NCBI GenBank assembly: GCA_021432605.1
Contig: MU271143.1
Coordinates: 815,277-879,276, forward strand
DNA from: Coniochaeta sp. PMI_546
Lineage: Eukaryota > Ascomycota > Sordariomycetes > Coniochaetales > Coniochaetaceae
DNA: 64,000 bases
Direction: 5' to 3'
Of the stretch, positions 1-64,000 are shown piece by piece (the first letter of the stretch is position 1; every line of letters starts with the position of its first letter). Under the pieces are notes generated by a model. That model ran no database searches. It worked only from the letters and a program-made list of their open reading frames with translations, and had not been told where the DNA came from. Position numbers and translations under genes: made by a program.

Positions 1-1263
1 TCTCTCTCTTCTCTCGAGAGAATCGAAACGAATGGCTTATGGGGGAAGGGTGTGCCTGTTGTAGTTTGACGGAGTTTTTCTTTTTTAGAAAGGGGGGTTG
101 GGGATGTAAGGGATGGGACATTCTTAACTATGTTGTAATATTTTTTCTGCTAGCTTGGGGGGAGATAAGGGGGGGTGGTTGGTGAGAATGCCACGCAAGT
201 ACAAGGCATATACTATATGTACCGTCCTATCGCAGACTTTTTGATACTAGGTGAACCACTCTCTGCATGACCTGTGAGCCCTCGTGAGCAGCCATTCACA
301 TTCATCGGTGACTTCAGATGTAGCACATCGCGACCCTCTTCAGATACTCAGCGGAATCATCGCCGTGAGCCATTATCCCTAAGTCCTCCATCAAAGTCAA
401 GCAGCTATCGTAGGCCCATGTGCTCAACCAGGTTACAGAGCAGGTCTTCAAGGGCAGACACCCACATCACCGTAAGTCCAGGTCAATGCAGCAGCGCATG
501 TGGTAGTAGTGCTATCAATTAGCTATAGCTACACATCTCTTTTACCTAGAGCCGCCGTCCCAGAAACGCAGAACGAAATGAAGCAAAAAACAAGGTGACC
601 AGCCCTGAGCCATTGTGGTCTCATCCAACCTCCCCAAAGCAACCGTCCCTTTCACTCCCAGACCAGCTGTTTCGCTGCTCGGAAATATCCTCTCTTCCCC
701 GTCTCTTGCGGGATATGTACACAAGTAGTTTCGGTCGACTTGGTCGACCCGTGGGTCGGGGGTAGAGGAAGGTTGTACACTCGCGACGGAGTAGAATATA
801 AAAAGGGTCAATTCAGTTATACCCCGTTGCCCAGATTTCCCTTCTAGGACGCCTATGTCATGCCCCCCTTTCGACAATATAGGAAATATGTGTGGTGTGC
901 CGCGATGATGCAGAGAGACCTGGTTGGCCGTTAAGGAGGATCAAGTGTCCCTCGACCGGGGAGGGGGGGGTATCTTGGGTGCAGAGCTTGAAAGCTGCTG
1001 TGACGGGGCTCGCTTCCAGCCGGGCATCGAAGTCCAAAGACGTCGCCGAGACATTTGCTCGTGTCTTGGTATAAATCTCGGAGATCCGCAGGCCTTCTTG
1101 ACCAAAGTACCGAAACCAGGTCTGTGGAGAGAGAGGCATGTCGGATTTGACGGCCGTGAAAAAGGAAAATAAGGTAGGACAACACCCAGTGCCACATGTC
1201 GTGAATCGAAGAAAGGCTGTCTGCAGACAGGCCGGACTCTGGCATCTATTCTCATAAACCTCT
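1..1263. other. Spacer downstream of the FLC/TRP-like gene
   Basis: No gene is supported here. The stretch opens with a CT-rich tract, has T runs near 75-90 and 140-150, and a G-rich run near 960-970. The open frames on both strands are short, lack splice logic and resemble nothing I know. It probably holds the 3' end of the FLC/TRP-like transcript, and perhaps the untranslated end of a gene lying to the left of the window. Confidence 0.5.
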
Positions 1264-3689
1264 TTAATCATAACCAGCACCTCGTTGCCACGGGCTGAAG
1301 GATTGAGTTAGCAACGGATGTCAGCATTGTCAGGTTGTTCCGACGCTTACCTAGAGCTGTTCTGTTGTCTGCTTGGCACTGGACTTGGTGTTTGCCGCGC
1401 CTGTTGATATCCTCCTGGCTGTTGGTATCCTCCTGCCGACAGGTTCGACGTCGAGTTGTTGTATGGGCTCGGCGACGACCTGCCCATGTTTCCGCTGCCC
1501 TGGTTGCGCAGGTACGGCGGTGGCCCCCGCTGGCCGCCGTCCGCGGGGAAGAGTGGCACCGACGGATCGACTGGCGACCGTGGCGGGTTGCTGTAGTTGT
1601 TGTACGACATGTTGGACATCGAGGTCTTGTTGGAAGGTGGGAGGGGCATGTTAGCGGGGTTGCTGCGACGGTACACCGAGTCCGACGAGAGCGAGTCTGC
1701 GTCGTCGTCGAGGTCGAGGCCGTGCTTGTAGCCGCCCTTGTCGCCGCGGGCGGTAGCAGCCAGGGCGTCCAGCTCCGTCGTCGTCGTCAGCTGGGTCTGC
1801 GACTTCATGAAGGATGCGCGGTCGTCCGCCATGTACTGGTAGCGGGCATCCGGGTTCTCGCGGAAGAAGACGATGACCGTGGTCACGATAAGCATGATCA
1901 GCAGGACAAGGGCAAAGATGGCATTGGCGATCCACAGGACGACGCCGACGACACCGGTGACGAGAGGAGGCTGGTTGAAGACATCGGTGAAGATCAAGAG
2001 GAAGACGGCGTTCAGGAAGTTGACGGCGCAGATGGCGATGTTGAAGGAGTTGGTGCTCTTGTCCATCCACGGGCGGAGGACGCTGGCCGCGATCAGGGCC
2101 GCCGCCTCGATGATGAGGAACGCCACGGCCTGGACGGTGCCCTTGGACTGCCCGAAGGCCAAGAACATGCCCTTGAGGATGGTGTAACCCAGCATCGGCA
2201 CGATAAAGTAGTAGGCCGAAGCCCTGAACTGGACGTACAGGAAGCCCCACTTGTTCAGGGCCTGGGGGTCGGAGAACAGGATGTAGGCCGGGTTCCTGTG
2301 CATGGCGACGGACCGGCGGGCGATGCGGATGACCTTGGACGCGGCCCATCCGAGGGTGATGGTCATGCCGAAGAAGAAGAAGACGGCGAGCACCATCTCG
2401 GCGGGCGAGTCGTTCTGGGTGAACTCCCACAGGCAGAGGATGGTCATCTGCGGGTAGCCGATCAGGGTCATGCGGAAGAGGATCCCCTTGAGCACGGTGA
2501 ACCAGCCGTTGCGGAACTCGAGGAAGGTGTCGTGCTTGATCCAGTTGTTCTTGGCCGCGACCTCGCAGAAGCCCTTCCAGGCGGCCACGCAGATCACGGT
2601 GAAGACGACGAAGATGCAGTAGAAGACCAGGCCCGTCATGAACACGTTCGTCGACTCGATGGCCGCCCGGAACGCCACGCGTTGGATGCCGTACACGATG
2701 TAGCTGCCGGTGGACGTCTGGATGTTTCCTCGCTTGGCGATGGTGGCCGCCGCGTTCGAGATGGGGTCGACCACGCCGCGAGGCATCATGGCGACCGCGC
2801 GGTTGAACAGGCCGAGGGACGGGGCAGCGACCTGCAGCGCACGCTTCTGGACCTGGACAGACACCGTGGTCAGAGAGTCGAGGAGGGTCGAGGGCGTGCC
2901 GCCGGTCGCACGCTGGTACCAGGTGAAGATGTCCTGCATGAACTCGAGCTTGATGATGCCCATGCTCCACTGGAAGTCCTGCGTCCACGACTGCGCGACG
3001 GGCGGCAGGGGCACGCCGGTCATGCCGATCATGGCCTGGGACTGGAAGTAGCCGAAGAGCGAGAGGGCGTTGGCAGCCACGTGGGACGCGGCATTGGCGT
3101 GGCCGAGGCCAGACACGAGAGCGGACGACGCCAGCGCGAGGCCGGCAACGATGGCGGTCGCCCACTTCACGCCGATCAAGTCCACAGTCTTCCCGTTCGA
3201 GATGGCGGCCTCGACGCACGCCGCGCTCTCGCCGGCGCGGTCGCCGTCCGTCATGTTGATGAAGACCTTGACCTTGGCGTCGAGATCCGGGAAGGTGTAG
3301 GCGATGCCGGGCAGTTGCTTCAGCGCATCAGCGCTGACGGGGAGATTGAACCGCAGAGGAATCTTGCCGGACGTCATGGGACAGAGACCGGCCAGGCCTG
3401 CGTTGCACGGGTCGACCGTCTGGCGGGTGATCTGGTAGCCGTAGGCGGAGATGATGACATCGAAGACGACGCTGCCCTGGATCGACGAGACGGCGATGAT
3501 GTTGACCGAGGCCGAGTTGTTGTTGGGGGTGAAGACGACATTGAAGAGACTGGCGGAGAAGCCCGACTGTTCCTGACATGTGTTCAGCGAGCTCGACTGG
3601 AGCATAGGCCCATCGTCGGCGAGGGTCGGGGAGACGAGGGCGGCTAGGGAGCAGAGGAGAGCCAGCGGCTTCCCTATTGAGAGCCGCAT
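1264..3689 (-). CDS. FLC/TRP-like membrane protein (flavin carrier family)
   Basis: Predicted 789 aa in two exons, 3689-1351 and 1294-1264. Residues 1-24 form a signal peptide, followed by an ML-like lumenal/extracellular domain (to about 165), a polytopic TRP-like membrane region (about 185-620) and a Ser/Pro/Gln-rich cytosolic tail. This order is that of the fungal FLC/Pkd2-type family, linked to FAD transport into the ER, calcium signalling and cell-wall integrity. The unspliced frame would stop right after codon 780. However, a GTAAGC donor overlaps that stop, a GCTAAC branch site follows and a TTCAG acceptor lies at 1295, so a 56-nt intron is likely. Splicing gives the tail ending SPWQRGAGYD, which fits my memory of relatives. 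The family call is firm; transported substrate and membrane are inferred only from relatives. Confidence 0.9.
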
Positions 3690-6628
3690 GGTCGTCGGAT
3701 GCGATACGGAAATCTAGAACGTGGTCAAGAAGACGGATCTCCCGGCGGGGAGAGCGTGCAGGTTCGAGTCACTCTAGGCGGTGGTGGCAGTGATGGTGGT
3801 TCTTTGTTGATCACGGCAATGTCGTGACGGAGGCACGCTGTGGAAAGGGGAAACGACTGCGGTCGCCAAGTTCGATGGTTCAATTGAGATGGTCGTGGTC
3901 GTGACAGGAAGGAAAAATAAGCGAGTGAGTCTGCCAGCGATCGACCTGCAAACGATGGTGGTGAAGTTGAGTGGTTGGTGTGGTTGGATTTGTGAGGGTA
4001 GAGTGAAGACTGAAGAGTGGAAAGCAGCGAAAAGACGGGAGTTTGCTTGCGTAGGGGACCGCTTTGTTGCACGGGGGGTTAGCCTTGGGTTGTCCTTGGT
4101 TCAGGGTACCTTACTGATAGTCTGATGCAGCTAATGCACGGTGCCGTAATTGATGAAAGGGGGAAAAAACTGGGATGTGCAAGACATGGACCAATAAAGT
4201 GCCAGGATGGCAGATCTCGAAGTGGATCTGTAAACGCGCCCTCAAGACGGAGCCAAGTCCACGTATGCGCAGATTAGCGGGATACCTCAGCACAAGCATT
4301 CAACCCGCTGGAAGGGTCGTACTGCACTAACAGAGCACTGCTGAGGCACAATGTTACCAGTCTTGGTAGATTAAGCGAAATGAGATCATCCGTATTCCAG
4401 AGGTACTTTCCTTCACACGCACACTGAGCATGGAGCAGCGGTACACCCGTGTCCGCAGATCTGATCCTGCAAGCCAAGTACGGGAATTGCCTAACAGAAA
4501 TACTTTTATCTCGAGCGTTTCCGTGTCTGTGTGCATTAAGACAATTCAACACTCCAGGTCGCTCATCAGTCAATCGTAGGTCACAGTGGCTACACGCGTC
4601 ATTATCTCTCAGTGTTCATCCTGGTGTACGGCGTAAGGTGAGCCAGTAATTGCTGCAATTCCTGTTGTCATGCTGCCGCCAGCTCTTTACCGGTGGGCTT
4701 CGTGGAGGACTGCCGTCTTCCGTGGCCTAAACAAGGAAACACACAGCAATCAACGTCACCGACGGTGCCTCTGTTGCCATGCAAGCCACCCGCTTTCTCA
4801 TTCTTCTTGACACCGGTTCCTGCGCTTCCAACCTCGCCAGCCACAAGCTACACGTGTACACATACAGTGCCTTAGTCTCACTTTAGTGCTTTCGGGCGGA
4901 ATTGTCGTCGTCATTGCCAACAAACTCACTCTCGGAGACGTCAGATAAACAAGGACGACTTCCCAAAAACGGTCTCGAGCCCACCCGGCCTGAAAAAGGT
5001 AAGAACAACAACCTGGATGCCAATTCGACGAGGGTGGTGCCCCAGAAACGACCTGGATGGAACGACGCGTCCAATGAACGGGACGAGGGTCCCAAACGGA
5101 CTGTGGTGAGTGTGGTCTTGCGGCACACCCGCCCAGGGCCCTGCGACAGACCGTGTTTGGCATGGCGGCCTTGGTAAGACAGGATAAAATTATTACGGGC
5201 TGCACAGCCTCACTCATTCATCATGGGCGGCGGCAAGACCCCAAGGGGGGGGGGGGTTCGAGAGCCAAGGCCTTGGCCTCTGGTTGCCCTGGATTCAACA
5301 CAAGGTGGGCGATATCCAGGGCATCCAAGTGAAATCGACTATTGCATCACTTGACAACACGTGAAGATGCAGGTCTCGCAGATGCGATGGCAGGAGGGAT
5401 CACAGTACCCTCCATTGCACTGGCCTCGACACACATCTCAGCACCATGTTTGCCAGCCTGTACTGAGCAATTGAAGCCATCACTTTTGGCAGACATGCTC
5501 CCCAGCACCGACATCAGCCAAATATGGACACGGGTACAGCACCGCTACGAGTGAGTGCAACGGTAGCACGCCCCTCCACCGGCGCATCCGCTGTGCACCG
5601 CAACTGTGCCGGAATGTGCTCTACAGCAACGTATCCATCAGTAGCGTCTCCAAGTGCCGCATTCCCGACGAGGAACGTGGCCATCGAAGGACCCTTTTTT
5701 TGCAACCCTCTACACGTAGTCGATGCTATTTCAACAGCATTCTCTCACATCTCCGCTCCAGATCATTGTGATGGCCTAGATCGTTGGTGCATCGGAATCG
5801 ATAAAACTGTCAATCTATGTGTAGCACCCAGACATTGGCCAAAAGCCAGGGCTCATCCCGTCGATCGCAGGGTTCTCTGCATGCCCATCAAACACGTCGC
5901 CAGAGTCTGAGAACTTTAAGTGGCGATCCCCTGGTGTTTCAACACGTACGGGCACTCGTGCCTCTCCTTTGACGTAATTACGTACTCAGCCCATTGCCAG
6001 TGTATCAGAACGGCAAGGGACCGATGTTTCGCACTTGGCCAGGCACACGAACTCTTTGTGCTATCCGGTGTTCTCTGCGAAGTCATTGTGTATTCCATCG
6101 TGATGTCGAAATGGGCGTCCTTTGAGTGATAGCTTGTTGGTCCCCAAAGTGAACGGGTCGTCGGTATTGACCGCATTCTCGGACCGCCATGGCGTTACAA
6201 CTTTGCACCAACAGACGCGCGGCCCTCTACGATGAAGAGCCGCGAACCTGTCTCTGCTCCACATCGCTGCCCGGGCTGGTGGAACCGCCAGAGACCTTTT
6301 CTCTACCTGGTCGTGGTAGCTTCCAACTCGGGAATGGCATGTCGCTGGACCAATCTGCGACACGAAAGTAACATAGTGACACAGAGAGCTAGATATATCA
6401 ACAGGTCAATTGGCTGGCCATGGACGATGCCGACACTGGCTCGTCCCGCTGCAGACATGGCTACGGCAACGACACCCAGACAGAAAACACCATGGTACAG
6501 AGAATCCTATATACCGTCTAAACCTGCAAGGCCGTCATGCTTCATCCCTTCGTGACCCCCGCCCCTCCCGTAGAGAACGCCGTGAAGCAAAGCCGTAGGT
6601 TAGATAATCGTACACCTCGTAAAAAAAA
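3690..6628. other. Long spacer, no gene seen
   Basis: About 2.9 kb between the start of the FLC/TRP-like gene and the end of the DUF3433 gene. The minus strand just upstream of the FLC start is C/T-rich, as in fungal promoters and leaders. A run of 12 G lies at 5245-5256. The open frames near 5342-5910 are short and unlike any family I know. A GGTTCGAGTC string near 3762 resembles a tRNA B box, but the flanks do not fold. Confidence 0.5.
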
Positions 6629-9253
6629 TCACAGCCACTCCACCGGCCTCTCCTCCCACGGATTCGTAGCCTTGCTGTAGTCATACTCGAACCGGTACCG
6701 GCTCAGCAGCTCCTCCTCGTCGACCCCGCAGTGCGGCAGGCCGTCCCGGCCCCTGAACCACCCCAGCCCGTACGTCTTGCCGATCTCCTCCAGCCGCCCC
6801 GCCATCTGCGCCCCGTTCATCTTGGCCGTGCCCACAAAGTCGTACAGCATCTTGCTCTGGTGTATAAACGCCAGCACGCTGGCGATCGTGTTGGGCTGCC
6901 GCGGCAAAAACACCCTCCGCCGCCGCGCAAACACCACCGCCGCCGTGGCGAACATGTACACCAGCACCAGGCCGGCCATGCCCAGCGTCACCCAGAAGCT
7001 CACCGCCGTCTCCTGCCCGGCGTTGATGTCCTCCCCTGCGGCGTCCGGGTCGCCCTGTCCCGTCTTGTTGTCCTCGAGCGCGGCCAGGAAGTCCCGCCCC
7101 TCGACCGTGGCCAGCGAAGTGGCCAGCACGGTGAAGAACTCGGCCAGCACGCTGCCGAAGCCGACGAAGAAGACGGTCCAGTGCCCGTTCATCAGGGCCG
7201 CCACGGCCACCCACCCGAACGGCATGGCGGTGTAGTCCAGCGTCAGGGTCCGGGGCGGCGCGTGCCGGCGCGACAGGATGTAGTACGGCTCCATCAGCCG
7301 TATGTCCGTCTCGAGGCTGCCCCAGCTCAGCTTCACGCAGACGGCCAGGGCGGTGACGACCCAGGGCGCGCGGTCGGTCAGGATCGTGGCCTTGGTGAAG
7401 AGGAAGACGGGGATGAAGGAGAGGAAGAGGGCGATGCCGACGAGGAAGGGCACGGCGCCGGCGGCGCGGAGCATGACCGGGTGGGGGTTCTCCGAGAGGT
7501 GGCTGCGGGTGAAGCGGTCGCGCTCCGTCTTGGTGGGCGGGTTGTCGTCGTCCGGGGCCAGCGAGGAGTTGCGCAGGACGTAGCGGTGGTCCTTGAGGCG
7601 GTGGTGGATGTCCTTGTGTGTGGCGACGTCCATGTCCTTGAAGTCCATCAGGATGTGCGACACCACGGCCATGGAGGCGAGGCCCGCGATGCCCTTGACG
7701 TCGGCCAGGAGGCCCGACTTGCGGGACTGCAACTGGTAGAAGAGGACGCAGCCCAGCAGGGCGATGAGGAAGAGGGTGACGGTCAGGATGCGCGAGTATA
7801 CGGCGTTGATGACGATGCTCTTCTCGTCGAGGGGGTTCTTGAGCCGCTCCTCGCGGCTGGGGGAGAGCATGATGGAGGCCGCGCCGAGGGTGGGCACCAG
7901 GGCGTTGGCGAGGAGGGTCGCGATCGAGGACACGAACACGGCGTAGTGCTTGCAGTAGAAGGCTCTGAAGGGCCGCAGGAAGTTCCAGTACGTGATGTAG
8001 TCGACGTTGATCGACTCCGCCGCCAGCGCGCCGCCTTCTTTCGAGAGCTGATAGAAGGCCTCCAGACGCTTCACCTCGAAGTCGGTGATCTGCCACAGGA
8101 TGCCGTACGACACGGATATGATGGTCGGCAGGAACTTGAACGCAAAGTACTCGACCGGCGGGATCTCCGACGGCGTGTGGAACGTCATCAGCGGCTTCCG
8201 CGCCGATACCTGATACACCACCTCTTGGGCGCCGCCGAGCCCGGCCGACAGGATGATCAGACTCAGGAGGTACGGCCACCGCATCGAGAAGGGCTTCCAG
8301 TCCGGCTGGGGGTAGAAGATCTCCTTCCGCTGCGTGTTGGTGGGGAAGGTGGTCTGGCGCATGCCGGACTGGTCCAGGCCAGCCGGCCCGGACATGCTCG
8401 ACAGGTCCGTCATGGAGTGGTGGACAGGCGTAGGAGGCGACTCGTCCTCGATGATGACCTCGATCACCTTGCCGCTCTTGTTTGCCTCGCTCTGGCCGAT
8501 GCGCTTGAGCGTGGCTGCCCTCCCGAGGCCGGACTTGTTCCGTGCGAGAGAGAACGACCTGGACAGGGGCGTCCGAGGTGCCCTGTCCGCCACAGGGCTC
8601 GCTGCGAGGAGCTCCGACTCCCTGAGGGTGGTGTCCGATCGGATGCCCAGGCCGATCCCTCCAGTCAGATTCCCCTGAGCCTCGCGTTCCTGCAGCCCCC
8701 TCATGAACTCCTCGTCCTGCCACGTGCTCGGCCCCAGCGTGATCGAGTAGTCGACCGGGTGTTCGTCCGCAGCTGCGCCAGCCGCACCTCGATTTGCTCC
8801 GTCCGTATCGGCGGCTCCTCCGATAGGCTCCGCGTGTTTGAGCAGCCCTATCTGCCCCATGTCTATGCCGTCCTCTTCCTCAGGTATCGTCTCGTGCGTG
8901 CCCCTCAACGCATTGCCGAAGCCGAAGCCGCGGCTGGGTTTCCTCATTGGCCTCGGGGCACTGCCCGTGACCGGAACGGGCTCGTACCCGCTGTTCGAGC
9001 TGCCGGTGAACGCCGACCAGCCATTGGATCCGTTCCGTAGAGGGCTTGTCACGTCGTCGGAGCCCCGCCGGGCCTCGCCGTCGCTCGACTGCAGAGACAC
9101 CATGCTCTCTCGCCTGCCCGCTGTGGGGCTGCGGTAGTCATCGCCGAACCAATTGTAGTCTGTTATGTCCGAGACTATGGATATCCGACTCAACGAGTTG
9201 GACGAGGAGCTGCTGTGCAGCGGTGGTCGCCGGGGCGGATCGTTTGAATCCAT
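6629..9253 (-). CDS. DUF3433-domain multi-pass membrane protein
   Basis: An intronless 874-aa protein. Residues 1-310 are a Ser/Arg/Asp-rich, probably disordered cytosolic part that includes an acidic stretch near 124-135. A first membrane segment lies near 325-345. The first DUF3433 unit follows at about 375-465 and is recognisable by an ITDFEVKRLEAFYQLS block. A second unit (about 640-740) carries the matching LETDIRLMEPYYILS block. Further membrane spans and a short tail ending EERPVEWL complete the protein. Two DUF3433 units separated by membrane helices is the usual layout of this ascomycete-only family. Its function is unknown, and nothing in the neighbourhood suggests one. The start is the first ATG of the frame, shortly before a Ser-rich stretch. 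Confidence 0.88.
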   Translation of the reverse strand: MDSNDPPRRPPLHSSSSSNSLSRISIVSDITDYNWFGDDYRSPTAGRRESMVSLQSSDGEARRGSDDVTSPLRNGSNGWSAFTGSSNSGYEPVPVTGSAPRPMRKPSRGFGFGNALRGTHETIPEEEDGIDMGQIGLLKHAEPIGGAADTDGANRGAAGAAADEHPVDYSITLGPSTWQDEEFMRGLQEREAQGNLTGGIGLGIRSDTTLRESELLAASPVADRAPRTPLSRSFSLARNKSGLGRAATLKRIGQSEANKSGKVIEVIIEDESPPTPVHHSMTDLSSMSGPAGLDQSGMRQTTFPTNTQRKEIFYPQPDWKPFSMRWPYLLSLIILSAGLGGAQEVVYQVSARKPLMTFHTPSEIPPVEYFAFKFLPTIISVSYGILWQITDFEVKRLEAFYQLSKEGGALAAESINVDYITYWNFLRPFRAFYCKHYAVFVSSIATLLANALVPTLGAASIMLSPSREERLKNPLDEKSIVINAVYSRILTVTLFLIALLGCVLFYQLQSRKSGLLADVKGIAGLASMAVVSHILMDFKDMDVATHKDIHHRLKDHRYVLRNSSLAPDDDNPPTKTERDRFTRSHLSENPHPVMLRAAGAVPFLVGIALFLSFIPVFLFTKATILTDRAPWVVTALAVCVKLSWGSLETDIRLMEPYYILSRRHAPPRTLTLDYTAMPFGWVAVAALMNGHWTVFFVGFGSVLAEFFTVLATSLATVEGRDFLAALEDNKTGQGDPDAAGEDINAGQETAVSFWVTLGMAGLVLVYMFATAAVVFARRRRVFLPRQPNTIASVLAFIHQSKMLYDFVGTAKMNGAQMAGRLEEIGKTYGLGWFRGRDGLPHCGVDEEELLSRYRFEYDYSKATNPWEERPVEWL

Positions 9254-10419
9254 GGTGGCTGATCATAACACATTAAAGGGTGGGTTAAGTTGTGGATTAG
9301 TTGGGTATACAGGGTGCTGAGGAAGCGAGAGTCGCAAGCTGGGGAGGGAAATGATTTCTTCTCGTCTAGATGAAAAGCGACAGGATGCAGATAGCGAGCG
9401 GTCTGGTTGGAAGGCTAATCAAGGCTGCGACGTCTTAGGGCATTCTGAGAGAGAGTCCTGTGAAATGGCGCGGTGCAAAGGAGGCTGCCTTGAACTGTTG
9501 CGTGGGGATCGGACACCACACGCGCATCCACGGGCAATGACAGATTTCCACGGCCTCACTGTAGAATGATTTGGAAGAGAGGGAAGAAAAATGGTCGACA
9601 AGGCCGCATGAAGTCAGCGCGCCCAGAGGTCAAGACCAACAAGTGCAAGCGTGCAAGCGTGCGGCTGATCGGTCAAGCTGAACAAGGGTCCCAGTCCCTG
9701 ACAGGATAAGGCTGAGCGGCACGGGTCGTCGTCATGGTCCTGCCTTCTCCAAGGCCAGGGAAAATATCTCGTGAGTCTAGGTCTGTTGTTACCATCGCAT
9801 TGCTTAGATGTCAATCTCTACGTGACCGCGTCATCGCACGCAGATAATCCTCACATACTTTGGTGAAACAGTTGGTCCGACCTTTTGAAGGTCATGGATG
9901 TCGAGGTCGTTCCTTCCCCATGGGTTCCCTCCGGGGACCTGGCTCGTCCGACGGCGCTAATGCACATGTGGAAGCGAGACCAGCCAATCAGACAGCACGG
10001 CCCCCACAGCTTTGCAGCACCCAAGATTGGTTCCCAAAATAGCATCAACGAGCCAGCCAGGTCTGTACCACAGTAGAGGTTTGCCAGATATTCGAGTTAA
10101 GAAACAAGATCTGTGTACACTATCGTGTATTCACGCGTCGTAGAAGCAGAGGCACGACTGCTATTTCTGCAAGCCCAGAGAGATAGTGTACGTTACTCGC
10201 GAGCCTTGCATACAGGCCATGCCACTCGAGGAATCCGTGCTTCAGCTAAGAGCTCAGACTCTACCATGTTGTGCGTAGATCAAGGTAAGATCCGGCATAT
10301 GTCATATGTAATGGACTATATAATGTACAGTAATGCATATACGAGGAAGCGTAACATATGGCCAGTGGCACACTCTCAGCTTAGGTAGCTGTGAAAGACG
10401 CTGCAATGTCCAACACACC
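9254..10419. other. Spacer, no gene seen
   Basis: This is 1.17 kb between the DUF3433 start and the end of the secreted-glycoprotein gene. I see only short chance open frames. AT-rich sequence near 10310-10360 probably belongs to the 3' end of the glycoprotein transcript. Confidence 0.5.
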
Positions 10420-11598
10420 CTACACCTTGGTCAAGGTGACATTGTCGATCCACAGGTAACTCCAGGCCGCGCTCGAGACAGGCGCCGCGCAAGACAACGA
10501 GATCTGCACCAGCGCCGCGTCGACAGCGGCGCCCGCAGTCCACGTGTTGGAGAACTGGACCCAGCCCTGCGCGACTGTCACGGCCGCGCTCTGGATGGCC
10601 ACGGCGCCGTTGACGTAGACCGTCGCCGTGGTGGGCCGGTCGGCGGCGCTGGCCGAGATGGTGCGCAGCTGCACGCTGACCCTGTACTGCGCGCCCGGGC
10701 AGACGCGCACGGCCTGCTGCAGGCGGTGGCCCTCGTGCGCGTTCAGGACCCGGTCGATGGCGCTCTGGACGATGGCGGCGCCGTCCGCGGCGGGGTTGGC
10801 CGAGCCCGGGTTGCCGCGGATCAGGCCACTGCCGATGGCCGGGTTGCTCTGCATGATCCAGTCCGAGCTGGTCTCGAAGGAGGGGTTCTTGACGACCTGG
10901 GTTGCCGACGGGCAGCTGACGAACGAGGTGCTGGTGGCGGTTGTCTGGTCGCCGGGGAGGGTGACGGTGGTCGGCACGGTGACGGTCACGACCTCCTCCT
11001 CGCCGGGGAGAGTGACGGTAGTCGGCACGGTGACGGTGGTCTGGTCGCCTGGCAGGGTGACGGTGGTCGGCACGGTCACGGTCACTACCTCCTCCTCCCC
11101 GGGCACGGTGACGGTGCTCGTCGTCTCCTCGCCCGGCAGAGTGACGGTGGTGGGCACCGTCACAGTCGTCTGATCGCCGGGCAGGCTGACGGTGGTCGGT
11201 ACAGTGACAGTCACCACTTCCTCCTCGCCAGGGACGGTGACCGTGGTCGGAACAGTCACATAGGCAGTAGAGGCGAGGCAGCTCGAGATGGTGCTGGTCG
11301 AAGTAGAGCTCGAACTGGTCGAGGTCGAGGTCGACGAGCTGCTGGTCGAGGTCGGCGTCGGGAACTGGCAGGCGCAGGCACTGCTGACCTTGTCGACGCT
11401 GCCGCCACAGTTGGCCAGGTACGACGGGATCACGGACGACTGGCTTGCGGGGACAGATGTCGCTGTGAATGAGGCGCAGAAACTGCTGGCCGAGGCGAGG
11501 CGTGCCGTGTTCTGGATGGCGCGCAGACAGTTGTCCGCGTTGCACACACCGGCGGCAGAGGCCAGGGGCAAGAGGGCGAGTAACGAGAGGACGAGCAT
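10420..11598 (-). CDS. Secreted repeat glycoprotein with CBM-like C-terminus
   Basis: 392 aa, intronless. The start is the ATG at 11598, since it puts a clean signal peptide (about 1-16, ending ASAAG) at the N-terminus; an upstream in-frame extension would bury it. Residues 19-77 hold six cysteines in a short folded unit of a kind seen in fungal wall proteins (CNADNC near 19-24, ACAC near 74-77). A Ser/Thr linker (81-107) leads to a Val/Thr/Pro repeat region (113-222). After that comes a domain (about 229-392) beginning CPSATQVVKNPSFE that resembles carbohydrate-binding jelly-roll modules of the CBM4/9 kind. No catalytic residues or GPI signal are evident. The role is probably binding or structure at the cell wall; the ligand is unknown. 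A TATA box lies 85 bp upstream. Confidence 0.85.
   Translation of the reverse strand: MLVLSLLALLPLASAAGVCNADNCLRAIQNTARLASASSFCASFTATSVPASQSSVIPSYLANCGGSVDKVSSACACQFPTPTSTSSSSTSTSTSSSSTSTSTISSCLASTAYVTVPTTVTVPGEEEVVTVTVPTTVSLPGDQTTVTVPTTVTLPGEETTSTVTVPGEEEVVTVTVPTTVTLPGDQTTVTVPTTVTLPGEEEVVTVTVPTTVTLPGDQTTATSTSFVSCPSATQVVKNPSFETSSDWIMQSNPAIGSGLIRGNPGSANPAADGAAIVQSAIDRVLNAHEGHRLQQAVRVCPGAQYRVSVQLRTISASAADRPTTATVYVNGAVAIQSAAVTVAQGWVQFSNTWTAGAAVDAALVQISLSCAAPVSSAAWSYLWIDNVTLTKV
10933..11262 (-). repeat. Tandem coding repeats, TVTVPTTVTLPG type
   Basis: Codons 113-222 of the secreted glycoprotein repeat the block TVTVPTTVTLPG, each copy followed by either GDQT or GEEEVV-type spacers, about six times. 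The two spacer types alternate, which suggests duplication of a larger double unit. Such Thr/Val/Pro stalks are usual in O-mannosylated wall proteins and vary in length between strains. Confidence 0.85.
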
Positions 11599-12213
11599 AT
11601 TGAACTCTGTACGGGGAGAGAAGCAGTGCAAACTCGGGGAAGGCTCGAGTACGACTAGACTGGAAGAGATTGAGGAATTACATTTTTATATGCTAGATAT
11701 GGGCGAGGAAGAAATTGCTTGTCACCTTCTCGAGTGCTCGGCCATACCGCGCCGCCGGAGGAAAGTGTTGTGTCAATCGCGACCTATTACTGTGTTGGTC
11801 AGGGCCAAGGTCGATACTATCGATTTGCTAGCTTGGATGCGAGGCCTGGCTGGCTTGGCGGCAGTGGAGATACGGAGACAGACAGCACTTGACTCGGGCT
11901 TCTTACCACTGATTGTCGCCGCAGCTTGGTATATATGGGCCTCGCTTAGGGATAGATGATCACCATGGAGTTCGTGCCAGCTAACATAACCCTGCACATC
12001 CGTAAGAGCTGCTTGTGTGTACTTCGGAGTGCAGCTAAAGCAGTCCACCAGCTTAAATGTTGTCAGGCGCTTTGGCAGGCTGTGTCGGACAGGCATGCAG
12101 TAAGTCAACCGAGACTATATTCCATGGCAAACTTGCCAGTGCTACAAACGCTATATACTGGTATCATGAAAGCACCGTACAACCACACCGTGGCCCGCGA
12201 GGTACAGGCCTCG
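11599..12213. other. Spacer with promoter of the secreted glycoprotein
   Basis: This holds the leader and TATA box of the minus-strand glycoprotein gene, then the 3' flank of the four-pass membrane protein gene. I see no further gene. Confidence 0.5.
11683..11690 (-). promoter_or_regulatory. TATA box of the secreted glycoprotein gene
   Basis: TATAAAAA on the minus strand, 85 bp before the ATG at 11598, in a short AT-rich patch. Strong TATA boxes are typical of highly expressed or regulated fungal genes. Confidence 0.55.
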
Positions 12214-13163
12214 CTACACGCCCGGTCGATCGGGCAAGAACTCGTAACCGTCCTCCGGAGGCAGCACATAGGCCGATATGGCGACCCCGAGTGCAGCCAG
12301 AACCACCACGGTGCCGCTGACCGTGCAGAGGACCCACGACGTATCGAGCCTCCAGCCTGGGATCGCAAACCGGCTGTGGTTGTCGAAAAGGTATGCCTGT
12401 TGCACGCATTAGCTGTGTTTTTTCCGATGGAGCTGTAATAGAAGGAGGGAACTCACAACAACAGCCATCCCGCTAAACAGCACCAATCCGACAACCCCCA
12501 ACAGTCCCGCCAGGATCCTCCACCCGGTTTCCCGCCTCGCCTTGCCGCCGGACAGTATCACCACGATGCCCACCAGGGTAGCCAGCTCCAGTATCGTGGC
12601 CAGACTCATCAGCCACCCGACGGTGCGCCACATGGAGCAGAAGGAGCCGTCTTTCGCACAGTCCGCCTCGGCGGGGAAGGGGCGGCAGGTCGTCTGGTAC
12701 GAGTTGGACGTGCAGGACTGGTGCAGACCCAGGCTGCGAGAGATGATGGCCGAGGTGGACTGCGGCGCGAAGTCGACGTGGAAGGAGACCCAGTTGGGCC
12801 GGAGGATGGAGGTGAGGGTCATTGCGGTTGCTGATGGGGAGTTAGTCACGGCATGGCTTGGGAGTTTGTATTTGTATGCGCCGTGAGATGAGATGGATGC
12901 AGTGAGACCGAGTCCGGTGGCTGGTGACGGCATTTGTTTCTCTGAAGCTATATTCAGACTGGCCGGGCAGGCAGACACTGTGTGCCGTGGCTGTAGACAT
13001 GATCCTGGAGACATGATCCTCTGTGTCTGACCCAGACTCCCGAGTCTCACTTCACCCTGGATGCGATGACGTCGATGGAGTCTGAATGAGAAATGAACTG
13101 AGAAGTGAACTCACCAGCAACCAAGGCCACAAATGCCGTGCTGTAGACTATCACCCGAGTCAT
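12214..13163 (-). CDS. Small four-pass membrane protein, claudin/SUR7-like layout
   Basis: Predicted 201 aa from three exons: 13163-13115, 12830-12457 and 12396-12214. Both introns have good signals (GTGAGT donors; ACTAAC ten bases before CAG in the first, GCTAAT in the second), and the phases agree. The first intron is long for a fungus (284 nt). The protein has an N-terminal hydrophobic helix, an extracellular loop with four to five cysteines (YQTTCRPFP, DCAKDGSFC), then three further helices separated by short basic loops, and a polar tail ending DGYEFLPDRPGV. This is the four-helix, Cys-loop layout of PMP22/claudin and SUR7/PalI proteins. I cannot assign it to a named family, and function is unknown. 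Confidence 0.75.
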
Positions 13164-14021
13164 CTTGTCTACTGTGGCAATAATGTTTCTCAATGCTGAT
13201 CAATAGCCTGAGGCTCTACAGGCCGTGAACGGGAGACGGAATGAGCAACGTGGCAGGTCGGGGCGACATGTGCTTCTTGAAGAAAGTCGGTGCCTGGGCT
13301 GGTGCCGTTTATTTAGAGTTCACCGTGGTGGCGTACGCGTACAACGGCGGGGCGTCAAGGATACCTAAGGTACCTGTAAGCTTGACGGGCGTGGGGGGTC
13401 AATCATCTACACTCAACCTGACCTCTCTTCAGAGCTGTGATTCTGTCACAATGCCCACCTCACTCAGCAGCTCATGTACAAATGATGCTTGCACTCTAGA
13501 GAGAACAGGAAAAAGGCATGTTGCAGGAGGCAAGGTAAGGTAAAGCAAGGCAAGGTAAAGCAAGGCAAGGAATTCCTCACACAATCCTCGCCTCCTCGAT
13601 CCCATCGGCCTCACTCCAGGCAACCACATCAGGGACAACACCATTCTCATCAACAAAATGAACCTCGTACTCCGCTCCGCTACACATATTCGATGGACTA
13701 ATCTATGTACCATACCATCCCCAGAGGATGACAGTGCCTACTACTCCCAGGCAGAAGAAGAACAAAAGAATCCCATTCCCTTTCCCCCCTATGTTCCCTC
13801 CTTTTTTCCATGCTATGTGATGCCAGCGAATAATATGCAACCCCAACACCGGTGTAAATGCTCATGCCTCAGCCCGACCAACTAACAGCTCGCAAGGAAT
13901 CCCGGCATAACGACAACCTCCAGACGCAGTCAAGGTCACAAAACCCCCCCCTCATACCCAAACCATTAACTTCCCCTCTCTCTCTACGTCTCCCATACCA
14001 TCACCCCAAAGAGCGATCCAT
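13164..14021. other. Spacer between divergent ends, no gene seen
   Basis: This lies upstream of the four-pass protein and downstream of sepH. It contains a short A/G-rich tandem repeat (13531-13570) and C-rich sequence toward the sepH stop. No supported gene. Confidence 0.5.
13531..13570. repeat. Short tandem repeat (caaggtaaag / caaggcaagg)
   Basis: Forty bases built from GCAAG and GTAAA/GTAAG pentamers, including two copies of a 15-mer. It is a simple-sequence tract in a spacer and no function is suggested. Confidence 0.8.
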
Positions 14022-17000
14022 CTAAGACCACCTAACATCAGAACTAGGCGCCCTAGCCCTCCTCTTGCCAGAGCTAACCCCCGTCTCCCGCTGCAGCTCC
14101 CCCCGTCCCCCAGACCCAGCAGCCAGCCGCGCCGCAGCCGCCGTCCCCGACCCACCACCACCACCAGAGATCGACCCGGACCCCGCCCGCCCGACATTCT
14201 CCTTGTTGCTGCTCGAGCTTTCGCTCCGGCTCACACTAGGCGCCGACGCCGCGCTCGTCAGGCTCGGCCTCCCAAACTGCCCGTGCACCGACGTCCGCGG
14301 CAGCCTGCTCTTGCCGGGCGTGCCCGAACCACCACCACCACCACTGCCGGGCGGGTTGTTGTTGTTGACCGTCACGCCCTCCCCGCTGACCCGCCTGGGG
14401 ATGCCCGTCGCCCCGGAGGACCCGTCCCGGCTGCGCGGGCGGTAGAGGCCCGCCTCCCGCTCGTGCGTGGCCGTCACGGCAGTGCGCTTGGGTGTGGCCG
14501 CGACTTCGATGAAGGCCGACGACGACGACGAGGACGACGACTGCGAAGGCCGGTGGTACGGGTGCGCCTGCGTCGGCGTCGGCGGCATGGAGGCGCTGGC
14601 GTGCAGGCCCGGCGGGGTGTAGCTGCTCGAGCGGCGGGGGCCGGACCTCGCGCGCGGACCGGCATTGGCGGGCGGATGTCCACCGCCGCCGCCGCCGCCG
14701 CCCCCAAGACCCAGCGCGGGGAGCGCGACGGCGTCGTGGCGGAGGTCCATGTCGATGTGGCTGCGCACCAGCTCCATGGCCAGGTTGCGCACCAGCACGG
14801 CCGGGTCCTTGTCGGCCAGGGTCTGGATGGCGTCGAACAGGAGGCGCAGCTGCCGGCCCGCGCTCGACGTGCCGACGGCCGAGGTGCTGTCCGACTCGCA
14901 CCCGTCCATGATGCTGCGGACCAGGCGGAGGAGGTTGAGCCGCACCACGGCCTTCTTGTGGCTGAGCTTCTGCGCGATGCCGGCGTACATGTCCGCCTTG
15001 GCCAGCGAGGCCGCCACGGCGGGGCTGAGCCGGAGGACCTTGAGGAGCGGCTCGAGGAGGTTCAGGTCGAACGCGTTGACCTTGGTCGAGGCGAAGCAGG
15101 CGGTGATGGCCGCGGTGAAGCCGCCGTCCAGGAGGTGGCTCTCGACCTTGGCCGTCTCCTCCTGCAGCCAGACGAAGATGGCATCCAGCGCCGTCACCTG
15201 CCAGTACTGGTCCGAGAGCAGGGAGACGTAGAAGTCCAGGCCGTTGTTCTGCCACAGGTACCGCCGGCCCTTCTTGCCGGAGTGCGCCATGTCGCAGAGG
15301 ATGGGGAGGACGAACTCCTTGGGCGGCCGGTCCGTCTTCAGGATCTTGAGCAGCAGCGGGATGATGCCGTTGCCGGCGGCGTACTCCTGCCGCTCCTTGC
15401 TCAGGCGGCACAGGTTGAACATGGTGTTGAGGACCTGGTTCGAGATCTCGCGGAACTGCTGAGCGCCGCGCTTCATCGAGTGGCTCAGCACGTCTATCAG
15501 GAAGTCGATGGCGTCCGCCGAGTGCAGCGACTCGATCGTCGTCGACAGCATCGACAGGTTCTTGATGAACTTGAGCATCGTGATCTGGTGCGCCGGCGTC
15601 ATGCGACGGAGGTCCTTCAGCACCGTCTTGAGCACCTGCCGGTCGGCGACGACCTCCTTGACGTAGTTCTCGGCCTGCGAGAAGAGGTAGAATATGTTGA
15701 CGATGCGGCCCTCGATCAGCTCCGAGAGCTCGTTCTTGTCCTCTTCGTCCAGCACCTTGTGGAGCACGGCGGCGAGGGGATCCAGGATCTTGCTCCGCGA
15801 GAAGATCCGGCAGAAGTCGTTCTTGGGCGTCGGGCCCTGGAGCTCAAAGACGCACCAGATGCCATTGACCCCGATCAGGACGAGGCTCTGCGACGTGTCG
15901 TAGTCCTCGTCCAGGAACTCCACCAGCACGTTCAGTCCGCCGGCGCTAACAAACATCTGCAGCGTCAGGGTCGACGTCTGGTACATCTGCCGGACGAAGG
16001 CCGCCGCTTCCAGCCGGATCTCGTTCGAGTACTGCCTGGCTGCGAACTTGGTGATGATGGGGATGCCGCCCACGAAGCACAGGTTCTCCTGCAGCTCGAC
16101 GTCGTCGAGGATGATCTGCGCACGTTAGCAACCTGTCGCATTATACAGACGCGACTTCGGTAAGCTCACCGCATTGACGATCTTGAGCAACTGCAAGATC
16201 ATGTGCTGCCGGCTCTTCACCGTACAGGGCTCGAGGATTTCCAGTATGGGCAGCAGTCCATGGGCGCTGATGATCAAATCCTTCACCTCGGTGTTTTCCC
16301 ATAGGAGAGCAAGCTGGCGATGTGTCAGTAATACGCCCCGAAACCCGAGGAGAGGCAGACTCACCAGATCCTCAGCCAGCTCCGAGAGCTTGTCTTCGCC
16401 CTCCGTCGTCTTCAGGGACCGCACCAGCTCCTCCACCTTCTCGGCCAGCCTCGCATGCCTGTCCCTCGCGATATTGGCCTGGAGGTCCATGTCATCCCAC
16501 CCGGGGTCCATCATGGCGAACGGATCGTCCTCGTCCTCGTCGTCGCCCAGCCACGAGTTGTTGGACAGCTTCGACAGCAGCATGAGGTTGCCGTCCTCGG
16601 AGTTGTGGTCGCTCTCCTCCTTCTCCGTGAACGCGTCCCCGGCGCCGAAGATGTCGGAGAAGTCCTCGTCGCCCTCGTTCTCGGCAAACTTGGTGATCTC
16701 GACCGTCGACCTCGTCCTCCGCATGTGCCGGTCCGGCAGCACGGACGGCCGCGACTGGCTCTGCCGCCGCTGGCTCCCCGCGACGGGGTTCTGCATCGAC
16801 CGCGGCAGGCTCGTGAGGTCCGAGGGGTGGAAGAGCTGGGGCGCCTCCTTGATGGCCAGGCTGAGCCGGTTGCTCGTGCCGTTGAACACGCTGTCGTCGT
16901 CGGCGAGGAGGTCGGAGTAGTCCTCGACGGACTGTTCGCGGAACATGAGGTCCGGGCGCGGCGGAAGCTCGAACTTGGCGCCGAGATGGGGTTTGGCTGG

Positions 17001-19028
17001 TGCTTTCGGGTGCGACGGTCTCGGCCCAGACGCTCTGCTGCCCTGCCGCTTGTGCCCCTGCTGCGGTCTTGCGTCCGCCGCCCTTTCCGCCTTCTTGGGG
17101 AACGGCCGGATGGTCTGCTCCTGCGCGTCGAACTCGGCGAACTGGCTGGGAGGTTTGATGGTCATGAGCTCGCCCTCAAAGTTGTCGTCCCATGACTCAA
17201 AGTCTCCCCTCGAGTCGTCGATAGACGCAAAAGCCTTGAGACGGTCGCTCGAGAGAAGACCTCCAAAGTTGTCTTGCCCCTTAATATGAGGAAGGTGAAG
17301 TGCACCTGGTGATATAGCTGTGGCGAAATCATTGTCCCAATTATCGTCGTCTATACAACATTAGCAAAATGTAGGAGCCCAGAGTCAGAGAAAAACTCAC
17401 CGGCTAGCTCGGGAGACCTGAACGCCTCAGCACTAGGTCTCGGCTTGGCCAGAACCAACGGCCCCTTCGCCGGTGTAGTGAGGTTCGTCCTGTGCGGATT
17501 CGATGCATCGAAGCGGCTGACTTGGTGCCCGAATGACTGGGAAGGGCCGCTCTCGGATCCGGTCGAGGCTCTGAGGTTGTTTTCCGACGACTTCAGGGCC
17601 TTGTTCCACTGCTTGACTTCCTCGACGGCCTGGCTGAAGTTGGCGGGCGGCTTGGCGACGGGGGCATCGCTCCTCCTGGACCCGACGATCCAGGCGTGCT
17701 TCAGAAGCTTCTTGGCGGACACCCGGAGATTGGGGTCCTTCTGGAAGCACTGCATCAGGAAGTCGCGGGCCGCCGGAGACACGCCCTCGGGCAGGGGGGG
17801 ATGGTCGTCGTTGACGATGGCGAAGAGGGCCGGCATCGCCGCCAGGTTGTGATACGGCGGCTTCCCCTGCAGCAGCTCGATGACGGTGCAGCCGACGCTC
17901 CAGATATCGGACGCCGAGGTGGCTCCAGAGAGCTGTATGATTTCCGGAGCCATCCAGTACGGCGTCCCGACCACCTGAGCCTCCTTGTCCGGGCCGGCGA
18001 GGGTGCTCGTCGAGACACCGAAATCGGCGAGCTTGACGGTCCCGTCCTTGGTCGTCAGGATGTTGGCGCCCTTGATATCCCTGTGGATCACGCCCTGGTC
18101 GTGCAGGTACTGCAGGCCCTGGAGGACCTGTGTCATGTACACGCCCACGAGGTTCTCGGGGAACTTGCCGTAGGCCTTGCATATCGAGTGCAGGGACCCG
18201 TTTTCGCAGTATCTTGCCACCACGTTAGTGGTGAGCTCGCGTGCCGGGGAGTGTGGAGACTTACTCGAGGATGATGTTGAGACAGTCTGCCGACTTGACG
18301 AAGCCGATGTACTTGACGATGTTGTCATGCTAGCCCCAGATTAGTGACTTCTCGCGTCTCTTGCCATTCAATGGTGTCTCATACATGGAGGTTCTTCAGG
18401 AGATCGATTTCGGCCTGCGTGCTCTGTCAGCATTCCGTTCTCGTAGTATCCCGTAGAGCGACCGTACCTCGATCATGCGCAGTTCACTCTTTGGTAGGTC
18501 TCCGAGCTTGATCTGCTTCACGGCGACAGCTTCTCCGGTGCCCCAGTTGAAGGCCTTGTACACCGAGCCAAAAGCTCCTTTGCCGATGCAGTCGCCGAGG
18601 CGCTAGATGCAACAAGACGTCAGTAACAGCCACGTGCACACACAGCTAAACACGGCCCCGCCGTCCGAGTTGACCTGTCATGGCCCTCAGAGGCGGTATG
18701 TGACAGCAAGACAAAGGCACGGCTAGAGGACAATGGCAACCCCTGTCCAGTGCCGCAGACATTGTCCCGGGATGCCGAATGGCCCGCCCAACAGCACGCC
18801 ACCACCTGGACATGCACTCGCCGACTCCGAGCTCCAATCTCATCACAAAATGTAGGGAACGGCATGACATACGTAGTCCTTCAGCCCCGGGTCCTGTACC
18901 GCCCTCTCGCGCGCCTGGCCGAGCGCGCCCGTAGTATCTCTCCGTTGCGGCGTTCCCGGAACTTTCTGCCTCGCTCCTCCTCCGTTGGCTAGTTGGTACG
19001 GCCGCTCGGCCGCGCTGGAGCCGGCCAT
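14022..19028 (-). CDS. sepH: Septation initiation network kinase SepH (Cdc7 family)
   Basis: Predicted 1473 aa from eight exons: 19028-18873, 18602-18468, 18414-18385, 18329-18265, 18212-17401, 17350-16365, 16313-16170 and 16115-14022; all phases agree. The kinase domain (about 53-310) shows the glycine loop GKGAFG (59-64), the VAVK lysine 81, HRD 172-174, DFG 192-194 and APE 217-219. The block [17 protein letters not shown] and the rest of the domain closely match Aspergillus SepH and fission-yeast Cdc7, which trigger septum formation at the spindle pole body downstream of a GTPase. The middle is acidic and disordered. An ARM/HEAT-like helical region runs from about 850 to 1250, then a Gly/Ser/Pro-rich tail with a run of glycines. 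Exon 3 is only 30 nt. The 51-nt intron at 16314-16364 is in frame and free of stops, so its retention would add 17 residues. Length is slightly above the usual 1350 or so. Confidence 0.93.
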
Positions 19029-21004
19029 TGCGCCCGCGGCCGCGCTGGCTTCTCCCGATCGGTTCGTTCGTCTGGCTTCGCTAGATTGTGGTGTCGCTCA
19101 TTCGAGGAGTGGGGTATGGCTGTGGTCTCTTAGGAATGGCCGGTGCCTCTCGGAATGGTGACGGGTTCGTGTGTTCGGTCCGGCTGCGTGACTATCTAGC
19201 CTTGCCTGGGCGAGGCAATAACGAGGGTAGCTGGAGACGGCGGATGTAACGAGCGGAAGGACTGTAGCAGAACGCGAGAGCTCATTCCTCTGCTCGGCAA
19301 TCGTTGCTCGTCCGGTGATGGATGTCGTCGAGGGCGCTCATGTGACGGACTCGAAGCATGCCTGAGCACAGGAGCTTCGAATGCACTCCCTGGCAGTCCA
19401 GGGTCGGCCGGCAAGAGAAGGTATACCACTGGTCGCAGGTTGGAAGTACGGCGGGTAACGGTCTCTGTCGAGTATGAGATGCAAAATGTCGAGCTCGGCA
19501 GGCAGACACGCAAGAAAGCAGAAGCTTCGGTTTCACGTCGCGAACGGGTACCAGATTATTTTGTTGCCAGGTACGGCACGGTTCCCTTAAAGGCGGGGTG
19601 TTGCAATTTGGTCACGGTAATAAATGGTCAATCTTTCCAGACCTGCCAACTCAGCTTTCCACTTCCTTTTCTCGATGGAGCAACAAGCAAGGCGGAAAGC
19701 AGGGAAACTGCCAATGCGGACTAGGACTGAGGTAGACCGTAGACCTGAGGTAAGATCCAGTCGTGGTCCGGGGTATTGCCTGCTTGGGTTGGGGCCAGGA
19801 ATGGCAGCCCTGCGGATCCCCAAAGCAACCTGAAAAGACGCGATCTCTCTGGCTGCCGCTGCGTAGGTCGCGGTCAGGGAGCCATCGCTACATAATAGTA
19901 CTGTGGTACGAATACATTGCGTCTCCTGCACATCCCACCCACACAACCACACAAAGTGCCGTTTCTCGGCTCGTCCCTTTTCTTTGAATCCACCAGCAAC
20001 TCGATAGAGGTAATCAGTAGTGGCAGCTACTAGGGACGCAGGTACAACAAGACTCAGACGTGCCATCCCGGAATCTCACCTGTTACGGTCTATAGAGGGA
20101 AAGGTACCCGAGTCAAAACCTGAATGTCAGTCAGGTACCATTCATGACCTGTGACATGCACCCAACAGTCCTATCATTTCGAGAAAAGTCGGTAGACGCT
20201 CTGAATGGCCCTAGACAGGGCCACTAATGCGTCTCATCCACGAAATGCAACCTTGATTTACACGCCCTGCCTGCACTGCTGCAGCAGAGCGAGGATCCGT
20301 AAGGCTGGCCGCCATTGTCGCCCACTTTGTGGCTTACAGAGTAAATGACATTCACACTTTGGTACATGTACACTCCAGCGAGTCGAGCATCAGCAGCTCT
20401 TGTACGTTGCACATCACATTCCGGCCCAAGCTACCTACAACGGCGATATGCACCGGACAACCATCGTCTAGACGGCCGCCAGCATTCCGCAAGGTCGAGA
20501 CATCTGCCAATCCCTCCAAAGACGCATTCTCGCGAGCCACCCTGGGCATAAGCAGAAAAAGAACAGAGTCTAATGTTACAATCGACCACAACGCAACCCA
20601 TCTCGACAGTAGGCCATCCCTCACTCCAGATTTTGATCGTCCTCAATCCATATTCGCAATCACAATCAGCTGGCCGACAAACCGCCAATTTCAGAAGGAA
20701 CAGAAGCCAGCATAAAACCACCGAGAAGGCTCGCGAAACCCAGCAATGACCGAAACGTTGCAGGTCCTGGAACATCAGAGAAACCTCGAACAAGGCTCAA
20801 AGGCCAAAAGCATCCATCCGTCCAAACGTGTCGAAATCCTCGATGCAAAATGTGACACCCTTCCAAGCCAAACGCCTTTATCCTCGATAACATCGTACAT
20901 AAAACTCCGAACGTGCTTTTTGTCCATTAACGCCCGTCAAATCAAGGCGACCAGATAACGGCAGAAAACTAAAATGCACACCCACAACTCTCCAGCCCCC
21001 GTTC
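19029..21004. other. Upstream region of sepH, no gene seen
   Basis: About 2 kb between the sepH start and the next minus-strand gene. Open frames here, the longest on the minus strand at 19587-20066, have no recognisable domains, and their codons look unlike the neighbouring genes. GGTACC palindromes occur near 19549, 20104 and 20137. Confidence 0.5.
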
Positions 21005-22782
21005 TCAGTTGTTCGACGAGTCGTTGGGAGAGCCGTCTCGCGGAAGAGTGCGGCTCAGCCCAGCGTCAACCCACCAGTCGTTCGGGATGTCCTCGCGGCG
21101 CACGAGGCTGCGCACGATATGCTGCATCCCGCCGAGGCCGCCCACGAGCTGCAGGATGAGGTCGTCCGTGCCGGGCTCGGCGCCGGTGGCGCTGCCGGGC
21201 TCCGTCCCGTTGAAGCTGCCCGGCTCGCTCGCGTTGACGGTGTTGATGCCGCTGCCGCTCCCGTCGTAGGGGGGCAGGCGCACGCGCACGGGCGGGTTCC
21301 GGGTGCGGCTTCCGCCGGGCATGGTGTACTCACCGAGACGGACGACGTCCGCGTACGAGCTCGCCTGAGCACCCGCAGGCTGCTGGCTGGCACCGTTGGT
21401 CTCGTCGCCCAGGTCGACTTCGAACTCGACCGGCTCGCCCTCGTCGTCGGAGTCGCACGGCTGGTCGAACACGGACTCTTCGGCGCCCGTGTCGCGGCCG
21501 GTCATGGACGTGTTGGACGACTCGTTGGCTGTGGTCCGAGAGGGGACGGCCGAGACGATCGACGCGAACGAGGAACCGACGCTGGGTGGCTGCGGATCGG
21601 GTGTCAGTGTCGTGAGCAGCGTATCCCACGCATTGTCACCCTCGGGGCTGAGGCTCCGGTCACGGTCTCCTAGTCCGTCGACTCGCGCTCCCACCGCAAC
21701 AACGCGAGCTGCTAGTCTGCCCGCCCGAGCTCCCAGCTCGGACCGAGCCGGTTCGTTGTCTCGGGTGGACTCGTTGACGCTCCTTACGAATATCGCAGCC
21801 TGGGCGCGGAGGCGCTGTGCCCGCTCGTGGGTATCGGTGGCAGCCGAGAACTGCTCGAACTGCTGACGAGCCAGTTCGACGTGAGCCCTGGCCCTCTGCA
21901 TCCTATCGCCGGACCGCAAGGCTCGCTCGCTCGCTCTAGACCCGAGATCATGTGTGCCAGCAGTCTCGCGCTCCAAGCGGCGGAATGCATCGAGCTGGTC
22001 GGCGAGGTTCTAGCGAAACGGTTAGTACGGAGCACAGCAAGGCAAGGCGGATTGAATTGCCGTGAGGATGACCTACATTTCTAGCATCCCCGTAATGCCG
22101 GACAGGCTAGACGCGTGGTCAGTACGAGCACTCACAGGCGTCGCGAGAGGAAAGGCAACTTACTTCGCTACCTCCGGTCGCGCCTGGGGGTGGCCGGGCC
22201 TCGGTATATGCCGAACGCACCCGTCCCATGAAATCTTCGAGCTCCTGCTGCCGGTCGTTGAAGTGGCGAGCGACCACGGCATCCGGTGACCGAGGGCTTT
22301 GGGCGGCAGGGTTATTGTTGCTGCTGCTGCTGCTGCTGTTGGAGGCTACCATGCGCTCCTGCATGTCCTGGAGCAGGCCTCTGCGCCGCTCACGGGTTCG
22401 GATGTCGCCATGTCTGGCGCTCCATACCGATCGCTCTCTGATTGCGGCGGCCCCGCGATCTCTAGTCGACGAGCCCCGAATGCGAGATCGCGCGTGGGCT
22501 GGGTTCTTAGCCTCGGGCCTTGATGGGATGTCGGATTCGACGCGTGGCTGCCACAGTCTGAGTGCGAGGCATTGTCAGTAGAGGTCCAGAAGATCCCATT
22601 GTCAATCCCATATGGTAGAAGATGCGACAAAATTTGTTTGCTCATCGCTCGCAAATGGGCAGTGTCACCGTGTACGATGCGCGTAGCACGAGTCGCGATT
22701 TTGGTCGATGACATGCAAAATGCGGACCCCAAACGGGTTGCGCAGGGTGGAATGTGGGCTGGATCACTTACGGAAGACCCAT
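21005..22782 (-). CDS. Unrecognised protein, four exons including two tiny ones
   Basis: I do not recognise this gene. My model has exons 22782-22772 (11 nt), 22557-22164, 22106-22077 (30 nt) and 22009-21005, giving 479 aa. Donors (GTAAGT, GTAAGT, GTAGGT) and acceptors (CTCAG after CTGAC, CTAG, CTAG after TACTAAC) are good and the phases close. The first exon encodes only Met-Gly-Leu and two bases of a proline codon. Without it, the open second exon has no ATG until 22364, which would give a 411-aa form. The protein starts with an Arg/Ser-rich stretch, has a Ser/Asn run (about 80), a helical, charged middle (about 135-210, possibly coiled coil), then an acidic, Ser/Gly-rich disordered part and a conserved-looking end around MQHIVRSLVRREDIPNDWW. 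No membrane segment or signal peptide is seen. Confidence 0.65.
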
Positions 22783-23539
22783 CTTTGGCGGTCGACCCAA
22801 GGTGGGATTGCGCGACGCGGTTTATGGAGCAGTTCGAACTGTAAAACGAGCGACAGAGCAGCGAAGTATCAGAAATGATGACAATCTGGATGGATGCGAT
22901 TGAAGACTCAACGCTGTCGGCGATGCGCGAAGGCCCGGCGATGTTGAGAGTTGATTTGAGTTTCGCAGGTCGCACCTTCCGCCGGGTCGAGTCGTGGGGT
23001 CACGGAGGTTTGGCGAAAGAGAGAAAAGGGAAGGTGCGGCTGGAGGGCGACGACCTCCTTCCTTCCTTCTTTTTTGGAGAAGGCTGATAACTTTCTTAGC
23101 CGGGCCCGGTACCTAGGTACCCAGTAGGGTACCCCTGTGGCTTGTGCAGCCAAGCGACGCGCTAGCGGGGTACCTGCCGGGCGCGCCTCCCACGCGCCGA
23201 TACGCGGGTACCTTTCTAAACGCGATCTTTCTGACGGGTCTCCGACGCGCCCCAAGGCGGGGGCCCCGTTTGGTGTACGCTCTCATTTCACGACTCCACC
23301 GAGAATCGATAGGCTGCAGTCACTCAGATGAAATCTGACAGCCTTCACTGTGCCAGGTCACGACCTGCAACCCAATCACCGCGGTGACTCACGCACAAGT
23401 AAGAACATATTCTCTTTCTTGTTTACTGTTGTTCTGCAGGACTTGCATTCACGGGGCAGGAGGCACAGGGTACGATACGCTCGTCCAGGCAGAAAGGGGT
23501 CAGCGAAAGGATGGACGTTGTCCGTGACATCAGCCCAAG
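22783..23539. other. Divergent promoter region with GGTACC cluster
   Basis: This spacer separates the minus-strand unknown gene from FOL3-like dihydrofolate synthetase, so it probably holds both promoters. It contains the GGTACC cluster listed separately. No other gene is seen. Confidence 0.5.
23108..23212. repeat. Cluster of five GGTACC palindromes
   Basis: GGTACC occurs at 23108, 23116, 23128, 23169 and 23207, mostly within longer palindromic contexts such as GGTACCTAGGTACC. The position between two divergent genes suggests either protein-binding sites or a simple repeat. Single copies are scattered in other spacers of this window. Confidence 0.7.
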
Positions 23540-24757
23540 ATGATCGATTTAAGTCTGGCTCGCATAAGCCGGCTGCTCCAGAGCACACCGCAGACCTGGA
23601 AAGCCTTCCATGTCGCCGGAACCAACGGAAAGGGCTCGATATGCGCCTATCTCTCGGCTCTGCTCCACGCGAGCGGATCTTCCTGCGGCAGGTTTACCTC
23701 GCCTCACCTGATCGATCGCTGGGACTGCATCACCGTCAACGAGAGGCCTGTCTCTGAAACAGCGTTTCGAGAAGCCGAGAACGCGGTCAAGCAGAGGGAC
23801 CAGGAGAGCGGCCTCGGAGCCACCGAGTTCGAGCTGCTGACTGCCACTGCGTTCGAGATCTTCCACCGGCAAAAGGTCGAGTACGGGGTGGTCGAGGTCG
23901 GCCTCGGCGGCAGGCTGGACGCCACCAACGCCATGAAGCAGAAGGCGGTCACGGTCATCGCCAAGATCGGCCTCGATCACCAGTCCATGCTGGGAAACAC
24001 CCTGGAGGAGATCGCTCTGCAGAAGGCCGGCATCATGCGCCGCGGCATCCCTTGCGTCGTGGACGGCTCCAACAGCCCGACCGTGCTGAAGGTCATCGAA
24101 GAGCACGCGAAACAGGTCGGTGCGGAGGTGCACTATCCGTCCACGTCCGAGCTGGCTGAGGCGCTCGCAGGGTCTGGCTACGAACCGCACCAGATCCAGA
24201 ACCTGGCCTGTGCACATCTGGCCTTCCGCCTCGGGTGCCCGAGCCACGACCACTCGCTGAGTCACCTCGTCGAGGTCGCCAGGAAGGCCACCTGGCCAGG
24301 CAGGCTGCAGGTGCTCGACATCGGCAGCATCACTGGCCACGCGCAGCAGGTCCTGCTGGACGGTGCACACAACACCCAATCGGCCGAGGTGCTCGCCTCT
24401 TACGTGCAGAAGCGGCTCAGGCATGCCGGCAAGCCCGTCACGTGGGTGCTTGCCGCCTCACAGGGCAAAGACATGGACGGCATATTGCGACTTCTCCTCC
24501 AGGCAGGCGACAGCCTTGCTGCCGTTCGTTTTGGGCCTGTCGACGGGATGCCATGGGTGCGGCCAGCCGAGCCGGAGGGTATCCTGAACCTCGCGAAGCA
24601 GCTCGGGATCCAAGAGTCGTACAATGGACTGGATGACATTCCGGCGACTTTGCGGTGGGCGTCTACCACGGCCGACGGTGGACCGGTCGTGATTGCCGGC
24701 AGCCTCTATCTTGTCTCAGATGTTCTACGCCTGCTGCGCGAGTCTGAGAGCCGGTAG
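23540..24757 (+). CDS. FOL3: Dihydrofolate synthetase (FOL3 type)
   Basis: 405 aa, intronless; belongs to the folylpolyglutamate/dihydrofolate synthase family. It joins the first glutamate to dihydropteroate with ATP in folate synthesis. Visible motifs are the P-loop GTNGKGS (27-33), GLGGRLDATN (121-130), LDHQSMLG (145-152), the WPGRLQ block (252-257) that opens the C-terminal Mur-ligase-like domain, and LDGAHN (273-278). Length and the N-terminal start MIDLSLARI match the short FOL3 form and not the longer, mitochondrially targeted folylpolyglutamate synthase FOL1/MET7 type. No targeting peptide is present, so a cytosolic enzyme is expected. Confidence 0.92.
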   Translation: MIDLSLARISRLLQSTPQTWKAFHVAGTNGKGSICAYLSALLHASGSSCGRFTSPHLIDRWDCITVNERPVSETAFREAENAVKQRDQESGLGATEFELLTATAFEIFHRQKVEYGVVEVGLGGRLDATNAMKQKAVTVIAKIGLDHQSMLGNTLEEIALQKAGIMRRGIPCVVDGSNSPTVLKVIEEHAKQVGAEVHYPSTSELAEALAGSGYEPHQIQNLACAHLAFRLGCPSHDHSLSHLVEVARKATWPGRLQVLDIGSITGHAQQVLLDGAHNTQSAEVLASYVQKRLRHAGKPVTWVLAASQGKDMDGILRLLLQAGDSLAAVRFGPVDGMPWVRPAEPEGILNLAKQLGIQESYNGLDDIPATLRWASTTADGGPVVIAGSLYLVSDVLRLLRESESR

Positions 24758-25016
24758 CGGAAGAAGGTGATCTAGTGCTGTAGCTGTGCAGGTCGTCTCT
24801 GTCCAAACGCCTGTCGAACCAGCACTGGATTGGTGCTACATAAAAGAATGGCATGATTTAAGGCTACTGGATTGCGCTCAATGTGTTCTGACGGTCTTCA
24901 TCTTAGTTGTCGCCATACCATTGCATCGTCGACTAGTCGTTTCGAGCTGAGCATTGAGCGTGAAGATGCTCTGACCTTGGCTCGACAACAAAACATAATA
25001 GCTCAATGTCGCCGTA

Positions 25017-26010
25017 ATGACTGAGCCGAACCATCTCGTAATTGTCTGCGGCCATGGGATCTGGCTTGGAGGTCCAGCAAGGGGCCACGACGAGTCCGAG
25101 TGGCTCATCGAGAGCTACAAGAAAGGAGAGACACCCACCTTCATTGCACACATCAGAGACGGCGTCAAGGCGCTGAGCGAGGATGACCGGGCAGTACTTT
25201 GCTTTTCAGGGTGAGATCATCCCCCCATGCTTCATATCAGAGTTGCATATCCTCTGGCTAGCCACAGTAGATGTGGTCATCTCACTGTCTTCCCTTGAGA
25301 AAAGCATAAGCTGACCACCCTGTCGCAGCGCCCCGACACGCAGAGAAACGAACTTGTCCGAGGGCGAGAGTTACAGGAACGTCGCCCACGCCAACTCGTA
25401 CTTCGACCTTTTCCCAGATGGCACATCGCACTCGGAGATCTCGTCCCGCATCCTCGTCGACGACCGGGCGCTGGACTCCTACTACAACATCCTCTCATCC
25501 CTCGTGCTCTTCTGGCGAGTCCATCGCCTCTGGCCCGAGCAGCTGACCATCGTCAGTCACGGGTTCAAGCGGAAGAGACTCGTCGACCTCCACTGCGCGG
25601 CGATCGGCTTTCCCCTCCACAAGGTCAGGTTCCTGGGCACGGATCCGGAAGGCCTACCTTCGAAATTCAAGTCGTCGGCTCACGTGCAGCCGGCCGCACA
25701 GGTGCATCCCTTCTGGCGGAGTGTTGTCGAGGCTGAGGAGCAGTGGAGGGCTGACCCGCATGGCGTGGGAGAGATCCTGGCTGCGAAGCGGAGGGAGAGG
25801 AATGTCTGGGCCGTCGACCAGAAGCTGTTTGCGGATGGCGAGGAAGGCGAGCGGCGTCGGGTCCGGACGAGGTTCCTCGATGATGGCACAGAGACGCTTC
25901 ATGGATCCGGGCCAAGACCGTGGCAGGAGACGTGGCGCCTGACCTTGGATGACAATAGGAGTGGGAACGACGATGAGGGTTTGATACAGGGTGAAGAGAC
26001 GGGAAGATGA
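25017..26010 (+). CDS. DUF218-domain protein
   Basis: Predicted 291 aa in two exons, 25017-25210 and 25329-26010, joined by a GTGAGA...GCAG intron with a GCTGAC branch site. The N-terminus LVIVCGHGIWLGG and the blocks VLCFSGAPT, ESYRNVAHANSYFD and TIVSHGFKRKRLVDLH are those of the DUF218 family (related to bacterial YdcF/SanA), which has a Rossmann-like fold. Yeast and other fungal members are uncharacterised. The C-terminal 60 residues are charged and probably flexible. It converges with the alpha/beta hydrolase gene on the opposite strand, separated by about 260 bp. Confidence 0.88.
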
Positions 26011-26271
26011 CGAAAACAGAGATCACTAGAATTGAAGAGGCAACTGTTGTGAGCGAGACAGGCTGGTGTCATGTCTCTCGTCCGTAGCGCATTCAATAGA
26101 ATTACCCAGATGTCTATGCTGATCAGTAAAGTTTGGCACTACGCCTTAGATGATTACGCAGGTTAGTGCAGTGACAGTTGTCGTCCGGTTGTTTGTCGTA
26201 TGTCACTCCTTTACGTTACCCGACCCGACTTCCTGTCTATCAGTGTTATGCACCGATCAGATCGGATGACC

Positions 26272-27401
26272 CTATATCTTCGACACCTTGTGATCACCGT
26301 CACTACTCCTCCTCTCCACACTCGCCTCGCCTCCCGCCACATTGACCACGAACCGTACCGCATCCTCCACCATCTCCGAGCTGAAAGCATGCCCGACGCC
26401 AGCATATACCTTATCCTCGACGTACACGTCCCCATCAGCATACCACGTCCGCGCAGCATCCTTGAACCAGTCTATAAACGGCTGGGAGCACCTGTACGGC
26501 ACCAGCTTGTCGTCGCCGCCCGAACACACTAGAAACTTCTTGCCCTTCACCCTCTCGTCCAGGACGGCCCTCAGCCGCCTCTGCTCGGCCTCGGACGTCG
26601 CTCCCGGCGCCGGCACAGCCGACGTGCCGAACAGGATCCCCTTGGGGTCCAGCTTCTTGCACGCCTCGACGAGCGCGGGCGGGAAATCCCTGCTCCCCGC
26701 AAACGAAGCCCCCTGGTCCTCCGCAGAGTACGTCGCCAGCTTCGACAGGCGTGCCCTGTCCCTCATCAAATCTAGACCTTTGTCAGCACCAACCCCAACA
26801 GTACACACGCCCGGACCCGCGAACAAAACTCACACTCAAAGTCAGGACATCCAATCACCACAACCCCAGCCACGACCCTCGGATCCAGAAACATGGTCTG
26901 CCAGACACTATGCCCGCCCAGGCTGACCCCAAGCACCAGATGCCTATCGATCTCCCTCCTCCTCTCCCCCTCGTCGTGGAACAGATAACCCCCCACGGCA
27001 TCAATCAGCCTCTCCTGGTCGCTCACCGTCCCCGCGATGACCCCAAACATGTCCTGGGCGTGCCGCTCGTTACCCTCCCTCCACGCCCCGTTGGCCCTGT
27101 CGTCCACCAGCCTGGACCCGTGGTTGCGCTGGTCGAAGGACAGGACTATCAGGCCTCTGGAAGAGGAATGATGGTGGGGGGACGAGTTGTAGGAACTGAC
27201 GGCCCGGCGGGCGAAGTGGGACATGTCCTCCTTCCGCCTCGAGCGCGGGTGGTGCAGCCACAGGCACGAGATGCGGGTGGCACTGGGCGAGAGCTCGGAC
27301 AGGCCGTGGATGTCTACCAGGAGTCCCGTTATGGGGATCGTGGTGCATGAGACCGGGGGGGAGGGTGAGGGGAGGGGCTCCAGGGGGTTTGCTGGGGGCA
27401 T
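26272..27401 (-). CDS. Alpha/beta hydrolase-fold protein
   Basis: Predicted 355 aa in two exons, 27401-26834 and 26771-26272, with a GTGAGT donor and a TCTAG acceptor preceded by CTGAC. I start at the ATG at 27401; the open frame runs further upstream but without an ATG. The nucleophile elbow GVSLGG places Ser160. The likely acid is Asp276 or Asp277 (CSGGDDKLVPY) and the likely base is His317 (GVGHAF). The FDQRNHGSR block (89-97) is typical of a fungal group of uncharacterised serine hydrolases. No signal peptide is present, so it is likely cytosolic. The substrate is unknown. Confidence 0.87.
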
Positions 27402-28358
27402 TGTGACGGCGGGGTGTGAGATTGCTGGGGGAGTAGAGTGAGGAGGATAAGAGGTCAATCAGAGTATGGTGAATGAATGTCTACACTACGATACTGTGGT
27501 GACGAGATTGAGAGACAGGAACCTGTGTGTCTTGGCCCGGGGTTAACATACAGGAGGGTTATGCCTCGGAGCTTTAGTCTGGTGGGGACTTTTGGTCTTG
27601 ACCCCGCCGTCGCTACCGGAGCGGCCTCGGAAGGAGAATGGCGATCATGCTCAGCGTTGTATCATGCTCAGAGTGTAGCACACAAGTCGACATATGAGGA
27701 CATACCTTTCTGTCAGGCGTTTACAAGCTTGTTGGCATGCAGACAGCGCGCATCGGGACGGAACCGCTCGCTTACATCAAGTCCGAAACCAGGTCATAAA
27801 AGAAGTCACTTTAAAAAAGAGTCACCATAGATCGCTGGAGTCGCAGGGCCATGGGAAAAAAACAAAAAATTCATGTACGCTGTGCTGATGCGCCCTGAGC
27901 TAAAACCAAATAGAATCGCGAGATTGGTATCTTCCTGAACGCCGTGTGACATGTCCACCTGTCATGCAGTCGTACCGGTCTGACCCCTTGAACGCCTCTA
28001 ACCATCGCGGGACAACTAGACGTGTACATAATAGATAAAACGCAAATGATAGAAGACATGGAGGAGACATCGCTGATGCCTTGCTCCGCACGCACTGGCA
28101 GCGTCTCCGCTCGCTCACGGTCGCAGTCTTCAGCTACTCCCGCAAAGTGTTGTCTGACGCTGAATGAGAAAGACGACTGGATGGCAGCATCGTTTGACGT
28201 CAGAATGTAGCGCAGATCGGTGCTGGCGGTGAGTGTGACAGCAGCGGCTCGATAGATTTCGCCGGAACTATGGTATCGAGGGAGGTTGGATGGTGAGTGG
28301 TGAGTATACGGGGCAGATAGGCAGATTCAGCGCCTCTGGGAGAGGCTGCTATATAGCA
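27402..28358. other. Spacer, no gene seen
   Basis: This is the upstream region of the hydrolase gene and the downstream region of the C2H2 zinc-finger locus. Only short chance frames are present. Confidence 0.5.
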
Positions 28359-28874
28359 TCACCCTCCTTCTTCATCTTGCGGGTAAGAATGCAGTCGATA
28401 CTCGCGGCCCCTGGACTGCGGCGACCCGTCCGCGGCTTCGGGCCTGAAGGAGACGCAACTTGCTGCCGAAGGCGATACGGGAGGGCCAGATGGGTTCCAT
28501 CGAACGACGCCCGATGGCGTGTTGTTCACAAAGCGGTCGAATGGGTTCATGTATGCGGTGATGTGGCGGTACTGGTGTAGAGGGGTGATGGGTGCAGGGT
28601 TGTACCCATGCGCGTAGGCAACGGCGTCCTGGACGCGGTTGACAGAACCAAGATTGCGAGTCGCAGCCAACCCATCGTCCGACTGCTCAGGAGTAAGCAG
28701 AGAGAACGACATGGGCATGTATAGACACCCAGAATCGTCCTCCGGTGTCGCGGTAAGCGAAGGGGACGGAGAGGAGTCGCCGGCCGCATCGGGCTGCAGC
28801 GGAGGCGGAGTGGAGATGTAAGTCGCTGGCGTGCCGGCTTGTTGATTAACGTCACTGTGGGCACCGTCGCTGTC
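28359..28874 (-). other. Open in-frame continuation after the C2H2 gene's TAG
   Basis: Directly after the TAG stop of the zinc-finger gene, the same frame stays open for 171 codons and ends with a TGA. Its translation is Pro/Ser/Thr-rich at first (TYISTPPPLQP, PSPSLTATPE), then has an ordered-looking part (PLHQYRHITAYMNPFDRFV, SGVVRWNPSGPP). This resembles the C-terminal tail of a transcription factor more than untranslated sequence. I find no donor of usual form upstream that would splice around the TAG. It is either a real tail reached by readthrough or by UAG-to-UGG mRNA editing, a tail lost by a recent nonsense change, or a sequence error. Confidence 0.5.
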
Positions 28875-29869
28875 CTAGAGCATCGGTCCGTTGGCGAGAC
28901 TCATGGCGTTTGCCTGGTTGATCGCCTGAGCCTGGTGGAGCTGCGCGAGGAGCTGAGACGTCTGCATGGTCTGGTTGGTGACCTGCAGCCGCAGCTCGTT
29001 GTTCTCCTGCTTCAGCCGCTTGACCTCTTGGCGCAGAGCCTCGGAGTCGTCGTCATCGCGCTTGCGCCTCTGGCCAGCCCGAGCAGGGGGTGTGCTGCCG
29101 GGGCTGGGCGAGTGGTCGTTGCCGTTGTGCCGCGGACTCGGCGCTTGGGCATCGTCGGGATCCTGGGTGTGCACGCGGCGGAGGTGCTCGTTCAGGTTCT
29201 CCTGCCGGGAGAACGGCTTGCCGGCGAAGCGCTTGCAGGTGGGGTGCGGACACGTGAGGGGCTTCTTCGGACCGCCGTGCTTGCCGTGGACTTCGCGCTC
29301 GTGACGAAGCAGGCCTCCGGAGTACGTAAAACCGGGCAGCTTCTCGCAGCCGTCTTCGAGGCACCTGTACGGTCGCTGGTGCTTGTCCATGTGTTTGCTG
29401 GTGGCAGAGCACGAGTTAGTGCAACGTTCGCTACGACGCGAGGACTTTGGGGAACAAACCTCCACTCGCACTTGCGCGAGAACTGCCGGACGTCCTCTTC
29501 GCATCCGGCGTGGTCGCAGACGAACTTGCCATCGGCATTCTTGACGGCCACGCGGTTCGGCTTCGGCACTGCCTTGACCCGCTGCTGCAGGTGGCTGTCG
29601 CTGGGCGGGGGGGTCGGCCGGATGATGGTCTGTGCCGGCGGGGTGTCGAGATCGAGGTCGTCGTCGGCCGCGTCAAAGTTTGGGACACCGGTGCCGTTGT
29701 AGTTGACGCCATCGGTGAGATCGTTCGCCACGGCTTCGTGGTGGTCGGCGAAGGTGTCGGCATCGGGGCCGGCGACGTGGTGGTCGCCCATGGAAGGGTA
29801 GTTTCCGTCGTGCATGAAGTCTCGCGGCTCGAAGGCCACCTGCGACGAGGTCATCATCGAGGAAGACAT
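28875..29869 (-). CDS. C2H2 zinc-finger transcription factor, three fingers
   Basis: Predicted 310 aa to the TAG, in exons 29869-29460 and 29397-28875, joined by an intron with GTTTGT donor and CACTAAC branch. The N-terminus (1-105) is acidic with a PPAQTIIRPTPPPS segment. Finger 1 spans 118-143 (C118, C123, H139, H143), finger 2 149-174 and finger 3 186-213. A charged Ser/Pro linker leads to a short coiled coil (about 250-277, EALRQEVKRLKQENNELRLQV), likely for dimerisation. The join CEWS-KHMDKHQRPYRC is typical of this ascomycete family. Target genes are unknown. The frame continues for 171 codons beyond the TAG (separate entry). Confidence 0.85.
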
Positions 29870-32571
29870 GCTGAGAGGTGAGTGGTTGTGAAGTCGACAG
29901 AGAGTCTGATGGTGATGGTTTCAGTAGCAAATATATATCTTTGGCGGACGCGCGAGATGTCGCACGTCGCCGCCGGTTTGATGCGAGGGTCGCAACGCTC
30001 AATAGAGTTTCGGCACGACAATACTAGTACAATAGCAAGAGCAGAGCGTAGGTCTTGTTGTATTGTTGCGTGGCCGAGAGCGGTAGTTGTTTGTCGTGGT
30101 CCTGAGATGTGAGGACGGAGATTCGACAAGGCAACAATAGGGTAGAGGTAGCTTCAGCCACAATAGCCTCGTTGTCCGCCGCCCGTACCCGTCGGTCGTC
30201 GCAAGCTTCGGCTATGGCCCGTGCGGAGAAAAATTTGTGGGGCTCCCAGCTCAACTCTGTTGCGAGGGTGGAGCGAAGCACGTGCCGAGCTCAGGCAGTT
30301 GGAAATTCGATCTCGGCCAGCGGCACCAGGCAACTACTCGTGATAGCTGCCAAGTGTCATCTGTGTGCTTAATCCGTCTGCGATGGCTCTCCGGTTCATT
30401 CTCGAGCCTAGGTTTCGGGACTCGAGGCTCTTTTAGTATTTCTGCCCACGACTTAGGCAGGTGACTCCTCGTGCGCATCTCGACCGGGGCGCGGGACTGA
30501 TGACTCACACTTATTCGCCGCCTGTGCGCTTGGAGGCACCAGGCCGTCGACAGGCCGCGGTACCAAATATTTGGGTCCCTCAGCCTTGCGACACCTCATC
30601 GCTAGCCGTGCTGCAGCCTGTGCTGGCATCTCTGGCCGCGAGGCTTGGGCACCATCCACACAGTCATGCGGGCAGCCCATGCCAGCTAGTGCTGGCTCAG
30701 AACCTGTACTCCTAGGCAGCGTGTCGATGCTTTCGCGCCCTACACATTTGCCAGGTGCTGACTCGACGCGAAAAGGCGCCAAAGCACTCACCTCTCGCCG
30801 GATAAACTCGCCAATCCTGGGCCAGTGCCGGGTCTCCATTGTCCTGCTTCCCACCCGCCTCGAAGGCACTTGCGGGCGCCTGCTAGAGGATATAAGGGCC
30901 GTCGTCCGTGCCAACTGTCACGGTCTTGCACCAGCTAACGGTGCCAGGCCGGGCTTCGCCAGCACGTCTAGTTAAGGCCGTGTGGTCACCTGCCGAATCT
31001 GCGTGCAGCTCACCGAGGTCCTGCAGTCGTGAATTCGTGACTCTGAGTCCGAAGACCTGCACCGACACTGGCGACCAGGCCTTTGGAAGAAGTGGCTCAG
31101 GGAGGCCTGCAGAACGTAGCCCAGGCAGGCTCACTGAAAGGTGTAAGAAGGTGGACTTCCAACCCGGATGGGTATAGCGAGACGATCGAAACAGAGACGC
31201 ACACTCGGATTTCGGGAGGGTTGGCAGAGGATACGATTTTGAGAGGTTTTACACTCCTCAGGTTTAGACCTGGGCCTCATTGCACTTGCACGAAACCAAG
31301 CATGGGATCCAGACGTCCACCCTGGACCACGACGTCCGCCACGCGGTGAGCGCGAATTGTGCCGCACTTTGTGACTAACACGCGCCCTTCTTTGCCTGTA
31401 TGGGCCATGGATTGGTCATTACTGGTAGCAGTTGCAGGAAAGGAGTCTTTGCCGCACGCGCCATGGTGTCCGACTGCTGGCTGGTTGACGGCACGCCAGA
31501 TAAGGAGGTTTGAGACGAAAGAGAAGCGGACAGCCAAACCTGGTCGTAGGTAGAAACGATGAATTATTACCCTGCAGCTTCGAATCTCGTGGCGTAAGAA
31601 ACATCGCAGCAGCTGGTACACAGTCAATTGAGGTGTTCACGGTTCTTTTGGGCCGCTTGACGGCTGATGAGCGAAAGAGGGGAAGTTGTCATGTTTGGAC
31701 TGCCATTGAGCAATTTGGGGCAGCAAGGGGTTGGTGGGAGAGCCAGACAAAATTCATTGCGTCCAGAAATATGAGGTTGAAACTTGGATTCAGCGATGTG
31801 TGAATGCCTGCGAATCCTCAGGCAAACACAGTGACACCTCAGTTATCTCTCTTGCATTGCCCGCCCTCCTGCGCATCACAGCCTCTAGATAACGGCAATT
31901 GACCCAGCTCTGATTAGCCCAACATCGATCCAGGGAGGCTACAAAGACACCGTATATATTCATATATATTTTGCAACGGCCTGCTCTTCATGGAGTTGTG
32001 CGTTCTCCCGAGGCCTAACACGCCCAACATGATAGCGCGCATCCAGTGTTTCTCAAGTCACTTCTGGACTCATCCCTCCGCGAAGAGCGGACTGCGATCA
32101 ACCTCATGTCGAGGAATTACATGTTGGGACCACCGATCGCCGCTGATCTTCCGGTTGTTAAAATGTCTACTGTGTATGCTTCGTCGCTACCCGCGGCTTT
32201 CGTCGTCTCAACATTTCCGAGTCGATGAGCGAAATTCGGCACAAGGTGGGTACCACGACCTTAGGTCTAGCAGACTCTAGCTACAGTAGTATAGAGTCTA
32301 GAGCTCTTTACGTAAAGCCGACAGTCGCAACCTGCATATATCTTTTTCTCGCGCCCATCTCGACTTCACGACATTTCTCTTCTGTTGCCGTCAACTAGAC
32401 ACTCCGTGTATTGCATACATTCCCTAGAGACAGCGCTCGCCGGCGCCTTTTGCTTCAACTCCTTGTTCGAGTCCCTTCACCGTCCAATAGCGGGCACCAG
32501 CACTTGTGCGAGCTTCCCCGTGCGGCCAGAAAAGACTACTAGCACACGCTTCCATTGCTCTTCAGTCAAGT
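29870..32571. other. Long spacer between divergent genes, no gene seen
   Basis: About 2.7 kb upstream of both the zinc-finger gene and the MFS gene. I note AT-rich repeats near 31950-31972 and a perfect 8-bp inverted repeat, AGACTCTA at 32272-32279 and TAGAGTCT at 32292-32299. Open frames around 30453-31627 are short and unrecognisable. A long shared upstream region is common for regulated fungal genes. Confidence 0.5.
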
Positions 32572-34375
32572 ATGGCAAGCACTCAATTGGGGGATGACAA
32601 GCTCCCCGTAGAAGTCGATGCCGAGGGCAAAGAGCCCGGTGGACGGCAGGATGGCTTGGGGGGTCCAGAGGAATACAGCGTCGAGCGGGTTGAGAAGGTC
32701 TACCGGTAAGATGTCTACCCTTACAATGTCACGCCGAACAGGCAATCTGACCGTCAATCCGTATTGTAGGAGGATCGATCGCAGGATCATACCAGGTAAG
32801 CGCCCGAGAAGTGGACGGCGAGCACGGCAGAGCGGTCGACGTAGAACTAACGCCCCTCAGCGTTCTGGATCCTGTACTTCCTCTCCTCGGGCATCCGCTC
32901 CAACATCGGCATCGCCCAGACCATGAACGCCAACGTCAAGCACGACCTCATGAGCGTCCTGCACCTGACCGCAAAGGACACGTCCACGGCACTGGCGCTC
33001 TTCTACGTGTCCTACGTCCTGTTCGACTTCCCCTCCAACCTGATCATGAGCCGCCTGAGCCCGCGCGTGTGGATGGCCCGCATCGTCTTCGCCGTCGGCG
33101 TCATCGGCACCTGCTTTACGGCCGTGCGCGCCCCCTGGAGCGTCAAGCTCCTCCGCTTCCTCCTCGGCGTCGTGATCGCCGGTATGTGGCCCGGCATGAC
33201 GTACTACCTCACCCTGTTCTACCCGCCGTCCAGGATAGGGAAGCGCATCGGCTACTACTTCACCGCCTCCCAGGTCTCCGCCGCCGTGGTGGGGCTCGTC
33301 TCGGCCGGGTTCCAGAAAATGGACGGGCTCGGCGGCTTGGTCGGCTTCCAGTGGATGTTCCTGGTCTGGGGGCTCCTCGCGGTCGTGCTGGGCGTCGTCC
33401 TGCTCTGGTGGCTGCCCGACCGCCCCCTGCCGCCCGGACAGCAGCGACCACGCAGCGGGCTCATGCGCTGGCTCCCCACCAGCCCGGAGGTCTTGAGGGG
33501 CGAGGACGCCGTCGTCCACTATCACGACCTCAGACGCGTGTACCATCCCCGGCCCTGGACCTTCAGGGACCTGTGGTGCGTCCTGATCGACTGGCGGCTG
33601 TGGCCGCTGACAATCATGTACTTTGGCGTCGTCGGCGTCGGCATCGGAACCCAGCTCTACGGCAACGTGATCATCGCGGCCATCAACCCGAGCTTCACCG
33701 GAATCCAGGTCAGCTTGCTGTTCGCACCCATATGGATCGTAAGTCCTCCACCCCTCCGCGTGCCCCCAGGGAAGCCGTCTAACACGATTGCAGATGGACT
33801 TGATCGCCATCCTCCTGGTGACGCCCGTCTCCGACAGGTTCCACAAGTACCGCCCGCTCTTCTTCTCGTGCGCGGTCTGCATCCAGATCGCCGGCCTGCT
33901 GACCGTGACGTTCGCCCTGTCCAACCCGTGGGCGCGGTACGGCGGCCTGCTGATGATCGGCTTCGGGCTCGGCCCGACCGTCCCCATCTGCATGACCTGG
34001 ACGAGCGAGATCTTCCAGCGCCGGCATCGCGAGGTCGGCGTCGCCGCGGCCTCGGCGCTCGTCTCGGGCCTCGGCAACCTCGGGAGCATCACGACAACCT
34101 ACGCCCTGTACACGGGCTGGCCGGAGGATGCCGCCAAGGGACCGCACCAGTACCGCCGCAGCAACTTCACCATGATCGGCATCCTGTGCGCGAGCATCGC
34201 GAGCAGCGTCGTCATGACGGTCTTGCTGCGGGTCTTTGGCAACGACCCGAGCCAGAAGCTTGTGAGCGGCGGCAGTTCCGTGTCCGAGCCGGCCGACGAC
34301 TTCCAGGACGGGGCTGCTCGTCGCGAGCAGGAGCAGCGAGGGTTCCGCGGCATGTGGTTCAACCGCAAGAACTAA
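32572..34375 (+). CDS. MFS transporter, anion:cation symporter (allantoate permease-like) family
   Basis: Predicted 539 aa in four exons: 32572-32705, 32770-32795 (26 nt), 32861-33738 and 33794-34375; all phases agree. The tiny second exon supplies RIDRRIIP just before the first helix (AFWILYFLSSGIRSNIGIAQ). About twelve membrane helices are visible. The DFPSNLIMSRLSPRVW block between helices 2 and 3 and GMWPGMTYYLTLFYPPSRIGKRIGYY are signatures of the fungal ACS/Dal5-like family, whose members take up vitamins, allantoate, nicotinate or similar organic anions with protons. The substrate cannot be told from sequence. The location is probably the plasma membrane. Both ends are polar and cytosolic. 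Confidence 0.9.
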
Positions 34376-34505
34376 CTGCCGGTTCTCCGCTGAGGGAGGC
34401 ACGCTGGCTAATAGGGGACGCGCGTGATGGAGGATGCAAGCGATGTTCAACAATCGATTAATGGCGATAATTTTGGATGGCAGCCCGACCTGCAGCCGGC
34501 TTTCA

Positions 34506-34598
34506 CTTCGACACGCTCCTTGGACAACTTTACCGATTATTCTGTGGCAGTCTGTGCCACTACTTTTCTTCGACACACTCATTTGGTAATTTTACCGA
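34506..34598. repeat. Imperfect 31-bp direct repeat, period 62
   Basis: Copies at 34506-34536 and 34568-34598 both start CTTCGACAC and end TTTACCGA. They differ at seven positions, five of which are C/T or G/A changes. Between them sits a perfect 6-bp inverted repeat (GTGGCA 34544-34549, TGCCAC 34555-34560). Confidence 0.7.
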
Positions 34599-34662
34599 GC
34601 ACTTCACGGTAGACGAGATAACCCCATGAGCGTCATACGTCTTTCACGGGGAAAGGCTATTC

Positions 34663-34703
34663 TCCACCCTTCGCTCGCGCGGCGTTAGACGGTGAAGGGT
34701 GGA
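34663..34703. repeat. 10-bp perfect inverted repeat
   Basis: TCCACCCTTC at 34663-34672 pairs exactly with GAAGGGTGGA at 34694-34703 across a 21-base loop, just before the hairpin array. It may bound the array or form a separate hairpin. Confidence 0.7.
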
Positions 34704-34736
34704 CTTAATCAAGAGGACAGAGGGCTGGCTCCTCGA

Positions 34737-35045
34737 CAGCGACAGTGCTGTTACGCCATCGCTGGGAAACGGCGTATTGGGGCTTTGTGGACGGGGCGGC
34801 GACAATGCTTGTACGCTATCGCCGGCCTTCCTATGGGGACTGATACACACAAAAAAAGGAAAGAGGCGGAGGAGTTTTGGTTTTTTTTCCCCAATGATAC
34901 CCCATCCGTGTTTGGATACGCTGTCGTGCCGAGTGTATTTCATGGCTACTCGACGGCAAAAGTGCTTCTACGCCATTGCTGGGACTGCGTGTTGGGACCG
35001 AGACCGGAGCCGGCGACAATGCTGTACCGCTATCGCCGGCTCTGG
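34737..35045. repeat. Array of four related hairpins with covarying stems
   Basis: Four units share a 16-base loop of pattern (C/A)A(A/G)TGCT followed by CGC(C/T)A. Unit A has stem CAGCGA 34737-34742 with TCGCTG 34759-34764. Unit B has CGGCGA 34797-34802 with TCGCCG 34819-34824. Unit C has CGGCAA 34954-34959 with TTGCTG 34976-34981 (one G-T pair). Unit D has CCGGAGCCGGCGA 35004-35016 with TCGCCGGCTCTGG 35033-35045 (one G-T pair). Loop length is identical in all four, and stem bases differ between units while pairing is kept. A resembles C and B resembles D, so an A-B pair of about 90 bp was probably duplicated at a distance of about 215 bp. The function and family are unknown to me. Confidence 0.8.
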
Positions 35046-35229
35046 CTCGTGGGCGTTTACGTTTTGGCTTTTTACACATGTACCTAGATAGACACTGCTA
35101 TCAACTTTTGAGACAACATCTACCGATGGCACGCCTTGGATTGCTGTGGCTTGTTGCTCAGCCACACGTTGTGCCCTCGCGTCCCAAATGGACAGGGGAT
35201 CGACCGCATCGCGATGGAGATGATATCAC

Positions 35230-35706
35230 TCATATGCCGAGCCCTATCGGCACTGCGTCCCTTGGAACCGTTGACCCTTGACCTTGCCGGCGATCGATGC
35301 GTGGACACATCCCTTTGCAGCGCAAAAAACTTGTTTTGTGGCTGACCGGCCAGCCTTGGAAGTGATAGGACATCAGTGACATGTCCAGCCACACGTCACA
35401 GAACTCTGAAAGGTGCCTCGTGATGGCTGGGCGATGCTGCGATTCGTTGAAGCGTTCCTTTCTCTTCATTCGAGATGTTCCCCAGAAGGGATAAGTGTCA
35501 GAACGGAGGCAGTGGAGGATTGGTGATACCATAGTAGTCCAGAGAGCCCTTTGCCACTTGACACTCTTCTTTGTGTAGTCAGTGTTATCCTCATCGGGCT
35601 CTTTGACAAACTCCGCGAATATGCGGTCTGTTGAATTGACTGTGGCTGGGGAAAACCCAAATCTTGGTACAGACGGTTCGCAAGTGTCGTGTTTCACAAT
35701 CGCCAA
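35230..35706 (-). other. Weak open frame, 158 codons, possible gene remnant
   Basis: This minus-strand frame reads partly protein-like (an acidic EFVKEPDEDNTDYTKK segment, then Trp- and Arg-rich sequence) but has no recognised domain. No clear splice partner continues it upstream, where other frames are short and broken. It could be chance, a decayed gene or a lineage-specific gene. Confidence 0.2.
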
Positions 35707-36328
35707 GGACTTTTAGCGTGCTGATGCGGCCCGCCTATCAAACGGAGAGACCTCCGGCACAGGCATCTGCCGTATGACATCACAGGCACTCTGACCGTCG
35801 CGAAATGGTCCGGAAATGAAGCACACTGGATCGAGTTCTGGCACATGATCTGGTAAAGCAACGAAGCGAAGCACACAGGATCCTGTTGGCTACATACCCG
35901 GAGCGCCTTGACGCGTTCCTTGTGGTTGCGAAGCGGTACTTGCCCGGGCGGGTGCCGGTACAGCTCGATACTTTCTTGGCACGCTGCTCACCGACATGGT
36001 TGAAAGACGCGAGAACGTATACCATGAATTGTGCAAGGTCGCTTCCGTGATACGACCCGGGAAGCGTGCCTGCAAACCTGAGGTCGACAAGTCATAGATG
36101 CCCAACCAAGGAAGAAACCCTGACTGGTTTTCATCCAATACTCTTGTTCCATGGATAAATAGTCAAGGCCATCCTGACCTCCCGACCAGATAATCTTTCA
36201 AAATTCCCAACCAGACAGACAAGCTCTATTGTTGACCGATACCAGGCCAATTATCAGCCTCGCCACGGTTCTCCCTCCACCCAGCCACTTTCCCTCACTA
36301 AAAAGTTCACCACCACCAAACCGCAACC

Positions 36329-36897
36329 ATGATCCTCGCCGACCTCATCTCGATGATCCTCCGCCTCGCGGAGCTCGTCTTCGCCGCCATCGTGCTGGGC
36401 ATCACCTCGCACTACCTGCACATCACCCAGGGCGTGTCAGCCTGGGACCAGGGCCGCTTCATCTACACGGACGTCGTGGCCGCCCTGGCGGTGATCCTGG
36501 CCATCATCTGGCTCTTCCCCTTCAGCGGCTCCTTCATCCACTGGCCCGCCGACCTCTTCATCAGCATCGCCTGGTTCGTCTCGTTCGGTCTGCTCGTCAA
36601 CTGGCTGAACGGATCCTGCGGGTAAGTCTGGCTCGATTCCTACGAGAGGTTAAGACCACATCACACGGTATACTGACAAAGGCGAATAGATACGTCTTCA
36701 ACTGGAGCGGCGCCGGCTTCGACGGCGGCTGCAGCGAGTGGAAGGCCGATCTCGCCTTCACCTTCCTGTCGGCCATCTGCTGGCTCGTGTCGGCCCTCCT
36801 GGGCATCTACTGGGTCCACAGGCACACTACTCGCGCCACCCACGCCCCCGCCGACGGCACCTACCGCCGCCGCCGGTGGTATCGCAGCCGTGTCTAA
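36329..36897 (+). CDS. MARVEL-like four-helix membrane protein
   Basis: Predicted 166 aa in two exons, 36329-36621 and 36690-36897 (GTAAGT donor, ACTGAC branch, ATAG acceptor). Four membrane helices are visible: about 5-28, 44-65, 73-92 and 125-147. Polar loops separate them, and a loop with two cysteines (98 and 112) lies before the last helix. The tail is basic (YRRRRWYRSRV). This fits the fungal MARVEL group related to Nce102, which organises plasma-membrane domains (eisosomes/MCC) or takes part in unconventional secretion. The family assignment rests on layout and general likeness, so it is moderately sure. Confidence 0.8.
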
Positions 36898-38691
36898 GCC
36901 GGCTTCGTCCGGTGTGTCACCATGGCTTTGAGTAGGAGGTAGCTCTACGCGGCTGAGCGGCGGTTCGGTCCTTGCCGGGTGGCTCTACCAGGAGGTTGGC
37001 GAGCTGAGTTTGGGTTGAACTGCAAGTTGGACTGTGAGCAAGGTGCTTTTCTGGTTTGAGATAGTGAGAGCTCAGTGACATTGTACGATTGGCAACGATT
37101 GGCACCAGGACTGGGGAGTCTCTTCACGACTGCGATGAATTTGGGACGAAATGATACCCTTACTACCTTCTGTATTCTAATGCGTCAATTGTTAATATTG
37201 CCCTTTTAGGAAGAACGCCTCTGCCGCGATTATGATGATGTGTCGTGAGAGAGCACCTGAAGTTCCTGCTCAGTCCCGACTTCATCTCGGTGTTCTCGCA
37301 GATGCCGACCGGCAACGACCTCTACACGTGTAGCTTGTACCATAGTATATAGTAAGCCAAGCGTGGCAGATGATGCGACTGCTGCAAGTCGGCACTCAAG
37401 CACCGGCACAAACAAGCTGAGCCTACGTGTACGGGCACATAATGTGAAGCTTTTTGATGACGTAGCATTTTATGAGGGCACTGTGTAGGTACGTACAGCG
37501 TTGCGGGGTAAGGCCAGCATTTCAGGGCGGGCAGGGGTAGCTCGCGCCACAGGGGTTCCGGAACTTGCGTCACCAGCCACACATCGCCTCCGAGATCGAC
37601 TTCGCATGACGACGGGAGGTGTTGCGTTATTGCGGCTGTTCTGCAAACTTGGATGTGGCACAGTCGACACTGGATCATGTGCTGATCAGCCACTTGACGA
37701 TTGCTGCTAAAGATATTCGCAATGATCGAGCATTAGCCGAGACCAGTAAGGCGTGCCGAAAGACGTGGGGAGGTCGTGCCTGCTATGGAAACATTCTAGC
37801 GCCAATGACCCGCGGATCCACCTTGCAGCAGCCCTACAACGTCACAGCATTACGAGCAGGGTCCAGTATGACGCCAAACCGCCCGGTTGTGCAGGCTCAA
37901 TAACGGGGGGCCGGTGTGTCTTGCCTCAATGCCAGACCTGCCAGACTCTCGGCCGGCAGGGTTGAAGCTTGGATCTTGGCAGTAGCAAGTTCCACCAGTT
38001 GACCTGATTGACAAGAATTGGCCAAGTACACTACACAAGCCCGCCTGCTCGTCTATACACAGTGCACGTAAAGCCATTGCCTCGTGCCCAATCAGGACTG
38101 CCTGCTAGCGTCACCTGTTGAGATTGGACTGGTACACTACCAGGCAGCCAGGTAGAACTGGGGAGGACGACACGTTGAGCCTCCTTGACGCTAGGCTAAC
38201 GAGTGGCTTGAGAGCGTGGTCTCGGACGGACCTCCAACTCGCAGGTACCTGCGGGTCGCCATGGGATCGGGACCGGAGGTGCAGGGCGAAGCTGACCGTT
38301 CCCCGCTAAACATGACGACATGCAGAGTAAGAGGTTGAGCGCCTCCGTCTCGTGACATGCGGGTTTCCTTGGACACGCATGGGGAAGTTGGAACAGTCAA
38401 TGCCTGCTTGGACGGCTCGGCTTGCGTGCTGGCAGCCATGGCAATCACGAATCTCCGCCTATGATGGCATCTGCGCTGAGACTGCCATGACCCAAAACTC
38501 TATTCACTCCACAAGCTGGATGCAGACAGGTATATAACGAGCCAACACCCTCTGTAACGGCCATCATCTCCTCTCTCATCATCATAACACAACCCTACAA
38601 CCCAAAGCAACCTACACTACAACAGCCACAGACACAACTCAAACTACTTCTTACACTCAACTCATACCAATAAGATACACAACCACACAAC
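36898..38691. other. Spacer with promoter of the DPR-motif gene
   Basis: This is 1.8 kb without a supported gene. The last 160 bases hold a TATA box and a CA-rich leader (repeats of ACA/CACA up to the ATG), typical of strongly expressed stress genes. The rest shows only short frames. Confidence 0.5.
38531..38537 (+). promoter_or_regulatory. TATA box of the DPR-motif gene
   Basis: TATATAA at 155 bp before the ATG at 38692, followed by an unstructured C/A-rich leader. Confidence 0.6.
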
Positions 38692-39971
38692 ATGTCGTCT
38701 ATCATCAACAAGGTCAAGGACGCTCTCCACTCCGACCACAGTGACACCACCCACAACACCTCCACCACCCACGGCACCTCATCAGGCGCTCCCGAGGGCA
38801 CATATGGACCCCACAGCAGCCGCGTCGCCAACGCTGCCGACCCCCGCGTAGACTCTGACCGCGACGGCTCTCACAACGCCGGCGCCCGCACAGCGGGCCA
38901 TGGCGAGTACGGCAGTTCGACCGGCGGCTACGTGCACGGCACCGGTCCCACACACGCTTCCCACAGCACCGGCCTAGAAGCCTCCACAGGCTCTGCCGGA
39001 TTCGGCCAGCACGGCACCCGTGAGGGCGAGCACGGCCCTCACAGCTCCCGTCTCGCCAACGCCGCCGACCCTCGCGTCGACTCGGACCGTGACGGCTCGC
39101 ATAACCTCGGCCGCACTGCTGGTCAGGGCGAGAACTACGGCAGCTCCACGGGAGGCTACGTACACGGCACCGGTCCCACGCACGGCTCCCACAGCACCGG
39201 TCTAGCAGCCTCCACCGGCTCCGCCGGCTTCGGCCAGCACACCTCCGGCGCTCGCGAGGGCGAGTACGGACCCCACAGCTCCCGCCTCGCCAACGCCGCC
39301 GACCCGCGCGTCGACTCCGACCGCGACGGCTCCCACAACCTCGGCGGCAACCAGGGCTACAGCACGGGCCACACCACCGGCACCTCGGGCTTCACCACGG
39401 GCTCAAACGTCGGCACCCGCGAGGGCGAGCACGGTCCCCACAGCTCCCGCACGGCCAACGCCCTCGACCCGCGCGTCGACTCCGACCGCGACGGCTCCCA
39501 CAACCTCGGCGGCAGCCAGGGCTACGGCTCCACGACCCACACAGGCTACAACACCGGCGCCGCCGGCTACGGCTCCTCGACCACCGGCAGCGGTCTAGGC
39601 CACGCCGCCCCCGGCCCGGCCCCCAACACCGCCGGCCCCCACAAGAGCGACATGGTCAACAAGCTTGATCCCCGCGTCGACTCCGACCTCGACGGCAGCA
39701 AGACCGTCGGTGGCAACAAGACCTACCAGTAAGTAAGTTGGTCCGCAGTTCAGTTGTGCCCTGAGAAGCCGAACTAACACCTCTGCCCCTCAGATCTGGT
39801 ACCCACGGCAGCGGCATCGGCCACCGGGACCCCACGGACGCCGCACAGGTGCCCCCGTCGGTCCTGCGTCAGACCATCGGTGACCCCGTCGTCGAGCACG
39901 ACGACCACCACCACGGCCGCGACCGCCGCAACAGCTCTGCTACCCACCAGGAGAGGTATAGCGGAGTGTGA
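38692..39971 (+). CDS. Dehydrin-like stress protein with five DPR motifs
   Basis: Predicted 404 aa in two exons, 38692-39728 and 39794-39971 (GTAAGT donor, CCTCAG acceptor). The motif DPRVDSD occurs at residues 50-56, 126-132, 204-210, 259-265 and 326-332. In the first four copies it lies inside the block GPHSSRxANAxDPRVDSDRDGSHN; the last copy is diverged (GPHKSDMVNKLDPRVDSDLDG). Spacers are Gly/Ser/Thr/His-rich. No signal peptide, hydrophobic segment or catalytic motif is present, so the protein should be very hydrophilic and disordered. DPR-motif proteins in Aspergillus fumigatus (DprA-C) are dehydrin-like and protect against osmotic, oxidative or cold stress and during conidial dormancy. 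A similar protective role is inferred here. The family call is fairly firm, the role less so. Confidence 0.85.
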
Positions 39972-40436
39972 AGGGAATTGTATTTGTATGATTAGGGATT
40001 CAGGGAAACCTGTATGATTAGATGACCTCTTTTTTTGATACTCCCTGACTGAACGGTCACTCAGTCTTATGAATGCAATGACAGATTGTTTGCATGCTGA
40101 ATTGAACTGGTCATGCTGTGATAAATGTGCCATGATATTTCCCGCCTGTGTTGAATGAATCGATGCAATGTGAGGTTGTGCAGCACATGGTCAGTCTCAA
40201 TGCACCTTGAGAGTTCACGTTCTCAGCCAACGATCGGGTGAGATAGTACTCAAGGACTGCAAGTTTTCCACGCCATTGTACGCACCGCTGCTGCAAGGAC
40301 ACTCTGGCCGTATGCCTGATTCCACAGACAGCAGCTGGAACAAGTCAAAAAATGAGGCAAAACAGATGAACCAAGATAATAAGACGATGAACTTCATGTC
40401 CAAGTCGGACGAGAAGGCTGTCCAAGATGATCGGGC
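39972..40436. other. Spacer, no gene seen
   Basis: This is the 3' flank of the DPR-motif gene up to the tRNA gene. It is AT-rich with a T run near 40030; nothing else is supported. Confidence 0.5.
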
Positions 40437-40441
40437 AAAAA
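40437..40441 (-). terminator. RNA polymerase III terminator of tRNA-Gly
   Basis: A run of five T on the minus strand directly after the tRNA discriminator base. Confidence 0.7.
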
Positions 40442-40513
40442 TGCAACCTAGGGGAGTCGAACCCCTGCCTCAACCTTGGAAGGGTTGAATCCTAACCGTT
40501 AGACCAAGGTTGC
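40442..40513 (-). tRNA. tRNA-Gly, anticodon TCC
   Basis: The minus strand folds as a standard 72-base tRNA. The acceptor stem is GCAACCT with AGGTTGC. The A box TGGTCTAACGG is present, the D loop contains AACGGTTA, and the anticodon stem CAACC/GGTTG encloses loop CTTCCAA, so the anticodon is TCC and reads GGA. The T arm is AGGGG-TTCGACT-CCCCT, with B box GGTTCGACTCC. The discriminator is A. No intron interrupts it. Confidence 0.95.
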
Positions 40514-41073
40514 TTGATGATTGGTGGCTAGCTATCCCTGATTATCAGTAACTGGGTGCTGCTCCACCTTTTGCCCGACCTTTCGGACTGTCCGTGTCTG
40601 TCAAGATGGTCATCCACTTCTAGGAGAGCGACGAGTTAGATGACTGATTAACGTATACGCCGATGACAGGAAGACCCATCTTCAGCCTGTGTTGAGTCGG
40701 GTAACGGGTATGCGTTCAGACCGGGGACTGAAGGCCGCAATGAAACTAGTTGAAAACCGGACTCTTCGCGCCGTCTGGAATTGCAGTGAAGCTGCAGGAG
40801 GCTCCAGGGACGCCATTGGAGTGACAAAGTGGGCGCTGCAAATCACTGGCTGACGTTAGAGACAGCCATGCACACTTTCGAAGGCGTCATACCAAGTATC
40901 TTCGGGTCGGCATATCAGAGTTTGACAGTCAACGTATTGGAATTAATTTCTAAATCAAATGGTAAAGCTCAACCCAACGCCTAACCATGCCATCAACCCA
41001 TGCACAAGTCTAACGCTGTCCCTTTTGACCAAGTCCCCCTTTTTCAGCCACGACCCAAGATATATACGTCCGC
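40514..41073. other. Spacer, no gene seen
   Basis: This stretch holds the 5' flank of the tRNA and the 3' flank of the aminotransferase gene, with AT-rich sequence near 40935-40965. Nothing else is supported. Confidence 0.5.
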
Positions 41074-42415
41074 TTACTCCTTCTCCTCGACGACGACGCC
41101 CCACTCGTGCTGCTCGTTGCCGTACATGATGTCCCTCATGAAGCCCTTCAGCTTGGCCGTGTAGGCGCCGCAGTCGTTCTCGCCCGTGGGGATGGCGACG
41201 TCCTTGCCGCGGTGGTGGATCAGCGAGACGGGGCAGACGAAGTACTGCAATCACACATATGTTAGTCCAGAAAATCCAGCAGAGATCCCGAGATGAAGGT
41301 GAGTAGAAACTTACAGCAGTGCCAGCGGCGAAACTCTCGACCAACCGTCCCTCCCGCTCGGCCTCGATGACCTCGTCGATCGTGTACCTCCGCTCCACGA
41401 CTTCGAGCTCGTCGCCCAGCCGCTCCTTGGCGAGCTGGAGGATGCTCCTGCGCGTGACGCCGTCCAGGATCAGCCGGTCGTCCAGCGGCGCCGTGACGAG
41501 CTGCTGCCTCCCCTCCTTGGTCTTCCACACCACAAAGAAGTTGCTCGCGCCGGCCTCGGTGCAGTACCCTTCCTTGCCGTACAGCCACAGGATCTGGTTG
41601 AACCCCCTCTTCCGCGCCTCCTGGGTGGCCAGCAGGCTCGGACCGTAGTTGGCGCCCACCTTGGCGTAGCCGAAGCCGCCGACCCAGGCGCGCACCATGT
41701 CCTCCGGCGAGGTGTGCAGCTTCATGCCTCCGGGCGGGGAGTCCATGCGCGGCATGAAGGAGCAGATGATGTAGAGCATGGCCTCGTGGGGCGCCTGGAC
41801 GCCGAGCTGGGGGGAGGTGCCGATGATGGTGGGGCGGAGGTAGAGGTAGGACCCGGGCCGGGACCGGGGCAGCCACCGGGGCCCGTCGACGGCCATGAGC
41901 GCCAGGAGCAGCCTCTCGAGCTCCTTGGGCGGGAAGGCGGGCAGGGAGATGCGCACGGTGGACATGAGCATGCGGTTGGCGTTGCAGTCGGGCCGGAAGA
42001 GGCGCAGCTTGCCGTCGAAGCCGCGGTAGGCCTTGAGGCCCTCGAAGCACTCGGTGGCGTAGTGCAGCACGGAGGCGGTGGGCATCAGGGTCAGGGGCCC
42101 GTAGGGCTTGAGCTCGGGCGCGGCCCAGCCGGAGCGCGCGGACCAGGTGGCCGTGATCATGTGGTCGGTGCAGACGGTCTCGAGGCCGGAGTTGGCGGTG
42201 GCCTCGTCGGGCACGGGCCGCGGGTTGGAGGTCAGGGTGTAGGTGAGCTTGGAGGCGTCGAGCTCGGCGAGCTGCGCGGGCCGGGACTCGACGTGGCCGT
42301 TCTGGACGTGGCCGTTCTTGGTGGTGAGCTTGGCGTCGACGGCCGAGGCGGTGAGGTCGAGGTCCTGCTTGCCCTCCGGGCCGGAGGTGGTGGGGGTGAT
42401 GACTCCGGGCGCCAT
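41074..42415 (-). CDS. Branched-chain amino acid aminotransferase
   Basis: Predicted 423 aa in two exons, 42415-41315 and 41244-41074 (GTAAGT donor, ACTAAC branch, TGCAG acceptor). This is a fold-IV PLP enzyme that interconverts leucine, isoleucine or valine with their 2-oxo acids. The PLP lysine is Lys252 in GYAKVGANYGPSLL. The LHYATECFEGLKAYRG block (117-132), the RPDCNANRM substrate region (141-149) and EAGASNFFVVW are family signatures. The first 55 residues are polar, without a basic amphipathic presequence, so I expect a cytosolic form and not the mitochondrial one. A TATA box lies 62 bp before the ATG. Fungi often carry several paralogues, so the exact pathway role (synthesis or breakdown) is open. 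Confidence 0.93.
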
Positions 42416-44017
42416 GGTTGTGGTTTGCGGTGGTGGTATTGTTGGGCGAGTGGCGGTAAGTGTACTTGGGACGGTGTTTATATACGCTCCTGGCTGGTGA
42501 TGTGGGCAGAGAGTTGAGAGATACCTTAGGATGACTCAATGGAGAAGATACACGGTGGTCTGAGTGAAAAGTGAAGTCTACGAGGGTGAAGTGAAACAAA
42601 GGAAGGAGCCGCTTGCGAGTTTAAGAGTCACACTCTCCTTAAGAGGGGACTCTTCACTTAGCTCGGCCGGATCGACCATCGATACCGGACCTGAGTGTCG
42701 CTCGGCATCAGGAACGGAGACCTGGCGACTTGGCAGCCAATCGGTCTTTGCAGAGAGCATGCATAGGGCGCGTGGAGCCATTGACACCGGGCATGCGTTT
42801 CGACATGATGTGCGTGTCCGCGCTGGCCCCGTAGAAAACTCGTTCAGATGGGGGGGCGTGGTATACACCCTAAGGTAGTCCTATGCCGGATGTATGCGAC
42901 TCATGTTTTTCTCTGTCATATCTAGAAGCTTTTCTAGCGTTATCGCATGTAGGCCCATGACGCAATGGAAACAACTCGGAGTGCTGGGAGACCACCGACA
43001 GCAATTGAGAATCATGCTCAAGGTCACACACGATCAAACTTTCATCTTTGATAGCGCTGGGTTCCCCCACCCCGCGAGCTGAACCTGATCGACCTGCAGC
43101 AATTGACGAGAAGTTTCCAAGAAAACTCGTAGACGCTGCACTATGTATGAAAAGTTTGCATCCCGCGAGTGCTTTCGCCAGCAATTGGGAACCCTTGAGC
43201 CAATCTTTTCGAGATCCAAGACGGGAAGACAGGGAAGGCCGAGGCGACAAGCCATGGAATGTTCCGAAATTTTTCTGCAAGAGGCGGAATTCACGACGTC
43301 GTGCCATTGGCCCGAAGATAGCCGCAGGTATGCGTCCATTCTCGTCGATACGCTTCGCGCAGTTGACGCAGGAGCGATCCTTTCTTTCTATTGTGTTCCT
43401 GTGACCTGCACTGCTACCGGGATCGTGGGAGATAAGGATGTTGCACCTTCCAATCGTGCGGCTTGCTGGTTCAACTGGTTCTCTTGGCTGGTTTCCAAGC
43501 TCGAGGGACGCTGAACCACCCTTGACCGCCGGCACACGGCTCGGAGAAAGAGGTCAAGTGACTTCATGGCCGTTGCTGTTACCTTCCTTTTACCTAACCT
43601 GAACTCCGGACGTCATGTTACTCTGCCGGTGAAGGAACCGCGAGCTGGCCTCATGGGTGACTTACCGCAGTACAGCAATCGTACTACATGGCACATCTCA
43701 CCTGTACACTTAAGACAGTCCTGCACCGATTTAGAGCCTGTGTACCCGGTGTTGCCAATGCAGGTCGTACACCGGGGGTAAAATCCAGTAAGACTTCAAA
43801 GGTCATATCTTGTGGTCGTCTTCCAGACATGGATCGATGGGAATCCTGAGGAGTCTTGATGCAATGCCGCATTCGCACTGAAGAATGGACTGATGCTGAG
43901 AATGCGGTTGGAGTAAAGCTAGGCCTCGTGAACATCGAATTCGACATGGAGAGAGTCGGAACCGGCCCTGGGAATCTGGTCAGTCGGACACCAGCCGTAC
44001 AAGCAGTCGCTGCTATC
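42416..44017. other. Spacer, no convincing gene
   Basis: This holds the promoter of the aminotransferase gene and then about 1.4 kb without recognisable genes. A 7-bp inverted repeat (AAGAGTC 42623-42629, GACTCTT 42648-42654) lies upstream of the promoter. A 221-codon minus-strand frame (42870-43535) begins without ATG, and its residues look random. Confidence 0.5.
42477..42484 (-). promoter_or_regulatory. TATA box of the aminotransferase gene
   Basis: TATATAAA on the minus strand, 62 bp before the ATG at 42415. The closeness implies a very short leader or a further transcription start inside it. Confidence 0.5.
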
Positions 44018-44083
44018 TAATCACGGCCCTCTAACCACGGCCCTCTAATCATGGCCTTCAATCACGCCCTCTGATCACGGCTC
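44018..44083. repeat. Minisatellite of about 14 bp, five units, overlapping the RCC1 stop
   Basis: Units of the form TAATCACGGCCCTC are at 44018-44031, 44032-44045, 44046-44059, 44060-44071 (12 bp) and 44072-44083 (12 bp, ends CGGCTC). The last unit covers the final codons and stop of the minus-strand RCC1 gene, so the repeat probably grew from the gene's end. Confidence 0.85.
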
Positions 44084-45762
44084 AGCAACCAGACTAAACT
44101 GTCCACCAGCACCAGCCCACGTGAGGACCTTGTCTCTCACAGCCTTCGCCTCGATCTGGCGTGCAACCTCGACATCCTCCTCGTCGCCGTGTCCGAGCTG
44201 TCCCATGAACCCGAATCCCGCGCTGTAGGCCTTCCCCTCCTTAGTGATGAAGATCGTGTGTCCCGACGCACAGCTCGCGTATGCCACCTCGCCAATATGC
44301 GATACAGGAACAGGACGAGTACAGATGCGCGGCTTGCCACTCTCGTCCCGCACGACGAGCGTTTCGTCCGCAAGCTGATCCGCGGTGAACTCGACGCCCA
44401 GCTGCCCGCCGTCGATCCGGCCCCAAACAAAGCACTGTCCGCCGGCCGTGACGGCGACCGAGTGGTGCCCGCCGCCGTCCAGGAGTTCCACGCCCTTGCC
44501 GCCGAGCTGTGACACCTTCGTCGGGTAAGGCAGGCTGCCAGAGTCGCTGGAGGGATCGTAGTTGCCCGCCTCGCCGTAGCTGTTGAGGCCCCACGCCCAG
44601 ACGTGGTCTCCGCCGTCGACGGCGAAGGAGTGGTACGGCCCGGAGGCGATGTACTTGGCCTTGTTCCGCGCGACCTCGACACGCCGGGGCGCGAAGCCGC
44701 TCCTCTCGCGGCCCGGCAGGAGGCGGCGGCCGAGCTGGCGCTGCTCGCCGACGCCCCAGGCCCAGACGTTGCCGCCGGCGTCGAGGGCGAGGGCGTGGTT
44801 GGACCCGCATGCGATCTGCGTGATGTCTTTCAGGCCGGGGAGGAGACGTGGGCGACGCTGCTCCTCGATGAAGTTGCCGGTGCCATCGTAGCAGAATCCA
44901 GGCTTGCCGTCGCTGCTCTGTCACCCTCTGTTAGCGGTCTGCTTTTGGCATCTGGCGGGATGTGCTCTTACCAAGAACGTGCCCCAGCCATACACCGATC
45001 CCGTATTCGTAAGAGCCAGACTGCAGCTGTCGCCCGCGGCAACCTGGACGAGCACCGTTCCCTCCGGGAACGCATCCTGCGGCAGGGCGGTCGGAGTCGA
45101 CTCGAGCGGATTCACGTCGTCGTCCGAATCGTCGTCCGAGTCCTCAGCGTCCATGTCCCGCAGCTTTCCCTCCCAGTGTGTGTCCCTCCCCAATGCACCC
45201 TTATCATTGACACCCCAGGTGACGACCCTGCCATCCTCTGTCAGGGCAACGACATGCATGCCGCCGCAGGCGAGCTGCACGACTCGATAGCCATCGGCAC
45301 TCGCCGGGTCCAGGAACTTGTTGAGCCGGGGGCGAGGAGCGGACTTCTGCTTCGGACCCAGGCCGAGCTCGCCGCAGTCCCCGGTGCCGAAGACGTAGAC
45401 GGTCAGGACCTGCGTGGGGGCCGAGTTGAGGATGCGAGGGGCAGCCGGAGCTCGTGCGGGTCGGGCAGCTCTGGGTGGGCTTTTTGCGACCTGGGCCGCG
45501 AGAGCTGTGACGCGCGTCTTGCGTTGGCGAGGGCCACCGATATCGTCCGCGTCGTCAGCGGCCTTGCGCTTGCGGCTTGGGGCAGAGGCGGCCGTGCTGC
45601 TCGCGGAGGGTTTCTTGGTTGGCGCGTTGCGCGCTGGTCCGGTCGCTGTCTCTGATAGGCCACATGATATCAGAACGTAACACTGAGAACAAACTAGCAT
45701 CTTGGAATGTTATTCTTACTCGTCGACCGGACCTTGCGGCCGGCGATAGCTTTTGCAGGCAT
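44075..45762 (-). CDS. RCC1: RCC1-type Ran guanine nucleotide exchange factor
   Basis: Predicted 521 aa in three exons: 45762-45720, 45651-44972 and 44917-44075; phases agree. It has a basic N-terminus with a likely nuclear signal (SRKRKAAD), then seven RCC1 blade repeats, seen as recurrent VYVFGTGDCGELGLG, VVTWGVNDKGALG, VYGWGTF, VWAWGVGEQRQLG, VWAWGLNSYGEAG, CFVWGRIDGGQLG and GFGFMGQLGHG segments. An acidic insert (DAEDSDDDSDDD) between blades 2 and 3 is common in fungal members (Srm1/Pim1). It loads the GTPase Ran with GTP on chromatin, setting the direction of nuclear transport and spindle assembly. The first exon is only 43 nt, coding 14 residues. Confidence 0.92.
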
Positions 45763-47071
45763 TGTGGTTGTGTGACGTTGTGTGGTGTTGAAGATGGATG
45801 AACAACCCAGGTTTTAGACACGCGGGACAAGTGAAGCGACGCGCCTCCGGATTTTGTTCTAGAAGTTTACTTGATTAGGCTGTAAGAGGGCAACCAATCA
45901 GACCTAGCATGCAAAGGAATCTACCAGTTGGTCCGCTGCCTCGTTTGAATCCTCCAGGTGTGCTACTAGACTCGGGTACTTGGCAGCTTTGTTCTCAACC
46001 TGACATCCAACACAGACTCCCTAGAAGCAACAAGCAAGTTGAAGACGCCGCTCATGCTCTCCAGATTCACGCGAATGAAACTGACGATATGTGTATCGCT
46101 GCGAGCTTGACTGTAAGAATGACCGGGTAAGTCTTGACTCCAGGTGTTTCCAGAGCGAGGCTTGTGAATAGACACGCACGCTAGCGGTTGTTGACTGTAT
46201 CGCGACACGCGCTGGAGTGTTGGGCAGATGGGACAACGATGGTCGCCCTTGACATGCAGGTCCAACGTGCCTCTCGACCCTAGAAGGGGTTGGTTACACG
46301 ATGTCAATGGATCACTTGGAACTATTCGGACGCCAATTCTCACTGAATGGTCATTATGTCGTGCGTGTCACAAGGTTAGACACCTGCGATCCTTCGCGTC
46401 GTCGTCGCTGATGCTCGTTGAGCGTAAATGTGGGGTGACGTGGGGGAGTGAACCGTCCCGAACCGAGACATGGAGGTCCCTGCCTGCCACCATCTTGTCA
46501 TACCCGTCTTCATCTTGGCAGTGTCGGCAGAGAAATCACAGAGCCGTGTATCTAACGAAGCTCAAGGTCTCTCCCAAGAGGCAGTCGACGTGGAACCTCT
46601 CATGCGGGATTGCGGCAGGTTGATGTGCTCCTACGATGACAGCGGACGACTTGCCAGTGCCAGTCGTTGCATGTACCCGCGGACCAAGCGGTCCTCGCTG
46701 CACGCCAGCCCCATAAACGGGACACGCATGGCGGGCAAAAGTACGACTCTCTAATTCATTGGGAAGCAGGGCGAAGGAGCCGGGATGGCATTGTCGCGAT
46801 TGGATCCCCGCATAGCTAAGCGCGGCAGCGGTCGGTACATGTCGTCGCGGCCCAATCTGGCCTGATGAACTGCATTGCGAGGGCCGTTCATTCTTCCTTC
46901 TCCTTTCCCAGATCCATCAGTTATATCATCGCCGGCCTGAATATGCACTTTTCTCGGACGATGCGCCGCTGCTTCTCGCGCCCCCAGGCGGGTTGCCCGT
47001 CTATGCTTGGGGCTGTCTGACCATGACATTTGCTCACCGCCGCATGTTACGACGCCGGCCTTTCTAGAGGC
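45763..47071. other. Divergent promoter region, no gene seen
   Basis: This is 1.3 kb between the RCC1 start and a plus-strand gene of unknown function. Only short chance frames are present. Confidence 0.5.
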
Positions 47072-49129
47072 ATGCTCGCCGTCCAAAGTTCTACAAGCAT
47101 GTCTCGGCACCGGTCGCAGAGCTTCAGCAAGCAGTCGCAGACGCAGCTGCGGGAGAAGGCAGACCGCCATGGCGGTAGCGGCAGTGCCGGCTCGGCTCAA
47201 GGGGTGGTCTACGAGCCCTTGATATTCCGCAGTCTGCTGTCCGCTCGGTGGCGCTTTTCGTCGACGCAGGGGTTAAAGTCGACGAGCGACGACCCGCGGC
47301 CCAGGGTGCGCTCGCCGAGGGACCGCGGTGACCAAGGGCAAGGGCAGGGACCGACGTTGAGGGAAGCTGCGTCTACGTCTCGGCTTTCGGCAACTACACC
47401 GCCTGAGGTCCCCTTGCGGACATCGTCGAGGAGCCACTTGCGAGCCCGCGAAGGGTCGCCTGACAATGTACTTGTCGGTGAAAAGACAGCCACGGCTTCC
47501 GAACAGAACGGTTCGGGTGCGCGCCGTCGCAAGGAGTTGTTGTCGGCGAAAGCCAAACCGAAGGAGTTGACGATTTCTAGTATTGACTCAGCAAGTTCCC
47601 TGAAAGCAACGTCTAAAGTCGCTAAACAGAACCTTAAACTATCGTCGCCACCGTCAAGACCATCGAGGCGGACTGCATCTGCTGCACCGGCTGGTGCTGG
47701 AAATGAGGATGAACCCAAAAGCGGGATACCTGAACCAGCCGGCGCCACATCAGTAGAGGCCGCGCCCATAACAAGCCTCGACGCTCCCGGAGCAGGGCTG
47801 CCTACCTCGACAGCACGACCGCCAGCAACAGCAAAATCACCGAGCAAAGCACAGGCACGCGTAGAAACGGATCTCACCACCGAGCCAGGCACCTCGGAAC
47901 AGACGGAGGCTTCGGCTGGGCTTGAGTTGTCGGAGACACCGAACAAGACCGCTCCGGCGGACAGTCCAGGAGGAGCAGAGCCTTCGTCGAGGGAGCCTCC
48001 AGCAACGACGCAAGGTCCAGCAACGCAAGAACTAGCAACGCAAGAACCAGCAACGCAAGAACCAGCAACGCAAGAACCAGCAACGCAAGAACCAGCAACG
48101 CAAGCTCCAGCGATGCAAGCTCCAGTGACGCAAGATCCAGCGACGCAAGAACCAGCAACGCAAGCTCTAGCAACGACGCCCTCTCCAGCGGCGCAGGATC
48201 CAGCAACGACGCAAGTTCCAGCAAAAGAAGTGGCACCGGCCAGCGAAGAGTCCCGTGTCACGGCTGAAAAGCCAGCAGAACCGGACTGCGCGCGACAGAT
48301 GGTCAACTTTATATCACCAGACTGTCCAGTAGAACCAAAGCTCGCAACGGGACCAGCCTCTCCAACAGCCGCGAAGCCCCGCCCTCCGTCCGCGCCTGCC
48401 ACGACCATCAGATTCCTCGGCAAGAAGCCCAAGGGCGCCAAGTGCGTGCGATTCGGGGTGGAGACCACGCGCAGGATCGAAGTCCACCCCAGCCGGCACC
48501 TGCGCCCGCTGAGCTCCGCGAACTTCGGCACGCGGAGCGGACTGTCGTACCTCGACTCGACCGTCGACCCCAAGAAGGCCGCGGACAAGGCCGTCCTCGA
48601 GTTCCCCGAGGGCAAGCTCGGGACCAAGCTGCGCCGCCGTCGCGAGAGACAGGCGGCCGTGGCGCGGTACTGGCTGCGCACGGAGGAGGAGGAGGCTGCC
48701 GAGCGGGCCAGGGCCACGGTGCGGGCGGAGGAAGAGGCGGCCAGGTATAGGCAGGAGCCGTCTAGTCCGGGCTCGGAGGGTACGAGTCCAGTGATGGTTC
48801 TGACGGTCCAGATCGATCTTACGTGGTCAAAAAGGACCGGTGATACGGCGAAGGACGACCCTGTGGGGTTGACTGCACCGGACGCCGCGCAGGTGGTGCC
48901 GCAAACAGCAGAAACTGAGGACGTGGCATGCGCAGGGATCAGGCAAGAAGCGACACCGACAGAATCGGGTGTCCCATCGAAGGCCAAGCAGGAGCTGGCA
49001 AGGATCAAGGAGGAGCTGGCGCGGAATCAGGACGACTGCCAGAAAGTCGCCGAGGCGCCGGTGCCAAGGGACCACGAACGCGAGGGCAGGAAACGGAAGC
49101 CAAAGATGAGGCCGCTTGTCTTTCCATAA
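47072..49129 (+). CDS. Unrecognised repeat-rich protein
   Basis: I do not recognise this protein. Starting at the ATG at 47072 it has 685 residues (a second ATG at 47099 is equally possible). Residues 1-330 are Ser/Thr/Arg/Ala-rich and disordered. About 310-390 hold a tandem repeat of ATQEP pentapeptides. An ordered-looking, charged part follows (about 450-570), with FLGKKPKGAKCVRFGVETTRR, a block around LSYLDSTVDPKKAADKAVLEFPEGK, then a strongly helical Arg/Glu segment (RRRRERQAAVARYWLRTEEEEAAERARATVR). The tail is acidic to basic and ends KPKMRPLVFP. The KCVRFG-type segment and charged helix hint at a cytoskeletal or nuclear scaffold role, but that is speculation. The opposite strand is also open for about 600 codons, which the repeats and GC-rich codons explain. 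Confidence 0.7.
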   Translation: MLAVQSSTSMSRHRSQSFSKQSQTQLREKADRHGGSGSAGSAQGVVYEPLIFRSLLSARWRFSSTQGLKSTSDDPRPRVRSPRDRGDQGQGQGPTLREAASTSRLSATTPPEVPLRTSSRSHLRAREGSPDNVLVGEKTATASEQNGSGARRRKELLSAKAKPKELTISSIDSASSLKATSKVAKQNLKLSSPPSRPSRRTASAAPAGAGNEDEPKSGIPEPAGATSVEAAPITSLDAPGAGLPTSTARPPATAKSPSKAQARVETDLTTEPGTSEQTEASAGLELSETPNKTAPADSPGGAEPSSREPPATTQGPATQELATQEPATQEPATQEPATQEPATQAPAMQAPVTQDPATQEPATQALATTPSPAAQDPATTQVPAKEVAPASEESRVTAEKPAEPDCARQMVNFISPDCPVEPKLATGPASPTAAKPRPPSAPATTIRFLGKKPKGAKCVRFGVETTRRIEVHPSRHLRPLSSANFGTRSGLSYLDSTVDPKKAADKAVLEFPEGKLGTKLRRRRERQAAVARYWLRTEEEEAAERARATVRAEEEAARYRQEPSSPGSEGTSPVMVLTVQIDLTWSKRTGDTAKDDPVGLTAPDAAQVVPQTAETEDVACAGIRQEATPTESGVPSKAKQELARIKEELARNQDDCQKVAEAPVPRDHEREGRKRKPKMRPLVFP
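48011..48222 (+). repeat. 15-bp coding minisatellite (ATQEP repeats)
   Basis: A run of about 14 units of GCAACGCAAGAACCA and variants. The first seven are almost identical, the later ones diverge (QAPAM, QDPAT, QALAT). The length is a multiple of three per unit, so copy-number change keeps the frame. Confidence 0.9.
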
Positions 49130-49296
49130 GCGGACGAGTGATTGTCAGGTCGTGATGCCATACCAGGATAAGATACTCTATGAGGCCTGTTGAAGGCCCT
49201 GTCAGTCTATGAACGCTATCCCACCCATGCCTTTTGTACCAAAGTTGAACTCCGTCATGCAATGCCCCCGCCTCCTCGTCTCCGACACTACCAGAC

Positions 49297-50689
49297 CTAG
49301 CTCTGCGCCTTCTCCTTGCGCCGCTGCTCCTCCTCGAGCGCCTCGCGCTGCTTGTGGGCCGCTTCCACGTCGGCCTTGACGCCCTTGGCCCGCTGCCGCG
49401 CCTCGTACATGTCGCGGCTCTTCATGATTCGCTGCACGATGGTGCCGGCGTTGACGTCCCGGAACCGGTGGACGCCGATCTCGCGGTAGATGCCCATGTC
49501 CTTGGGCGCCGTGTACGGATCGTAGGTGAGCGGCATGAAGGCCGTCGGGCCGTGGTAGACGGCGTCCGGGGTGCCCCAGGGCAGCGAGGTGAGGTACGCC
49601 TTGGTCGGCGAGAACGGGGCGCCGAAGACGACCGCGTTGACATACTGCGACCCATGTTAGCTGATTGCTGCCAGGCATGAAAACTGAACTACTCACCCGG
49701 CACTGCAACACGCACAGCCCCCTCTCGTAGATGTTCATGACCGGGTAGTTAACCCCCTTCCACTCGTTGATGACGTGATCGTCGTGCACGCCAGCGACAA
49801 CATACACCGGCCCGTAGTCCGCCCCCTTGCCCTTCCTCTCGTCCACCGCCTGCTCGTCGTACCAGCCCTCACTCCTCGCCAGCTTCTCCTCCTCCTCGAC
49901 CACCAGCCGCAGGAACTCGATGTGCCCGCTGCTGAACAGATCGAACCCGCCGTCGACGTAGACCACCCTCTGGCCCGGCCTGACCCCTTTCCCACGAAAC
50001 AGATCCTTGAACGTCCCCTTCTCCTCCGCCGTGTCGTCCGTCTTCGCCTCCCGACTGGCGCTCCAGAACCACACGTCGGCACCGGGCGCCTTGGCACTCT
50101 CGTCAGTCGCATACAGCCTCATCCGCTCCCTCATATCCGCTCCGCGCTCCTGCCTCTCCGCCTCCGTCCCGGCCCCTTCCTCCTGCCCCTCTAACACCTT
50201 CTCCAAGCTCCGGATAAAGTGCGTCCGCGTGCACAGCAGCATCCTCCCGACCAGATCCGTGGTGCTGATGCTCGGCGTCCGCTTGACGACCTTGAACCGG
50301 CCCGCGGCCTTGACGAAGCGGTAGCAGTCCTCCCCGGCCGAGTCGGAGGTGATGTCGTCGCCGTGGACGACGTAGCGGCAGCCGTAGTGGGTGATCCAGT
50401 CCAGCTGGGTGACGTAGGGAGCGCGGGGTACCGAGGCGGTGACCCAGCGGCAGGCGTCGACGGCGGCCAGGCGCTCCTCGAGGTTCATGACGGTGGGGCC
50501 CTTGTTCTCCAGGATGGCCTCGTCCGAGTGCACGCCGACGTACAGCTCGTCGCCCAGCTGGCGGGCCTGCACGATGGCGCCCGCGTGGCCGTGGTGGAAG
50601 AAGTCGAAGCAGCCGTCGACCCAGAGCCGGCCGTCGAGGAGCTCGGGTGCGGGGTCCCCGGGCGGGGAGACTGGGTCTGTGGTGCTCAT
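49297..50689 (-). CDS. ECT1: Ethanolamine-phosphate cytidylyltransferase
   Basis: Predicted 446 aa in two exons, 50689-49697 and 49644-49297 (GTGAGT donor, GCTAAC branch, GCAG acceptor). It makes CDP-ethanolamine from CTP and phosphoethanolamine, the controlled step of the Kennedy route to phosphatidylethanolamine. Two cytidylyltransferase domains are visible. The first (22-150) has HHGH at 32-35 and RTPSISTT at 137-144. The second (about 241-400) starts VVYVDGGFDLFSSGH, so its motif reads SSGH and not HxGH, which suggests a weakened second active site. The C-terminus is a charged helix (RQRAKGVKADVEAAHKQREALEEEQRRKEKAQS without breaks into membrane segments). The ATG at 50689 is preferred over an upstream frame extension without homology. 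Confidence 0.92.
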
Positions 50690-51635
50690 GGTGTGATTCT
50701 TTCTTGTTTGGCTCTGGTCGAGTCTCGCGCGCTTTGATGTCCGGCAGTTGTGAGACCGTGGTTGGCGATGTGTGATCAAGGCAAGGGTGCTTTATGCGCT
50801 GTAATGCTCATGCGAGGTATGCTCAGGTGTCTAGAGTGATGGACAGGATGAAGAATTGCTGAATTTCTAGAGGAATGTTCAAGATGAACAGATGCTGTAT
50901 TGCCGTAGGTGATGCGTAGGTGCTATGTGTTCACAAGCCGAGTCGGTGAGTTGTACTCTCTCCCCAGTGAGTTGACCCCGCCTCAACAAGACGTCGTCGT
51001 CCCGCGCCGACGGTCCCTGAGCTCCACAGATCTGGTGGCGTACTGCACTGTAGGAGGTACGCAGGGGTATATCTCTAGCGCGATAAGGCCACAGCAGATT
51101 CGGTGGGCTGCTAGACCCTGACTTTGGATCCTTCACATGTTTTTTGGGCAGTCAATTGCAGTACGGGAAGAAGAGAGGGTACGCAGAATGTCTCATCCGA
51201 ATTGATTCCCTGGATCCCGTGCTGCTCACATGTAAACCCGGATCACGGAATGCCGCCGGCTGAATTAGTCTCAGAAAACGTGTTCCAGCGCACAGCAGAT
51301 CCGGGGAATGCAGAATGGCACAGACTCCCTGAGAGCAGTCAATGCTGAAGAATTCCGTCTCTTGGTTCTCTTGGTTCCCCCGCAGACATCGCAAGATAAG
51401 ACACTTAAAACTACCACTCTCCTCCGTGGTTTGGAAACATTTGATTCTTGCATTCTTCAGTCCTTCACCTCAGTAATCGCCATTCCAATCGCTAGAAGAG
51501 AGAGCGTTCCAGTCGATTCCCTCGAAGCAAACGATGCGATAGTCTGCGCTAGAGCTCCCGGCGGGCGTGTGCTTTTTATTTCGACTGTACATCTAAAATT
51601 ACCAGGTGCCATTTGTCCACTCGCACACCGTCATT
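50690..51635. other. Divergent promoter region, no gene seen
   Basis: This lies between the ECT1 start and a plus-strand unknown gene. No supported gene is present. Confidence 0.5.
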
Positions 51636-53008
51636 ATGCAGCGGAGCGGCGCTACACCGGCCCAGAACGCCGCTCCTTTTTTCTCGTCCTCCTTCTTCAA
51701 CACCTCCACCTCCGCCTCTGCAAACACTGCCGCGTCCTCGTCCGACACGCGCGAGACCCGAGAAGCACGCAACAAGCTCCAGAAAGACCGCGAACGGAGC
51801 CGCGACCGCCGACCGTCCTTCGGCCGCAAGACCTCGTTCGGGTCGCCCAGCAAGCGCAGGGCCAGCTCGTCCGCAGGCGCCGCAGGTGATGGCGGACGGC
51901 CCCCCGGCATCAACGTCATAGTCACCGACAGCGCCGCACCCCCCGCGCTGCCGGACTTTGCCCTCCAGCTCGCCGCCGCCGCCAAGCTGTCCCGCGAGAC
52001 AGAGGTCCTGCAGTCGCCGGCCTCGGCCGACTCCTTCTCCAAGATGCTCAGCCGCACCGCACCGACGCCGGTGAACGGCTACTCGCAGCTCGCGCCGCCG
52101 GCACCCCTCACCGGCGTCCAGAGCCAGCCGAGCGAGTCGAGCATGGTCCACCAGCACATCCAGGAGACCGCCAACAAGCGGATATCGACCCTGGACTACC
52201 TCCGGAAAGCGTACGCACTTTCCCTCTACTCGTCTTGTTTCTCTCAACTAACTCTGCACTGCACAGCCACGAAGGGCGCGTCTACTGGTTCAACACCCTC
52301 CTCTTCGACAAGCCCGACCTGGCGCGGATGCCCTACTTCTCGACCCCCAAGCTCGCCCGCCGGGCGACCAACTACCTCCTCCTCGGCCTGTCGCTCCCGG
52401 CCGTGATCGACCTCAACTCCTCGACCCCGATCGAGTTCCTGCGCAGCCTCAACACCCTCCTCTCCGAGTTCGACGCCTTCCAGGCCCTGCACAGCGAGAA
52501 CGGCTCCTCGTCCAGCTCGCTGTCCCGCGCCCGCCTCCCCCAGATGTTCAAGCGCGCGGGCGGCAAGGGCCGCCGCTCGAGCAGCGCCACGGAAGGCTAC
52601 CCGCTCGAGCAGACCGACTCCAACGACGGCGGCTACGACTACGGCGGCGGCGCCCAGGGGCAGGGGAGCGTCATCTCCTTCGCGCACTCGGAGACCAACG
52701 CGGACCTGCTGCCGGGGGAGGAGTACACGCACCTGCTCACGCCGAGCCTGCCGTTCGACCCGGACTTCTTCGAGACGTTCGCCACGCTGTGCGACGTGCT
52801 CATCGACTGCTACACGAGGCTGCTGAGCCTGGTAGCCACGCCGAGGGACTGCACGAGCGCGGTCGGCGAGCTGTTCACCAAGGCCGACGCCAAGGTGCGC
52901 AAGATACTGGTGCAGGGGGTGGTCAAGGAGTTCGAGGACAGCAGCAGGGCGGGCATCAAGACCGAGGTGGCCAATGTGGGCAAGGTGGTGCTTGGGGGGT
53001 TGATGTAG
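51636..53008 (+). CDS. Unrecognised conserved-looking protein, two exons
   Basis: Predicted 438 aa in exons 51636-52210 and 52267-53008 (GTACGC donor, CTAACT branch, CACAG acceptor). Residues 1-160 are Ser/Ala/Arg-rich and disordered. A helical, hydrophobic folded part follows from about 168, with the join LDYLRKA-HEGRVYWFNTLLF over the intron, then ARRATNYLLLGLSLPAVIDL. A Ser/Gly-rich loop spans about 285-345, and a C-terminal helical part includes FDPDFFETFATLCDVLIDCYTRLL and KADAKVRKILVQGVVKEFED. No signal peptide or obvious catalytic motif is seen. The folded core looks conserved among filamentous fungi, but I cannot name the family or function. Confidence 0.8.
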
Positions 53009-54658
53009 GGGGTGATCGTGGATGGATGCAAGGCGCGGCGAGGTGTATGAGTCTTGGCTCGGGGAGCACCCGGTGTTTAGGAGTTTTTGGTCTGTTCGAG
53101 ATACCACGGTTTACGAGCTGCGTTGCTCGCTGAAGTCTCAGATGGGAATAATACAGGAGGTGCTCGTACGGAGCAGGTCATTAGAAATGTCTTGTGATGC
53201 CCTGTATCTACATTGTTAAGTTTTCATGCTCGGGTGTACGTGCATGTTACCAGGGTTCTCAAATGTCTACACTATTTTGCAGTGGCAGCATTGTCAGCAC
53301 TTGCTACAGCATGCCCAGCTACCTGATTCTATCAAGACAAAAAGAAAAGAGTTCATCAGATACCATAACGCATGTTGGTCCTCAATGTGGCTTTGCCACT
53401 CAGAGCTTGACTCTATGTTGTGTTTATCATCACCTGAACTCTCAGCCCCCGGATGCCACAGTCAAACGTCCGACAACACCGCCAATCCAGCGCGAGAGCG
53501 TGGACAGTTGGACTTCCGACGAAGCCTAGAGTTTCGAGCGTCCAGCTCCCGCGCCAGGCCAGCAGCCGTCACCAGAAAACCCCCAGAGCAACAGTTGCCT
53601 CGTTGAAGCCCCCCTCGCACCAAGAATAAGCCCCATCGAGTAACCAAGGCGGCCGAGACCGCCGAGGCAATCGCATCCCTATAACATCTCGACTAAAAGC
53701 TCTCAAGCCAGCGTGGGCGCCAGACGCCTGACCATCCACGGCCACCCGCCACCGGCACCTCTCCGCAACCCCATCCGCAAGACACCAGCGCCACAACGGC
53801 CTCCCCGAGCGGAAACAGAGCGCGGACTCATATCTTCGTCCATGTGGTCTCTGACCGCCCGGAAGGACCGCAATGGGCTGGCTGAGACGTCCCACGAGCA
53901 GAGCAGAGGAGAAAGGGCCGACTTGACGACGGGCAGGGTAGAGTGGACAGACGAGAGACTGGCCGGCAGAGATCAGCCGCAGCTTTGCTTCTATGGCGGC
54001 GCGTTTCCGCGTTTCCTTCCCGAAGAGGGAAAGAATGTCCGGGGACTTTCTCCCGAAGCCAGATTGGGGAAAGACTCGGGTGGAATCTTCGTGTGTGAGC
54101 TTCGATAGCGATCTGTTGGGCGAGGGGGAGCTTGGAGGAGAAGAGAGGAAGAAGAAGAGGCAGGAGCAGAGCGGTTGGAGTTTTTATGGTAGAGATTTTG
54201 AAAGGTGGGGCTCGAAGCGGGAGTGGGTTTTTGCTCGTTAGCTCCGGCCAATCAGGGCTCGGCGTCAAGGATGCGTTCACGTCAGGCTCGATTAAGCGCG
54301 AAGCTCGACGGCCAAAAGTTTGGCTGAGGGAGTGTGCATAGCCTCGTCTTTGTTGGCTGAACTTACACGTGTACACTCAGAGAGGAGTAGAGGTATCACG
54401 GCTGTCATACTGTTTGCATGCTCGCGGAATCCATATTCAGTTGAGGACTATATCCCACGTCGACTTGACTCGGTGTCACACGGTGAAAGCTGCTGGCCAA
54501 CCACCCTCGTCGACAACTGGCAGCCGAAATAGACCCGTTCGCACCTGCCGCCCTCGAATCAGAACCATCTGGAAGGAGCAGCCGCCCTCCCGCCCTGGTA
54601 CCACTCTAGACTCACCTGCCATAGTAGCACTCAGTCAACCCACACCCCGAACCCTGCT
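53009..54658. other. Spacer, no convincing gene
   Basis: About 1.65 kb. The plus strand near 54120-54240 is purine-rich (the minus strand C/T-rich), as in leaders and promoters. Minus-strand frames at 53828-54376 and 53569-53895 have no recognisable content. The last part is the promoter of the Rae1 gene. Confidence 0.5.
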
Positions 54659-55878
54659 ATGTCGGGTCTCTTCGGCGCCGCCTCCTCAGCATCGACCATG
54701 GCGAACGCGGTGGGCGACCTCGGAAAGGACGTGACGCTGGCCAACGGGCCCGAAGACAGCATCTCGGACGTCGCCTTCAACCCCAACCCGGCCGACGCAA
54801 AGGACTTCCTGGCCGTGTCGAGCTGGGACAAGAAGGTCCGCATCTACGAGATCCAGCCCAGCACCGGCCAGGGCGAGGGCAAGCACCTGTACGAGCACGA
54901 CGCACCCGTCTTCTCCGTCGACTTCTTCAAGGTGAGACCTGTCTGTCTCTTTCTCTCCCAGACAAGGACAGTCAGCTGATATCAGGCAAACAGGACGGCA
55001 CAAAGCTGGTGTCGGGCGGCGCCGACAAGCAGGCCAAGGTCTGCGACCTCAACACCGGCCAGACGGTCCAGGTGGCAGCCCACGACGCACCGGTGCGAGC
55101 CGTGCGCTACTTCGAGGCCAACGGCACGCCCATGGTCGTGACGGGCTCCTGGGACAAGACGGTCAAGTACTGGGACCTGCGGCAGAGCACCGCCGCCGCC
55201 ACGCTGGCCTGCCAGGAGCGCGTCTACACCATGGACGTCAAGACCAACCTGCTCGTCATCGGCACCGCAGACCGGTACATCAACATCGTCAACCTCGCCG
55301 ACCCCACAAAGTTCTACAAGACGATCCAGAGCCCGCTCAAGTGGCAGACGCGCGTCGTCAGCTGCTTCACCGACGCCGCCGGGTTCGCCATCGGTAGCAT
55401 CGAGGGCCGCTGCGCGATCCAGTACGTCGAGGACAAGGACGCCAGGTAAGTTCTTTTCCCCCCTCTTGACACCAACTCGTCGGTCACAGTCCCCCCCTTC
55501 TGACTCTGGCGAGTAAACAGCTCCAACTTCTCCTTCAAGTGCCACCGCGACCCGCCCTCCAACAACCAGACCAACGTGCACGCCGTCAACGACATCTCCT
55601 TCCACCCGCAGCACGGCACCTTCAGCACGGCCGGCAGCGACGGCACCTTCCACTTCTGGGACAAGGACGCCAAGCACCGGCTCAAGGGCTACCCCAACGT
55701 CGGCGGCGCCATCACCGCCACGACCTTCAACCGGAACGGCAGCATCTTCGCCTACGCCATCAGCTACGACTGGAGCAAGGGCTACCAGCTCAACACGCCC
55801 GCGTACCCGACCAAGGTGGTGCTGCACCCCGTGCAGGGCGAGGAGTGCAAGCCGAGGCCCAGCGTCAAGAAGAGGTAA
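54659..55878 (+). CDS. rae1: mRNA export WD40 protein Rae1/Gle2
   Basis: Predicted 360 aa in three exons: 54659-54931, 54994-55445 and 55521-55878; phases agree. It is a seven-bladed WD40 propeller. The N-terminus SGLFGAAS is followed by blades marked by FLAVSSWDKKVRIYEI, LVSGGADKQAKVCDL, VVTGSWDKTVKYWDLR and FSTAGSDGTFHFWD. It ends VQGEECKPRPSVKKR. These blocks identify Rae1/Gle2, which docks to the Nup98-type GLEBS motif at the nuclear pore and serves poly(A) RNA export and the spindle checkpoint. Length is normal for the family. The last codons read AGG-TAA, so a donor-like GTAAGG overlaps the stop, but the usual family C-terminus is already present. Confidence 0.95.
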
Positions 55879-56340
55879 GGACCTGGCGGTGAGGTGTGGG
55901 GTTGGACAGGAGGACAGTAACTCGAACAAAGAGGAGTGTCGGACCAGATGGTGAGGGTGAGGATGCGAGCTTGCGGGGAGTATGGGATTAATGGCGATTG
56001 TTTTGATACCGGGCCGGACAGGCACCGTTGCTGGCGTTATAGGTAGTTGGCTATTCAAGAGCAAAAGCATTTCATTCTGTGAAGCTTGGTCTGTACTTGG
56101 AAGTTGTTGAGAATTGCGATGAAGCTCATCGAGTCGCTTGACGAAGTCATTGCAGATGGAATAGATAGTTGATTAAATATGTATATCCAAGGCCGTAAGT
56201 CATTGTCAGAAGTGACAGTCTCAACTCCATATAACAAAAACGAAAATTACAACAGTTACAACCGTATCCGAGAGACCGGTGCCCGAAACCCTTTACCAGT
56301 TTCCGATCGCGTCGCGTATCCAACAAGCCAACGCACATCA
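55879..56340. other. Spacer between converging genes, no gene seen
   Basis: This is the shared 3' region of the Rae1 gene and the small minus-strand gene. It is AT-rich near 56160-56270 and nothing else is supported. Confidence 0.5.
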
Positions 56341-57040
56341 TCAAGCATGCTTCACCTTCTCCTCCCCAAACACATCCTCCATCAACCCCTTCCACAAGTC
56401 CCTGATCATCCCGGGCTCCTTCTCCGCCTTCTGGCTCCCAAGACCGTGCACGAAGCCGAGCTCGACGCCGTCGGCGCCCATGCCCTCCACCTCCGTCAGC
56501 GGGGAGACGGCCACGACGTTGTCCGGGTCGGCGGCCACGACGCTGATCTCCGGGGCGGGCAGGGGGGAGTCGAGGGTCTCGGGCGCGTGGGCGAGGGTGA
56601 AGCTGTCCGGCAGCAGGGGGACGCGGAGGGCGGGCTCGGTGGAGGCGGTGTATAGGGCCTCGCGGGAGGGCATGACGGCGAAGTCGATCGAGGAGGTGTC
56701 GGCGCGGGCGCGCGGGTGGGAGGAGGTAGTGAAGGTCTGCATTAGGGGGACGGTGCGGGTGCGGGAGGGGATGGGTTGGGGGCGGTGGGTGGGGAGGGTT
56801 GAGAGGTGTCGGGTTGTGGTCTGATGCATGTTAGTCTTTTGATCAGTGGATGCAGGAGCGGATGGTCCGGTGGTGGCGTACATCGTGGCTCTCGACGTGG
56901 TGGTCGCCCAGGTCCGGCTTCCGGGAGACGGCGGCGGCGGATTTTGAGCTGCTGCCGAGGAGGTTGCTCGGGCGAGCGATGGAGGCATTGGAGCCGATTG
57001 TGCGGGTGAGTTTTGAGACGGGTGCTGTGATGCGGGACAT
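56341..57040 (-). CDS. Small unrecognised protein, possibly mitochondrial
   Basis: Predicted 212 aa in exons 57040-56882 and 56820-56341 (GTACGC donor, ACTAAC branch, ATCAG acceptor). The N-terminus MSRITAPVSKLTRTIGSNASIARPS is Ser/Arg/Lys-rich, free of acidic residues and could form an amphipathic mitochondrial presequence. The second exon continues with a Thr/Pro/Arg-rich part (TTTRHLSTLPTHRPQ) and then a more ordered, acidic half rich in valine and proline (LPAPEISVVAADPDNVVAVSP), ending in a helical, Gly/Lys-rich tail that finishes GEEKVKHA. I do not recognise the family. Confidence 0.72.
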
Positions 57041-59261
57041 GGTTACGGATGGTTTCCGAATATTGGATCAGGAGATGGCACGCTGTCGAGGACGATTGGT
57101 GGACTGATGCTGAGACGACACACTAGGTATCGAGGACGGTGTCGGAGGTGATGTTGAGATGACACACTATCAGAGACGGTTGCTGGCGGTGCTGCTACGA
57201 TGAAAGACGAGATCAGGAACAGGAAGTCGGTCGAGGGGGAGCTACGGTAGATAAGGGGGAAGTACCGGAGCCAAGCATTCCAGAATGTGTTGAGGAGGAG
57301 TCACTTAAAGTTTGGTACCCGTCCCGCCGAACAGTCCCAGAAGTCCCTAGCCGGGCTGACCCCTCCCCTTGTTCGAGATACCGATCTTACGACAGTAGTG
57401 TAGTTAGTGTACAGTCACACATGGAGCTGCTCCCGGACAACCACGACGCACAGCATGTTGCCGATGACCGGCCAATGGGCTTTCGTCCATTTGTCCAGAC
57501 ATCTTCCATGTTCCTCATCTTTGTGTACCTCAATCTATCCGATGTTTAAAGCTCGAGTGTACATATCCCTGTCAGCCATTCCCACTCCCACTTCCGCACC
57601 GAATCGTTCCTTCCTCATTCCTCATCAACTTCTCAGGTTGTCTGATCCTCGACTGACCGGGGGTGTCGCAGCTTCCCCGACATTTTGAGTGGGGCAATGG
57701 TTATCCGTTGAGAAGCTCGGGCCAAGGTAGCGGTCAAGTCGAGCAGGGGGGTGAAGCTCGCCCGGGACGGGGCCGCGTGGTTGCTTTTGGTTTAGCGAGG
57801 GTCAACAGAATCCGACCCCTGTCGCGCATCACTCAACTGCTTCCAGTGCTCGTCCCACGTTTTCAGGCTGGAATGGGCCTTACTGGCATGGTGTTGTCTA
57901 CCGAGTCCGACAGCTAGACTGTCAGTCAAGGTCTCCGTGCTCGATATATACCGGACTAGCATAGCTGATGGGCGGTCCCTACGAGTCCTGGATATAAAGG
58001 TATGTTTTCACGTCAGTAGTGTTGCAACTTGCAAGCAACCGTCGGCATGGCACCGCCCTTCACTTACGCCTCGTCGCCCTCCGTGAGAGTCATTGAAGCG
58101 CCTGAAGTCGACATCTTCTTACTGTTTGTTTCCTTGCTATGCCGACTCGTCTCCATTGTGATTGATACCTGATCGCCGAGATTCCTGCTCCATATATCCC
58201 TAGCCGGGACATTGAGCCGCTCTGAGAACACATGAGAAGAACAGCTTGAAAACGACTGTCCCAAGGGATCACCAGCGGCAGTTTGGCTTGGCTTGGTGTG
58301 TCGCCTGCATCCAGTGACTCGAACTGTATGATTTCTCTGCTTCTCAAACGAGCTGTTGGCCGATAGCCTTGCGAGAGCACAATTGTGTTCAGCTTTCTCA
58401 CCCACCCTCTTGCTGCCATTTCGAGGGCGGCTATCTAGGCCCCGGAGCGTCAAGGTGGGCTCCCCGATAGCCCCGCGAATGGGAAGCCTCCAGTCAAGAC
58501 CAGAACAGGCAAGTAGATGCCGTGCAGGTGATGCAAAAGCGGCGAATAGATAGAGCTTACCACTCGAGAGAGGGCCGCGCTGGGAACGCAGGCCGTGCAT
58601 TTCCCCCTCCGGCCTAGCGGCCGCAAAGCGATTCCTAGGTCGCTCAGATGATTCGTTGGGCATCGAGAGGGCGGACTGCTAGGCTTACTAATTTCGCGAT
58701 ACTGTATATATCCTTTCTAGGCAGTCGAGACAGACGGAGGGTTGTCGATACGCGTCACAATCGGACAGTCATAACACGCAACTGCGCCTGCGAGTCAAGG
58801 CACCAATGGGAATGATCACGGTCGCTCAGCATGCAGCCGGACACTCCAGACCCGGCCATCTGATGGGCCAGTGTTTGCTTTCAAGTTGTTGCTTCTGGAG
58901 TGCCGGTCTCGCTCTGGAACTGCACTTATGTGTGACTTTGTAGTATTGTAAAATCATCTTCGCAAAGCCCTGACGCCGTATATAAATTCGGGTCGATGCC
59001 GTCACGCCGTGGAACCGCTTTCGATCCAGAAGTTTCACGATATTCAATTATCGCCTTGCCTCTGCCTCTGCGGTTGCCAGTCTCACAATCCCTGCGGAAT
59101 CGGATACAGCCTTGGCCTCTAGACAAGCGTAACATTAGCGCAGTAAACTCTCCGCCAGTGCACCCAAGTCTTGTCGTGCTCCTCTGGCCGGGTTGCATTC
59201 CAGAGTGTCGACCAGTGCAAGGCAAGTCGACGGCCACGCTCTAGAACCTTAGCTCAGAAGG
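57041..59261. other. Long spacer, no convincing gene
   Basis: About 2.2 kb. The longest frame (minus strand, 58064-58663, 199 codons) has an even, random-looking composition, and I find no splice partner. No repeats or RNA genes were recognised. Confidence 0.5.
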
Positions 59262-59957
59262 ATGGCCGCTCTTGACCAAAGGGACAACTCCCAGACGCCA
59301 CTCCCCCCTCCAAACCGAAGGGCACGGGGACCTCTTACGCCGAGGTATGTGCCCCCGATCGAGCTCTCCGATCCTGCGCCTATCTCCTCTGATTCCCCGC
59401 CCTATGATTCTATCATGTCTTATAGCATCGTGGGTGATTCATGCTACGGAGCACAGCCTTTCCCTGACGAAGATGAATCCAACTCCGAACCTTGCCCAGG
59501 CTGGGTTGAGGAGACCGAACAATATGGCTACGTAGACAGGCCACGTCGTGTCTCGCCTCACCGACTGCCGCACCACCTGACTCATGAATCCCTCTCGACC
59601 CTTCCTGCTCTTATGAAGGAGGAAATGAGCTTTGGTACACCGGAGGCGAGCGCTGTCTGCCAGAGTCACATGCAGACGCATCCCGACACGACGGGACATG
59701 ACGGGCCTAACCAAACTCACGCTTACGGGTTCTCTAGCAGGCTTGAGCCCTCGAATATGAACGGTTCGCGGGGCCGCCAGCCTCGTCTCAGAGGACTAAT
59801 CTATAGTGAGCGCGACCTCGCAGATGAGGACTCGGATTCGTCGGGCGATGACTCGGGCATGTCGACATACGCTTCGAGCCTAGAAGAGGGACATCCGCTC
59901 CTCCAGTTCAAAGAAGGAATCATCCGCGACATCATGCAGGAGTTTCGTACCACGTAG
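59262..59957 (+). CDS. C2H2-like zinc-finger gene, upstream part (ends at in-frame TAG)
   Basis: 231 codons from the ATG at 59262 to a TAG at 59955-59957. The region is acidic, Ser/Pro-rich and mostly disordered. It ends with a block common in a large ascomycete family of C2H2-like proteins: an acidic Ser/Asp patch (DEDSDSSGDDSGMSTYASS) and then a helix (HPLLQFKEGIIRDIMQEF) just before the stop. In relatives as I remember them, this helix continues into the zinc-finger part on the same polypeptide. The next part of that family lies directly downstream in the same frame. As it stands, this part alone would encode a protein without DNA-binding residues. Confidence 0.7.
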   Translation: MAALDQRDNSQTPLPPPNRRARGPLTPRYVPPIELSDPAPISSDSPPYDSIMSYSIVGDSCYGAQPFPDEDESNSEPCPGWVEETEQYGYVDRPRRVSPHRLPHHLTHESLSTLPALMKEEMSFGTPEASAVCQSHMQTHPDTTGHDGPNQTHAYGFSSRLEPSNMNGSRGRQPRLRGLIYSERDLADEDSDSSGDDSGMSTYASSLEEGHPLLQFKEGIIRDIMQEFRTT

Positions 59958-59963
59958 AACGGC

Positions 59964-61115
59964 ATGGGCAAGAATGAGGGGAGCTGCACAGCCAGCAGCT
60001 CACATAATGTTCCTGTAGCCGACACCACAGCCACCGGCGGCGGTGGGAATACCGAGAAGCGGAAACTGGTTCTACGGAGCAACGACAAGGAGGAGCAGTC
60101 ACAATCAGTCGAGGGCGCTCAAAAAAGGCCTCGAACGACACCGGGCGCCCTGATCTTTGCTTGCCCGTTCTACAAGAAAGACCCGCTCCGCCATCGGAAA
60201 TGCTACGGGTACAAGCTATCCAGGATCCGAGACGTAAAGCAACATATCAGCAGAGCCCATAGGCTACCGGTATACTGCTCTTCCTGTATGGAGACGTTTG
60301 CCACCGAGTCGCTGCGGGACGAACATAGCAGGCCTCGGTCCTGCCCTACCCGACCACTGGTCGTGTTCGACGGCGTTACAGAAGAACAGAAGCAGCAGCT
60401 CGCCAGGAGGATCTCATCCCGCGTGTGCGAGGAAGAACAGTGGTACATCGTTTTTGATATTCTCTTCCCAGGTCACTCACATCCGTTGTCCCCCTATATA
60501 GATCAGCAACTGTCGGAGGAAATGCATGTCTTTCGCGACTTTATGGTCAGCGAAGGTCCGCGCATGATGCGCAGACATCTGGAGCCACATGTCAGCTTGG
60601 TAGACTCCGATATGGAGACAGACCTGGAGACTCTGCTCGAACAGATAGTAGGCCAGTGTCTACAGCGCCTCTTTGAGCGGTGCAGGAGGGACTCGACACC
60701 CACGTCCTCTGCCCATGCTTCGAGCAGTGGTGCGCCTCCTTCCAGAAGGTGGTCGTCGGACACCCAGCTGGAACAGCGTGAAGCGACGGAGGGTCCCATC
60801 ATACTGACAGCTGATCAACAACTCGCAAGTCCGGGTTCATCGAGCGGTAGTATTCCTTTGCCGTCGATAGGTTTCCCAGCTCAACACGACTCGTGCGAAT
60901 ACTTTGCACAGCAGTCAGTCTCTGCAGCCCTGCCGGTCCAGTCTGCAGGGTACGCTCCCAACTATGTGGAAGCAGAGCCTTCGCAAGCATGCCCGCAGGC
61001 GATGGAGCCGATGGAAGAGGACCTCGAGTTCCACGCTTGGTATCCTCAGTCAGCCAGCCTGTCAGAGGAAGACTTCCTCTACCAGTGGGATACTCTTGAC
61101 ACATCATCATCTTGA
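59964..61115 (+). CDS. C2H2-like zinc-finger gene, downstream part (same frame after TAG)
   Basis: After the TAG the frame stays open for 385 codons; its first ATG (59964) comes two codons later and gives 383 aa. A basic, nuclear-signal-like stretch (EGAQKRPR) precedes two zinc-finger-like units: CPFYKKDPLRHRKC with H94 and H99, and CSSC with H121. The order CPFYKKDP...DVKQHISRAH is characteristic of a large, uncharacterised ascomycete family. A coiled, acidic-aromatic segment (VTEEQKQQLARRI, EEQWYIVFDILFPG) follows, then a helical part and a Ser/Glu-rich tail. With the upstream part it makes a normal-looking family member of about 615 residues. It could be translated separately, by readthrough, or from an edited message. 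Confidence 0.75.
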   Translation: MGKNEGSCTASSSHNVPVADTTATGGGGNTEKRKLVLRSNDKEEQSQSVEGAQKRPRTTPGALIFACPFYKKDPLRHRKCYGYKLSRIRDVKQHISRAHRLPVYCSSCMETFATESLRDEHSRPRSCPTRPLVVFDGVTEEQKQQLARRISSRVCEEEQWYIVFDILFPGHSHPLSPYIDQQLSEEMHVFRDFMVSEGPRMMRRHLEPHVSLVDSDMETDLETLLEQIVGQCLQRLFERCRRDSTPTSSAHASSSGAPPSRRWSSDTQLEQREATEGPIILTADQQLASPGSSSGSIPLPSIGFPAQHDSCEYFAQQSVSAALPVQSAGYAPNYVEAEPSQACPQAMEPMEEDLEFHAWYPQSASLSEEDFLYQWDTLDTSSS

Positions 61116-61787
61116 GAGCGCGTGCGCCGAGGCGGATGGGCGACCTATGAGCGGGTGCGCCCTGCCACCTGTGAACATCCTCTTGTCCTGGTGATAGCAC
61201 TCTGAGGACTTCCGGTCGTACTTCAACAGTGTTCTGGGACACTATGTTGCTCGCGATGTTGAGTTGACGACGGAATTAGCCGTCTTCTCATTCCAAGAAA
61301 CTCGACGTCACCGCGTTCGAAGAAGCGATTTGGTTGGCTTCTGCGATGGGTTGAACCACAAGGTAAGAAGAGGTGTGGTTGTTTTCCTGCTACTTCCGCT
61401 TCACCTCGCCCAAGTCTTTCGAACCCTAGATAGAGGAACGTACCTCGGCCACTTTAACAACCTAACTTTACATTCACACCCTTAACGTTCACACAGACAA
61501 ATTGCACTTTCGTCGTGTTTATCCACAACCGCGACAAACCAACTTTCTCTCTTCTGCCTAACTCACTCATCATCATCACCGCAGAGCTGAGCTTAGCCCT
61601 CCTCTACCAGATACCTGACCGCGGGATTATCCTCAGCCGTTGTCAACTGCGCACTGCTTCATCTTCCAACACAACCCATCGAATCCACCAGAAGATCTAT
61701 CCTGAGTACTTCGGAAGTCGTGCGTGCCATCAATGAACATTACCTTATCAAAATCAATACTAATGGAAGAGACGCGTCAGGTTATAG
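61116..61787. other. Spacer, no gene seen
   Basis: This lies between the zinc-finger gene and the coiled-coil gene. The last 300 bases are C/T-rich on the plus strand, as in fungal leaders. Confidence 0.5.
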
Positions 61788-62756
61788 ATGGGCGAGATCA
61801 AGAAATCACCGGGCCAAAGCCAGGCGCCCAAGGCATCCGACATCCCGGTGACAAAACCCATCCAGCGGGACCAGCTTGAACGAGACCCAGCTCTGGCGAC
61901 GACACTCGGAAATTCGGTCCAGGGACCCTTTGTACCGCGCGACCGCTCTGCAGCGCCTCAGACAGTCAGAAACCCATTCACAAGCCCGTTCCCGCCGCCT
62001 CGAGGTCCAAGCCCCTTCGCACCACGCGGCAAGGCCCCGGTCCCCGTCACATCTACCAACCTGATCTCGAACCCTTTCGCGCAAGAGCGTGGTCCAAACC
62101 TGTCCGAGCCGCGCGACAAGGCCCCGATACCCGTGGCACCTACTAAACCGATCTCGAATCCTTTCGCGCAGGAGCGTCGCGACAAAACTCCAGCTCCTAA
62201 GGGACCAAGCAACATGACCTCGTACCCCTTCGGGCAGAAGCATGTCCCAAGTCTCTCCGAGCCGGGCAAAAAATCTCCAGCTCCCAAAGAACCTCCCAAC
62301 CGCGTCGAAAAGTCTGATGCTCAGCGCGACAAGATTGCAGCTCTGGTAAAGGACAAGCAAGCACTGCAGAAGAAGCTGGACAAGTACGAGACCACCCTCG
62401 ACACCCAGAACGAGAGATTCGCGACCTTGAGGGACCAGCAGAATCAACAAACCCAACGTGTCAAAGACCTTGAAGATGCGCTGACGGCTGCCAACGCAGC
62501 GCGAGAGATGGCCTGGGAAGAACGCTGCCGAACGTCCGAGGAGCTTGACTGGGCTCGCGGTGAGCTTGCGCGGGACAAGGACGTCATTGAAGAATTGAGA
62601 AGCAGAGCCCTCAGAGCAGAGACTGGCAGCGCAGAACTGCAAGCAAGGGTGAAGGACCTTGAGAATCAACTCAAGGAGAGGAAGGACGAGGCACGCGAGG
62701 CGGCGGATACTTTGGAATACGCCATGTCGTTGCTCAAGGAAATGGCTAAAGAGTGA
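61788..62756 (+). CDS. Unrecognised protein with proline-rich repeats and a coiled coil
   Basis: 322 aa, intronless. Residues 1-175 are Pro/Lys/Ser-rich and include imperfect repeats of about 25 residues built on (I/T)SNPFAQER, LSEPRDKAP and SPFPPPRGPSPF-like segments. Residues 178-320 form a long coiled coil (KIAALVKDKQALQKKLDKYETTLDTQ and on, with regular Leu/Ala heptads), rich in Arg, Glu and Gln. There is no membrane segment or enzyme motif. The layout of a disordered, repeat-bearing head and coiled-coil tail suggests a scaffold or tether, but I cannot name the family. Confidence 0.72.
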   Translation: MGEIKKSPGQSQAPKASDIPVTKPIQRDQLERDPALATTLGNSVQGPFVPRDRSAAPQTVRNPFTSPFPPPRGPSPFAPRGKAPVPVTSTNLISNPFAQERGPNLSEPRDKAPIPVAPTKPISNPFAQERRDKTPAPKGPSNMTSYPFGQKHVPSLSEPGKKSPAPKEPPNRVEKSDAQRDKIAALVKDKQALQKKLDKYETTLDTQNERFATLRDQQNQQTQRVKDLEDALTAANAAREMAWEERCRTSEELDWARGELARDKDVIEELRSRALRAETGSAELQARVKDLENQLKERKDEAREAADTLEYAMSLLKEMAKE

Positions 62757-63738
62757 CTTGCCACGCTCGAAGCGCGACTCTTATAGCATTTGGGAATGTC
62801 GAGGAGGCTGCCTATTTGCCGGGATCGGTTATGTCGGGCCCCTGAAAGGTCTCGGAAAGGAATGGGATGAGCTCATGCCAAAGATCGAAAGCATGGATAT
62901 TGTACTTGCTCAACGCCTGGCATCTGGAAGCACGTGAAGGTCTGCCATTGGTCCATGCTGGTTTGTGGATGTTTGCTCCGCGGGTTAGATGCCTCTTTAG
63001 CTTGCGAAGACAACACGGAAAGAGACAAGCAAGGCAAGCCGTTTATGTAGTTAATGCGGCGCGCTTCACTACGCTCCCCTCATTCCTCTTGCTCCTTTAC
63101 TGTATTGGACGATGGACTACCCTTACCAGCACATATATATTCTCATCTGTGAACGTCGTGACAATCACTATCAGCATCTGCTGGCACAGCTCAGGAGGTC
63201 ATGTTCATCCGCATGTATCTCGGACACATCCCCTGTCGTGATAGAGACGACGTCCTCCCTTTGTGAGGTACTATGAAGGCTCCGGTGTTTGATACTGTGC
63301 CAGACTTGACAGCATGTTGCAAATTGGTGAGAGCGTGAACAGTCACCCAGTATGCTGGGCGAAGCCATCACGAGACTCTAGTATATATGCTTCTATTACT
63401 GGCACGTTCAGGAAATCAACGTGTCTATTTCCAGAAGTAATATGGTCGTCCGGAAAGTGAATGTTCTGCAGGCAGACTTCATGTAATCAAAGATCTCGGA
63501 CGCTCAAATACCACATCCCCTCCCCCCTTCCCCAAGATTCACTACGGACTTGGGAAGAATATAAGCCAACCGCTTCCTTTCCTAAGTTACTGAGCATCAC
63601 CACCTCGCAATTCATACGGTTCTCTCACAACCTTGTTTTTCCAATTCACTCACTGTACTTTCTCTCTGTTTTCATAAACATCTAAACAAATAACCACGGC
63701 TGTCTTCTAGACTTCAAGCGCATCTCCTGCCTAACTTT
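62757..63738. other. Spacer, no gene seen
   Basis: This lies between two coiled-coil genes on the same strand. The final 250 bases carry a TATAAG (63560-63565) and a C/T-rich leader before the next ATG. Confidence 0.5.
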
Positions 63739-64000
63739 ATGAACATCAATACCACCCGCGACCAAGTCCGACGAGACGAGATGGAAGCTCTTAAGAAAGA
63801 GAATCAGCTCTTGAAGAAGCTGAATGAGGCATATGAGTGGAAAATTGAAGCGTTGGAGAAGAACTTGCGAGAAGGTACCTCTAGCACGGGTCAGCCTCTC
63901 AGGAACATCGATGGTTGTGCCGACGACGAATCCGACTGGGACGCGAACTTCATCAGGGGAATTCAGAAGCAAGTGCAAGACCAGCAACAGCAGCTCGCCG
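63739..64000 (+). CDS. Coiled-coil protein, N-terminal part (cut by window end)
   Basis: An open frame from the ATG at 63739 to the window edge, 87 codons so far. It starts MNINTTRDQVRRDEMEALKKENQ and continues as a charged coiled coil with Leu heptads (LLKKLNEAYEWKIEALEKNL), then an acidic linker and a Gln-rich stretch. A TATA-like element and a pyrimidine-rich leader upstream support a real start. The family cannot be named from this part. It may be related to the coiled-coil gene 1 kb upstream. Confidence 0.7.
   Translation, partial: MNINTTRDQVRRDEMEALKKENQLLKKLNEAYEWKIEALEKNLREGTSSTGQPLRNIDGCADDESDWDANFIRGIQKQVQDQQQQLA

What the first reader, a model, noticed from the sequence alone, without database searches (positions are those of the whole stretch)
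59955..59957. Single in-frame TAG splits a C2H2-like gene: candidate mRNA editing or readthrough site
Seen: 231 open codons, one TAG, then 385 open codons in the same frame; together they make the expected layout of one ascomycete zinc-finger family. Known: Sordariomycetes carry out sexual-stage A-to-I mRNA editing that favours UAG (A after U) and turns premature stops into UGG Trp codons in Fusarium and Neurospora. Inference: this TAG, read as Trp in perithecia, would give a full-length protein only during sexual development. Alternatives are readthrough, a strain-specific nonsense change, two separate short proteins, or a sequence error.
Basis: partly seen in the sequence, partly recalled or inferred. 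Interest (0 to 1): 0.75.

Follow-up and report, generated by a model that had tools for sequence, protein, structure and literature searches.

The report
Fungal zinc-finger gene with internal TAG
A fungal zinc-finger gene is cut by a single internal stop codon that no recognisable intron removes; it may be repaired in the messenger RNA, as in a known Fusarium gene, but a plain broken copy is almost as likely.

Summary
A + strand frame runs from ATG 59262 to TGA 61113 with one stop, TAG 59955-59957: 231 open codons before, 385 after. Over each half its frame scores best of six. The downstream half has two intact zinc-ligand clusters. The 231 codons probably include an 81-nt in-phase intron, 59345-59425.

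Introns are the ordinary cause of such a break: two control breaks in this window have canonical in-phase introns (+8.7 and +5.7 bits). This TAG has none (best -6.0 bits up to 130 nt, -2.2 up to 200 nt). Two separate genes are unlikely, and the context is not the known fungal readthrough context.

That leaves A-to-I correction (0.38) against a nonsense allele or sequence error (0.36). Editing-specific signals are unremarkable: 3 of 6 preferred neighbours; hairpin chance equalled by 69-155 of 300 random TAGs, by fold length. The downstream half has no relative in viral or prokaryote contigs; fungal genomes could not be searched and the species is unknown. CHE1 of Fusarium graminearum is a published gene of the same design. 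A second zinc-finger-like gene here, TAG 28877-28875, has a better editing context.

The parts
59262..59344 (+). Proposed exon 1, starting at an ATG with A at -3 and G at +4
   Evidence: start context; previous in-frame stop at 59250
59345..59425 (+).
   Evidence: +10.0 bits with the published Fusarium splice table, against +5.7 to +10.4 for six introns that I picked from the 24 clusters; only donor above 1 bit in 59262-59957
59426..59954 (+). Upstream half of the main exon; the upstream half is Ser/Pro/acidic-rich with no Pfam match
59955..59957 (+). Internal TAG; A at 59956 is the base that editing would change
59947..60018 (+). Best in-phase candidate intron of up to 130 nt over the TAG (GTACCA...CTCAC...TTCCTGTAG); judged too weak
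   Evidence: -6.0 bits; 306 of 730 ordinary exon positions have an equal or better chance candidate; 59947-60030 scored the same
59958..61112 (+). Downstream half, 385 codons, with an ATG at 59964 two codons after the TAG
60162..60260 (+). First zinc-ligand cluster, C-x12-C-x13-H-x4-H
   Evidence: pattern match
60276..60344 (+). Second zinc-ligand cluster, C-x2-C-x12-H-x5-C
   Evidence: pattern match
61113..61115 (+). Terminal stop TGA

Best explanation
One + strand gene (ATG 59262; probable intron 59345-59425; TGA 61113) encodes a zinc-finger-type protein whose frame holds a single TAG between a Ser/Pro/acidic-rich N-terminal part (204 codons after removal of the probable intron) and the 385-codon zinc-finger part. 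Shown by sequence: the frame, the stop, intact zinc ligands, and no recognisable intron over the stop. Inferred: unedited mRNA gives only the N-terminal protein, which has no zinc fingers. In some cells or stages the Tad2-Tad3 tRNA deaminase, with or without a cofactor such as Ame1, changes the A of UAG to inosine, so that the codon is read as Trp and a full protein of 590 residues is made. The stop would then act as an on/off switch for the factor, as in CHE1 of Fusarium graminearum.
For: Frame 0 is best of six over each half and over both 100-codon flanks of the TAG, and wins all 11 windows that run across it. The break is a single TAG, with no other in-frame stop from 59262 to 61112. Best in-phase intron over it: -6.0 bits up to 130 nt, -2.2 up to 200 nt, while control breaks at 44923 and 16127 score +8.7 and +5.7. 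U at -1, G at +1 and A at +3 are preferred; PMC9600606 (section 6) names the group preferred only at -1, +1 and +3 as holding more sites than many other groups. CHE1 has the same order of parts: unstructured N-terminus, TAG, C2H2 fingers (PMC11169179). Of the 4 breaks with coding signal on both sides, the other one that no intron explains is also a TAG, in a zinc-finger-like gene.
Against: G at -2, A at +2 and C at +4 are depleted bases. Of the four positions not fixed by UAG only one is preferred; 409 of 902 TAGs in the window are as poor or poorer. In the 61-nt fold used in PMC9600606 the A lies in an interior loop; its sampled hairpin chance is 0.40, equalled by 102 of 300 random TAGs, and falls to 0.04 and 0.00 in 401- and 601-nt folds. 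No RNA data, no relative and no proof that the species is a Sordariomycete. Codon usage unlike conserved genes fits a fast-evolving or decaying gene as well.
Confidence: 0.38

Rival explanations
1. Nonsense allele, young pseudogene or sequence error: the gene is whole in relatives and simply broken (or misread) at one base here.
For: One disabling change in a frame of 616 sense codons is what a recent loss or an assembly error looks like. Codon usage of both halves is unlike that of the conserved genes, as in a dispensable lineage-specific gene. Editing-specific context and hairpin are unremarkable.
Against: Both zinc-ligand clusters are intact and there is no second in-frame stop. Repeat-induced mutation is not indicated: TpA/ApT 0.67 and 0.74 around the two halves, 0.65 in the rest of the window (the usual thresholds are recalled). 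TAG is one of three possible stops.
Confidence: 0.36
2. A weak, non-consensus intron removes the TAG (59947-60018, or 59806-59991), constitutively or as an alternative.
For: 59947-60018 is in phase, 72 nt long, with CTCAC 16 nt before TTCCTGTAG. Two control breaks in this window with the same pattern do have in-phase introns. One Fusarium gene, FgBUD14, combines editing with alternative splicing of an intron that holds its site (PMC11156358).
Against: Donor GTACCA has C at +5, the base at 1% in 2022 Fusarium introns (PMC5677156). Its score of -6.0 is reached by chance at 306 of 730 ordinary positions, and the -2.2 of 59806-59991 at 208 of 730. PUK1 and CHE1 orthologues are published cases where annotation invented such introns.
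Confidence: 0.1
3. Two proteins from one locus: a short N-terminal protein ending at the TAG, and a zinc-finger protein started at ATG 59964.
For: ATG 59964 has G at -3 and G at +4. Some CHE1 orthologues are annotated this way (PMC11169179, section 7).
Against: Only six bases separate the stop from the ATG; same frame, and the coding signal does not drop across the junction. In CHE1 no downstream Met is conserved.
Confidence: 0.11
4. Translational readthrough of the UAG.
For: In frame, with a long open extension.
Against: The fungal readthrough context described is UGA CU, and replacing UGA by UAG lowers it (PMC4207609, passages). Here it is UAG AAC.
Confidence: 0.05

Closest known systems
CHE1 of Fusarium graminearum (PMC11169179; abstract and sections 6, 7, 11 read)
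   Same: C2H2 zinc-finger factor with a premature TAG between an unstructured N-terminal part and the fingers; annotation programs stop there, start after it or place an intron over it.
   Different: CHE1 is 145 + 164 residues with three fingers; its site is edited specifically in hyphae and predicted in a hairpin loop in several Fusarium species. Here: 204 + 385 codons, two ligand clusters of unusual spacing, no RNA evidence, hairpin unremarkable. No sequence comparison with CHE1 was possible.
PUK1-like premature-stop-correction genes (PMC4817773, passages; PMC11156358, parts 1 and 2 of 3)
   Same: In-frame TAG in an otherwise open gene of a filamentous fungus, where gene finders would be tempted to place an intron.
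   Different: In PUK1 editing is demonstrated (90% of perithecial transcripts) and orthologues in two species carry one of its two stops; nothing of that could be tested here.
UGA CU readthrough genes of fungi (PMC4207609, passages)
   Same: A longer protein made across a stop codon.
   Different: Stop type and the following bases do not match.

Membership tests
Premature-stop-correction (A-to-I) genes | In-frame UAG inside one open reading frame | tested here: met
Premature-stop-correction (A-to-I) genes | Stop not removed by splicing | tested here: inconclusive
   No consensus intron over the TAG, but computed only, no cDNA
Premature-stop-correction (A-to-I) genes | Preferred bases at -2 to +4 | tested here: inconclusive
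   3 of 6 preferred, of which -1 U and +1 G come with any UAG
Premature-stop-correction (A-to-I) genes | Edited A in a stable hairpin loop | tested here: inconclusive
   Loop in the best folds of 21, 31, 41, 101 and 201 nt, not in the 61-nt one; sampled chance 0.04 and 0.00 in 401 and 601 nt
Premature-stop-correction (A-to-I) genes | A in DNA, G in RNA | not testable with these tools
   No reads available
Premature-stop-correction (A-to-I) genes | Species with mRNA editing (so far Sordariomycetes and one Pezizomycete) | not testable with these tools
   No genome held; searches of solved structures did not name a lineage
CHE1 orthologues | Orthology and conserved stop | not testable with these tools
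   CHE1 sequence not held; no fungal collection
C2H2 zinc-finger proteins (Pfam) | Match to a Pfam zinc-finger model at its cut-off | tested here: not met
   Two sub-threshold matches for the downstream half; best Phage_zn_bind_3, 14.7 bits against 27
Zinc-finger proteins (general) | Paired Cys and His/Cys ligands | tested here: met
   C-x12-C-x13-H-x4-H and C-x2-C-x12-H-x5-C; zinc binding itself not tested
UGA CU readthrough genes | UGA followed by CU | tested here: not met
   UAG AAC (criterion)

The most novel reading that the evidence does not exclude
Both zinc-finger-like genes with a TAG break in this 64-kb window (59955-59957 on +, 28877-28875 on -) are switched by A-to-I editing of an internal or terminal UAG, so that in this fungus stop editing is a recurring way of controlling zinc-finger transcription factors.
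Probability: 0.1. Interest if true: 0.6.

Novelty: new member of a known kind. Interest (0 to 1): 0.4.

Why it matters
If edited, it would be a further example of a transcription factor whose DNA-binding half exists only where its mRNA is edited, and would show that the CHE1 design recurs. It gives a cheap, sharp test at one base. If it is a broken allele, it is a useful warning that an in-frame TAG without an intron is not by itself evidence of editing.

Tried and rejected
Relatives. The downstream half was scanned against viral contigs (137 residues of it: 5 pattern matches, none confirmed) and bacterial and archaeal genomes (8 pattern matches, none confirmed). Two degenerate patterns in viral contigs found nothing; one in genome contigs gave 13 loci. 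tblastn against these 13 and the window: best E 0.47 for the downstream half and 3.1 for the upstream half among the loci, and no paralogue in the window. The upstream half was not scanned against any collection. Solved structures: no match to the downstream half up to E 10.

Lineage. Conserved proteins against solved structures did not resolve it; a filamentous ascomycete is my reading of gene style and intron shape, not a result.

AlphaFold2 on 60126-60635 without an alignment: mean pLDDT 37.6, not used.

Intron model of my own: 24 clusters of introns that the coding signal demands, of which 5 scored high enough for training; too few, so the published Fusarium table was used. The six reference introns are those 5 and one more that I picked for its signals; choice within clusters used splice and branch scores, so their range is partly circular, and 18 of 24 clusters were left out. 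The null (2647 positions) may include a wrongly framed ORF (10423-11600), so (730 positions, four ORFs) is the one relied on. Codon counts used some wrong frames and were replaced.

Repeat-induced mutation as cause of the stop: indices not different from the rest of the window.

Full report
What is there. The TAG at 59955-59957 lies in a + strand frame that is open from ATG 59262 to TGA 61113 apart from this one codon: 231 codons before, 385 after. The previous in-frame stop is at 59250. The ATG has A at -3 and G at +4. Inside the upstream part, 59345-59425 scores +10.0 bits as an intron (GTATGT, CTGAT, TATAG; 81 nt, in phase, stop-free). Six introns that I picked from 24 clusters demanded by coding signal score +5.7 to +10.4; that choice used splice signals too, so the comparison is partly circular. 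The mature upstream half is thus probably 204 codons, not 231.

Is it one gene? A codon table from 13 reading frames or parts of them (5,569 codons, this gene not among them) puts frame 0 first of six for each half, with nearly equal means (-0.21 and -0.23). In 40-codon windows inside the frame it is outright best in 18 of 29, tied in 2 and beaten in 9; all 11 windows starting from 59562 to 60162, across the TAG, are won by it. GC at third positions is 0.61 and 0.62. Against this, both means lie below those of the training genes (+0.17 to +0.51), so only the ranking of frames speaks for coding, and the GC periodicity of the upstream half is not significant on its own (67 of 1000 shuffles; that of the downstream half is, 0 of 1000). 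The downstream half holds two ligand clusters, C-x12-C-x13-H-x4-H and C-x2-C-x12-H-x5-C, though no Pfam model reaches its cut-off. Two separate nuclear genes with six bases between stop and ATG, in the same frame, are very unlikely (inference).

How unusual is it? Over both strands 22 stops have at least 100 open codons on each side in frame. In 4 of the 22 the frame is the best of six on both flanks: TGA 44923, TAA 16127, TAG 28877 and TAG 59955. At 44923 both sides match RCC1 repeats above the cut-off, and continue each other along Pfam WD40_RLD (positions 1-114, below that model's cut-off, and 117-363). At 16127 one side has no Pfam match and the other matches ARM_ARMC5 at 37.4 bits, below its cut-off of 79.9; a kinase domain lies just upstream, so that this is one gene is less certain. 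Both have in-phase introns with canonical signals, +8.7 and +5.7 bits (for the second, a 54-nt and an 81-nt version score alike). This is the ordinary cause of such a break and a fair control.

Does an intron explain this TAG? Scored with the donor, branch and acceptor frequencies of 2022 Fusarium introns (PMC5677156, passages), the best in-phase candidate of up to 130 nt is 59947-60018 at -6.0 bits; its donor GTACCA has C at +5, a 1% base. Among 730 ordinary exon positions 306 have a chance candidate as good. Allowing 200 nt, 59806-59991 reaches -2.2 bits, equalled at 208 of 730 positions. With any phase and up to 530 nt the best is +0.6 (all). A consensus intron is therefore absent; a non-consensus one is not excluded.

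Does it look like an A-to-I site? In Fusarium the preferred bases are C/U at -2, U at -1, A/G at +1, G at +2, A/G at +3 and +4 (PMC9600606, section 6). Here they are G, U, G, A, A, C: 3 of 6. Two of these come with any UAG; of the four free positions one is preferred, and 409 of 902 TAGs in the window do no better. The same section names the group preferred only at -1, +1 and +3 as holding more sites than many others, so the context is permissive, not favourable. Over 62% of edited sites lie in predicted hairpin loops in 61-nt folds (section 7); here the best such fold puts the A in an interior loop, while 312 of 902 TAGs are in hairpins. Best folds of 21, 31, 41, 101 and 201 nt do place it in a hairpin loop, but sampled chances at 21, 31, 41, 61 and 101 nt (0.83, 0.94, 0.90, 0.40, 0.53) are equalled by 155, 107, 98, 102 and 69 of 300 random TAGs, and 401- and 601-nt folds give 0.04 and 0.00. 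These tests neither support nor exclude editing.

Precedents. CHE1 of F. graminearum has a TAG between an unstructured N-terminal part and C2H2 fingers; the site is hyphal-specific, edited at 9-10%, more with peroxide, and automated annotations of orthologues stop there, start after it or invent an intron (PMC11169179, abstract and sections 6, 7, 11). PUK1 and 69 further genes have stops of this kind, with introns wrongly placed over them (PMC4817773, passages). Editing is known in several Sordariomycetes and in the Pezizomycete Pyronema, and was not found in Aspergillus nidulans or Botrytis cinerea (PMC11156358, part 1). Single sites are often not conserved between species (PMC5381528, passages). 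A described fungal readthrough context is UGA CU, and UAG lowers it (PMC4207609, passages).

Weighing. Editing and a nonsense allele or sequence error stay nearly level. TAG rather than TAA or TGA, the otherwise clean frame, the CHE1 design and the second TAG break in a zinc-finger-like gene lean to editing. The unremarkable context and fold, the unlike codon usage, and the absence of relatives, RNA and lineage lean the other way. I give editing 0.38, broken or misread 0.36, internal start 0.11, weak intron 0.10, readthrough 0.05; these are judgements, not computed.

The second site. On the minus strand a frame that I read by eye as a C2H2 zinc-finger gene (no Pfam family at E 0.01 or better for 28878-29672) ends in TAG 28877-28875 and continues open for 171 codons. 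The 120 codons before the stop score +0.29 in this frame; the extension scores -0.17, best of six overall, though not in each window. Its context is C, U, G, G, A, C, 5 of 6 preferred, and the A is in a hairpin loop with chance 0.97, 1.00, 1.00 and 0.82 in 21- to 61-nt folds, 0.34 at 101 nt and 0.22 at 401 nt. The best in-phase intron over it scores -8.0, and no donor above 1 bit and no CTRAY lies in 29100-28360. It may simply be the normal end of that gene; by sequence it is a better editing candidate than the one I was given.

Noticed in passing
window 28875-29672 (-), TAG 28877-28875: A zinc-finger-like gene (read by eye; no Pfam match) ends in a TAG with 5 of 6 preferred editing neighbours and a stable local hairpin, followed by 171 in-frame open codons whose frame is best of six overall; a candidate stop-loss or premature-stop site.
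   Followed up: partly
window 59345-59425 (+): Consensus in-phase 81-nt intron without stops inside the upstream ORF; retention would add 27 residues without breaking the frame.
   Followed up: partly
window 58000-64000: GC is at the low end here (0.554, 0.546 and 0.521 per 2 kb, the last the lowest of 32; some other stretches are similar), and GC3 is 0.61, 0.62 and 0.64 for the two halves and the ORF at 61788, against 0.79 for the one conserved ORF measured, at 23540; possibly a block of fast-evolving or accessory genes.
   Followed up: no
window 61788-62756 (+): 322-aa ORF with repeated NPFAQER-like motifs and a coiled-coil-like second half (by eye); only sub-threshold Pfam matches.
   Followed up: no
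window 53613-54126 (-): RNase MRP RNA, 514 nt against a 266-position model, so with large insertions.
   Followed up: no
window 38674-39732 (+): Protein of repeated GPHSSR-ANA-DPRVDSDRDGSHNLG-like units.
   Followed up: no
window 10420-11685 (-) and 47027-49129 (+): Proteins with tandem VTVPTTVTLPGEEE-like and ATQEP repeats.
   Followed up: no
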